A stretch of DNA of 64,000 nucleotides from Chondrosia reniformis (lineage: Eukaryota; Porifera; Demospongiae; Chondrillida; Chondrillidae), in NCBI GenBank assembly GCA_947172415.1, contig OX359197.1, forward strand, positions 1,116,001 through 1,180,000, written 5' to 3'. Below, in pieces: positions 1 to 64,000 of this stretch. The translations under genes and the position numbers were made by a program. Below the pieces are notes generated by a model that had not been told where the DNA came from, did no database searches, and was given only the letters and a program-made list of their open reading frames with translations. Positions within the stretch are counted from its first letter, which is position 1. The number at the start of each line of letters is the position of its first letter.

Positions 1-105
1 AAAAAGAAAGAGAACACTCCTGTATCCTCATCCCAAGCTCTCACCAGGTTTAGTTCCCTATAGCCTTTTTAATCTATTACAGAGTAGGCATAGCATGTAG
101 GAAAA
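1..105 (+). mobile_element. Family A element, cut by window edge
   Basis: It reads CCCAAGCTCTCACCAGGTTT, then CATAGCATGTAGGAAAATG, the right half of family A. The best full copy is at 63541-63735. Confidence 0.6.
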
Positions 106-247
106 TGTAGATTATTCCCACAATTAGTACATATGCATATACTTCAGTACACATTGGCACATATCAGCAGAGCCTGGAGATTTTCACAGCATCATATGAA
201 GTGCTAAACACTTGTGTACAACATAATGTATGAGTAATCAAAACACC

Positions 248-460
248 ATTTTTCCTACATACTATGTACATCTATTCTACATTAAAAGGCTTATAGGGAA
301 CTAAGCCTACGTAGTGAGAGCTTTGCATGAAGATACAAGAGTTTTCTCATTCTACTTCTCTTCTTCTACACTGGGCCAGACAACTGTTACTGGGAATTCC
401 AATGACCCCGGAAATCTTTGTCTTCTTGTTGATATTTTATGAATCTTTGGCTCTCTGTGC
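248..460 (-). mobile_element. Family A element, inverted relative to 1-105
   Basis: Reverse-orientation copy of the family A element, near full length. A partial forward copy occupies 1-105 and continues off the left edge, so the two form a loose inverted pair downstream of WDR61 exon 8. Confidence 0.6.
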
Positions 461-581
461 TAAGGCTGGGGTCTTATATATACAATCTTGGTGCTATATT
501 ATATAGTAATACTCGAGAAGCATGCGAGTATAAAAAGTAGACTGTTTATGTATATATGTACATATACAAATGAGCTCTTAC

Positions 582-3500
582 GCATCAAATATCTTCATAA
601 CTTTATCATCGGAGCCTGTCACTAGTACCATCCCATCTGGTGAATATGTCAGAGCACGAACTGGCATTGAATGAGCTATACACAGATTATTGATAGGCTA
701 TTTAGGTACACAAGTAGACTTAAATATATTCATGAGTATTAAATATATTCATGAGTATATGTAAAAAATACCTATGAAGCTAGTCAGCAAACAACCTGGC
801 TTGCTGGTCAACTATCACATGACTTATTGGGCATTCGATCAATTATTCAACAGGTGTAGAAGCATTTTTTACAGTGTGTGCTAAAAGTTAAAATTACTAT
901 TTGGCATATATGACTAATAATAAAACCTGATAGTACAGGTCATATACAGCAGTATGTTATAATAATCATAGTAAGACACTTAATGATGTCCTTATGCCAC
1001 AATATATGAATACAAACAAAAGATACGTACGTACCATCCAACTTTTGAACACCTTTAGCAGTTTCTATATCAAATATGTGTACCGTCCCATCAATTCCTC
1101 CTACCGCAATCATCTTACCATCTGGACTCTGGACAAATACATAGCAGATATCTTTGGGATGGTACATCCTTCGACTTTTGAGCATTTAAAAACACAGTTT
1201 GGTTTCACTTCTTGGTCAAACGTTTCGACCCTGGGGATCTTCAGTGACTCAAAATCCCCAGGGTCGAAATGTTTGACCAAGAAACGAAACCAAACTGCGT
1301 TTCTAAATGCTCAAAAGTTAAAGGATGTACCATCCCAAAGATAAGTTCGACGCAGCTAGAAGGAATCCTTATTCTATTACATAGAAGATGAAAACTAATA
1401 TCTGACCATCGTTATAATAAGTAATGCACATGGCCAAATAAGGTAATGCTAAAGAAATCCTCAATCATTGCAAGTCCCTTAACACTCTGGAATCCAGGAT
1501 AGGTATACATCTACTTCCTCTAGTCAGTTAACTGCTAATAAGTTCTACCGTATACATATATGTATGCATATATACTAGTTTAATGACTTACAAAAGCATG
1601 ACTGATGGCAAATTTCCCGCCAGTATCCAAGGATACCTTTTTCAAGCCATCCTTTACACCATAGAGCCTGACTTTCCCTCTGAAGCCCCCTGTTGCAATA
1701 ATATCACAATCGGGAGAAAACCTAACTGTCCAGACATCCTCTGTGCAATAAAATGATAAAAAGGTGTTGAATAGGGCAACCATGTTTTCTGGCCATCTCT
1801 ACTTAAAGAGTACTACCATATACGCTCTGATATGAGGGACTATATATCAGATCCCTATATGTACTATATCCCATATATTATGTCCCTATACTGTATCCTA
1901 TATATGAGGGGCCTATACTGTATCTTATATATGAGGGGCCTATACTGTATTCTATATATGAGAGGCCTATACTGTATCCTATATATGAGGGGCCTATACT
2001 GTATCCTATATATGAGGGGCCTATACTGTATCCTATATATGAGGGGCCTATACTGTATCCTATATATGAGGGGCCTATACTGTATCTATATATGAGGGGC
2101 CTATACTGTATCTATATATGAGGGGCCTATACTGTATCTATATATGAGGGGCCTATACTGTATTCTATATATGAGGGGCCTATACTGTATCTATATATGA
2201 GGGGCCTATACTGTATTCTATATATGAGAGGCCTATACTGTATCCTATATATGAGGGGCCTATACTGTATCCTATATATGAGGGGCCTATACTGTATTCT
2301 ATATATGAGGGGCCTATACTGTATCCTATATATGAGGGGCCTATACTGTATCCTATATATGAGGGGCCTATACTGTATCTATATATGAGGGGCCTATACT
2401 GTATCTATATATGAGGGGCCTATACTGTATCTATATATGAGGGGCCTATACTGTATTCTATATATGAGGGGCCTATACTGTATCTATATATGAGGGGCCT
2501 ATACTGTATTCTATATATGAGGGGCCTATACTGTATTCTATATATGAGGGGCCTATACTATATTCTATATATGAGGGGCCTATACTGTATCCTATATATG
2601 AGGGGCCTATACTGTATCTATATATGAGGAACATACCTGGTCTGGACTGTATGTGTGTCTCCTCTTTGCCAGACTCCATATCCCATACATACATGTATCC
2701 ATCTAAACCACTGGACACTGCAACTATATGTATTGGACAACATACATTTGTGTATTCTATCAAATATCAGATTCTGAGACAACAAAGCTTACATTTTCCT
2801 TGTTTGTGTTCAATATCAACTGAAATGACTCCAAGTTTGTGCCCTTCAAATTGCCATTTCAAGTCCAAACTCCTGTTCTCGTTATCCCTAATAACAACAT
2901 ATAGCATACACAGAAGAGTTGTTAAAACAAAATGAAAGTCTAATTGTCCAAAATCACAGCAGTGAATGTCCAAGAAAAGTTACTCGGAATTTAGAAATAA
3001 TTTTCTAGTTACCACTAGTAGGACCACTATAGGACCACTAGTAGGACTAATAGTAGGACTAAAGCCACACCTCTCCTTTTTGCATGTAAGCTTATAAGTA
3101 CATTGAGTCCATAAAGTATGTATTGTGTTATTTGCTTCAGGATAATCTGAAAAATCATAAAATGTGAAATTCCCACTATGGGATACATTGGGTATCATAT
3201 ATATATTCTTAGTATATAGACAGACGGATGCACATATACGTATAGTTAGCTTAACCTTACCATATCCAGGCCTTGACCATATTATCCACTGAACCAGTTA
3301 CTACAATGTCCTTTCCAGTGTTTCCATTTCTAGCCCAACTGACACTCCAAATACCATCATCATGAGCTAAGCATGTATGCAGAGATCAAATTAGTATTAT
3401 TACAATAAAAATAATGAAGAATATCTATCTTATAACAAACACACTCTTCATAATATAGTATATATTGTGTGTATATAAGACCCCTAGATTTAGCACAGAG

Positions 3501-4160
3501 AGCCAAGGACTCTAAAAGATACCCAGGGTCACTGATGAAGGGTGAAATTCCCAGAAACAGCTGTCTGGCCCAGTGGAGAAGAAATGAAGGAGACAAACAT
3601 TCTAAAGTAGATACAACATGTTGAAAAATTGTGTGTTAGATTATTTGACGTATTATACATGGATTCACCAAGGATTCACAGAAGATCAAGATATTATACA
3701 TGGATTCACCAAGGATTCACAGAAGATCAAGATATTATACATGGATTCATCAAGGATTCACAGAAGATCAAGATATTATACATGGATTCACCAAGGATTC
3801 ACAGAAGATCAAGATATTATACATGTACATGAGCACATTGATTAGTTTGAAAATGCAAAACTAACTAATACACAGTCCATGGATAATTACAGGAAAAATG
3901 GCCGCCGAGTACATTATTACATTTGAAAATCAAAAAATAAGGTTATATTATATAACAAAATACAACCCAAACCTGTGAATACATTATCCATATCATGTAT
4001 GTAAATACTACTAAGTCAGACACCCTATTGCAACTAGACATTGCGTTTACCTTGTTCCTTCTTCGATAACGTTGCGTAATGGGCCTGAAAAGCATCAAAG
4101 AGGGAGGATCAATCTCAAAAATAAATAAATAGTCATAAAAGTATTTAATTCGCTCACCAT
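582..4160 (-). CDS. WDR61: WDR61/SKI8 WD40 protein, 3' part missing
   Basis: This is a WD40 beta-propeller protein. In animals WDR61 (SKI8) is a subunit of the cytoplasmic Ski complex (3'-5' mRNA decay with the exosome) and of the nuclear PAF1 complex. Minus-strand exons, 5' to 3': 4160-4158 (only the ATG), 4084-4051, 3366-3261, 2887-2793, 2723-2637, 1740-1592, 1128-1035 and 675-582. The phases join without a break into about 221 residues. The translation follows human WDR61 from near the N-terminus to the fifth blade. Examples are [60 protein letters not shown] and [14 protein letters not shown]. About 80 residues (the last two blades) are not found before base 582 and presumably lie off the left edge. 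Introns carry a 27-bp minisatellite, a 41-bp tandem repeat and palindromic elements, so the gene is short in coding sequence but bulky. Identification is secure; the tiny first exon is the least certain part. Confidence 0.9.
1150..1345. mobile_element. Foldback element, family B
   Basis: Palindromic element with arms of about 90 bp, in the WDR61 intron between 1129 and 1591. It begins only about 20 bases upstream of an exon (1035-1128), so it occupies the region where the branch point and pyrimidine tract are expected. Arm mismatches are a handful by eye. Confidence 0.8.
1876..2629. repeat. 27/26-bp minisatellite, about 28 copies
   Basis: The unit is ATGAGGGGCCTATACTGTAT plus CCTATAT or CTATAT (27 or 26 bp). 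The 27-bp form creates a periodic open frame (MRGLYCILY repeated) that should not be read as a gene. It fills most of a WDR61 intron, ending next to the donor of the exon at 2637. Confidence 0.95.
3478..3602 (+). mobile_element. Family A element, left half
   Basis: Carries GGGTCACTGATGAAGGGTGA and CTGTCTGGCCCAGTGGAG. It lies in a WDR61 intron, directly upstream of a tandem array made from the same element's end. Confidence 0.6.
3651..3825. repeat. 41-bp tandem repeat, about 4 copies
   Basis: Unit TATTATACATGGATTCACCA then AGGATTCACAGAAGATCAAG plus A. The AAGGATTCACAGAAGATCAA part is the terminal sequence of family A elements (compare 43050 and 63541), so an element end plus flank has been amplified in tandem. 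Confidence 0.9.
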
Positions 4161-4254
4161 TTATTGGCTTGCAATAACTAGTATACGTTGAAACGCCTTT
4201 GCTGAATGACTGCTTTTACATCAAGTAATTTTCGATAATCGTTCAGGCATCAAG
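4161..4254. promoter_or_regulatory. Bidirectional promoter between WDR61 and centrin
   Basis: Only 94 bases separate the proposed start codons of the minus-strand WDR61 gene and the plus-strand centrin gene, so both must be transcribed from this short stretch (plus the 5' parts of the transcripts). I see no clear TATA box. The arrangement resembles the shared head-to-head promoters common in compact animal genomes. The inference depends on the WDR61 first exon being correct. Confidence 0.6.
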
Positions 4255-5258
4255 ATGGCTACCCAGAGGCGGTTCGGAAGGAAAAGGAGGGAACTATCCG
4301 AAGAACAGAAACAGGAGATCCAGGAGGCTTTTAACCTCTTTGATACCGATAAAGATCAAGCGATTGATTATCACGAGCTTAAAGTGGCCATGCGTGCTTT
4401 AGGTTTTGAAGTTAAAAAAGCAGACGTTTTAAAGGTTTTGAGGGATTATGATAGAGATGGAAGCGGCAAAATCATATACGAGGATTTCTTAGCAGTCAGT
4501 AAGTGTTTACATGGACGTGGTTTTTGTCAAGAATGGTTTCACATTCACTGTGTGTCACCAAGCCCTGCTGCACTTAATACCAGAAACGAACCGTGGTACT
4601 GTACTGACTGTGACTACTACAGCTAGTTATTCTGGACCCCTTTTGGTCGCCAAAACCAGTCCACCCCTAGGACCACTTTTGGCAAGGTAGGACCACTTTT
4701 GGTTGCCAAAACTGGTCCGGGCGGACTGGTTTTGGCCAGGACCACTTTTCGCATGACAGTTACAACTGACTTATACCATCACTGCCAACTTTGTAGTGAC
4801 CGAATGGATTCTAGATAGAGACCCTAAGGAAGAAATTGTCAAAGCCTTTAAGCTCTTTGATGATGACAATACAGGGAAGATCAGTTTGAGGAATTTGAGA
4901 CGCGTTGCAAGGGATCTTGGAGAGAATATGTCCGAAGAGGAATTAAGAGCTATGATTGATGAATTTGACCTAGATAGTGATGGAGAGAGTAAGCTAGAGT
5001 TGTAATCCTGATATTAAAGATGTGTGTTATGGGATGTAATCCTGTTTAGGACAATGGATAAACATATGCTTATAGAAGTAGCCATTTTACATTACTTTTA
5101 GCTGATCAATGGGACAGTCCCTTTTCGATCTAATATACATACACTGTATGTAGAGGTACTGCTGAATTAGAGTTTTTATGTCTATATGTCACACATTTTC
5201 CATCCATTATGCAGTCAGTATAGAAGAATTTATGGCAATCATGACCGGTGATACATAG
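4255..5258 (+). CDS. CETN: Centrin (EF-hand centriole protein)
   Basis: Centrin/caltractin is a calmodulin-like calcium sensor of centrioles and basal bodies; centrin-2 also works in nucleotide excision repair and mRNA export. Exons 4255-4498, 4797-4988 and 5215-5258 give exactly 160 codons (159 residues). The sequence follows human centrin: [20 protein letters not shown] near the start, [21 protein letters not shown] across the first splice, then [20 protein letters not shown] and a short end in FMAIMTGDT. Four EF-hand loops are visible. Loop 1 ([12 protein letters not shown]) and loop 4 (DLDSDGEISIEE) look calcium-competent; loops 2 and 3 end in D and N instead of E, as in other centrins. 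At 159 residues it is slightly shorter than the usual 165-172, with a short N-terminal tail. Intron 1 is occupied by a transposon fragment, listed separately. Confidence 0.95.
4499..4760 (+). mobile_element. DNA-transposon fragment with half a PHD finger in centrin intron 1
   Basis: The centrin reading frame continues open past the exon 1 donor for 41 codons. These encode the second half of a PHD-type zinc finger: EWFHIHC, then a spacer, then WYCTDC, giving H-x2-C and C-x2-C pairs; the first zinc cluster is missing. After the stop (near 4626) come four close copies of a GGACCACTTTTGG-like word, some direct and some inverted, ending near 4752. This pattern of subterminal repeats is typical of one end of a non-autonomous DNA transposon. 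I cannot assign a superfamily. The intron runs to 4796. Confidence 0.55.
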
Positions 5259-5993
5259 TATGCAGAAAATTTCCTGTGGTGACCTGTCTAACAGAAGTGT
5301 CTCAGTACAAAGACTCTCTTTTAGTGTACCTTTTAAATTCTGTTGATATCTGCTAGTTACAATATTACTTGATTGTATCATCTATGTACCTATGTATATG
5401 TACACATTGAAATGTTAATAGCCACCACTCACCCCAAGAGTCTAGCTATAGCAACTAGGAGCTGGGAATGGACCCTAATTCTGGTATACCATTTGGCTAG
5501 ATTTAATCTAGGTATTGCTCTATCTAGTTACCATGGATACTCTAGAAGAGTAAAAACAATTGGAATATCTAAGTAGTTACAGAAACTAGAAGTACTTTTT
5601 GAACAATTTACCTTCTATGCATGTGTTAATTAATAATACATTCAATAGGGCGGCCATGTTTTCTTTCAGCCAACCCTACTAGAGACTACCACCGTGTATA
5701 TTATGGTCATTTCAGTTGCATATGTATATGCATATTATCATGCCGAGGATTTAATCTTGGCATATATACAATTATAAACTTGGCATTCTTGATGAATAGA
5801 ACTCGATCAATAGTGTATATTAATATAAAATATATCCACACTAAAATGCGTACATATTATACACATCTAATCATACAGTTATAATTTTAATAAAATTGGC
5901 AGTGCTCTCTAAGTGTATATAAGTAGATATAAAGATGGCATGAATATAATAATTACATTTAAAACTATATCTTGGTTGTAAACTAAAACTTAA
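5259..5993. other. Gene-free spacer after centrin
   Basis: This is the spacer between the centrin stop and the stop of the first minus-strand membrane-protein gene, so two transcripts converge here. It should contain both 3' ends. Around 5650-5710 is a degraded copy of the element family whose best copy is near 61706 (the GGCGGCCATGTTTT word). No coding exon was recognised. Confidence 0.6.
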
Positions 5994-7009
5994 TTAAATG
6001 TTACTGTAATTCAGCAGTGGTTTCTGCTCATTTGTCTCTTCAGTGCTTTCTTTGCTGTTGAGTATGCTTGCATTGTGAAGTGTTGTCACTCCTTTCAGGC
6101 AGGCCTTCTTTAGCATATAGCCAATGACCCCAATGATGACTGGAATAGCAAGTATCTTCCCTATAACAACAATATTTTCTTGTCGTGATGTTGTGTGAAT
6201 GCTGTTTGTAATGATGGTGGCTTCCAAGATGATGAAAAGCAATGTTAGAATGAAGCATGATGTTGCAAGGCATTTACAGAATCTAACGTTTTTAGGTCTG
6301 CGGCAAGAGTAATGGTGGATAGAACTGAAAATGTGGACAAAGAAAGCCACGGCAAATACTGCTACCATTAAATTAGTCAGAGTTGCAATTGGAGCCACAA
6401 ACATCCCCAGTATAATGGGTATTCCGTGAAGACAACAGAATTGTAAAGTAATGTTAATGTTCCAGAGCACTAGACTTTGAATAAAATAGCGACCCCATTG
6501 CTTCTTAAAACAGCAAATAACTTTCCCAATGTTGCAGTATAGGTTTGGTATGTCGAAGGTCACTTTGGTAGCAAGAAACACTGAAGGACCGATGTTAGCT
6601 GCAACAACATACACTAGTACACAAGTATAAAGAATATAAGAGGCATTCAAGGGCCTTTGCCACATCAACATCAAGGAATGTACATCTAAAGATAATACAA
6701 GAATGTTTACAAGCACAGAACATTCTATAATTCCCCATCAAATGCTGTAACCAACTGATCCCCTTTTCAGGGTAGTAATATTTCTATATAGGAAAGAAAG
6801 CTAGTACAGATATGGTGACTGATATGGTAATTAATGGTATGCAAATTCTTCCGATTGTTTTCAAGTATCTCAATGAAACTGATACCGGCTTAAATATCTT
6901 CTTTTTACTGCACTCATACAGGACAAAGTTTGGTCTTGAGGACAACTGAGGAGATATCTTTAGACCAAGCTGCATGTGTAAAAATGAAGAATCTCAGATA
7001 TATACTATT

Positions 7010-7200
7010 TTGTAAAAGAGCCTATAGGGGAACTAAAACCTGAAGAGAGCTTTGGATGAAGATACAGGAGTCTTTTCTTCCTTTTTTTTCCTTTCTTTCA
7101 TCTTCTCCACTGGGTCAGACAGCTATTTCTGGGAATTCCACCCTTCATCAGTGATCCTGGGAGTCTTTTTTTTATTTTGATCTTCTGATGACATTGACAT
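7010..7200 (-). mobile_element. Short interspersed element, family A
   Basis: This copy lies in intron 1 of the first 7TM-like gene. Family A is about 200 bp and recurs at least ten times in the window in both orientations. It has fixed words such as GGGAATTCCACCCTTCATCA, CTGGGTCAGACAGC and GATGAAGATACAGGAGTC, and a CT-rich middle. It has no coding capacity. It is probably a MITE or SINE; I cannot decide which without an alignment of the copies. Confidence 0.65.
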
Positions 7201-7580
7201 TTAAGGTATATAAAGTGACTCAATGGATCAAAGTAATTTTGAATACATAATTATAATCATATATATATGCAGTATGCTTTATGGCTGATAATGAAGTTCC
7301 GATAATTTCCATAAAGCACTCCAAATGAAATCAGCCAATCAGTTTACAGATTACACAATGGGGATAAACAGCAGGAAAACAAATTAAATATACATGAAAA
7401 GGCCAAACACAAGACACTCTATATCATTAAGTGGGATAGGAGTGCTCTACATGATTTGTGGCACTCGACATGTGGGTCTCATTGCATGATAAAGCACGAA
7501 GACGCAATTAAGTGCTTTATCAGCAACTCATGATCAATCCACACACCAAATACCATAAATAATGTAAAGCTCATTAGTGC

Positions 7581-7582
<2 letters not shown>

Positions 7583-7613
<31 letters not shown>
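7583..7613. repeat. (TA)n microsatellite
   Basis: Pure TA run in the intron of 7TM-like copy 1. Confidence 0.9.
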
Positions 7614-7616
<3 letters not shown>

Positions 7617-8279
7617 CACTTTAAGAGTAACATACGTACACATACATGATATTATGTATGTGTAATTTTAATTTAATATATAGTTATCCTAATTGTAAAT
7701 TCTATGAAGATTTTGCATCATAACATTTTTGAGATTGACTATGAAACATAATTTATATACTTTTATATTTTAACCATCAGCAATAATCAATGAAGCTTAT
7801 TAGACTGTAATCTGGATGATCCATATTATATACAGTATATACCAACTTACTATAGCTGTGGTTTGTTTTAGAAAAAGTTCCAGAGAATCATTGCAAGGCT
7901 TTGGAATGTGCAGTACAACCAGCGGAGAATTCCACACATAATAGTAGTGCAGCGTATATAGAGCCATCATGTTGAAGACTGCTGGTTCCACTAACAAGAA
8001 TATTGGAGTATCAACCCAAATCCATTTCTCATCTGGACATTCTGGATCATGTAGTGGAACATAATCTGTGTTATTTGGCAGTCGGACACGATACTGTACC
8101 TCTACAGAGAGTGGTACTCTCCTGTTGGGCTCGTAGAAAACATTGGTGAGGTTGTTCAGGTTGCTATGGTTACTGAAGACTGCATTGGTAAATCCTGTCA
8201 AGTCAGAAGTACATCCTTCTTCACATTTTACTAGCACAATGGAATAGAAGAAAAGATTCACTGCTAAGTAAACCAGCAT

Positions 8280-9120
8280 TTAGAGTGTATATTTCTTCTG
8301 AAAAATATTTTTAGTAATGCTGATATAGCAGAACACTAGTATATACGTATATAGCCAAACTTCATTTATATATATATAGTCATGGTGTGTTTATATATAT
8401 ATATATGTGTGGCTTTTAGTTGAAATGTGATAGCACTCAAGTAATGCATGTCATGTTATTCTAAAATCTGAAAATTTTCATTAATGAAAGAGACTTCCAA
8501 TTTAGTATAAATGGCCAATTACATACGTATAAATAACACATATTACATTAATAAGTACTTTATATAGGTCCACATACTAATTACTTTTAATGAATAATTT
8601 TATTATTTTGATATGTTCCATTAGTGATAAGCAATACACAATTAACCCGAAGCTGGTTAACGACTGGTTAATGCGAAGAACTGTTTGAAACCATGCAATA
8701 ACTACCGTATACGCAAGAAATACTATTTATGCGAAAGAATATAATCGCTATTAGGTTTGTGTTGAATACAGTGTGCAATGTATGACCTCATCCAAGAAAC
8801 ATGCATGTACAGCGCTCTTACACAACTGATTATAATTACATTGAAACTATCGATCATTGGCACATTTCTGTCCAACTGTTTCACTGTAATAGCTCGTGAT
8901 ACAATAACATGTTTTGGATGTGTGTCTGATCATGCAATTGTATAGCTCCATGCACAACTTCTGGTAATCAGATCATTCTATTCATATATTGAACCAATAC
9001 AAGAAGGCATTGTAACCTCCAAAGACTGAATAATTTTTTATCTCATCATGCAAATATACATTTAATGCACACACTAATATATGTATGTAACGATTATATA
9101 CCTACATCCCAATATTTTAA
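8280..9120. other. Spacer between 7TM-like copies 1 and 2
   Basis: AT-rich spacer containing the promoter side of copy 1 and the 3' side of copy 2. No repeat family member or coding exon was recognised. Confidence 0.5.
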
Positions 9121-11200
9121 TTATATGTTAATGTAATCCAGTAGTGGTTTCTGCTCATTCTTCTCTTCAGTGCTTTCTTTGCTGTTACTTGCATTGTGAA
9201 GTGTTGTCACTCCTTTCAGGCAGGCCCTCTTTAGCATATAGCCAATGACCCCAATGATGACTGGAATAGCAAGTATCTTCCCTATAACAACGATATTTTC
9301 TTGTCGTGATGTTGTGTGAATGCTGTTTGTAATGATTGTAGCTTCCAAGATGATGAAAAGCAATGTTAGGATGAAGCATGATGTTGCAAGGCATTCACAT
9401 AATCTAACGTTTTTAGGTCTGCAGCAAGAGTAATGGTGGATAGAACTGAAAATGTGGACAAAGAAAGCTACACTAAATATTCCAACCATTAAATTAGTCA
9501 GAGTTGCAAGTGGATCCACTAACATCGCAAGTATTATGAACATTCCATGAAGACAGCAGATTTGTAAAGTAATGTTAATGTTCCAGAGCACTAGACTTTG
9601 AATAAAATAGCGAGCCCATTTCTTCTTGAAACAGCAAATAACTTTCCCAATGTTGTAGTATAGGTTTGGTATGTCAAAGATCACTTTAGTAGCAAGAAAC
9701 ACTGAAGGACCAATGTTAGCCATGAGAATGTACACCATTACAAAGACAAGGCGAGTAAAATTATTGTTTATAGGCCTTTTCCAAAGCAATACTACAGAAT
9801 GTATATCTGCCATTATCACAAAAATGTTTACAAGTACAGAACATTCTATAATTCCCCACCAAATACTGTAACCAACTGATCCCCTTTTCAGGGTAGCAAT
9901 ATTTCTAGGAAAGAAAGCTAGTACAGATATGGTGACTGATATGGTAATCATAAATAAGCAAATTCCTCCAATTACTCTCAAGTAGCTCGATGAAATTGAT
10001 ACTGGCTGAAATTCCTCCCTATAGCTAGCACTGCACTCATACAGGACAAAATTTGGTCCGGACGATAACTGAGGAGATATATTTACTCCGATCTGTATAA
10101 TAGAATGATAGAATGAAATTTTAGTTTATTTGTTTGGCTTTTAATTGTATACATACCTAAATAATAGTCCTTTGTACTATTAAACATATTATGGTTTCTT
10201 TAATGAAATGTTTGAATTTGATTGAAAGAATTTAAATTGTTATATTCCGTATATACATCCATAGATCTTGGATTATATAGGTATGTATAAATAAAACATT
10301 AATATATGGTTAAAAGAATGTGAGATGAAACTGAGCTAGGCATAGTACGACTAGAATATAGAATTACTGCATGAGGTGTCAAATCAATGCATAATACCTA
10401 TATACGTATACGTATGAATTTGTGAATGTATTTGAAATTCAATTGTAAATCAATACATAATACCTATATACATACGTATGAATTTGTGAATGCATTTGAA
10501 ATTCAAATCAATGCATGGCATATAGATTGCCGATGTGGATAAACCTCACAATCTTGTACTATTTCGACATACACATTCTATTTGCAATACACGATGTCCC
10601 AGTTAGTTTCATATTTCATACTGAAGCTAAATAATTGATTGATGAAATGGAATGTTATGATGTTTACTCAATGTTTGGATGATTTATATACACAATTGTA
10701 TTAAAATGGCAATTTTAGAAACTGTTAATATAATAAGAAAATCAGTCCAGTGATTAAACAACATAACCTTTGTATACATAGGTACGTATACGTAGCTATA
10801 GGTTTGTGTTCTCTTTCAATAAAAATGAAAGAGTAAACATACATGCTTATATATAGGACATAGGTTTAGCTGAGTTCACAGGCGATTAATTCTGTACTAT
10901 AGATCATGCAGTAATCAACAAAATTAAAGAATATAATCAGAGTTTGGTAATAAAATTACAACAGCTATATAAGTAGTAAAGATTAAATGAGTCGAGGTTT
11001 GAAATATGCATGATGAGTTGGCATATACGTATACGTAGATACATTATTCCATCAATTATTTATATAGGATTCAATTCATCATAATTTTATCATTGTATCA
11101 AATCATTTGTTAAATCATATGTCAACTTGTTTCTTATATGTATATAAACATAATTGTTGTGTCAAGTAGTTTAAATGGCTTTACGTATACAGTACAAGTT

Positions 11201-11247
<47 letters not shown>

Positions 11248-11720
11248 GTATATATATATATATATGGTATATCATTTATATTATGGCTTACTGTAGCTGT
11301 GGTTTGTTGAAGAAAAGGTTTCAATGTATCATTACAAGGCTTTGGAATGTACAATACAACCAGTGGAGACTTCCAAGTTATATTGGCTTGTAGTGTATAT
11401 AGAGCCATCATGTTGAACAATGCTGGTTCCACTAACAAGAATATTGGAGTGTCAACCCAAATCCATTTCTCATCTGGACATTCTGGATCATGTAGTGGAA
11501 CATAATCTGTATTATTTGTCAGTCGGACACGATACTGTATCTCTACAGAGAGTGGTACTCTCCTGTTGGGCTCGTAGAAAGCATTGGTGAGGTTGTACAG
11601 GTTGCTATAGTTACTGAAGACTGCATTGGTAAATTCTGTAAAGTCAGAAGTACATCCTTCTTCACATTGTACTATCGCAATAGCGTAAAGGACAAGACTC
11701 CCTACCATGTAGACCTGCAT
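9121..11720 (-). CDS. 7TM-like family copy 2, intact
   Basis: Unrecognised membrane receptor-like protein, 466 residues in two exons: 11720-11292 (143 codons) and 10092-9121 (323 codons plus stop), joined in phase 0. The start chosen is the methionine aligned with the other copies (MQVYMVGSLVLYAIAIVQC, a signal peptide). An in-frame ATG at 11783 would add 21 residues before it. The ectodomain (about 20-180) has PECPDEKWIWVDTPIFLL, YIPKPCND and several N-x-S/T sites. Exon 2 adds about seven hydrophobic spans, beginning at ICLFMITISVTISVLAFF and ending at AIPVIIGVIGYML, and a cytoplasmic tail with EQKPLLDYINI. An N-terminal signal peptide plus seven spans is GPCR-like topology. I see no DRY, NPxxY or other class signature, so this is topology, not homology. 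The intron holds a (TA)n run right after the donor. Confidence 0.75.
11204..11266. repeat. (TA)n microsatellite beside a splice donor
   Basis: Long TA run interrupted by one ACG, beginning about 25 bases into the intron of 7TM-like copy 2. Its length is likely polymorphic. Confidence 0.9.
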
Positions 11721-12463
11721 CCTAAACATTTCACTCTCCTCAAGTACTGAAGGTATATCTTCTGATATTCTCCTACTGACCATGTAGAGAACTTACGTAT
11801 ATATATAGCATGTTTGAGTAACTATGTAACGCAAATAAAATATATAATATGTGTTTGTATTTTAAGTCACTTAGATTTTAATAAAAACAAGACATAGTAC
11901 CCAGGAGTATACTCGTTAACCAGGTTATCTTTGTATACTTTAATTGTTTATATAACAAGCTGCATAGGAATATTGATTGATTATAATATCTACGCAATAT
12001 TTGGGTAACTATATACTTTCAATTTTATAAAATGGAAATGTTATGGTATTTTATAGTAATTGTTTATAATATAGTAAAGTGAAAAGGAAATAATTATATA
12101 CACTACCAGTGACCATGCTCATATATATATGTAACACAATGCAGGCCAATTAACTCTAGACTTATTATATTATACACATGTACATTTAATCTCTTGGCTT
12201 CAAGCAATTAAATTAAATACATATTGTTTATAAACTTGGCATTCTTGATAAATATAATCCATGATCAAAATGGTGCATTTATAATACATACACACACCTA
12301 ATGCATGTATTTTTGGTAGTCAAACTGCATGACTGTGCTCTCTAAGTATACATATATAAGTAAGATGGAATGAAAAATGGCCTCCCTACACGTATAATAT
12401 TAATTCAATTGCTGTGATTGTATATTTCTATTCGAATATGTTAATGTAATCCAGCAGTGGCTT
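11721..12463. other. Duplicated spacer in the 7TM-like array
   Basis: No gene. Bases 11880-12440 are clearly related to 15345-15840: both have the CCAGGAGTATACTCGTTAAC word followed by the same order of short blocks. The spacer was therefore copied together with a gene during array growth. Confidence 0.65.
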
Positions 12464-14373
12464 TCACTGATTCTTCTCTTCAGTGCTTTCTTTGCTGTTG
12501 AGTATGCTTGCATTGTGAAGTGTTGTCACTCCTTTCAGACAGGCCCTCTTTAGAATATAGCCAATGACCCCAATGATGACTGGAATAGCTATAATCATAA
12601 GTAAGCAAATTCCTCTCAAGTAGCTCGATGAAATTGATACTGGCTGAAATTCCTCCCTATAGCTAGCACTGCACTCATATATACAGGACAAAATTTGGTC
12701 CGGAAGATAACTGAGGAGATATATTTACTCCGATTTGTATAATAAAATGAAATTTTAGTTTATTTGTTTAATTGGCTTTTAATTGTATGTATACATACCT
12801 ATATAATAGTCCTTCGTACTATTAAAAATATTATGTTTTCTTTAGTTCTATTATTATGTAATGAAATTTTTAAATTTGATTGGAAGAATTTAAATTGTCA
12901 TATACATCCATATGTCTTTGATTATATAGGTACATATAAATAAAATATTGATTTATGTTTAAAAGAATGTGAGATGAAACTGAGGTAGTATGACTAGTAT
13001 ATAGAATTACTGCATGAGGTGTCAAATCAATGCGTATTACCTATATACGCATACGTATGAATTTGTGAATGCATTTGAAATTCAAATCAATGCATGGCAT
13101 ATAGATTGCCGATGTGGATAAACCTCACAATCTTGTACTATTTCGACATACGCATTCTATTTGCAATACACGATGTCCCAGTTATGTATAGTTTCATATT
13201 TCATACTGAAGCTAAATATTGATTGATGAAATGGAATGTTATGATGTTTACTCAATGTTTGGATGATTTATATACACATAATTGTATTAAAATGGCAATT
13301 TTAGAAACTATTAATATAATAAGAAAATCAATCCAGTGATTATTATATAATAAACAACATAACCTTTGTATAGGTAGGTATATGCAGGTTTGTGCTCTCT
13401 TCCAATAAAAAGTATTGTACGTGAAAGAGCATGCTTATATTTAGGATGTAGGTTTAGCTGAGTTCACAGGTGATTAACTCTATATTATGGATCAGTAATC
13501 AACAATATTAAAGAATTTAATCAGCAATTATGTGGTCATAAAATTACGACAGCTATATAAGTAGTAAATTAAAGATTAAATGAGTTGAGGTTTGAAACAT
13601 GCATATATATGCATGATGAGTTGGCATATACGTATAGATACATTATTCCATCAATTAGTTACGTATATAGGATTCAATTCATTTTTATTGTATCAAATCA
13701 TTTGTTAAATCATATGTCAACTAGTTTCTTATATGTATACAGTATATACATAATTGTTGTGTCAAGTAGTTTAAATGGCTTTATACAGTACAAGTTACAA
13801 TAATTATATATATATATATGTATGTATGTATATTATTTAATTATATTATTTATTTATTTATATATTTATTTATATTAGATTACCTCAGTGTATTGTAACT
13901 TGCACTGTATATATATGGTATATCATTTATATTATGGCTTACTGTAGCTGTATGTGGTTTGTTGAAGAAAAGGTTTCAATGTATCATTACAAGGCTTTGG
14001 AATGTACAATACAACCAGTGGAGACTTCCAAGTTATATTGGCTTGTAGTGTATAGAGAGCCATCATGTTGAAGACTGCCAGATCCATTAACAGGAATATT
14101 GGAGTATCAACCCAAATCCATTTCTCATCTGGACATTCTGGATCATCTAGTGGAAGTATTATTTGTCAGTCAGACACGATACTGTACCTCTACAAAGAGT
14201 GGTACTCTCTCATTGGGATATCGATCTGTAGAAAGCATTGGTAAGGTTGTAAAGGTGCTATGGTTACTGAAGACTGCTTGTGTAAATTCTGTAAAGTCAG
14301 AAGAACATCCTTCTTCACATTGTACTATTGCAATAGCGTAAAGGACAAGACTCCCTACCATGTAGACCTGCAT
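12464..14373 (-). pseudogene. 7TM-like family copy 3, pseudogene
   Basis: Exon 1 spans 14373-13943 (an upstream in-frame ATG lies at 14436). It has lost about ten bases near 14155-14160, which breaks the frame after VEVQYRV, and has four extra bases near its donor. Exon 2 (12734-12464) keeps only its ends: the first membrane span is fused directly to the last, so about 670 bp covering spans 1-7 are deleted. The intron acceptor reads AA where copy 2 has AG (12735-12738 region). It therefore has several independent lesions. Its intron (12735-13942) is closely related to that of copy 2 (10093-11291), showing that copies 2 and 3 came from one duplication. Confidence 0.85.
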
Positions 14374-15862
14374 CCTAAACATTTCACTCTCCTCAAGTAC
14401 TGAAGGTATATCTTCTGATATTCCCCTACTGACCATGTAGAGAACTTATGTATATATAGCATGTTTGAGTAACAATGTAACGCAAACAAAATATATATGT
14501 GTGTGTATTTTAAGTCACTTAGATTTTAATAAAAACATTACAGGTACAACATGATCTGTCTACTGAATCTTGATTCAATTTTTTATTCAGATTTAAATTG
14601 AAACTTCCTACGTATACTTCCTTTTGAAATGTTAAAAGACTTTAGATTCAATTCATCAGGTATTATATTTGGCTTATATTACTATAAATATCTGGTCTAT
14701 TTTGCTACAATAAGTTTGTCCATTCTTGTTTTCGATAGTGGCTCGAACCACTGGTTCTAGCACAGTCTGATCTAAATTAACTAATACCTTAAAGTATGTA
14801 ATTCAACGTTAACTGCACTCATGCAGGACAAACTTTGAGCTGGAAGATAACTGAGGAGATATGTTCATACTCTGAGCTGTATAGACTGTAGAATGACATT
14901 AAGTTGAATTTTGTGTATATCTATACACATTGAAAGTATATGGTAGCACTCTATAAGTAGGGATGGTTGAAATAAAATATATACATTTCAGTTATTCACA
15001 CACTGCATATTTAGAATTAAAACTTGATCTATGTACACCTAGATTGAAATAAATTAGAAGTATAAATCAGTTTACTAGAGTTGAATGCTCTACATATTCT
15101 ATTTCAATTTTGCCATGTTATTAATTGAAACATGTTCGTTTAACTATCAATTTAACCTACAAGTTAGTAATATTATGGAAATGAAGAACCAAAAGTGCTA
15201 ATTTTTCCATTTTGAAATATTTGTGTTGGACTATACATGTAAGGATTACTTTTAACCATATATGGAACTGTATAATTTTTATATAAAGACTTATACGTAG
15301 TAGTACTATTGTTTAACAAGAACTACATACTGATAATGAGAACTAAAAGGCATAGAACCCAGGAGTATACTCGTTAACCAGTTTATCTTAAATGTTTATA
15401 TAAGAAGCTGCATAGGAATACTCAATATTTGGGTAACTATATACTTTCAATTTTATAAAATGAAAATGTTATGGCATTTTATAGAAATTGTTTATAATTA
15501 AAGTGAAAAAGAAATATATACACTACCAGTGACCATACTCATATATGTAACACAATGCAGGCCACTTAACTCTGGACTTATTATACTATATACATGTACA
15601 TTTAATCTCTTGGCTTGTAAGCAATTAAATTAAATACACATTGTTTATAAACTTGGTCTTCTTTATAAATATAACTCAATGGTGCATTTATAATACATAC
15701 ACACACCTAATGCGGTAGTCAAACTGCATGACTCTGCTCTCTAAGTATACGTATATAAGTAAGATGGAATGAAAAATGGCCTCCCTACACGTATAATATT
15801 CATTCAATTGCTGTGATTATATATTTCTATTCTAATATGTTAATGTAATCCAGCAGTGGCTT
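14374..15862. other. Spacer with a solo exon fragment
   Basis: Mostly unique AT-rich sequence. Bases 14811-14880 (minus strand) are a lone remnant of the 7TM-like exon 2 start, reading NISPQLSSSSKFVLHEC in translation. This points to a sixth, almost erased copy. Bases 15345-15840 repeat 11880-12440. Confidence 0.6.
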
Positions 15863-17824
15863 TCACTGATTCTTCTCTTCAGTGCTTTCTTTGCTGTTGA
15901 GTATGCTTGCATTGTGAAGTGTTGTCACTCCTTTCAGACAGGCCCTCTTTAGAATATAGCCAATGACACCAATGATGACTGGAATAGCAAGTATCTTCCC
16001 TATAACAACGATATTTTCTTGTCGTGATGTTGTGTGAATGCTGTTTGTAATGATGGTAGCTTCCAAGATGATGAAAAGCAATGTTAGGATGAAGCATGAT
16101 GTTGCAAGGCATTTACAGAATCTAACTTTTTTAGGTCTGCAGCAAGAGTAATGGTGGATAGAACTGAAAATGTGGACAAAGAAAGCTACACTAAATATTC
16201 CAACCATTAAATTAGTCAGAGTTGCAAGTGGAGCAACAAAAACCCCAAGTATTATAAATATTCCATGAAGACAACAGATTTGTAAAGTAATGTTAATGTT
16301 CCAGAGCATTATACTTTGAATAAAATAGCGAGCCCATTTCTTCTTGAAACAGCAAATAACTTTCCCAATGTTATAGTATAGATTTGGTATGTCAAAGGTC
16401 ACTTTAGTAGCAAGAAACACTGAAGGACCAATGTTAGCTGCGAAAACAGACACTATTGTAATAATAAAGCCAGCAAAAAATTCATTTAAAGGCCTTTGCC
16501 AAAGCAATACTGCAGCATACACATCCGCCATTGCCACAACAATGTTTAGAAGCACAGAACATTCTATAATTCCCCACCAAATGCTGTAACCAACTGATCC
16601 CCTTTTCAGGGTAGCAATATTTCTAGGAAAGAAAGCTAGTACAGATATGGTGACTGATATGATAATCATAAATAAGCAAATTCCTCCCATTAATCTCAAA
16701 TGGCTCAATAAAACTGATACCGGCTTAAATATCTTCTTTTTACTGCACTCATACAGGACAAAGTTAGGTCTTGAGGACAACTGAGGAGATATCTTTAGAC
16801 CAAGCTGTGTATATAGAAGTGAAATATAAAGGTATCATATTGTGCATAAATATAGTGTGTATATATGTATATTGCTGCAAAATTTAATACTTTGTCGTGA
16901 TCCATTTTAATAATGAAACGATCAATCAATCAGTCAATTCATATATATGTATATGCAGAGTACTGTTTATATAATATATACAGTAGTTAAATTATGTAAA
17001 ATGCATAAGAGTACCAGTATATATAATCTACGTATGTAAGATGTTAATCATGAAACATTAGTAAAATGTAGATAGATAGTCTACAGGAGATAGAGTGATT
17101 GATAAAGAGTGTTTTAAAGGGGAATGCCAAAGAAGAAGACCACAGAACAGACCCACATGTATGCAGATGGATATATATATAGACAACTTGACTATTATAA
17201 TTCATTTCATATAGCTATTAACGTAGTTGTGATGGCAGAACGGCTTCCTGAAAAGGAGATAAATTCCCTGTTGGATTGATTGAATAATTGGTTGATGCAC
17301 AGCGTTCAATTATATATAGACAGTATACAATGTCATTGACACATTGAAACTATATACAGATAAGTTAAACATGCATCTCTATAATATGGCCAACTTACTA
17401 TAGCTGTGGTTTGCCCTAGAAAAGGTACCAGTGAGTCATTGCAAGGCTTTGGAATGTACAGTACAACCAGTGGAGATTTCCAAACTAAATTGTAGTGCAG
17501 TGTATATAGAGCCATCATGTTGAAGAAGCCTGGATCCATTAACAAGAATATCGGAGAATCAACCCAAATCCATTTCTCATCTGGACATTCTGGATCATAT
17601 AGTAGAGTGTACTCTGTATTATTTATCAGTCGGACACGATACTGTACCTCTACAGAGAGTGGTACTCTCCTGTTGGGCTCGTAGAAAGCATTGGTGAGGT
17701 TATATAGGTTGCTATGGTTACTGAAGACTGCATTGGAAAATTCCGTAAAGTCAGAAGTACATCCTTCTTCACATTTTACTATCACAGTAGAAAAAAGAAG
17801 AGTTGCTGCTATGTAGATCTGCAT
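15863..17824 (-). CDS. 7TM-like family copy 4, intact but tail-less
   Basis: Same family and two-exon structure: exon 1 is 17824-17399 (142 codons) and exon 2 is 16804-15863 (313 codons plus stop), joined in phase 0; 455 residues. The start follows the conserved signal peptide MQIYIAATLLFSTVIVKC; an in-frame ATG at 17848 would add eight residues. The ectodomain has PECPDEKWIWVDSPIFLL and N-glycosylation sites, followed by about seven membrane spans. The protein stops after STEEKNQ, where copies 1, 2 and 5 continue for about ten more residues including the dileucine motif EQKPLL. The stop is a TGA in place of a glutamine codon and is shared with pseudogene copy 3, so it predates their separation. 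Function unknown. Confidence 0.72.
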
Positions 17825-18273
17825 AGCACAGATTTCTATCTTCTCCAAACTTGTAATAGTTTTATTTAGCCTCTTTGGAATTATAATACTGACAACTTCG
17901 TAATATATACATTGTTGGAAAATTGCTTTTATACCAGCATTTTAGTTGATTCAGAAATATGATTAAGTAATGAAGTGTGTTATTGTAAGAACGTATTAAT
18001 CTGAAAATTTAAGAGACGGTTATAAATTCACCCATTTACTTTAGTGTTATTCTATATATATAGGGTATGTATTTATAGGTTTGACTAATTAGTTAAATAT
18101 TACTTTGATGTATTCTATTAATGATAAGCATAATATGTCTACCATGTATGGATGCAGCGCGCATCAGTCATATATAGCAAAGCAATACTCATGTACTGAT
18201 TATGATATAATGTACCAAATGAACAAGGATTGGGCAATCATAGGGTATTTTTGCGTCATAGCCTTTGTAAACA
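17825..18273. promoter_or_regulatory. Divergent spacer, 7TM-like copy 4 and ATG13
   Basis: About 450 bases separate the minus-strand copy 4 start from the plus-strand ATG13 start, so both promoters should lie here. No specific element was recognised. Confidence 0.45.
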
Positions 18274-21200
18274 ATGTCAGGAGAACGGCGTGAATTCGAA
18301 AAGTACCTTAAATTTTTCGTTTTAAAAGTAAGTAGTGTATATTTGTTTACTTTTATAGGACGATTAACCGTGAATCCTCTCTGTGTAGTCTCTACAAGTA
18401 ATAGTACAGAGTAGAAAAGGAGAGAAATTGAGAACGTCGTCAAGAAGTGCTTCAGTTGATTGGGTTAGTGTGCGTCTACGCTTAATTAACATGGAAATGG
18501 ACTATAATAAGGCAATTAACGTTATAAATGTGCTTTATAATTTTGTTTGAAAACAATCATTGCCTATATCCACCAACTACAACCTTGATATGAAGATATA
18601 GTCCTATATCCACCAACTACAACCTTTATATGAAGATATAGTCCTATATCCACCAACTACAACCTTTATATGAAGATATAGTCCTATATCCACCAACTAC
18701 AACCTTTATATGAAGATATAGTCCTATATCCACCAACTACAACCTTTATATGAAGATATAGTCCTATATCCACCAACTACAACCTTTATATGAAGATATA
18801 GTCCTATATCCACCAACTACAACCTTTATATGAAGATATAGTCCTATATCCACCAACTACAACCTTTCGTTACGTTCAGGATGTTGTTTCACTTGAACTC
18901 TAAATCAATCCACTCTAGTTTAGCTTAGATCTTCCTGACGATAAGTCTGTTTTGAGTGAACTGAAAAAAGCAAGCCAAAGTCGTATTCCCCAGCACAGAG
19001 CTCCAATTTGTGTTGAAATCTCTTTGAAGTCCGAGGTACATGTACATACATTATACATGCATACATATATACCTATAGACTTTTTACAAAGTATGCATAG
19101 CATGTAGGAATATGGTGTATTAGATTTTTAATATTTTAAGTTAAAAAATTTAAGATCCGAACCCCGATCATCACTAGACCCTGGATTGTACCCCACTCAC
19201 TCATGTCTCTTGAGGAGTGCAGTGAACTATTGGTAGCAAAGAGAAGACTCTGTTTCTCATTAAGTAAACCTTGGTTCTGTCAAACTCATTGTATATGAGA
19301 TACCATTTACATGTATTTCTAAATACACCCCGTTGCTGGGGTAACCAAGGCAAATTATATTCCACAACTGTTGTATAACTATAATAAGAGGCACTTTGGC
19401 CTCTTATTATAGTTATACAGTGCGATATCCCACCGATAAATCAGTTAATGCCGAAAAGCCTAGGGGCGGAATGTATAACTATACAAATACATATGTACAA
19501 AGTTTGCCAATACATGTCAATTTAGTGTTAACTCTATATTAACCATGTTTAAATTCTAATAGTTCATTTCTGTCTTTATAGAATGACTCCATAATTGTGG
19601 AATTATGGACCATTTCGATTGATTCCAGGTAATTATATATACGTATAATATTTACACAGTTCTATGTACTTGAAAGTTTCTGAATGTAAATGCATTTTAA
19701 ATTTAGTTTTGACTTTCTTAAAGATGTTTTGTCCTCAGCAAGGATAGTAATTAGATTTCAAAGTGCTCAGGTATGGTATGTATTACCGGTTAATGACTGC
19801 AATGATTCTCATTTTCATGATACTGTTGTCATTTCTTTACATACGCTCTTTTACTAATTTCACAGTACAACGGATCCTTCAGCTAAGGCCACCTCTGTTG
19901 TTTATCCAAGAATGACTTTAATGATCAAATCTCTACTGACTGTCAGTAGATTACTTCCTGCCTACAAGTTGTCACGGCAACCAGATGAAGAGTGGACTAT
20001 ATGTTACAGGTATGTAGAAGTGACTTCAGCTAGGCAGTGCATTTTCTCACGTTTGTGATCATGATCATGGTTTAATCTGAAATTTAATAAAATTTGTCAT
20101 TTAAAGATGGCTGCCATGTTTTTATCTACTTTGCTGATAAAATTGGAACTTGAAGAGTTGTATATTATATATTGAAATGATTATTTGTTGTGTTCATAAT
20201 GGTTCTTGAAATAGTTGAGCATCAGCAACATGAGTATTTTCAGAAATTGAAGGTTTTGTCCCAAGGATCTTCATCAGCAATTTTAATGAATTTTGTCTGA
20301 TCGCTAATGAAAGATGGCCGACCTTAAAGCATTTCTTTGTATATAATTGGTTAATACTTGCTCAGCCATAATCATGAGAATCAATTTAGAAACTTAGCTA
20401 TCATTTGTATGCTGCCATATTCACAATAACTGATATTAATGTGTATATATTACATTATTATTATTATTTTTATTATTATTATTATCATAAAATTTAAATT
20501 TACAATTATTATTATTATTATTATTAATTTATTGTACATACTACATAATGCATCCACTATATATGAAAATGCTATAATCAATTTATTTGACTATATACCA
20601 AAAATTTTGTAGAGTGTTCACTGGTTTTGATTCCAAAGCTGAGAAAGTGGATCTTGGTCCCAATCCAACCCAGGTAGATGTATCTTATGGAATCACTCCT
20701 TTTGGAAAATTACAACTAGAAGTAACATACAGAAGGAGTGTGGATCTATTTGATGGGTAAAACCCTGTACAGTGTTACTGTAATTGTATTTAGTCACATT
20801 TGTTTGTGAGCATTTTGCCTAATATCCTCTCAATGCAAAGCCTCTGTCTTACCTATATCTTTCATCCATATTTGCATTTAAATTTCAGTTCTGAAATTTA
20901 ACTGATGCTATAACTACGTATTACTGCAAAGTTAAATGACGTGTAAAGATGATTTGAAATCTCGATATATGTATATGATTGAACAAGTATCTTTTGAAAG
21001 GATCATCTTTCAACTTTTAGAGTGTTTAAAGATGCAGTTTTGTTGTCTCTCTTAAACTTCTGACATTCAAGAGAGACGCAGTTGAAGAAATCCTAATTCT
21101 ATTAGCTATATTCCTCCTTCTCTTTAAGCTCATGGCTCATATATAAATGATTCATATTTTCTGCAATATATTTTGTGAATCTTTATTTCAAACACTATAG

Positions 21201-24200
21201 TGAAAATATGTTCACACAATTCTAATATATCAAAAATGGTGATGCTTAAGGTATTGGTTGCTGATTAATACAAATAATTAAATGTTAATGTAATCCAGTA
21301 GTGGTTTCTGCTCATTCTTCTCTTCAGTGCTTTCTTTGCTGTTGAGTATGCTTGCATTGTGAAGTGTTGTCACTCCTTTCAGGCAGGCCCTCTTTAGAAT
21401 ATAGCCAATGACCCCAATGATGACTGGAATAGCAAGTATCTTCCCTATAACAACGATATTTTCTTGTCGTGATGTTGTGTGAATGCTGTTTGTAATGATG
21501 GTAGCTTCCAAGATGATGAAAAGCAATGTTAGGATGAAGCATGATGTTGCAAGGCATTCACATAATCTAACTTTTTTAGGTCTGCAGCAAGAGTAATGGT
21601 GGATAGAACTGAAAATATGGACAAAGAAAGCTGTACTAAATATTCCAACCATTAAATTAATCAGAGTTGCCAGTGGATCCACTAACATCGCAAGTATTAT
21701 GAATATTCCATGAAGACAGCAGATTTGTAAAGTAATGTTAATGTTCCAGAGCACTAGACTTTGAATAAAATAGCGAGCCCATTTCTTCTTGAAACAGCAA
21801 ATAACTTTCCCAATGTTGTAGTATAGGTTTGGTATGTCAAAGGTCACTTTAGTAGCAAGAAACACTGAAGGACCAATGTTAGCCATGAGAATGTACACCA
21901 TTCCAAAGACAATACAAGTAAAATTATTGTTTATAGGCCTTTTCCAAAGCAATACTACAGAATGTATATCTGCCATTGCCACAACAATGTTTAGAAGCAC
22001 AGAACATTCTATAATTCCCCACCAAACGCTGTAACCAACCGATCCCCTTTTCAGGATAGCAATATTTCTAGGAAAGAAAGCTAGTACAGATATGGTCACT
22101 GAAATGCTAATCATAAATAAGCAGATGTCTCCAATTACTCTCAAGTATCTTGTTGAAATATGGACTGGCCAAATGGGGCCCTTTTCCCCACATTCATGTA
22201 AGACAAAGTCTGGACTTCTTGACAATTGAGGAGAAATATTTACACCAAGCTGTAGAAAGTGAAATAGGAAATTTAATGTACATATGATTTTATAGTGTAG
22301 CGTGTTTATAATCATTATTGAATGTTAATTCTAGAAGTTGGTTATAAGTTATAATGTACCTAACTATCAATATATCTGTAGGGACAAATGAATGTTATAC
22401 AAACAATTTGTAGATCACTAGATCGAAATTTAAAATGTAACTTGTGTCTATAGAGCCAGACTAGATTTTGGTTTTTATGGTCGAGGGTTTACTGTAAAAA
22501 TAATCACTGGGAGATATTATACCTGACCAACCAAGTCACTGAAGTATGATCTTGTTGAGAGACTAAAGTCCTATTAAATGGCAACCATGATAGTGTATAC
22601 AAACGTATATGCAGTTTGTCCTATAGTAGTATCTGTTGTCACTATGAGAACATTCATGCATCTTCACTTACTGTTGTCGTTATATGCTGAAGGAACAGTT
22701 CTATTGAATGGTTACAGGGCTTAGGTATGTATAATACCACTACTGGTGATTTCCAAATCAGACGGTAGTGCAATGTGTAGAGAGTCATCATGTTGAAGAC
22801 TGCTGGATTCACTAACAAGAATATCGGAGTATCAACCCAAATCCACTTCTCATCTGGACATTCTGGATTATATAGTGGAACATAATCTGTATTATTTGCC
22901 AGTCGGACACGATACTGTACCTCTACAGAGAGTGGTTCTCTCTCATTGGGTTTGTAGAAAGCATTGGTGAGGTTGTACAGGTTGCTATGGTTACTGAAGA
23001 CTGCATTGGCAAATTCTATAAAATCTGAAGTACAAACTTCTTCACCATTTGCTAGCACAATTGAATGGAGGACAAGACTCAGTGCTACGTAGACCCACAT
23101 CCTAAGTGTATCTACGTATACTTCGGTTTTCTAAAAAACTGAATTTTGTATCGTCTTAAATATATGCCATTATATTACTTTTATCTCTAAAAGGATATGT
23201 CTAATGTATTTTGTGTCCATTGGAAATGTATTAAACTGAAAAGTAGTAATGGTAGAGGTGGTGATAGTGGTGGAAGTGTTAGGAGTAGGAGGTGGAGGAG
23301 GTGGTGGTAGGAGTATGAGTAGTATATAGTAATACACTTAGTATTTAAGGAATTTCTTTGAATTTATTTATGTCTCATGCACTCTATAGGCCAAATCAGG
23401 TAGGTGCAGCCAATACATTTACTAGACAGTACAGCTCCCAGTACGGTAGCTTAGCAAGGTACGTAAGTATAACGAATGAGGTAGTGCATACGTACATACA
23501 CTTGTGTGATATTGCAATGACTTGTATGGATTCTTTTTCTGAAGCTTATTAAGTGATGCCAATTAGAGGCTACATATGTAGCTCATTTATTCTGTATATT
23601 AAGTATTCGTGCATGGTGGAACTGAAATTATAGCCATGTTTTACTTGCTTAAAATCTGTTCTTCTTCATGCATACAATACAGTCATTACACCATTTTCAT
23701 ACATGCTACGCTTACTCTGTAAAAGCCTATATAAACCTAGAGAAAGATTTGGATGAAGATACAGGAGTCTTTTTTTTCTTTTCTTTTCTTTCTTTTTTCC
23801 TTCTTCACTCCGCTTGTCCATGTCATGTCATGCTGCAGAAAGCAATTAAGATTTGTAGCTCAATTATGTGATAGGAAGAACATGAAAGCAATTAAGATCC
23901 CATACAAATAAGTGTTGGTGTTTGAATGTCTTCCTTTATAGTGGTCAGATGAGTTTAAGTAATGCAGGACAAGTTCCATTTTCAGGGCAAGGAATGCCGA
24001 ATGATGTAAGTTTCACTTGTGATTCCTTTAGTATGTATGCCTTTGACATCATTTAATAACTAGATGTCAATTTGTAGCTCTCTCTTTTCGCCTTAACAGG
24101 TAGACTTTCAATCACTAAAAGTTCAGCAGTTTTCTCGTGTTCTGGAGTACGATAGGCAGTCATCTCTTCTACCATCCCTCACTCCTGATGTACGTGTGTG

Positions 24201-27200
24201 ATGTATATATTTATATGCTATAGGTGATAGAAATATTTACTGGGAAAGATTATTTGTCTCATCTCATATATAACTTATGAATTTTATGTATATTTCCTGT
24301 TTTTTCTCTTCATGATTACTTATGGTTTGATTATCACTTCGATTATTGTTGTGTTACAATAATGACATAGGCATCGGAACTGGTGGGGCTCCCCCTCCCA
24401 ATCCCAAGTTTTACAGAAGGGGGGCCAAGTATACCTCTGCCTCCCCACCCCATCCCCACCTCTTTTACACCTCATAGGCCTGGTACCCTAATGATTTGTG
24501 AACTGGAGAACCAACAAAGGGTGACAATGTTCCAAAGTAACAGCTGTACTCCTTTTTGTTTGATTTGAAAACACCTAGGCCATCATAATGAACTGCCTAT
24601 ATACTACCCAAATCCGCGAAAGGTTTGGAAGCCATTTAATAAGTTGTGCAATACATTGCATCAAGAAAGATTTATGACTGCCCCACCTCCCCAGTTTTCA
24701 AAAGTGTTTGAATATCTATGAATGATATTCATTATCCTGCACATTTTGTGATTTTATTCCAGTTGCAGCCATATGAAACCCAATCATGCAGAAACTTGAC
24801 TGGTATCATGTGATGTGATGTTAATACTGCAGTGTATTAATATGTATGGTGTCCTGATTGCTAAATGCCTTGTATACAGTAAATGTCACAAAATTATAGG
24901 CTACCTACAGTGTTCCAAACTAAATACCAGTTAATCTGTTGTGGATTTTGTTGAGCGTCCCCTTTGAAATGATGAATCATAGGTTGTGTATACTAGACTA
25001 AATTTACAGTGATTACTATAAGGATAATTGCTAAATTCTTTAAATAGCCGAGACTTGTTGCTTTTCTTCAACAAACTTGTTTTTATGAATTTCAGATGGC
25101 AAGCATTTCAGCTGAAGATCAAAGTGAATCTCTAATACCAGCTAATGACCAGCAGCGTCCCCAAACTGAGGACTTTGTAGTACTGGATAATGCCTTGGTA
25201 TGTAAGGTGCACACTATCTACTTTATATATAAAAAACATGGCTGCCCTATTCAATATATTATCAGTTAATCAACAACAACAGGATTTTCGGTTGCATTCG
25301 AGTGTTTGCAGTCATTTATGTACACTTTTAAATGCCAAAAACATGTTTGGATGCTCTACAATGTTTGCAAAGCGCTAATATATACACAGTGGACTCTGAT
25401 TTTCCAACACCTCTGTTCCCCAAACTACTGGATAAATCAGGTGCCAGATAAATAAGTATCTTCAGGAATATCACTAACAGTGGTGTGATTTGTGAATCAT
25501 TTCCAACTATGTACATACATATGTTGAATAATTTATATTGAACCATCCTCATTATGGATTCTGTGATGGCAACCCTTGTGGAGGGGATGAAATCATGTGA
25601 GATGATTTCCATTAGTTAGTTTTCCATCAGACCATCCTGAGCTATGCAGCCTAAGAGTGAAATACTGTGGATGTTGTAGAATGTTAATTAATTCTTTCAA
25701 TCTTAAACTTGTTGAAATTTTTTACTTTTCTTCTAAGAAGCCAAATTGCAAGCCAGCAGAGGTACACTTGTGCTTATTGGTATATTCTGTTTTACAGAAG
25801 CCTGTATTTGCACCAGATTCCCAGCCCAGTGATGACCTGGGCCAGTTCTTCCAGGAGTGCAAGAATCCACCAAATCTAGATATGTTCTCTGGTCCGACTG
25901 CTTTGGATATCAATTCTGCTCTAGTGAGTCTAAACAACCATAACGAAGTTATTATATAAATATTATCATAATAATTATACACATTTATGTATATGATTTA
26001 TTGATCATCAGCAACATAAATTCAAAAAAGTGAGCTGAATAATTAATGAAGTTAAAAAATGAATTACGTAGTTAGTAAATGAATAATTAATGAATATCAC
26101 TTCAAGTTTATGTACAGTAAGATTGCAACTTGAAGCAATATGCTGTATCAAGTCTGTTGATTTTAGTAAATATACGTATATCTCTGGTCAAAGTGTGAAG
26201 TATGTACGTATATGCACATATATAAGTATCCTACGTTATTGAGACTCAACAACAATTGTATTTAAATAAAAATGAACGTTTTGACCCAAAGGTCTTCATC
26301 AGCATAAAATTTATTTATTTTATTTATTAATTTATCCTGATGAAGACCTCTAGGTCGAAACGTTTATTGTTGTTTAAATACAATTGTTGTTGAGTCTCAA
26401 TAAATTAGTTTACTTATTATGGACATAACAAGAATCCCATATCACTTCATGCACATACATATGTGTAGATAGCTAGTGTAAGGATAGACTCTTACTGGAA
26501 ACTTACCTTTGAAATATGTTTATAGTACAAGTTCAGTAGTGACTGACATATGACAAGATTGCCACACCTTGCATATTCATCATTGTAATAGACAGTAGGA
26601 ATGTGCCAAGATCCCACCTGAGACTTGTGTCTCAGACTTTTAATATATTTATGGTCCTCCTATTTCCTAATTGAAGTGTATTTAGCCATATTGTCATAGA
26701 TGCCTTTAATTCCTTTTACTTACTTTTGAATTACTTATAAAACTTCAACTATATGGCAAAATCACTTAATTGAAAAGATGTATACATCTGTACATGCGTA
26801 GATGGTTTCCGAGCCTAAATACATATTATATACGTATGTAAGTATTTATTTTAAGTATTATAAAGGTGATAATAGAATAAGGATTCCTTATAACTGTGTC
26901 GAACTTATCTTTGGGATGGTACATCCTTCGACTTTTGAGCGTTTAAAAACGCAGTTGGTTTTCGTTTCTTAGTCAAACGTTTTGACCCTGGGGGTCTTCA
27001 GTCACTGAGGAATACCCCCAGGGTCGAAACGTTTGACGAAGAAACGAAAACCAACTGCGTTTTTAAACGCTCAAAAGTCGAAGGATGTACCATCCCAAAG
27101 ATATTATAAAAGTGGCCAAAAGAACATTGTGCAATAAAGTGGCCATTTTGTCATGTTTTTCATTAAAGTATAGGATGGATGATGTAATAACTGTAGCAGC

Positions 27201-27371
27201 AGTTGGAAGTTTTAACTTGTCATTCCAATTGATTGTATAAATACTATAGATAGTGATTTTTCTTTAATATTATTTCATTGCCTAAATATGTACTTTACCC
27301 TAGTTTCCATCTCATTTGAGAATGTTTGCTTGTACCTGTTCCCTCTACAGATGGAAGATTTTAGTACCTGA
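18274..27371 (+). CDS. ATG13: ATG13, autophagy initiation factor
   Basis: ATG13 is the HORMA-domain regulatory subunit of the ULK1 kinase complex, which starts autophagosome formation. Twelve exons: 18274-18327, 18389-18463, 18919-19035, 19582-19628, 19866-20009, 20613-20756, 23390-23458, 23942-24005, 24100-24189, 25096-25197, 25798-25923 and 27351-27371. They sum to 351 codons (350 residues). The N-terminal 190 residues match the human HORMA domain (EFEKYLKFFVLKSLQVIVQS, RAPICVEISLKSE, MTLMIKSLLTVSRLLPAYKL). A linker follows, then the conserved C-terminal block with the LC3-interacting motif EDFVVLD and DLGQFFQECKNPPNLDMF. Human ATG13 is longer (about 480-517). Here the end is only MEDFST, without the roughly 27-residue ULK-binding tail. 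Intron 6 contains an antisense 7TM-like gene. Confidence 0.92.
18562..18867. repeat. 40-bp minisatellite, about 7.6 copies
   Basis: The unit begins TCCTATATCCACCAACTACA and is 40 bp. Copies are near identical; only the first differs at a few bases. It lies in ATG13 intron 2. Confidence 0.95.
19365..19480. mobile_element. Small palindromic element, family D
   Basis: The core AATAAGAGGCACTTTGGCCT forms a perfect hairpin with its continuation. It is flanked by a CCGTTGCTGGGGTAACCAAG arm and a GATATCCCACCGATAAATC arm. Another copy lies at 38048-38170 in the opposite orientation and a half copy at 40098-40155. It lies in ATG13 intron 3 and is non-coding. Confidence 0.65.
20456..20530. repeat. (TTA)n microsatellite
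   Basis: Two TTA runs separated by a short AT-rich break, in ATG13 intron 5. Confidence 0.85.
21278..23100 (-). CDS. 7TM-like family copy 5, intact, nested in ATG13
   Basis: Two exons, 23100-22672 (143 codons) and 22249-21278 (323 codons plus stop), joined in phase 0; 466 residues. Signal peptide MWVYVALSLVLHSIVLANG, then an ectodomain with PECPDEKWIWVDTPIFLL, YIPKPCNH and several N-glycosylation sites. After LGVNISPQLS come about seven membrane spans: near ICLFMISISVTISVLAFF, IIECSVLLNIVVAMADI, IVFGMVYILMANIGPSVFLA, LVLWNINITLQICCLHGIFI, LINLMVGIFSTAFFVHIFSS, CFILTLLFIILEATIITN and AIPVIIGVIGYIL. The tail ends EQKPLLDYINI (acidic dileucine motif). The whole gene lies antisense inside ATG13 intron 6 (20757-23389). 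It is separated from the rest of the array by about 3.4 kb, which includes the first ATG13 exons. The family is unrecognised and may be sponge-specific. Confidence 0.75.
22470..22620. mobile_element. Small interspersed element, family F
   Basis: It carries the AATCACTGGGAGATATTATA word and a GAGACTAAAGTCCT word. Related copies lie at 34140-34260 and 43265-43440. The 43 kb copy shows inverted ends (GATAGA.. / ..TCTATC). It is non-coding and lies in the intron of 7TM-like copy 5. Confidence 0.5.
23243..23330. repeat. Purine-rich GGT/GGA tract
   Basis: Strand-asymmetric tract rich in GTGGTGG and GGAGG words just before ATG13 exon 7. It is a low-complexity repeat and could act as an intronic splicing enhancer, but that is only a guess. 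Confidence 0.6.
23722..23815 (-). mobile_element. Family A element, partial
   Basis: CTCTGTAAAAGCCTATATAA, then GATGAAGATACAGGAGTC and a CT-rich tract, in ATG13 intron 7; truncated after the CT tract. Confidence 0.55.
24370..24720. other. GC-richer patch in ATG13 intron 9
   Basis: The C-rich patch (CTCCCCCTCCCAATCCC and similar) stands out from the AT-rich surroundings. I saw no second copy in the window and no credible ORF. It may be the edge of a repeat from elsewhere in the genome. Confidence 0.35.
25225..25380. mobile_element. Fragment of interspersed element, family H
   Basis: It matches 61740-61910: both read AACATGGC[T/C]GCCCTATTCA, then a TTTTCGGTTGCATTCG word, then GATGCTCTACAA. 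It lies in ATG13 intron 10. Confidence 0.6.
26229..26404. mobile_element. Foldback element, family C
   Basis: Near-perfect inverted repeat. The left arm starts TTATTGAGACTCAACAACAA and the right arm is its reverse complement, ending TTGTTGAGTCTCAATAA. The centre has the CTGATGAAGACC / GGTCTTCATCAG pair next to a CGAAACGTT word. It lies in ATG13 intron 11. Degraded relatives occur near 20220-20290 and 41490-41600. Confidence 0.75.
26898..27106. mobile_element. Foldback element, family B
   Basis: Two arms of about 90-100 bp in inverted orientation, beginning ATCTTTGGGATGGTACATCC, meeting around GACCCTGGGGGTCTTCAGTC. The same element is at 1150-1345 and a decayed one at about 20985-21110. It is a non-coding MITE, in ATG13 intron 11. 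Confidence 0.8.
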
Positions 27372-29134
27372 TTGTCACATGAAAGTCACATGATTGCAGT
27401 TCCTCTGTCATCATTTATTTTAAAGTTCATACGTACGTAACTGGCAGCATATACTTACATATTCATTCATTTTTATATCAAAATGTTCTATTGCAGACAA
27501 TTATATGTAACTGTATAACATCTTTCATCTGAACAATGTATTGAAATGGAAGGAATTTGTATTAGAATTCATGAAGGATACTGTGAAGGGCCCAGCCAAT
27601 ATATATAAGTCTATATACGTATATGAAGCCACAGTGACTTGTGAATCTAATTACATCAGTGTCCTGGGTTCACCACTCCTCATTTTTTTAATGTGTTGGG
27701 CTACTTGTGAAGAGAGTAGCAAGACTACGTCATTCTGTGCTCCATGATTAAACCTGTATTAATTCAGCCATCTAGACGGATGGGTTGTGTGGGTTGTGTG
27801 AATGATCTAGAGTATAGTCTGTATAATATAGCTTATCAGTGATAATGGCAAATTTGGAAGTTACCAAATAACAGCCTATAAAGTCTTTGACAAGTATTCA
27901 TGTGTCTCCTTCCTCCTATCTGTATGTGTGTATATATGTGTGTATATATACTCACTAAATACGTAAGTATATAGTGTATACGTATGTACGTATATATTAT
28001 GTATTAATATCATTATTGTAAACTTTGAGTTCATATATTTATTCCAGTTGGAAAGTATTTCCTATAAGCTCTTGCATAATATTCACACTGTAAATATTAC
28101 AGTGACTATTTATGCGTAATCTTCATTGAGAATTTGTAAATAATACTGTCACAGTGTATGTAATTTTTGAATGGATGGATCATGTCCACTATAATATGTA
28201 TAGGTACACATATAATGTGAACCAATGTATGTATACCAGTAACTGATGTATACTACAGGTACAGATATACATTTAGCTGTTATTAAAATGTACTTGTTGA
28301 TCAAAACTCCTGTAATATTTATGAATAAGGTGGTAACGTTAACACCAAATATTAAGTGCACAAGTCTGCCTAATATATACGTATATAGATAATATGTAAT
28401 ATATATGTATGTACAGATTATCGATTGTTCAGTCTTAGACAGTTTACTTGCATTTTAAACTGAAAGTTGACTGCTAATTATTGTTGAATCATACGTTTGA
28501 ATTCCGAGCATACTTTATTAGGGTGTGATACAGCACCACAACATGTTAAGTAATAAGCCCTTTTAATTATTAATTATTAAATCCCTCTGCTGAGACAGTC
28601 ATACAAGTGTTCAAGGAAATTATTTAATGTCTGGGTCCCCTTGGGTGTGGGGGTACACAATCAGCCTGGAATGTGCTGCAAACAATGCAATTTTATTGTA
28701 TTGTTTGAGTAAATTATCATATTTAGTTAAGGGATTATTCATGAAATATTTAATTTATCCAGCTCTGACATAATCTGTTGGAGGTAAGGGGGTCAATGCT
28801 TTTGAAGATGTATACTTCAAGTATTATAGTGTATATGTATATATCCTTCAAGGAATTTTATATGTTCTTTTATATGTACACGTATATATAAACACGTGCA
28901 TGCATGGGATACCTCAAGGTACTAATTATTATGATATTATAGTATATAAAACCATCTCTCCATCTTTCTGTCTTTACATGTGTTGGGCCTAGTTCTAAGA
29001 TTTGGTGACTACTTCTGAGAGGTTAACTACAATGTTCTAGTGTAACCCGCTGATCGACTGTGCATAATAATCAAAACCTGTTTTGTCTAGCTAGCTAGTT
29101 CTACTGGGGCCTTTAGACATATTTTTGTTTATCC

Positions 29135-29203
29135 AGTATATACATAGGTGTATATACATAGGTGTATATACATAGGTGTATATACATAGGTGTATACGTA
29201 GGT
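29135..29203. repeat. 14-bp tandem repeat
   Basis: About five copies of TAGGTGTATATACA in the intergenic spacer. Confidence 0.85.
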
Positions 29204-29609
29204 AAGTTAATTACCATGAAATGATTTCATCAAATTGGTATTCGCCCACCAGTTGCTAAAGTGGATGTATACACAAATGTACTTCATGGGAGTGTCTGTC
29301 TATGTCTGGGTTGTATGAGATGGTCATGTAGTTATCTATTCAGTCCATTTGTGATATAGTGTCTCTCCATTGACCTTTAAGAGGGTGTTTGCTGGCTTGT
29401 CATGCTACCGTCAATCATAACAGCCCTTCAGTTCCAGTGTATTAATGTGTTTAATTAGTATATGGCCACACTATGGCATTAAACTGATTTATAGGTTTAT
29501 ATAGTCTTATATTGTATATGACTCTCCCTATACAATTGGAAGGCATGCATAATTATTATATAATTTGGTTTGTACTGTGTATATATAAAGTCTATTTATA
29601 TAGGATGCA

Positions 29610-29850
29610 TGAAAAATCTAAGATACCATTTTTCTACATGCTATATGCCTATTCTGTAAAAAGAGCCTTTAGGAACTAAACCTGAAGAGAGCCTTAGATG
29701 AAGATACAGGAGTCTTTTCTTCCTTCTTTTCCCTTCTTTAATCTTCTTCTCCACTGGGTCAGACAGCCGTTTCTGGGAATTCCACCCTTCATCAGTGATC
29801 CTGGGAGTCTTTATCTTTTTCTTTATCTTGATCGTCTGTGAATCCTTGGC
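29610..29850 (-). mobile_element. Family A element, near full length
   Basis: Reverse orientation: CATGCTATATGCCTATTCTG, the GATGAAGATACAGGAGTC word, a CT-rich middle, then GGGAATTCCACCCTTCATCA, ending near the CTGTGAATCCTTGGCAT word. Confidence 0.65.
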
Positions 29851-30741
29851 ATGTTATATGTCTCTACAGCTACACCAGTAACTGTTTCATTGTATTTCAT
29901 CTCTAATTGATCTAGCCTTTCTAAAAGAATCACAACTGACCAAATTCCATTGGCTCTTTTTTAAGTGTTTTAATTAATACAAGACTAAATTACAGTATTT
30001 GTAGTGACTGACAAATTATACATATATAGTGGTCTAATCCATATGTGGTCTTTGTACAATACTTATTTGATTAACTCTAATTATGGCCACATTCCTTCTG
30101 TATTGGTATACGTATGTACATACACACTTATATTGTAACATCAACATATAAACCACTGACTGACATGTTTTATTAATTAATGTACAGATTATACGTATAT
30201 TACTTGTTGCACAATTTAAAAAGGTAGAAAAATTAGTATGAAACTGTGTCATCTAAGTACTATTTATAGGTTTTCCTCTAGATTTAGGAAAATAGTCTGT
30301 TTCAAGCATTTTTTCTTAACCTCATATTGTTATCAACTATATGTATATGTCTATAAGATAATGGTGTACTAGATTATTTATGTATATGCCAATGATTTTT
30401 GTTATACAAATATATATATGTGTAGGCTGTCTTTCATGTCTACAATACAGACTATGATTACCATTTGTGGCAGTTGATGTTATATAGATCAGGAATGTGC
30501 AATCATTTTGCAGTGTATTATATTAGTATGATTTGTTAAGCACTTGTCAGGAATCTCTTCATATTGTTCATTGTAAGAGACAAAACAGTCACTACCAAGT
30601 TAAGTCTATAAATATGACATAAATGGGGTCATATGAAGTCAGCAGCTATTTAACACTTGATCCCCTATAGAAGTAGTCTTTTTAAACAAACTACCTCTGA
30701 AAGCTCATCAGCCTGTAATGAAGCTTTATATACATCAAATA

Positions 30742-30913
30742 CAGTACGTTTTGGGTTGCTGTCCAGACAGGACATTGCAATCAGTAATCGGTTAGCACTC
30801 CCGACTACCATTTGAACAAACGTTCCCACTATAATGACATCACCATGCAGCGATAACCTTTTTGCCGATTACCGATTGCAACATCCTGTCTGGACAACCG
30901 ACCCAAGAAGTAC
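30742..30913. mobile_element. MITE with long terminal inverted repeats, TA flanks
   Basis: The left end CAGTACGTTTTGGGTTGCTG and the following TCCAGACAGGACATTGCAAT pair with the right end, which ends GGTCGG-type sequence then AGTACTG; the arms are about 50 bp. TA dinucleotides sit at both ends, as expected for Tc1/mariner-derived MITEs. About 170 bp, non-coding, with a few arm mismatches. Confidence 0.65.
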
Positions 30914-31811
30914 TGTATATATAAAGTATGTACATATAAATGTACATTTTAGGGTGACGCAGAGTGTCATGTGCTATCAGGCCCTCCTATATAATACGTA
31001 TGTTTAATATGTGTTTTTATGAGATGGTATGGCTAACTATGGATATATCATATGAATTATCATTTTCAGCATACTTCTATTCTATAATAAGAGGCCTAAA
31101 GCTACACAGTGATATAGCTTTAGATGAGATATATTGTCTTTTATGCTGCATCTTTTAGCAAAGTTTCATCACCACATTTGCTCCTGTAAGTATACACTCA
31201 GTGAGAATGTCTCGCGTTTTAGTGGTGAACATTGGAAGATTAATAGTACATATATATCAAATTGTATCCTCTTTATCCTTATATATAGTTTATAACTCTG
31301 AACAAACTATTACGTGACTGTGTATATATGTAACTGAACAAACTATTACATGACTGTGTTTACTGAACAAACTATTACATGACTGTGTTTACGTATGTAT
31401 ATACTATTGTGTTACGTATGTCGTACATCTGATAATTTATTTCAGTAATCAGAAGTATTTGTTACACTACCCTGCAAGCAAGCACAATTATGTGTGCTTA
31501 TTATTTGTTGAGAGCGTTATTATATTTCATATCTTCTCTGCATTCATTGTGTCTTACTGTGATATGTACTGGATCTGATCACAAATTATCACACCTTCAA
31601 ATTTTCCAAATTTGCTAAATTGGCAGACATAATTATGTCCCTAATCCAACACTGTCTAGTCTAATGTCTATGGAACATTAACAAATCAAAACACAAGTTG
31701 CAGCTCAGAGGAATTATTATTATAAATATTATAATACAGTGCTTGCATACTGATCAATCTCACACCCAGGATTAAGAAACCATATAGTTACCAATAACTG
31801 TAATTGAAGTC

Positions 31812-32120
31812 ATGACACCACATAACAAATATTATATGGTTGCTCCCCTTCAAAGGAGTATAAAAGAAGTTACCTGGATGCAGCTTCCAGAGTGTGAATA
31901 CACCTTCATTTACACCAAGTATCGACTCTGTATTGTGAAGCCTAAGGCTGGTGTCATAGATACTGAATTGAATATCCAAATAAGTGAAATTAGCTCTTTG
32001 AAGCAATATTTCTGGTTTAGTTGTAAAGAGGAGGAAGATATTATTTCTTTAGTTGAATATTTAGAAACTGCAGGTTCTTCACGTTTGGATCAGTTGGAAC
32101 ATTGCAATCCGAGATCATGA
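31812..32120 (+). other. 102-codon ORF overlapping the aggregation-factor start
   Basis: An ATG-initiated frame whose TGA overlaps the ATG of the aggregation-factor gene (ATGA at 32117-32120), in a different frame. The translation is not repetitive and includes YTFIYTKYRLCIVKPKAGV. I recognise no domain. It could be an upstream ORF in the leader, an exon of something unseen, or chance; in AT-rich DNA an open stretch of this length is unusual but not rare. Confidence 0.25.
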
Positions 32121-35100
32121 TAAGAGTCTTAGCATTATCAGTGCTAATAGTTCTCTCTCTTTTTATCCTGGAAACTGAGAGTAAGTTATGGATGTGTCTA
32201 TATATATGTAGATTGGCATTTGTAAATATATATGGCATTGGTATATATAAGTGTTTCAGATTTATGTACGTATATTCGTATTTCCTATAAAGAATAACCC
32301 TATATAAAGTGTACTTGTAATCTTGGGTGACTGTAAACCTTAAGTATCTTCACAGTGTCAAGCTACTGACTTACAATGGATTTATATACTAATGTAGTTG
32401 AGTAATGAAAATACTGTCTGCGTGCATCTTAATAATATGTATTATACAGTATATATATACAGGAGTTATAAAGTACATACTACCTAATATTATAGTTCTA
32501 AACTGTTTATATACGGTATCATTATGTGTATTTAACAAATTAAAGTATTGAGTTTTTTGCATGTCATCCATTATTCTCATGTTTAGGCATAACCAGCAGT
32601 GGAAGGGAGTTTTATGTAGCTTTTTTTAGAAATCGATTGTTCAAAAAGAATCTTTTGCTATCATTGTTTGTTGCACAAGCTAACCATTCCTCAAGAAGTC
32701 CCATAGAGTTTTCAGTTGAAGCACCAGAAATGAGGTATCGGAAGACATTTACTGTGTCAAATGGAACTTACACTCATGTGCAGTTACCCGAGCGACTAGC
32801 TGTGAGCTTAACCAGTCCATTAAACAAAGGAATCCTGGTAAAGGCAATGGATGAGACTCCTGGTGAACTGGTTGTGGTTGCGGCTAATGAAGATGAAGCA
32901 AGCTCAGATTCCTTTCTAGTGCTACCAAAGGTAGTATCACTGTCTGGAGTATACGAATATGTGGCCTTTTCCACTAAAAAGTCAGCAAATTCTCTTATTA
33001 ACGAAGGTAGCAGTGTTATTGTTATTGTTGCAACTGAGGATAACACAAAAATTACAGTCATTCCTTCCAAGCAGGCTTTCATACCCATCCCCAGACCACT
33101 TGTAGGGGCGGGGGACACACGTAAATTCACTTTAGATCGCTTGGATTCAACCATGATTCGCAGTGATTTTGACCTATCCGGTTCTTATATCAAATCCGAT
33201 AAGCCAATTGCAATCTTTAGTGGACATGAGTGCGGTAATGTACCCTTCAATGTCAGCGCCTGTGATCACTTGGTGGAACAGATACCTCCAACGGATACTT
33301 GGGGTAGAACCTACTTTACCTCTCCTCTCATAACCCGAAGTGGGGGAGACATGTTCCAGTTTGCTGCATCCAAGGACTTGTCTGTCATATATATGAAATG
33401 CAAGACCAGAGATGGGAGACTGACAAAGAACAAAAGATACACATTATCGTCATTTGAGATACAATCAGTGGTAGTGGAGTCCGATGCTTATTGTGTGCTG
33501 GAGAGTAGTCTTCCGTTTCTCCTGGCTCAGTATTCTCAGGGACACTCAACAGACAATCAGTTGATCTCAGATCCTTTCCTCTCTCTTGTGACATCGTTTG
33601 ACCAGTGGTTAACCAGCTACACTTTTGTAGTTTTCACCGGACATCTTTTGCCCTTTAAGACCTATATCAACATTCTCATACCTCAGGAGTATTACATTCC
33701 CGCTGCTATACTCATGGATGGAAGGCCATTAAATGTACTAAGAATAAATTCACAGCGCATGAATGTAATTTCCTTCAACGATAGCATGAATTTGGTAGCC
33801 ATAACTTTGAAAATTGATGAAGGAACACACTCTATTCAACATTTGAATCCAAATGGCAGGTTAATGGTGCAGGTGTATGGCTTTGCTGATCAAAAGTCTC
33901 ATGGATATCCAGGTGGTATGGGTTTGGCCTTGGTATCAGTAGCTAGTATTTCACTCAAAGTGGAAGACACTAAAGTATACGAAAATCAGGATTCCATAGA
34001 GATATTAGTTGTAAGGAGTGGTCTCATTCATATACCAGCTAAGGTAACTGTGGTTACACAACAGGTTCAAGGTGGAGCTAGAGGTATGTACATCATTTGA
34101 AAGGTAGTGATATGCCTAAATGTCATGTTAAATCTTTGTGTGATGCTTTTATATGTGATAGAAATAATCACTGAGAGATATTACATGTGATCAACCAAAT
34201 GAACCAAGTTGCTTTGATCTTGATCGCATGGATAAATTATTTCTATCACATTATAGCCTTTGCACCGGCTTAGTACAATTAACTCCCTTTTCACATTTAA
34301 GAATTTATTTCTATGGATTGTTTATATCGTAACTTTAATTTCTTCTTTGATATTCAGCCAACAGAGATTTTATCCCCATAAATGAAATGGTAACATTTGC
34401 TCCTGGGGAAGTTGAAAAGAGTGTCTATATCATGATAAAAGACAATGATATACAAAATGAGGAAGAGAAGCCACTTAAGGTAATGCTCTTGAAGGAGATA
34501 GAGCAGGCCAGTGTGGCTTTGGAGGAAGGCAAAGATGAGGTTCTCCTATCAATATTAGACAATGATGGTAAGTATAAACGTGTATATAGTGCAGCTGACA
34601 TAGAAGAGGTTGTGTATATGTCAAGTTGATTAATTTCTTGCTTATATGCAGCGAGCATTTCTATTGAGCTGATTGATAATCAATACACTGTTCCTGAGGA
34701 TGGTAAGATTAGGGTTGGTGTTAAACGAGTAGGAATCATTCATGAACCAGTGAAAGTGTATATAGAAATTTATGAACAAAAGGTTTTATCTGGGCAGAGC
34801 GGAAACAGTGGTAAGTAGATATATGTTATTTCACTGAAGAAGGCAGCCATATATTACCAATACATTTGAATGACTTGGCTAGTGTTTTTGGCAAAATAAT
34901 CATGAGCTCACTGACAGTATAAATAGTATGTATATATACAGCCAATATAGGATGGCTAGGGCATATATATATGTAATAAAGGTAGTCTATATACAGTGTC
35001 TGTTACAGTATACTTTGCTTGTGGGATTTAACTGGTACTAAGGAGTTATGTACGTACACTCTTGTAAACAGAGTAGATCAGAGAGGTTGAGTATTCATCT

Positions 35101-38100
35101 AAATTTCTAGTGGTATCCACTGAATTGTCTGAGATCTAATAGCAGCTTTGCCACCCTCCTATTGTCTAAACCAGGTGTCACTGTTTTGTCTGCCCTGTCT
35201 CATGTTTGGTCTGAACTACCCCATCAAAACCATTCCATCCTTTAAGAAATGGGACAAGTCGCTTTAATCACACACCCTAGCTCTCTATAGGAATTCTTAA
35301 ATGTGATCTTATAGTTCTATACAGAGCTACATAATAGCATTTTTCTGCCATCAATTATGAGTATTGAGAACTTTTTCCTCCATTTGTATGCTGTGCATAG
35401 GCCATAGTATAGAGAATCTATGCATAGACTAAAGTTTATAGGACTTGGTTTTAACAGTCAAACTCTCCTTCCAGCAATATATGTATATATGTACGTATAT
35501 AAGATTATGAGAGTGAGAATAGGAGCTTTTGCTAGAGGATATATGTAATCTAACTGTATTATACGGATAGAAGCATGCACCTAATATATAGATATTATGA
35601 ACATAATGCACTTTTTATATCTATACATACAGTATATATAAAATCATATGAAAATCACACAAAAATCATACAAATTCTTTATTGTACTGTATATATGTGT
35701 GAAGACTTAAACTTGAAAGTCCCAATCTGGTTTAACGATACTGAATCTGAAGTGGAGGTAATTTGGCTAGATGTGGACCTGAACAAGTTTGATGACAAAA
35801 TTGTTGGTGGCAACAAAAAGCTCATAATGATGATTGCAGTCCCTGACGGTGACATTGACGAGTTCACTCCACTCCTTGTCAACCTTGGGCAGCAGGCCAA
35901 CATAAGTGTAATGGATGATGACCGTGAGTAGATTATTAATATAATATTCTTGCTCAATCATTCTCCTAGTCATCTGCACAAAGGAATTCTTTACATTGTT
36001 TGTTATAAGCTTGCTTTCTAAAGTTTACTTTTTTGCATTTTTTGCTTTCTAGTGTGTGATCTAAATACACAGTAATATGCAGTTTATAGCATATTCACAA
36101 TTTTAGTAGGTAATGTTACGCTGACCAGTACAAAGAACGCTATAAATCGCCATTGCGCAATCAATTTAAACATGGCAGCTTCACCTATTACTATAATAGT
36201 TGTACCTGAACCTGTAACGCAAGAAAGTCTGGATACTTCAGGCTATGATCTCGCTAGCATTGATCCTTTCGTATTTCATCCACTTCTTCGAGAAAATTTC
36301 ACAGATGAAAATGCCGATATCGTCTTTGTAGTTGAGGAATCTGACAAAACCGTTCCCGCTCACAAATCCGTACTATCTGTTGCTTCTCCCATCTTCTTCA
36401 AAATGTTTAATGGAGACTGGAAGGAAAAATATTCTCAGAGGATATCTTTACCGAAGAAATATTCTTTTGAAACCTTTTCTGCTGTCTTACGATTTCTCTA
36501 CGGTGAGACAATTAACTTGAAAGACATAGACGTTGTTGAACTTTACGAAGCGGCCCATTTTTACGACTTGGGGAATCTAATGAATTCTATTGGAAAAGCT
36601 GTTCGAATGTTTAACAGTTCAAACCAAAGAGACAGAGAAGTGATTGTTCGATTGTGTGGTACTGTCGAAGCCTGTGAATCAAACGCCCTTTGTAACAGTA
36701 ACGTGTATGAAGCTCTTCTGAAATTCACAGTGACCAATATTGGCGATTTTCTTCAAATTGAAATTAATAATTTTTCACCAAAATTTATGGAATTAATAAT
36801 GTCTAGTGAAGATATTTCAATTCCTGAGGTGGATCTTTTTAGTATTCTGAAAGACTGGATAGCTGTTCACCAAGACTATGCAAGTCTTGCAAGTTTAATA
36901 AGATATGGAACCATGTTCTACAGTGATCTAATTCGTACCGTAGCCAAAGAAACTTTTAAAGACAATCCTCTTTTTGCGACAGCTTTAGTGCAACATGAAG
37001 TACTCATCAGTGAAACACTGAAGAGCAATTTGAAACAATTCTCTGTTAGAAATGGTCATAAATACCAACCACCCTTCTTTCCTCTTGCTGACAACATAAG
37101 CAGGACATGCAACAGGAATGGATCTAGTGCCGTCGTGTCTTCTTCCCCTGTTGCTATAATATACCCCGGCAACATCATTGCTACTTGTAAAATCAACTCA
37201 AACAAATCAGATTTAACCAGGTTTTCAATCTCTATCTCCTCATTGACTAGTGAATGGTCATGTGAAATCAAGGCATTTGCAAATGATTATAGATGGAAAA
37301 CTGACTTTACTGGCCTCACAGTAAAGATTACTCCAAAATATGTGGAATTGCAACCAGAGGGATTTAAAATGCATGCACACTCTGCCCATTCCATGCATTT
37401 TTCGCAAATCAATAGACTGCCTGTTGAGGATCCTACTGTTTTTATGGGAATAAGGACGTTCTTTGATGAATCTACCAAGAGACCCTATCCATGGCTGGTG
37501 GCATTCAAAATACAAGGACCATAGTACTGGGAGATGTTTCAGCTTTTATTCATAATGAAATAGATATGAAATAACGTATTATGGAAAGTAGAACTAAAGT
37601 ATATTTAGGATTTTTTTGTTTATCAGAACAAACTGTGTTACTAGGATAGTGGTATGTACAACACTAATATGCCTGCACTGAAGTTGTGCATGGTTACATT
37701 ATGATTATAATTTAAATAATTTTCTTTTTATTATTCTATACTGCACCTTTAGTGTTGTTATGTCACGAGCACACTGTTTAAAATATTATATTTACATACA
37801 TAATAATAGACCAGTTGAATTTGTATTTCTCCATTTTTGTGTGTATGTAATATATATGTGGAGTCAAGTTGCAGATAGTGTACGAGACGGAAACTTAGTA
37901 ATGTTTATATCCATGTGTTTTCTTGGCCTTGTATTTATTCATGCAGTGTTTTTTGAATATTCATATACGTATATTATATACGTACATAATAGTTATACAC
38001 TCCACCCCTATATAGATTTTTCACAAGCTTTAGGCGTTTACTGAGTTATTGGTGGATATCGCATTGTATAAATACGTATAATAAGAGGCCAAAGTGCCTC

Positions 38101-41100
38101 TTATTATAGTTATATATACAACAGTTGTGGAATATAATTTGCCTTGGTTGCCCCCAGCAACAGAGTGTATATTTTACATATATTTACCTTTCTCGTGGTA
38201 TGTATATTTTTATAGGAATAAAGTTTTCATTCACAAGGAATAGTAGTGCTGTTGCCGAAAGTGATGGATATGTTGAAGTGTGCATTGCCAAAGAAGGCAA
38301 CACGACATTATCTTTTACTGTGATCGTCATTTCAGGAGCAAGCACAGCATTTGGTAAGCAGTTAGTTCTATACAATGGACTTGTGCCAATTACAGTATAT
38401 ACATACACTATAAAGGCTAACTTTATTAATTTTATTAATTTTTGTGGTATTAGGCATACACAGTTAATTTTCTCTGTATTTATTTATTTATTTATTGTTT
38501 ATACATGTATTATGATTACTTTTTACGTAAGTGTAATATTTTTGTGTTTTTAGGCATACACAGTTTTATATTGATTGTTTATATTATCATTATTTTAACT
38601 TGTAAAGTCACTCCTTACATCCATCCCTTTTAATTCTCTTGTAATTAATCTGGGACCAGTGTATGGTTGCTGTTGGCTACGAGACCCCTGTCTAAATAAT
38701 GTCATTTTCTTTTTATTTTAGATGGAACTGATTTCGAAGCTTTAAATATAGAATTGGAATTTGAGCCTGATGACATAGAAATTTGTCTGAATGTGACTAT
38801 AATGAATGATAATTCAGTTGAAATAGATGAAATGTTCAGACTGATGCTCTTTAGGGACGATTCTCAATCAACAAAAGTAGATATTCAGGAACCCTCCATT
38901 TTGGAAGTCACAATACTGGATGATGATGGTACAGTTCCTACATGACATGCCTTATTACGTCATGTCCAATCAAAGCTTTATACTTTAATCAGATTTATTG
39001 CATTTTTATAATGTGTTTTGCACAAAACATAGTCAGAACAATATTTGTTATTTATTGCTTTAAATTCTTTTACAAAGCATGTACTTACGTACGTAAATGT
39101 AAATATGTAAGTATACGTATGTGTAGTAGAAGTAGGAATATATATAGAGTGAATGAGTACAGTATTTTGTAATTCACTGTATACAGATTCTTTGAGAAAA
39201 GGGATAACCCCCAAAAAATGGCTACCCTACCCAATTAACTACATAATTATACATTTTTCTGAATCCTTGTACCCTAGCTTTGTTATTATTTTTATTATTT
39301 ATGATAGTGTATTTCTTTATATTTTCAGCTGTGGTTGTTGGGTTTGAGGAAGACGATATTCAGACCTCTGAAGGGATATCAGCTGAAGTTTGTGTTAGAA
39401 AGAATGGCTTGGTAGACTTTGATGTTATGTTAGTGGTCAATGTCACTGGAGGAAATGCATCACGTGAGTTGAATTCTACGTATGCTTCTACTTCAATTAT
39501 CCAAATAAGGAAAAATAGGGGAACTTTAAGATCAGAAACTGATCTTGAAGCATCAATATCATCATAAATTCTGAATGTTACCCCCGCCCACTCATGTCCC
39601 CTAAGGAGCACAATGAGTGGCTAGGGGGAGACTCTGGTTCCCAGCAAGCGAACTTTGGTTCTAACCATCATCTCATAGTGCTCCTCAGGGGACATGAGTA
39701 GGCAGGGGTAATATCCAGAGTTTAATGATGATTATGATATCCAGAATAGCATGTCACATTGTACATTTTAATATCCTCCTTAGGAGATGAAATTCAAATT
39801 AACCTGAAAAACAATATTCTCACCATCCCTGGAGATTCACTTACAAGGTGCTTTGGGATTTCAGTGGCAGTTGATGGTATAGCAGAGACAACTGAGTTTG
39901 TAGAGCTTACTTTAGTTCCTCTGGGCAAAGACTCACAGATCACAATTAACAGACGAAATCTACAGCTACTTATTATGGACAATGATAGTAAGCCATTCAT
40001 ATAGTATTTTGTATGAAAGAGACTTGATTGCACTATGCCTATAATTATGTGATATTCTTTATATTGATGAAAATTCAGTTAAATGAATGTTTCGACCCAT
40101 GGTTTGGAATATAATTTGCCTTGGTTGCCCCAGCAACGGATTGTATGTATAGTTAAAAGCCTGCCATCTTATTGCATCTTTATTTAATAGAGAGTATATA
40201 TCTCACACTGTACATTTAAACTATACTTACATATGTATGTACATATATTAATATGCATATTGTATAAATCTTTGTATGTATTTAGGAGTGTTCATTCAGT
40301 TTGCTAATCCATTTCCCATACAAGAAGGAGACAGTGCTCCACTGTGTGTTAACAGGATAGGAGAAGCTGATGTGGAAATAGCAGGAAGGCTGGCTGTGGA
40401 TTTCACCTCAGATCCTGTCTGTGAGTCTATCTCCTCATTTGACCTCATGATCACATTCTACCATCATGACTTGCAGATATTCTAGCACAGTATACCTATA
40501 GCTGAAATTATTATTTAGACATTGGGGGTCAGCTGGACTATCAGAGAGTACAGTAGTACTCTCTATGTAGGGATGGTACTGGTTGTTTCACTTTCCCTAT
40601 ACATTGGTATAGGAGTTAAATTCCGAAATCGGCTGAAAATCAACGAAAAAGCTATGTATAGTTAAAAATAGACCAGCCATGCTATAAACTGGCCTTTAAG
40701 GTAAGCGACCGTGTTCCGTTCGAACTTTGAAATTTCCTATTTTCCTTTTCTTCTTCTTCATCTTTTTCATCTTCTTCATCTTCTTCGCCCGCTGTAACTA
40801 AAACAGGAAATGGATTAATATTTCTAGTTCATAAATAGAGGCCAGGCTCAAATTAAGGCTGGGTCAAAAATGACAAGAATAAATAATACCCTGGGAAAAT
40901 TGTAGCTACCATATTGCATAGCTCAAATGTACAGTATATAAATGCCCATACATGCATGCATACATATTACAGACATCATTATATACCGAGAACACCTGTT
41001 TAGAGACTATGTACGTATGCTTCTTTTCAGATGTTCCTGAAAACTTTTCTGTTCCAATTGTCTTTGTTCCTGGAGGACCAGAGCAGGTTTGTGTAGACAT

Positions 41101-44100
41101 ATCAATACCAGATGATGACGTGGCCTCGGGGAACGCTGACGTGTTCTTCAAGTTTGAAGGCTTTACAGTTGAAGGAATCCGAATCACGGCTGTACCTATC
41201 ACCATACCACTTTCAATTGAAGATGATGAACGTGAGTCCCTAACTCTCTGAATACATATGCGTACATAGCCCAATATAGAAGAAGAGAAGGAGAAGGAGA
41301 AAATTCTTGTATCCTCATCCAAAGCTTTCACTAGGTTTAGTTCCTATAGGCCTTTACTCTAAAGTATAGATGTAGCATGTAAGAAAAATGGTGTATCATG
41401 TGTGCGCATTTATATACGTACGTATATATAGATATACTTGTATGTATGTATAGGCAAGCTTTGCATTAGTATGTACATCTGTATGTACATGAGAATAAAG
41501 CCTTATTGAGCACCAGCAACATGGATTTACTAATTTAGGGTGTTTGGACCCAGAGGTCTTTAATAGCACCATAGATGCTCAATAAGGCTTTATTCTTATA
41601 AAGATCGCAACAAGCACTTCTTATTCTTTCATATTACAGTACAACAACATTATGTACATGTACATGTCTTTGCATGTGAAATTTGATCAAATTTATATTT
41701 AATTAGATTATCAATTTAATACAGCAGTTGTTTATCTAATGAGATGTTACTACGTACGTGTATGTGTGTGTGTATTATGGTATTCATATTTGTAATTCCA
41801 GGTCTTACAGTCGGCTTTAAAGTTACAAATTATATGGTCAATGAAATGGACGGGCAAGTAACCATTTGTATCTCAAGTGGGGCATTCCGAAATCAAGAAA
41901 GAATCAACTTTATTGTTCAAGTGGATCAAGATGGATCTAATGCCACCGAAGGAGAAGACTATATCTTATCAGGAGGCGGTCGCATCACCTTGTCGTTAGA
42001 TCTAGGGTCGGGAGAGAAGGAGCAGTGTGTCATTATTCCTATAATGGATGATAGTATCTATGATCCAAATGAGCATATAGAGTTAAGGTTGGGTCTCGGA
42101 CCAGAAGCCCCTCCGGTGGACATCCAACCCAATAGAGCTACCATATTCATACAAGATAATGACAGTAAGTTGAGTGTCCACATATTAAGACTTTGAAGTA
42201 TGTATGACTTGTTATCACTGAGGAGTCCTTTTGTGAAATAGAAAGCAGTAGTGACTAAGTTAAACCTTTTACAGAACTATTCAGCATATCAAGGTTTAAT
42301 ATAAACGGACTTTCCCTGATGTTTCTTGAGGTTTTATGGTAATTGTATATCATTTTGCATTATATGTCTGTTCTTTATTTATTGCCTGAATAATATTTCT
42401 TCCTTGTAGACATCCTGTTTGTAATGGAGAATAGTACATTGTCAGATTTGGAGGGAAATTCTTTATCTGAAATTTGTGTGATAAAATTAGGAGAAACATC
42501 AATTCCTGTGACCCTAAAATTGATTACAATCGGTGTTTCAGCTAAAGGTTTGTACATATGTAGGTATATAGGGTTTGCTCATAGATTTCCACTGCTGATA
42601 TATTCTATATGTTTAGGTAATATTGTAGCAAAATTTTTACTAACAAAATTGACATCTTCTAAACTGAAGTAAACATGTTCCACATTTTGTGGTGTTCCAC
42701 TACTGTAGCCGGGTCAGACTTCCTTGCTCTTGCTACCAACGTGACCTTTGAACCTGATGAGGAGCGTGCTTGCGCCTATCTGGCACTCCTGGATGACGAA
42801 AGGGTGGAACGAATGGAGCGGATTGACATAATGCTCACAACATTTGATGATTCGGATGATGGAATTGAAATTGGAGATCCATCTGTCACAAAGTTTTACA
42901 TTTTAGATGACGACAGTGAGTAATGCTCAACTTACATTATCTGATTATTAACTGATACAGATTCTAGTAACCAGTTAGAGTTCAATTATGACCATAATTA
43001 TTTAATACAACTGTACTTAATTACGTATATGAGATACACAATGCCAAGGATTGACAGAAGATCAAAAAGACAAAGACTTCCAGGATCACTGATGAAGGAT
43101 GGAATTCCCAGAAACTGCCGTCTGACCCAGTGGAGAAGATGAAAGAAGGGAAAAGAAGGAAGAAAAGACTCCTGTATCTTCATCCAAAGCTCTCTTCAGA
43201 TTTAGTTCCCTATAGGCTCTTTTACAGAATAGGCATAGCATGTAGGAAAATGGTATATTAGATTTTTCATGTATAATGCCTATGATAGATATTATGTAAC
43301 CAAGGACAACCGAGTGACCAAAGTTTTATCTTGGTGGGGAGACTAAAGTCCTTTTAAATGACAGCCAGTAATCATCCCCAGTATATATAATATCTCCCAG
43401 TGATTACGTAATTATTTCTATCATTTCACAACGTTTGCAAATGCTCAGTTCAATAAACTCCTTTTTATGTTATGTACAATACATTATTGTATGAAGTACA
43501 AGTATATGTTTATTACTGTTACCCTTCTCAAGGAGCTATTATACAATTTGAGAAATCTGAAGTCTTCATCCAAGAGAATGAAGGGTTTTCTGGTGAAGTT
43601 TGTTTTACCAACGAGGGTCAATCCACAACTGAGGGAATACCATTAGTAGTGGTAGCAGTAGAGCTGGACATTCCCAGGGCAGCTAAGTGTAAGCTCTCGA
43701 CTCAGATATGGGAACACATATTGTAATGTGTACTTACGTACATCCATACATGTCTGTCTACTTAAATTGTGTATTGTATTGATCCTTGAAGCTATAATAA
43801 TATATTACACTGTATATACGTACATGTATGTAGGTATGTATAGGTAGGTACGTATATAAAAACTATACAGATTGCTGTTGAAGCTATACATTATCCTGGT
43901 ATCTACAGATTTAAATCATTATACTATAATTTACACATACAGTATGCCTACGTACGTATGTACTGTATATTGATACATTCAAGAGAACTTCTACATAGTA
44001 AAGATTGGTTTTGTGCTACAAACAGCGTACACACATATGTATATAGCCATATACGTATTCCTATTTACAATACATATTTATATATTCAAACACTGTAGTC

Positions 44101-47100
44101 CTCTTTGACTTTGTACTGAACAACCTAACTTTCAATTACCCGGCCAATGCAAGTCTGTTCTGTGTCGGAATACCACTAAGAGAGGATGACATTGCAGAGG
44201 CCAATGAAACGTTTGCACTGTTACTGCTAGACAATGGAGATAATAGGGACACCATATCATACGTCATTGGAGAGAGGTCACAATTGAATGTGACCATTGT
44301 AGACGATGACTGTAAGTTCTAAAACCTTGTATACAAAGCAATGATCATATATTCATTTTGTATTGTATAAAGGTTTATTGTAGCACTAAGAATTAATAAG
44401 AAACACTAGTAAACTGTATTATAATTTATGGTTTAACAGCAGATATATTTCTTCATCTAACTATATCTTGCTTTTAATTGCAATATATATCTCTCTGCCA
44501 TTGGTAGCTGTAAAGATTAGTTTCTTGGAGGAGTCAATTGAGGTTGTTGAAGGGGATAAGCCAGCCAATGTGTGTGTACAGGTTATAGGATTCAGTGAAA
44601 TACCACTGGAGTTCAGAATAGCTAATGCTGGCATCACAGCTCAGGGTAAGCATGTAAGAAGCAAAATGTTGTAAATTTAATATTAATGGAAATTTTCCAG
44701 TGGGTATTTTGCAAGCATCCATTTTTAAAGAGCCCCTAACAATTATATATGTGAAATATGGCAATCAAATGGTATACGTACATAATAGATTTATTCACAT
44801 ACATACATATACGTACATACGTACATATATAAGTACCTTCTTATATATGTATAGAAGTCCAATGTGTATACTGTAACTCTTACTAATGCTTAAATAGGTA
44901 ATGTAAAAATGTATGTATACTCTTGGTATGTCCTTAGCTAATGATGACTTTACTGTGCCTATTGGAGACAGCTTGATAATTCCAGCCGACCAAAATATAT
45001 CTTGCTTTGAAGTGGTTATTGTTGATGATGATATCAAGGAGGACACGGAGACATTCTCAATAACAGGCAGTACTGGAGTGACTGGTTCAGCAGTGACTGG
45101 GGACATATCAAATGTTACTATTTTAATTCTAGATGATGACTGTAAGTTGTACATACGTATGTGGTATATATACAAGGAGCAGTTGTATGCAAAATATACT
45201 CTAAGTATGTAAAATATCAGTGTATATATACATAATATAATTATCTTGCCTTTTTATGAACTGCTATGTGAGTGTATGCAATAATAATATTGTATATCTT
45301 TGCTTTAATCTCTCTCTCTGCAGCTGTTGAGTTTGCCTTTAGGGAGCCAGTTTTATCAGCCAATGAAGGATTCATAATTAGGGAGCTCTGTGTCATTAAG
45401 ATTGGTACCACTACAAAGGACGTTACTTTTAATATCACTCTGGAAGGAACTGCAGTCGGTAGGTCCCTAGCTGATGAAGACCTCCGGGTCAAAATGCTTA
45501 ATTGCTGAAAACATTATAATGTTGCTGAGGCTTATTTAAACTTGCACTAGTCTACGTATGTTATACAAAGCCAGATTATCATACGTACAATCAAAACAGA
45601 TGATAAAATTTCCTTTCTATAACATGTAAATAGTTTAGGTATATAGTTTTTAAGGTTTACACAGCAACTGATTACAATAGCAATACTAATGCTTGTGGCT
45701 TGATTATCATACGTATATAGATGAGTAGTTTATACTTACACTTCACAGAGTCTCAAGACTTTATCTTTGACAAAGAGACTTTGGTCATATTGAACAGCCA
45801 ACCTGAGGCATGTTTCAGGTTTACTTTGAATGATGATGAAATTGTGGAGGGAAATGAAGTAATTCTATTCAAATTGACAAGAATGGATCTACCTGGTGAG
45901 GATCCCATCACAACAATGTTCACCATACTGGATGATGATATAGCTGAGATCGGATTTGAGGATGCAGTTTACAGAGTATCTGAATCAGACAGCTTCCTTG
46001 TACTAAACATAACAGTCAGCAATCAGATAGTTTTGCCCATTGAATACACAATCCACTTGTTGCCAGACACAGCGACTGGAGAGGACTTTGACAGTAGCAA
46101 TGTCACAAAGGCTGTGGCCTTGTTTGGTTTACCAGAAACTCAGTTGATCCAAATCTTTGATGATGAATTACCAGAAGGAAGAGAGTCATTTAGAGCCAAG
46201 CTTTCAGTACCTCAGGAATCAGCTGATCTTGGTAAGAAGTGAAAAGACATGCAGGTGCCCAAGTAATTTGTACAGTTTGTTTAATTGGGTGACCTTTGAG
46301 ACCTAATTTATTTTGGATGCATGAGGTAGGTTGCTGAAATATCAGCTCAAATAAAAGCCCAGTCTCATTTAGAGGGTGAGGTCCTGGCCTTTCATACAGG
46401 TTCCATAGGTGGCTGGCTGCAAGTTTGGATTGCTGCACTTCATTTACTATAATATGTTCAATAATAGCTCATCTTTCTAAATACTGTAATATATTGATTA
46501 TACCTTTGGATTGTATTATTGACTTTTATTTTATATTAAATTTGTATATATATATACACATAGGTTTGATATTGCTAACATCAAAATCTGAAGCTACAGT
46601 AGTGATTGCTGATGATGATGTAGTGACAGTATCATTCTCGAGTGATACATATAATGTGTTTGAAGATGAGGGCCACGTACTGTTAACTGTCACAACAGAT
46701 GTATCAGCCACTCAAGACCTCAGTCTTGGCATCTACATTTCTGCTGATTCAGCAGATGGTGAGGTTTTATGTTAGATATATATATTTCATACATAAATGT
46801 TATAATCATATAGCATTACATTATACATATACGTACACAATCTTAATCGTGTAAACGGGTATATGGCCAACTGAAGAACAGGAAGAATGGGCTGTATCTG
46901 ATCCAAGTCTCTGTACATTTTTCTTATAGAAACAGTTTATTCTAGATCCAATCCATAGAAGCTTCATAACTCAGTTAGCTCGGAGAATAAACAAATTATT
47001 GATTTATTTGGATTCTAGCTTATATATATAATAGCCACAGAACTTATAATAGTGTTTATTCTAAGTATTTTGCTATATATAGATGTATATTGATGTCAAC

Positions 47101-50100
47101 CGTATCTAATGGGAGTATGGTGTTACTATTATTCATATAATGCAAATGATGTGTTGAGATATACATTTTACTGCTAAAACATTATACTCCATTGAAATGT
47201 ATTCCTACGTATACATTCTAAATCTATAGAAAGTGCTGATTATGTAGCAAGACCCAAAGACTTCCTCTTCATTCCTGCTGGACAGACCAGTAGTGAAATA
47301 AAAGTTGAGATAATCAATGACACCTTAGCAGAGATGACTGAGACTTTCATTGCAAATCTGACAATCATTACACCTTCCTCTGAACTCTTAAGTCAAATGG
47401 GAGACTTTAACACAACTATTGTTCGCATACTTGATGATGACATTGTTGAATTGAGGGTAGATCAAGGAATGCTGGAAGTCTCCGAATCTGCTGGTGGTTT
47501 AAGAGTCACTGGTTCTGCATCCAGACTAGCAACATATGACGTGAATATCTCATTCACTGTTATGAATGATTTAGCAATCAGTAAGTAACCTTATAAATAG
47601 GATGATACATATGTATGTACGTATGTATGTATTGGATTCAGCAGATCTACATATGTATACAAGACTGTGGTTAATTGCTACATTGATTGTACGTATGATG
47701 AATTAAATAGTAAGCTTTGCAAAATAATGCAAATAAATTATTTTTTAGGATATTTTGTTTTATAAATGAGTTGCTACTTAATTATCGAAATTTCAGCTGA
47801 TGAAAATTGTTGAACCAAAATGTCTACCAAAGAACCACAGATTCTTGTGGTTCTTTATTGACTCAAAGGTGATCATAATCACTAGCTGCCATTCAAATAA
47901 AATTTACCAGAAAAATACTGTATTCACTAGACAGGGGTTGGTTAGGATTACTAATTCCAGTGATATCTTATTCACACTATCCTAAGTACATGTGTTGTGC
48001 AATCATCTCTCTTTTGTACAGTATTCGTATACGTACATGTACGTACGTAGTATAGAAAATTATGATAACAAGTTATTTTCTTAAGTAATGATAACTAAAT
48101 CATGCTCCTCTTTTTTAATTATTCTTTTTTAGGTGGTCAAGACTTTAATATATTGACATCCTCTCCACTAACCTTACCATCGGGAGAAACCATTTTTGGG
48201 ATTGATATTGAAATACTTGATGATGCTATGTTTGAGGAAAGAGAGTCATTCTCTTTGCTTCTTTCCTCTGCCAATGCTTCAGTGCCTCTTTCCTTCCCAC
48301 CAGAAATAAGCATGGAAAATATTACAGTGGTCACCATATTAGACGATGACTCCAGTAAGTAACCGTTTAATGGAGAATTTCTGTAATGAATTATAAAGTG
48401 TAGTGTTAATTAGCTAATATGTGAATATGTATGTAAGAGTTTTATAGAGTATCCGTAACACTTACTGAATTGATCAATGATTGGATGTGTACAAACTGAC
48501 ACTTTTGAACTGGTTTTTTGATTATCCTCATCATTTTACTAATGAAGACCTTCAGGTTGAAATACCCAATCTCCAAAAAATGTTACTGCTCTAAGTCTAA
48601 ATAATCTGCATGTACAATATCTATGAGTTTGGATTGTGTTTTTGAATGTAGGAGTGGTAGTGACATTTGAAGAGAACTCGTACAATGTAATTGAAGATGC
48701 TGGTTTTGTCATGCTTTGCATTGTGACAGAAGGAGATGCTTTACCGTCCGAGATTCTGGAGTTACCAGTACTGTTTGAAGAAGGCACTGCCAAAGGTATA
48801 CTGATCACATCATATACCAGTAATTTGTGGGAGACCATTTTCTCAAAAACTGATCTGGAATTGTTTATATGTAATCTCTATTTATATCTTCAAGTGTCCC
48901 ATAATATACTTTAAAAATGGTATGGCTAGGTTTAGTTCCCTTAATGCCTTTACACTAAAGTAAATGTATCATGTAAGAAAAATGGTGTTTTAGATTAACT
49001 TATACATATCCTGAATATGCTTTTACACTATTTTATACATACGTACGTAAATGTAGCTGGTAGCGACTTCATATTGCCAACACCAATGACATTCACCTTA
49101 CAACCTGGTCAGGCTCGAAGTTGTCTCAATGTAACCATTCAAGATGACACATCTGTGGAGGATGCAGAAGTGTTTATTGTTAGATTTCCATCTCCTTCAT
49201 CACTTCCTACAGTAGTAGAGGTCGGACAGCGACCCAGTACTCAAGTTGTCATAACTGATGATGATGGTAAGAGGTTTCACATGCATTTACTGATTTATAA
49301 TTTAGGGTCTTAAACAATCAGTAGAGTTTACTTCCAAAAGGTATACATACATATAATACAATACACTTTCTTGTAAGAAATTTGTATGATCCTGTATGGG
49401 TACCTATATATATATAGAAATATATATGGGGATAACCATTTTGTTCATAGCTTGGTATATATAATAATAATAATACATGCATATATATTATATGTATATA
49501 TGTGTGTCCGTGGTACTTGGAATGATTACATCCACTGTGTCCAATGTAGACCTTCACAGACTGTGTTCATTATCGGGCCATGCTGTAAAGCCTTTCCATA
49601 AAGTGAATGCTGTTGATCCTAAGGAGTTTACAGTCAACCAGACATGTGAACATGTCCTGGCTTCGATCTGTAACAACTTTTTGGAAGGAAGAATAAGAGT
49701 CAGTACTGACTTTGTAAATGGATCTTTTGGAACCGTTGCAGTCAGGATTGGATCCACTGTAGTCCTGTTACACTCCAATGGAACCTTTAGCATGGAGACT
49801 ACTCCCTCTGTCCTAGGAAGCTTGACTAGTGAAGCAACTGTTGAAACGCAGGGCAGCAATGTAACAGTGCAGGATAGAAATGGAACTATTACAGTAATTA
49901 GAGATTACAGTAACACTTCTAACCCCAAATTATATATTATGATAATGGTCGGGTCAGTAGATGGAAACACTTGTGGTTTGTGTGGAAGTAATGAAGATGG
50001 CAGACTGGCATTTAGATCTACATTTCCTCTACCAAGCGTTTATTCAGCTGAACTATTTAAAGGTTTTATAGACAGTTGGAAAGTTGAATATGAAGATGCT

Positions 50101-51652
50101 TTAATAACCGTAGAAAGAGATGAATGTGGTAAGTGCTAACTCTATTAAAGCACTTAAAATCAGCTAATTCCACGTGACAATTTTGTAATTTTAGGCAATT
50201 ACTAATTCGATCTGAGTGATTGAAATACAATTTAACTGTTTTATCATTAATGTTGTATCTATTAAAAAAACATACAGCTGTGTATTGCTTTTACATATTA
50301 CCTCAGCCTGTAAAGTCTATATATATCACTCCATGAATTGTTTAGACTATATGTGTCATATATATGTACATTTGTGTCTTTTATATATTGTTTTATACTA
50401 TGTGTAGAGTGAATTCAATTTCTTTTTAGATATATACTGTACATACGTACATAAGTCTATAATACCAATACATATATAATGTTATTCATTGCATGGATGC
50501 CTTCCTTCACTGTAGCAACAATGAGGAATGACAGTATGGTTGCTGATCCACTTATAACAGTTCCTCTTCGCATGCCTCACTTCCCTGAAAACAGAATGCG
50601 CAAAGTATGTCTCTGTTACGAGATCCACGGTGTAGCCGGATCCATCTATAATCTCGTATCTGACACATGTTTGACTGTAAATGCTGAATATAAGCAGTTA
50701 ACTAGACCTCTACAGCAGTATAATGTGATCAGTTCCATTGGAGTGCTGGCAACCGACAACAGCGGCCAGTGCATAAGAATTATGGTGACAACCGAACTTG
50801 GTTGCTCGGCTACGGTCAATGGTAGACCAATCGGCTTGCAGTATTCAAATAATGGGATTACAATTCAAAAGATGTCTAAAGCATTTAAGATTAGTGTTCC
50901 AAACTGTGAGATGATGGACATAGTCATGTGGACCATGTGTGATCGATTTGGAGGTCAAAGTGCCATGAAATTCAGAGCCTACAGATCTGTAAACATGCAT
51001 CCTACATCTCATGGATTAATAGGTAACTATACAGTATATACCATGTTTACAGGCAAAATGCCCTACACGTCACCGAGTGTACATTTCTTGTAGGCTAACT
51101 TCTAATAATTGTAGCTTTGTGTGCTTAGCAAATTGTAACTTTTAGGTACTGTATGATCCTGTATCTGCAGAGATTACTATAAATGAAATGATCTACGATT
51201 TTTATAAGCCTATAGCTTGCTTGTATATTTCTTACAGTGTTTTACAGTGAGTACAAGATCATACATTCATATTAATCTGAATGGCTTGCAGCACTTTATT
51301 TTGTTAAGAAAGTTAAATACTTGGTTGACAATGTGATTCTATGTTTGTGGTTATAGGTCAATTTTGGAATGTCCCCATATCAGTGGACCCTATTGAAAAA
51401 GGAGAGGACATGTACATGGTGAACGTAGCCTCTCCGCTGGGGGCCCCTCGCAGTTTTGAAGCCCAGTTCCACAGCTACACTTGGGAGTCAGATTATATAC
51501 CTTGCTTCTATGCTGGCGATAGTCAAGCTGACCGAAATAGGGTTGAGGAAATATCTGTTGTCCAGGGTCATCCTCGAGAGTATATGGTCGATACCTTGTA
51601 CAGTTCAGAGTTTATGTATTCCCAGTTTGACAGGAATAGGTGTGAAAGCTAG
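32117..51652 (+). CDS. Sponge aggregation-factor-like protein, 14 Calx-beta domains
   Basis: Secreted adhesion protein of the sponge aggregation-factor type. 28 exons: 32117-32180, 32587-34083, 34358-34567, 34652-34810, 35705-35923, 38216-38353, 38722-38928, 39329-39463, 39784-39987, 40286-40420, 41031-41231, 41802-42164, 42410-42547, 42709-42915, 43533-43688, 44099-44311, 44508-44645, 44938-45141, 45324-45458, 45749-46231, 46564-46758, 47230-47580, 48133-48354, 48652-48795, 49057-49266, 49550-50128, 50516-51022, 51357-51652. They sum to 2570 codons, and every intron is phase 1. Domains: signal peptide (1-21); IgGFc-binding-type N-terminal domain (about 25-470; GREFYVAFFRN, GHECGNVPFNVSACDHLVEQ); fourteen Calx-beta domains (476-2109), most split over two exons and ending in motifs such as ILDDD; VWD-like domain (2110-2302; NQTCEHVLAS, GNTCGLCGSNEDG); C-terminal domain (2303-2569) resembling the ITIH heavy-chain C-terminus (NMHPTSHGLIGQFW). 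No membrane span after the signal peptide. Calx-beta acidic loops suggest calcium dependence. Intron 5 holds a BTB gene. Confidence 0.85.
34140..34260. mobile_element. Family F element in aggregation-factor intron 2
   Basis: GATAGAAATAATCACTGAGA at the left and ATAAATTATTTCTATCAC at the right form inverted ends of about 15 bp. The middle matches the copies at 22.5 and 43.3 kb. Confidence 0.5.
36172..37524 (+). CDS. Intronless BTB/POZ protein, nested in intron 5 (BTB-1)
   Basis: A single 450-codon frame from ATG to stop inside intron 5 (35924-38215) of the aggregation-factor gene, on the same strand. The BTB/POZ domain is at about residues 44-150 (NADIVFVVEESDKTVPAHKS, VASPIFFKMFNGDWKE, LRFLYGETINL). 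A BACK-like helical region follows (about 155-285, with the ISIPEVDLFSILKDWIAVHQ motif). The C-terminal part shares PFFPL with the downstream copies but is otherwise unrecognised. BTB-BACK proteins usually dimerise and serve as Cullin-3 substrate adaptors; that role is inferred. The absence of introns in an intron-dense genome suggests retrotransposed origin. It is clearly divergent from, but homologous to, the BTB genes at 52, 56 and 60 kb. Confidence 0.85.
   Translation: MAASPITIIVVPEPVTQESLDTSGYDLASIDPFVFHPLLRENFTDENADIVFVVEESDKTVPAHKSVLSVASPIFFKMFNGDWKEKYSQRISLPKKYSFETFSAVLRFLYGETINLKDIDVVELYEAAHFYDLGNLMNSIGKAVRMFNSSNQRDREVIVRLCGTVEACESNALCNSNVYEALLKFTVTNIGDFLQIEINNFSPKFMELIMSSEDISIPEVDLFSILKDWIAVHQDYASLASLIRYGTMFYSDLIRTVAKETFKDNPLFATALVQHEVLISETLKSNLKQFSVRNGHKYQPPFFPLADNISRTCNRNGSSAVVSSSPVAIIYPGNIIATCKINSNKSDLTRFSISISSLTSEWSCEIKAFANDYRWKTDFTGLTVKITPKYVELQPEGFKMHAHSAHSMHFSQINRLPVEDPTVFMGIRTFFDESTKRPYPWLVAFKIQGP
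38048..38170. mobile_element. Small palindromic element, family D
   Basis: The hairpin AATAAGAGGCCAAAGTGCCT continues into its complement. It is flanked by GGTGGATATCGCATTGTATA and TTGCCTTGGTTGCCCCCAGC. It lies in intron 5 of the aggregation-factor gene, just before exon 6, and matches 19365-19480 in opposite orientation. Confidence 0.65.
39572..39735. mobile_element. Foldback element, family E, in aggregation-factor intron 8
   Basis: The left arm ACCCCCGCCCACTCATGTCC and the right arm GGACATGAGTAGGCAGGGGT are inverted, separated by about 80 bp. A half copy with ACTCATGTCTCTTGAGGAG is at 19150-19300. Non-coding. Confidence 0.65.
41278..41390 (+). mobile_element. Family A element, right half, in aggregation-factor intron 11
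   Basis: ATCCTCATCCAAAGCTTTCA then GTTCCTATAGGCCTTT and the GTAGCATGTAAGAAAAATGG end. A similar half copy is at 48925-49000 in intron 24. Confidence 0.55.
43040..43262 (+). mobile_element. Family A element, full length, in aggregation-factor intron 14
   Basis: It starts CCAAGGATTGACAGAAGATC and contains CAGGATCACTGATGAAGGAT and GTCTGACCCAGTGGAGAAGA. It ends in CATAGCATGTAGGAAAATGG and is followed directly by a family F element (43265-43440). Confidence 0.65.
43265..43440. mobile_element. Family F element
   Basis: Adjacent to the family A copy in intron 14. The right side reads ATATCTCCCAGTGATTACGT then AATTATTTCTATCA. It is non-coding, and the abutment of two families suggests a preferred insertion spot. 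Confidence 0.5.
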
Positions 51653-51954
51653 AGTGTGTTGAAACTATTCATATTGTTGTAACATAAATACTGAAAGCTC
51701 TATGCATGACTCTGTATTGATTATTTATAAAGTCTCCAACTTTTATGAAATATTTTTGTACACTTTTGTGGCTATATAATATAAATTTTAAAGCATATAA
51801 ATATATTGATCATGATGACTGCACTTGCAGGTGATCATGATGCTCCATCAAGGTCCATGTGCACAGGACTTGCAATTGCATGACATGATATGGACACACA
51901 CCTGTTTGTACATGTATTATATATGTATTATATATATATGGGGAGACTGCATGG

Positions 51955-51998
<44 letters not shown>

Positions 51999-52317
51999 TA
52001 TTATGTATATACATATATTAGGTTTCATATGATCGTCGATTCGATTGATCTTGATCATTGCAAATTTGCAATTTGGTAACATCAATCAGCTAATTATAAG
52101 TTGTATATACCAGCTGACTTACTGATCAGTGATGCATCGATGCATATGGTAATGTGTCTATTGCCATGCACAAAAAACATCAAAACATCAGATTCTTTTT
52201 AAGAACATATATTTGCCATGCTACCCAAATAAGGAAGGTGTTAATGAAATTCATGAGGTTTTCATGAAAATCTTAGCTTTTCTTGGGAAGTATTTTCATA
52301 ACCTGTTACAGTGGAGA
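51653..52317. other. Spacer between aggregation factor and BTB-2
   Basis: Aggregation-factor 3' UTR region, then a (TA)n run (about 51957-52004), then the leader of BTB-2. The segment 52219-52317 is homologous to the sequences before BTB-3 and BTB-4 (the GTTAATGAAATTCATG word), marking the duplicated unit. An in-frame ATG at 52213 is less likely than 52318 as the BTB-2 start, because the homologous BTB-3 starts at the equivalent of 52318. Confidence 0.6.
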
Positions 52318-53724
52318 ATGAACGACCAAATTGTACATCTTCTGCCCCCTGAATGTCTTCAGCTAAAGCCTAATAACTCCAATCCTCACATAAGAGAGTG
52401 CTACAATGAGGGGAATTCAGATGTCAGCTTTGTTAGAGAAGATAAAGAGCCAATCAGTGCACACAAGGTAGTTCTAAGCACTGCGTCTCCTGTTTTCTTT
52501 AAAGAGTTTAATGGGGGCTTTAAGGAGCAACTCGAAGAGCAGATTCCTATCTCAGATCACTACTCTTATGAGATATTTTCAATGCTAATTGATTTTATAT
52601 ATGGAGAAGAAATTACTTTAGCAGAGGCAAATGACATCGTTCCACTCTTCAAAGCAGCTAACTTTTATCGACTCTCAGTCCTGATTGAGGCTATAGCAAA
52701 GCTCGTTTCGACATGGAAGCTTCAAGCAGATGAACAATTTTGTCTAACTGAGGCTGCCGTAGCGCTATGTCATGCAACTGTCGAAGCTTGTTTATCCAAA
52801 AGTGCTGTTTTTCAAGCTACTGTCGAGGTCGTAATCGCAAAGTTAGATTCATTTTTAAGCCATGACCGTCAGCAGCATTTTAAATTGCTACCTGAAGAGG
52901 CTGTTCGCAAAATAGCTCAGAGTGAAGATATTTGTCTCGAGGAAATTGATCTTTTCACCTTGCTGAATGAATGGGCAACCTACAATGAAAATAAAACTCC
53001 CCTTACTCACTTTCGTTATGGCTTGATATCTCATCACGATCTCTCCTTTAAAGTTGCCTGCAGGACTAACTATGTGGACTCTGAGAAGTTTTCAGTCGCA
53101 CTTCAACAACATCACCTTTTCAACAAAGAAGCTGTTAAGAACGATCCAAAGCAGTTTAGTATGCGCTATAAGCAGAAAGGTGTGCAGCCTTTCTTTCCCT
53201 TAACCAATACTGCTTTCACCTATTGTACCAGTGACTCCTCCGCTGCAGAATCCAACAATGAAAAGTCAGTTGGAATGATCATGTCAAGGTAAATGGTTTG
53301 CAGGCCTACCACAATAGTGTTTCCTGGATCAATGTTCGATCAGCTGCAGACGTACTTTCGGCAGATGCGTTCCCGTGGATTAGGTACCTATCCAGCAAAC
53401 ATGTATGTAATACTTACAGTTATATCTTTGACCAATGGTGATAGAGAGGTGACTAAGGATATTTTATTAATGCCTCAAGCACCAGAAGTACTTGGTGTCA
53501 ATTTGCATCCAGACTCTGTTGCTAACTCACTTACGTTTTCACCCATTCTAAAGGAGGGAAATGATTCAATGACTCCGTGTACCCGTATCTCAAAGGAGCA
53601 AAATCAAATTACAGTTAATCTTGGAGGAAACAAGTCAGAATCTGTTGAAATACCAGTTCCACTTCCGTGGCTTCTCTCCTTCAAGCATGAAGTTAACACT
53701 CAGTGCATGACCTTGAAGCATTAA
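52318..53724 (+). pseudogene. Intronless BTB/POZ copy 2, one internal stop
   Basis: The frame runs from the ATG at 52318 to a TAA at 53290-53292, then stays open in the same frame to 53724. At the stop, copy 4 reads CAA (glutamine), so one C-to-T change has split the gene. The N-terminal part is complete: BTB domain (SDVSFVREDKEPISAHKVVL, STASPVFFKEFNGGFKE, LIDFIYGEEITL) and BACK-like region (CLEEIDLFTLLNEWATYNEN). The product as it stands would be about 324 residues and would lose the C-terminal 140. Whether it is a pseudogene or a shortened functional protein cannot be told. Coding sequence is nearly identical to BTB-3 for most of the first 320 codons, indicating recent duplication or conversion. 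Confidence 0.75.
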
Positions 53725-53882
53725 CTGTTTTGAATGATATCACCTTGTAGCTACGTATAGCTTAGAGTCTCTTTTAGAAATATTATACTGTTATGTTAAT
53801 TTAATGTAATTTCAATAATTAACATTTTGGGGCTGCCTGCAGTAGCTCCTTTAATTTTTGTTATTATAATTCCCAAATTATT

Positions 53883-55515
53883 ATTATGATAATGGTCGGG
53901 TCAATAGTTGGAAACACTTGTGGTTTGTGTGGAAGAAATGAAGATGGCAGACTGGCATTTAGAGCTACATTTCCTCTACCAAGCGTTTATTCAGCTGAAC
54001 TGTTTAAAGGTTTTATAGACAGTTGGAAAGTTGAATATGAAGATGCTCTAATAACCGTAGAAAGAGATGAATGTGGTAAGTGCTAAATCTATTAAGGCAC
54101 TCTTAAAATCAGCTAATTTCCATGTGACAATTTTAGATATGTTTGTAATTTTAAGCAATTACTAATTCAATCTAATACAATTTAATTGCTCTATCATTAA
54201 TGTTGTATCTATGGAAACATGTGTATATAGATATTGTTTATTACATATTACCTCAGCGCCTGTAAAATCTCTCTCTATATATATCACTCCATGAATTATT
54301 TAGACTATACGTGTCATTATTGCATATATACGTAGCTCATATATAATGTTATTCATTGCATGGATGCCTTCCTTCACTGTAGCAACAATGAGGAATGACA
54401 GTATGGTTGCTGATCCACTTATAACAGTTCCTCTTCGCATGCCTCACTTCCCTGAAAACAGAATGCGCAAAGTGTGTCTCTGTTACGAGCTCCACGGTGT
54501 AGCCGGATCCATCTATAATCTCGTATCTGACACATGTTTGACTGTAAATGCTGAATATAAGCAGTTAACTAGACCTCTACAGCAGTATAATGTGATCAGT
54601 TCCATTGGAGTGCTGGCAACCGACAACAGCGGCCAGTGCATAAGAATTATGGTGACAACCGAACTTGGTTGCTCTGCTACGGTCAATGGTAGACCAATCG
54701 GCTTGCAGTATTCAAATAATGGAATTACAATTCAAAAGATGTCTAAAGCATTTAAGATTAGTGTTCCAAACTGTGAGATGATGGACATAGTCATGTGGAC
54801 CATGTGTGATCGATTTGGAGGTCAAAGTGCCATGAAATTCAGAGCCTACAGATCTGTAAACATGCATCCTACATCTCATGGATTAATAGGTAACTATAGA
54901 GTACCATGCTTACAGGCAAAATGCCCTACACGTCACCGAGTGTACATTTCTTGTAGGCTAACTTCTAATAATTGTAGCTTTGTGTGCTTAGCAAATTGTA
55001 ACTTTTAGGTACTGTATGATCCTGTATCTGCAGAGATTACTATAAATGAAATGATCTACGATTTTTATAAGCCTATAGCTTGCTTGTATATTTCTTACAG
55101 TGTTTTACAGTGAGTACAAGATCATACATTCATATTAATCTGAATGGCTTGCAGCACTTTATTTTGTTAAGAAAGTTAAATACTTGGTTGACAATGTGAT
55201 TCTATGTTTGTGGTTATAGGTCAATTTTGGAATGTCCCCATATCAGTGGACCCTATTGAAAAAGGAGAGGACATGTACATGGTGAACGTAGCCTCTCCGC
55301 TGGGGGCCCCTCGCAGTTTTGAAGCCCAGTTCCACAGCTACACTTGGGAGTCAGATTATATACCTTGCTTCTATGCTGGCGATAGTCAAGCTGACCGAAA
55401 TAGGGTTGAGGAAATATCTGTTGTCCAGGGTCATCCTCGAGAGTATATGGTCGATACCTTGTACAGTTCAGAGTTTATGTATTCCCAGTTTGACAGGAAT
55501 AGGTGTGAAAGCTAG
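53883..55515 (+). pseudogene. Duplicated 3' end of the aggregation-factor gene
   Basis: A second copy of the last exons: a truncated VWD exon (53883-54075), then a full copy of exon 27 (54383-54889, 507 bp as in the original) and exon 28 (55220-55515, 296 bp with the same stop). Splice sites and phases are unchanged, and the frames are open. No start codon region, Calx-beta exons or first half of the VWD domain is present. It is therefore either a non-functional fragment or an alternative set of terminal exons for the upstream gene. Exons 27 and 28 are almost identical to the originals (four differences seen by eye in exon 27, none noticed in exon 28). Confidence 0.85.
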
Positions 55516-56468
55516 AGAGTGTTGAAACTATTCATATTGTTGTAACATAAATACTGAAAGTTCTATGCATGACTCTGTATTGATTTGGTATAAAGTCTTT
55601 TATAAAATATTTTTGTACACTCTTGTGTATATGATAATTATAAATTTTAATATGGTAAAGACAAGAGTGAATCATGCAAGCAATATTCATGATCAAGGAC
55701 TGCACTCACAGCTGATATTATATAGTGCTCCATCATATCCTGCAGCTGCATGATCATGATGCTCTATTAGATCACAATAATTGCCTAGATGGACACCTGT
55801 TTGTATAAAGGGACACTATTTGGAGGAATTCGAAGATACTTCACACTGGTATGAGCTATATAGCTAGTGATACAAAACTCATGAGTCTATATATATAGGA
55901 CACAGGAGAAATGTCCCTCTTTTAAGAGTGATCAAGAAAAAACGAAATAAACCATGTACCCAAGGCAGTATATAGATTATGAGTATATAATATATTATAA
56001 GTACAGCATAATAGAATGGGGGTGTCTGGACAGTAATTATAAGTATATAGTCTACATGTAGTTTTGACACCGTACCAGGTTGGGCCATGAATATATAATA
56101 TTTTTGGAACTCTGGATTGCTGATTTTGCGAACTTCAGTAATGTATTACTCCTGCTGAGTGTACGTTTGAATGAAATCGCTTTTTTTTTAAGGAGATATG
56201 GTCGATTAAAATCTGCCCTATTTTATTACTACATATATAGATTTGCTCTATAATATAAACATCGATCATGATCATGATCATGAATTATAAATTACATGGA
56301 GCTCATGATCAGTTTGGGACAAATAACAATCAGCTTATCATTACCATCTGGAGTATTACAATTGAATCACGCGTGGTGTTAATGAAATTCATGGACTGTG
56401 AATTTTCATCTAAATCTTAAACCTTTCTTGGGAAGCATAGAATATTTTCTTGTACCTGTAAGTGGAGA
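55516..56468. other. Spacer before BTB-3
   Basis: The first part is homologous to the aggregation-factor 3' UTR (51653-51800). The last 100 bases are homologous to the leader of BTB-2. No gene seen. Confidence 0.55.
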
Positions 56469-57824
56469 ATGGACGAACATCTTCGAATTCTGGCTCCTTT
56501 GAAAAGACGTTTTGAGGGCTTCAGTGCTGAATGTCTTCAGCTAAAGCCTAATAACTCCAATCCCCACCTAAGAGAGTGCTACAATGAGGGGAATTCAGAT
56601 GTCAGTTTTGTTAGAGAAGATGAAGAGCCAATCAATGCACACAAGGTAGTTCTAAGCACTGCGTCTCCTGTTTTCTTTAAAGAGTTTAATGGGGGCTTTA
56701 AGGAACAAGACGAAGAGCAGATTCCTATCTCAGATCTCTTCTCTTATGAGATATTTTCAATGCTAATTGATTTTATATATGGAGAAGAAATTACTTTAGC
56801 AGAGGCAGATGACATCGTTCCACTCTTTAAAGCAGCTAATTTTTATCAACTCTCAGTCCTGATTGAGGCTATAGCAAAGCTCGTTTCGACATGGAAACTT
56901 CAAGCAGATGAACAATTTTGTCTAACTGAGGCTGCCGTAGCGCTATGTCATGCAACTGTCGAAGCTTGTTTATCCGAATACGCTGTTTTTCAAGCTACTG
57001 TCGAGGTCGTAATCGCAAACTTAGATTCATTTTTAAGCCGTCAGTATCATTTTAAATTGCTACCTGAAGAGGCTGTTCGCAAAATAGCTCAGAGTGAAGA
57101 TATTTGTCTCGAGGAAATTGATCTTTTCACTTTGCTGAATGAATGGGCAACCTATAATGACGATGAGACTCCCCTTACTCACGTTCGTTATGGCTTGATA
57201 TCTCATCACGATCTCTCCTTTAAAGTTGCCGACAAAAAATACAAGGACAACGTTAAATTTTCAGTCGCTCTCCAGCAGCATCACCTTTTCAACAAAGAAG
57301 CTGTTAAGAATGATCCAAAGCAGTTTAGTATGCGCTATAAGCAGAAAGGTGTACAGCCTTTCTTTCCCTTAACCAAAACTACTTTTGCATATTGTACCAG
57401 TGATTCCTCCACCGCACAATTCACCAATGTGCAGTCAGTTGGAATGATCATGTCAAGGCAAGCTTCGTACAAAAGGCTTACAATACCACGTTTTAACAAC
57501 AATAACCATGTAATAATTTCAGTTGAGTCTTTGTCAAACTGTGAAGATAACAGAGAAAATGTAATAGAGCATATTAAAGTATACTCAGCTCTATACAATT
57601 GTGATATTTCGATTGATTGCCACTCAGGGTTTTCCAATGGTTCATTGTCCTTTTCATCACTATTGGAAAATAACACTAATGCTGTCTGTACTCGTGTCAC
57701 GAGAAATCAAGATGCAATATTTGTTACTCTTGGGGGAAGCATATCTGAGCCTATCAAGGTGGAGTCCCCATTTCCATGGCTTCTCTCTTTCGAAAATACA
57801 GGTAGCAACAGCATAAGACATTAG
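56469..57824 (+). CDS. Intronless BTB/POZ protein (BTB-3), intact
   Basis: A single open frame of 451 residues. The BTB domain is at about 44-150 (SDVSFVREDEEPINAHKVVL, TASPVFFKEFNGGFKEQDEE), followed by a BACK-like region with EEIDLFTLLNEWATYNDDET. The shared HHLFNKEAVKNDPKQFSMRY and VQPFFPL blocks precede a C-terminal domain of about 115 residues. That C-terminus (from ASYKRLTIPRF) differs from BTB-2 and BTB-4, which share another version (VCRPTTIVFPGSM in BTB-2). So the family has a stable BTB-BACK part and a variable C-terminus. A Cullin-3 adaptor role is possible but inferred. It is the only downstream copy without a stop. Confidence 0.85.
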   Translation: MDEHLRILAPLKRRFEGFSAECLQLKPNNSNPHLRECYNEGNSDVSFVREDEEPINAHKVVLSTASPVFFKEFNGGFKEQDEEQIPISDLFSYEIFSMLIDFIYGEEITLAEADDIVPLFKAANFYQLSVLIEAIAKLVSTWKLQADEQFCLTEAAVALCHATVEACLSEYAVFQATVEVVIANLDSFLSRQYHFKLLPEEAVRKIAQSEDICLEEIDLFTLLNEWATYNDDETPLTHVRYGLISHHDLSFKVADKKYKDNVKFSVALQQHHLFNKEAVKNDPKQFSMRYKQKGVQPFFPLTKTTFAYCTSDSSTAQFTNVQSVGMIMSRQASYKRLTIPRFNNNNHVIISVESLSNCEDNRENVIEHIKVYSALYNCDISIDCHSGFSNGSLSFSSLLENNTNAVCTRVTRNQDAIFVTLGGSISEPIKVESPFPWLLSFENTGSNSIRH

Positions 57825-57887
57825 CAACTTTTTGGAAATTAAAGCTGAAGAGAACTATTTACTGAACTATTTTGTTCCTGTGTCATA

Positions 57888-58622
57888 GTCATTAATGACT
57901 CCCCCACTGAGGGACTCCCCAGTCTGTGAGGCCTAGGTGTGAATGACTCCCAAGTCACTATTGCCTAGGTGTGAATGACTCCCCACTCACATTCGCCTAG
58001 GCATGAATGAATCCCTTCTAGATGAAATGACTCCCTGGGAGTCATTCCTGCCTAGAGGTGTTACTGACCCCTTGCACATTCGTTGCTCATTTGAGGACGA
58101 CACGTTGAACAGGAATTTTCGAAAGCAGCAGCAAGCAAAGGTGCATGTTAAAACATGGTTACAAGATGAACACAGTAAGATGTATAAACTGTTACAAGAC
58201 AAGAACTACCTGCAAGCAAAGCACAACCATGTGTCAGGTGATTGGTTCACCTTGATGTTAACACACTTAAAGTGAAACCACAATTGGCATGAGTCGCACT
58301 GAATCATGTGAAGATCATATGATTCAGGCAGTGCACATGTGCAGTGAACAGAGATGAAGATGTGTTTCATCCGCTTCCTTTTTCCTGGCTGTGACTGGTT
58401 GGAGAGTGGAAATGGCTCCAAGGATTGTTGCTCTATGCAGCGGAGCAAATGTACATCTCAACAGTAGCAAACTCCTCCATGGCACCCTTTCCGACCGTCA
58501 CAGCATTTCAGTTCACCGCCAAAATGGGTGGGGAGTCACTCCCACCCAAGGGACGTCATTTCCGCCTAAGGCGCTAATGACGGGGGAGTCACTCCCGACG
58601 GGGAGTCATTTACGCCTCTGAC
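57888..58622 (-). mobile_element. Non-autonomous DNA transposon with a PHD finger
   Basis: About 735 bp, bounded by clusters of a GGGAGTCATT-like word. At the left end it appears as AATGACTCCC in at least four places (57893-58040); at the right end it appears inverted as GGGGAGTCACT or GGGGAGTCATT (58524-58610). On the minus strand 58448-58206 encodes an 80-residue frame with a full PHD zinc finger: CTC, IQCDSC, WFHFKC and WLCFAC, giving a C4HC3 pattern. No transposase is present. PHD fingers of this kind are known as accessory domains in several animal DNA-transposon groups; I cannot name the superfamily. It sits where a third copy of the aggregation-factor 3' end would be expected. Confidence 0.6.
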
Positions 58623-58629
58623 ACCTGTA

Positions 58630-58680
58630 ACAAAAACACTGAAAATTCTATTTGCATGACTCTGTATTGAATATGATATA
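58630..58680 (+). pseudogene. Relic of a third aggregation-factor 3' end
   Basis: The stretch ATTTGCATGACTCTGTATTG preceded by ACACTGAAAATTCT matches the sequence about 45 bases after the stop codon in the two upstream copies (near 51690 and 55555). It immediately follows the PHD element, so a third unit existed and was mostly lost. Short, so moderate confidence. Confidence 0.55.
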
Positions 58681-59766
58681 CATATACACATGTAATAGTC
58701 TATGATTGTCATGTGAAGGTGTTACCAAAGACTTTGGCAAAGTATATTTACACGATACCGTAAAATTTAAAAATCTAATTTTGGCAATGATTAGGGTTTG
58801 CACCTCCGGGAAATACAACAATGTTATGTTTGGAGATGATTAGGGCTCAACACCTCCTGTACTAGACATGATTAATTAATGGAGAGCCTTCCTAAAATGG
58901 CGGCTTACCATTCTAATTTCAGCAAGACACGAACGAAGAACATATTTTCTCGAAAAGTAAGAATTGAAAAGTCACAAAAGTTCACGAATTTTTTAAATAT
59001 TTACGGCACTAAAGCTGTAAATGAACTGTTCAAGTGATGCTATATGAAAACTTGAGCCTTCTTGCATGGAAGATCTAGAAGCACATCTGTATATAAGTAC
59101 TACACAGTGCAAGTTACAAAATGCTTTAAATCTTTGGATAGCCACAATCAAGCATTAAAATTAAATTAATTCTGAACAATTTATATTCAATGACATGCAG
59201 TTACTCACTGTATAGGCACTCATTCTTCTACTATCAACAATTAAACTTGACATTGAGATGTTAATTGTGATCACGATCAGTACACTTTTACATAGAGCAA
59301 TAGCTTACAGAATGCATGTAAAGTAGAGTACATGATATATCAATTACATTTTTACACCTATACTCTAGGCACTCAAGTACAAAGGACCAGTCTTTATATA
59401 GAGTCTCAGTTAGTAACCATATATAGCATATTTGATGTACAAGCTTTACAATTGAGTGAGAGCTATGGAAGACCATGAAGTTTGGCTGCATTCAAACACA
59501 TGCACGGCTACTGGTTTATAGACCATTTTGTAACTTGCAATTGCACACAAGGGATCTTACATTACATTAAAGCTTCAGCTTTGCATACCCCCTTGCGTCA
59601 GATACCTAGTTAAGGACCATATGAAACGTGCTATAACCTGCCAGATACCAATAGCTAACTAAATACTGGGCGTGACCTTGTTTACAGAACAGCATCCAAA
59701 TAAGGCAATTGTTAATAGAATTCATGATGTTTCTAGGAAATGTAAGGTATTCTGTAGTTGAAAAAG
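58681..59766. other. Spacer before BTB-4
   Basis: No gene recognised. The last 70 bases are homologous to the leaders of BTB-2 and BTB-3. The rest appears unique within the window. Confidence 0.5.
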
Positions 59767-61249
59767 ATGGATGACCAAAGTAGTAGTATTAGCAGTGTAG
59801 TTTCACTGAAGAGATGTTTTGAGGCCTACACTCCTTATTACATGAGACTGAAACCTCGCAGTCACAATACTAGCCTTAGAAAATGTTATAATGAGGAGAA
59901 TTATGATGTTTGCTTTGTCAGACAAAATGAAGAACCTATCAAGGCACACATGGCAGTTTTAAGCACTGTATCAAATACTTTCTTCGACCAGTTTAACAAC
60001 CGAAAAAAAGAAGCGTAAGACTAGGAGAAAACAAACAAATTGTAAACAATTTTGTATTCCAAAACACTATTCATACAACACTTTCTCAATGATAATTGAT
60101 TTTATCTATGGTGAAGAAGTTGCTTTAGCAGAAGCAGGTGACATTGTTACACTCTATGAGGCAGCTATTTCTTATCAACTTGCCAGTTTAATCGATGATA
60201 TTGCAGGGCTTGTTACCACTTGGAAGTATCGAGCTGATATTGAATCTTGGCTACCTATAATTGTAGAGCTGTGTGGCATGGCTAGTAGGCATAGAGATAA
60301 TGTCGTTGATCAAGGTTTGGTTTTCCAGGCAGCCATTGAACTCATCATTGCCAAAATAGATTCATTTTCAAACATTTGTCAATATCATTTCTTAGCATTA
60401 CCTTAAGAGGCTATTTGCAAAATAGCTCAGAGTGAAGATGTCCGCCTCGAGGAAATTGATCTTTTCACTTTGCTGAATGAATGGGCAACCTATAATGAAG
60501 ATGAGACCCCCCTTACTCATGTTCGTTATGGCTTGATATCTCGTCGTGATCTCTCCTTTAAAGTTGCCGACAAAAAATACAAGGACAACGTTAAGTTTTC
60601 AGTCGCTCTCCAGCAGCATCACCTTTTCAACAAAGAAGCTGTTAAGAACGATCCAAAGCAGTTTAGTATGCGCTATAAGCAGAAAGGTGTACAACCTTTT
60701 TTCCCCTTAACTAAAACTGCTTTCACATATTGTACCAGTGATTCTTCCACCGCAGAATTTAACAACGTGCAGTCAGTTGGAATGATCATGTCAAGGCAAA
60801 TGGTTTGCAGGCCTACCACAATAGTGTTTCCAGAATCAATGATCGTTCAGCAGACGTATTCCCATGGATTAGGTACCGGCTTGAATGGATTAGGCTTGAA
60901 TACCTATCCAGCTTATCCAGCAAACATGTATGTAATACTTACAGTTATATCTTTGACCAATGGTGATAGAGAGGTGACTAAGGATATTTTATTAAGGCCT
61001 CAAGTATCAGTAGTACTTGGTGTCAGTGTGCATCCAGGCTATGTTGCTAATTCACTTACGTTTTCACCCATTCTAAAGGAGGGAAATGATTCAAACACTC
61101 CGTGTACCCGTATCTCAAAAGAGCAAAATCAAATTACAGTTAATCTTGGAGGAAACAAGTAAGAATCTGTTGAAATACCAGTTCCACTTCCGTGGCTTCT
61201 CTCCTTCAAGCACAAAGTAAACACTCAGTGCATGACCTTGAAGCATTAA
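59767..61249 (+). pseudogene. Intronless BTB/POZ copy 4, pseudogene
   Basis: Starts MDDQSSSISSVVSLKRCFEA. The BTB domain is recognisable (YDVCFVRQNEEPIKAHMAVL) but is interrupted near 60016, with a frame change before IDFIYGEEVALAEAGD. There is a stop near 60404 (TAA after LALP) and another at 61160-61162, where BTB-2 has TCA. The region after about 60420 is almost identical to BTB-2 and BTB-3, while the first 600 bp are much more diverged. The C-terminal part and the 3' flank to about 61375 match BTB-2 rather than BTB-3. It is dead as a full protein, and its two halves have different ages. Confidence 0.85.
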
Positions 61250-61625
61250 CTGTTTTGAATGATATCACCTTGTAGCTACGTATAGCTTATAGTCTCTTTT
61301 AGAAATATTAGACTGTTATGTTAATTTAATGTAATTTCAATAATTAACATTTTGGGGCTGCCTGCAGTATGTAGCTCCTATAATTTTTATGATTATATAT
61401 AGTTCTCAATTCTACTTCTGGTTGTTGTGATAGATATAAAAGAAATATACATAATGTATAATTTGTATGGTTGGCCCCTAGGAGGCATATGCATAAACAG
61501 AATGCTATATATTGCAATATATATGCATTTTAATTGGTATCTACTTGTAGCCTATATAAAGCCTATATAATAGTCCCTATTTTGAAAAATTATCTTCTGA
61601 ATCATGTTAAATGTACCAAAGCAAG

Positions 61626-62321
61626 ATGCAATATAGAATCATGTCATACGTAGGCTAAGGATTCATTATTAACCATAATGTTATTCATAATAAGTGTAAT
61701 ATCATAGAGTACGGTAGTACTCTATAAGTAGCGATGGCCGAAAAAAAACATGGCCGCCCTATTCAATGTATTATCAATTAACACCTCATAAATCAACAAC
61801 GTTCAGATTTTCGGTTGCATTCGTGTGTTTGCAGTCGTTTTTGCATGCTTTTCTAAACGCCAAAACATGTTACGATGCTCTACAACCTTCGCAAAGTGGT
61901 TAAACCGAAATAGGCCAAATTCTGCAATTCCTCATTTTTTCTTCTTCTTCTTCTTCTTTTTTCAAATGAGCTAGCGCTAACATGCGAACTTACGCAGGTA
62001 CATACAAATACTAAATCGTCATGAATGTTTCCGAACTAGGGAATAGGCTACCCTAGATTTCAACGCGCTCCAACCGAAGCGTGTTACTTTTGAAAGTGCC
62101 CAATTTAGGGCCTCTTTGAACGCCATTTTTTAATTAAGTTTCAAATTCTCTGTATATAAAATAAGTAACCCGAATGAGTAATATTTGTGGTACTGCCGTT
62201 ACCCGCGATCGAATTTCTTAGTCGCTTTGCAGGGCCTATATACAATGCAATATAGAATCATGTCATACGTAGGCTAAGGATTCATTATTAACCATAATGT
62301 TATTCATAAAAAGTGTAATAT
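61626..62321. repeat. 77-bp direct repeats flanking a family H element
   Basis: Bases 61626-61702 and 62245-62321 are near-identical direct repeats (ATGCAATATAGAATCATGTC and onward). Between them lies about 540 bp beginning AGAGTACGGTAGTACTCT and containing the family H sequence also found at 25225-25380 and, degraded, at 40530-40730. No ORF lies inside. Confidence 0.75.
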
Positions 62322-63540
62322 TATTATAATTAATTCCTAGGAATAGATATATACAATGGATAAACGAATAACTATATATACATGTATAGTTAATACAATT
62401 ACAGGATAACTTCGTATATTGGTCATTAGATTATTCATACCATGAATACTGTAAAAGAGCCTATATAAACCAAGTGGATTTAGGTCAAAGGTCATCATTC
62501 TCTAGATTGGGAGCAGAGGGGATTCAGTGTGTAAACGTTTTGCAGAACAGGCAGTATGGAGGTAAATTAAAACGTTACTTCTGGCATTTGGATCTACTAG
62601 CTATAGAATAGTACTTCTGTATGGATATTTAGGGTAAATACATTTTGTATAAACGACCTCGAAGCGGAGCTGTTTTCGGAATTCGAAGTCGATTGATTTT
62701 GATCGTCGATCACCGAAATTCACTGTGGACATCGACCAAACGTAAATTTGGTGAAGCGTATTTTAATTCATGTTGGCTTCCCTGGGCATGCAGCTACATG
62801 CTGTGTCTCAAGTTTTCAAAAAATTTATTACTCCCATCATAGATAGAGGAAATGTTCTTTCCTCTATCTATGATGTGATGTAGAGGAAGCTAGTCTGACC
62901 TGCAGCCTCTAGTGACCACATTAGGAACATTTTTTGCTTAGACCATTTATCAGTATTACACTCACCACAGGAATTCAATTATACATATTACGCAACGCGA
63001 GACACGGACATATCGCGTGAGCTGCAATCCCTGTCTTTCCTCTATCTATGCTCCCATTGAGACGTTTTACGCCCCTTATCGAAAATCTATCGATTCGTAT
63101 AAAATTTTCAAATGATCGGACGATTTTGTAACTTTGCGGCTGTTAACGGTCTAAACAACATAAAATGCAGTCAAAACTTATAGTCTTAGAAAATTGTTTG
63201 TTAATTGTGATATGGGGACCCTTAAAAGTAATGTAACATGGACCTACAGTCCATTAGGTGTAAAAATGTTATGACAGACTTTCCGCTAATAATATATTAA
63301 TGGGTGAATGATTCTCATTCAACTTTGCCTTTGTACTACGTATTATACTAATTAACCATTAATTCCTACTTCTTGTAGACAAAGAGTACTGTAGGATTTA
63401 AAAGACAACATATGAATGGTTTTGTTTGAGATGTAGTGTAAAAGGTGCATATAAAAGGTGTAATTATACTGTTGGAGCAGTCTTGATGTAGTATACACAA
63501 TGATATATAGACTACTATAGAGTATTATAATATATACATG

Positions 63541-63735
63541 TCAAGGATTCACAAAGGATCAAGATTCCCAGGGTCACTGATGAAGGGCGGAATTCCCAGA
63601 AACAGCTGTCTGGCCCAGTGGAGCAAAGGAAGAAAGAGAAGACTCTTGTATCCTCATTCCAAGCTCTCACCAGGATTATAGTTCCCTATAGGCTTTTTAA
63701 TTTTTGCAGAGTAGGCATAGCATGTAGGAAAATGT
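63541..63735 (+). mobile_element. Family A element, best full copy
   Basis: It runs from TCAAGGATTCACAAAGGATC through GGGTCACTGATGAAGGGCGG, CTGTCTGGCCCAGTGGAG, the GA-rich middle, and ATCCTCATTCCAAGCTCTCA to GCATAGCATGTAGGAAAATG. This copy defines the family length of about 195 bp. No coding capacity. Confidence 0.65.
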
Positions 63736-64000
63736 TATTCATGTATGAATTACTATATATATATGTATATGTAATAAAGCTGCCCATGCTAGTTGAGTGT
63801 GCATTGTATCATATCCTAATGACACATTTGTGAACTTCTAATTAACTTAGTATATACTAGTAGTCTTAAGGGTGCATGATATGATTTGATGTGTTGTAAC
63901 TTGTTATTGCTGTCTGCTGTAATTTGTGATTGATAATTATTTTTGAATCGAGTTCTTGAAAACATTAACTTGATCGAAATTTTATCAAATTTCTGGCGCA

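Follow-up and report, generated by a model that had tools for sequence, protein, structure and literature searches.

We find that the window, a stretch of 64,000 bases on chromosome 9 of Chondrosia reniformis (kidney sponge; positions 1,116,001-1,180,000; genome of 117.38 Mb in 15 sequences), probably holds a young, still-rearranging tandem cluster inside a large sponge family of seven-span receptor-like proteins. A first-pass annotation had described five two-exon copies and a solo fragment at 5994-23100, and we confirmed these with their frames, donors and acceptors on the minus strand. The array that it described is real, but it forms one part of a large dispersed family that numbers at least 53 loci across the genome. 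Furthermore, the two-exon plan holds for the five copies, but only two of them, B and E, are intact, whereas A and C are disabled and D is truncated.

Layout of the tandem array

The copies, their exons and the solo fragment are located in the window as follows.

5994-8279, minus strand: copy A, whole
7851..8279, minus strand: copy A exon 1, signal peptide and ectodomain, 143 codons, open, donor GTAAGT
5994..6969, minus strand: copy A exon 2, seven-span exon, disabled: 4 bases inserted compared to B, D and E, nonsense codon TGA in place of TGG
9121-11720, minus strand: copy B, whole
11292..11720, minus strand: copy B exon 1, 143 codons
9121..10092, minus strand: copy B exon 2, 323 codons and stop, intact, tail EQKPLLDYINI
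12436-14378, minus strand: copy C, whole
13953..14378, minus strand: copy C exon 1, broken frame
12436..12752, minus strand: copy C exon 2 remnant, both ends adjoining, residues ~61-283 gone
~14815-14882 (ends approximate), minus strand: solo fragment, first 20-odd codons of a sixth exon 2, with acceptor
15863-17824, minus strand: copy D, whole
17399..17824, minus strand: copy D exon 1, 142 codons
15863..16804, minus strand: copy D exon 2, 313 codons and stop, open, last nine tail residues absent
21278-23100, minus strand: copy E, whole
22672..23100, minus strand: copy E exon 1, 143 codons
21278..22249, minus strand: copy E exon 2, 323 codons and stop, intact, between opposite-strand ATG13-like exons

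Damage or truncation affects three of the five copies (A, C and D). In copy D, the stop of exon 2 directly follows EEKNQ, and KPLLDYINI is absent. Copies B and E are the only ones in the window that are intact in both exons and have GT and AG splice sites, which makes them ready targets for expression and topology tests.

The ectodomain exon

In copies A, B, D and E, exon 1 comprises 142-143 codons with a signal-peptide-like start, four to five N-glycosylation sequons and a GTAAG donor at its end. Copies A, B and D each share 72-73% identity with E in this exon. The ectodomain motifs that had been proposed as fixed, PECPDEKWIWVD and IPKPC, are indeed invariant in these four open exon 1 copies. 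Across 14 ectodomain rows of the family, the invariant positions are C23, N40, F48, N69 and W88.

Beyond the signal peptide, hydropathy of 13 gene models detects a weak hydrophobic segment inside exon 1 of B, E and model C10b; in B and E this segment sits just past a W-I-W motif. The residue propensities give the ectodomain a mixed alpha/beta look that is not clearly all-beta, which we treat as weak evidence on its fold.

The span exon and its topology

Exon 2 is open over its full length in three of the five window copies, and its identity to E is 90% in B and 83% in D. The hydropathy profiles of B, D and E each contain the signal segment and seven strong exon 2 segments, in agreement with the approximately seven hydrophobic segments that were initially noted. 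We also checked for fewer than six spans, and each open exon 2 in the window has seven strong ones. When the same approach is applied to the 13 models (threshold 1.35), seven exon 2 segments are found in seven models (B, D, E, C14a, C14b, C14c and C10b), eight in five models (C5a, C5b, C1, C5c and C10a) and six in model C4. The extra segment is located between TM3 and TM4 and may be either a loop helix or a further span. In the latter case, the tail would be outside.

Basic residues are unevenly distributed between the two sides of the predicted bundle. In B, D and E, there are 3 after TM1, 5-6 or more after TM3, 3-4 after TM5 and 5-6 in the tail, compared to 0 after TM4 and 1 after TM6 in the opposite loops. 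The loop after TM2, which would be an outer loop if the N terminus is outside, carries 1-3 basic residues and is a counter-point. Overall, the more basic character of the loops after TM1, TM3 and TM5 and of the tail favours an N-outside, C-inside arrangement. The signal peptide, the sequons and the basic residues in the would-be inner loops together suggest that the N terminus is outside. The first-pass terms 'GPCR-like' and 'receptor-like' describe predicted topology only.

In the nine of 13 exon 2 rows that are retained when near-duplicates are excluded, W77, P140, P192, F204 and P275 (copy E numbering) are invariant, and Y73 and C152 (same numbering) are kept in eight of the nine. The mean entropy in these rows is lowest in TM7 and ECL2 and highest in TM3. 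TM7 contains an invariant proline, after which most rows have G-[YW]-x-[LV]-[KR].

In several lineages, the last residues of the tail are YINI, YEVI, YEEI or YEDIP. A Y-x-x-hydrophobic form occurs in 9 of 14 tails compared to ~3.7 expected from shuffles, where the rows are not independent and kinship is uncorrected. Four tails from the second branch of the family (described below) are short and, as judged by eye, do not have the terminal Y-x-x-hydrophobic form. This form resembles adaptor-sorting or SH2-docking motifs and is a weak, suggestive candidate for a sorting motif in the tails of some lineages.

A dispersed family with two branches

Six-frame searches of the genome revealed exon 2 frames akin to those of the array, with open stretches of 321-373 codons, on chromosomes 1, 4, 5, 10 and 14, and exon 1 queries independently matched upstream of these dispersed frames. 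We assembled 13 two-exon models, whose exon ends were set by hand at GT/AG sites. The models have a common order and plan and a phase-0 junction throughout; all 13 acceptors are AG and, with copy A exon 1 counted in, all 14 donors are GT. The donors of models C10a and C10b (GTCAGT and GTGATT) are weaker than those of the other models, and the exon 1 frame of model C1 has no ATG. In a trio on chromosome 10 at 5.94 Mb, the ectodomain frame lies upstream of the span frame in all three copies. In total, this first branch comprises 18 loci: copies A to E, seven single loci, three loci on chromosome 14 and three on chromosome 10.

In a tree of 19 exon 2 products, the three window copies group together with a support of 100/100. 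Their clade joins members from chromosomes 1, 4, 5 and 10 with moderate support only (84/84). As support is weak at the deeper nodes and long branches come together, we make no inference on the root of this tree.

A second branch was reached from both exons. With a chromosome 14 exon 2 query, we found weak matches on chromosomes 3 and 8 (E 0.005-0.4), and a chromosome 5 ectodomain query matched seven ectodomain frames on chromosome 3 (E 0.006-0.009). Searching the genome with a chromosome 3 exon 2 member yielded 41 rows that merged to 35 loci. Among these, 26 cover at least 900 bases of exon 2, and two of the 26 contain internal stops. The corresponding ectodomain query yielded 39 rows that merged to 37 loci. 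An exon 1 is located at most 5 kb upstream on the same strand for 33 of the 35 exon 2 loci; two exon 2 loci have none, and four exon 1 loci are unpaired.

The two branches can be linked by profile comparison. Between branches, hhalign gave 97.1% for the span exon (E 5e-11, 195/370 columns) and 96.1% for the ectodomain exon (E 3e-9, 84/149 columns). The chromosome 10 trio, entered as a single sequence, reached 82.9% over 89 columns. As a control, an unrelated seven-span HlyIII protein gave 0.1% and 0.5%, in a comparison that covers the span exon only and uses a single sequence, which is weaker than an alignment. Furthermore, the donor and acceptor of one second-branch gene match in phase to the first branch, and the defining plan, an ectodomain exon followed by a phase-0 junction and a single span exon, was found there as well. 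The 18 and 35 loci of the two branches add up to the total of at least 53, which is a lower bound and counts fragments and pseudogenes. The two-exon plan provides a simple signature for finding the family in other sponges.

Sequence exchange and selection in the window copies

The last spans of the window copies had been described as nearly invariant. This is true of the residues; however, the silent sites hardly vary either. In the 3' half of exon 2, dS is 0.04-0.09 among B, D and E, compared to 0.5-2.2 in the first 32 codons; for B versus E, the two values are 0.04 and 2.2. Fisher tests of this silent-difference contrast on rounded counts gave p 2e-12 for B-E, 5e-4 for B-D and 5e-7 for D-E. 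As the late spans are near-identical also at silent sites, recent homogenisation of the DNA explains much of their frozen look.

The identity along exon 2 is a mosaic. It is high at TM1, low near ECL1 and TM3 whenever A or D is one of the pair, and higher again past TM3, with a dip around TM4 and ECL2. This pattern fits recent exchange between copies that would have left some segments divergent. It is in the ectodomain part and near ECL1 and TM3 that the window copies differ most.

Purifying selection probably also acts on the 3' half of exon 2, where dN/dS is 0.35-0.38 (B, D and E). Whole-exon dN/dS ranges from 0.29 to 0.86 in all 20 pairwise comparisons made. Values above 1 are found in short regions: the signal peptide (four of six pairs), the N-terminal half of exon 1 in A-B, TM1 with ICL1 in B-D, TM2 in D-E, and ECL1 with TM3 in B-D and D-E. 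We do not claim positive selection, as the one contrast that was tested, B-D at ECL1 and TM3, is not significant (Fisher p 0.58).

These estimates also bear on whether the array in the window consists largely of decaying pseudogenes with no present function, as might be thought from the disabled copies A and C, the truncated copy D and the solo fragment. However, B and E are intact and retain their splice sites, and the point estimates of dN/dS between them are 0.35 (exon 1) and 0.38 (exon 2). We consider a mostly decaying array to be very unlikely.

Another possibility is that the proteins have no receptor role and that their seven spans, under a secreted-type cap, form channels, transporters or structural proteins of the membrane. 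A seven-span layout by itself does not define a receptor, and five of the 13 models have eight segments. Three observations argue against such a role, none of them decisive: span exons come paired with a signal-peptide ectodomain exon (at 33 of 35 second-branch loci), the family has undergone a large tandem and dispersed expansion, and divergence among the window copies peaks in the ectodomain part, ECL1 and TM3. We thus regard a non-receptor role as quite improbable.

Searches for named families, folds and outside relatives

To compare the family to named families, we scanned 18 exon 2 products (13, one and four) and 19 exon 1 products (14, three and two partial) against Pfam-A with hmmscan. 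At the maximum E-value of 10, where HMMER filters drop most matches above ~0.1, no GPCR, GOST or GOLD model was listed, nor was a GPS or GAIN model listed for either exon. The best E-value was 0.018 (TOM13), and all printed scores were under the curated cut-off. Searches of PDB sequences with profiles or single sequences of both exons gave no convincing match (best E 0.067), and the profile searches returned no GPCR. DRY, NPxxY and GPS are motifs of GPCR classes; by eye, we saw none of them in the family. The initial impression that no class signature is visible is borne out by the lack of a clear match in Pfam or PDB, and the suggestion of a previously undescribed family is supported for these two libraries only.

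These searches inform us about two kinds of known seven-span proteins. The first would be a standard GPCR class (Rhodopsin, Adhesion, Glutamate or cAMP-like) from which the family branched off and then diverged so far that the class signature has worn away. Such an origin could account for the approximately seven spans, the suggested N-outside orientation and the invariant TM7 proline with the G-[YW]-x-[LV]-[KR] that follows it in most rows. However, GPCR models are missing from the Pfam-A results, GPCRs are missing from the PDB profile searches and the class motifs were not seen, so that we find this origin decidedly unlikely. In sponges, the Rhodopsin and Adhesion GPCRs covered by an Amphimedon survey likewise have seven spans and lineage-specific expansions (PMC4302439). 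The family described here differs from them in that it matches none of 7tm_1, 7tm_2 and 7tm_3 and that a GPS motif was not seen.

The second kind comprises seven-span proteins with a GOLD domain, either GOST proteins (GPR107/108, TMEM87, TMEM145 and GPR180) or the recently named Hi-GOLD, of which our family could be diverged members that act in trafficking or as receptors. The order of parts is the same, with an extracellular domain directly ahead of the seven spans, and Hi-GOLD has been reported to have sponge homologues (PMC12716839). Nevertheless, no scanned member matches a GOST or GOLD model in Pfam, from which Hi-GOLD itself may be absent, and the mixed alpha/beta propensities of the ectodomain, though weak evidence, differ from an all-beta domain. 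The number of loci is also far higher than the three PF06814 genes that the Amphimedon survey reports (PMC4302439). Membership in either group, where Hi-GOLD is compared by description only, appears unlikely to us, although less so than descent from a standard GPCR class.

Structure prediction with AlphaFold2 used alignments of the window sequences alone, leaving out the dispersed paralogues. The mean pLDDT was 31.5 for exon 1 (four window copies) and 37.9 for exon 2 (three near-identical window copies), both below usable confidence. The exon 2 model contains eight helical stretches, which would fit seven spans and a short helix; given its mean pLDDT, the model carries no weight.

Searches that reach close relatives only found no relative in prokaryote genome contigs (with the copy E exon 2 as query) or in viral contigs (with the three-copy exon 2 alignment as query), as expected for an animal family. 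We noticed no description of the family in the open-licence receptor literature, which is weak evidence of absence. Databases may already contain members of the family among the uncharacterised proteins from other sponges. This would change the novelty of the sequences but not the result that the searched libraries gave no named family for them.

Proposed function

Based on the sequence features above, we think it fairly likely that the genes encode a hitherto uncatalogued family of cell-surface, seven-span receptor-like proteins for an extracellular cue, whose ligand, coupling and fold are putative. The product of exon 1 would supply the signal peptide and an ectodomain that carries conserved cysteines as well as sequons, and the product of exon 2 the last piece of the ectodomain, approximately seven spans as predicted by hydropathy, and a cytosolic tail. 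The ectodomain, together with the outer loops, would bind the cue, and the bundle of spans would convey it to partners on the cytosolic side. In those lineages where the tail carries the Y-x-x-hydrophobic form, it would suit uptake following activation. Coupling to G proteins is our best guess for the output, and a tentative one.

Sponges have no nerves, yet food, symbionts and chemicals must be sensed. We might speculate that the approximately fifty loci represent a separate receptor class, unrelated in sequence to the known GPCR classes, that senses chemical or microbial cues in a nerveless animal; we regard this as possible but rather doubtful. Since surveys start from known 7TM profiles, such a class would so far have escaped them. 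Insect-type gustatory and odorant receptors are similar in that they form large seven-span families in tandem arrays. They have no signal peptide and their N terminus is inside, whereas the sponge family has a signal-peptide exon ahead of the spans.

The Amphimedon receptor survey was built on Pfam models (PMC4302439) and a second sponge survey likewise finds receptors by Pfam domains (PMC8242945). As the family has no Pfam model, it would be absent from such lists. For other receptor families, the response to microbial signals has been studied in sponges: GPCR genes are reported to respond in Aplysina aerophoba (PMC6208332), and in Halichondria panicea no GPCR genes are reported among the LPS-responsive genes (PMC8242945). 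Both reports concern families other than the one presented here.

Neighbouring genes

Lastly, we inspected the genes around the array. On the plus strand, ATG13-like exons at 18271-20757 and ~25606-25956 flank copy E, and this copy thus appears to be nested in an intron of the ATG13-like gene. The Pfam ATG13 match, for 19858-20055, is just above the cut-off; the other ATG13-like pieces, including the exon at 25.6-25.96 kb, were assigned by eye and have no Pfam match where scanned. The first part of this gene includes a tandem repeat at 18563-18867 with a unit of ~40 bases and copies that are >99% identical.

At lower coordinates than the array, a set of short repeats at 1775-2935 has one frame that reads as a repeated 13-letter peptide. 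At 4210-4626 on the plus strand, a single open frame encodes EF hands (strong Pfam match) and, directly after them, the latter half of a PHD-finger-like stretch, which is just under the Pfam cut-off.

On chromosome 14, an HlyIII/adiponectin-receptor-like seven-span gene (L052:7351-8460, Pfam HlyIII) adjoins the cluster of the family. In the profile comparison, this gene is unrelated to the family (0.1% and 0.5%).

At higher coordinates than the array, the plus strand of the window encodes a strong IgGFc-binding domain at 32544-34100, followed by frames with Calx-beta-like repeats as judged by eye. Several long plus-strand frames at 36076-61162 resemble tandem BTB-domain genes; the single frame scanned in that run, 36076-37521, is BTB by Pfam.
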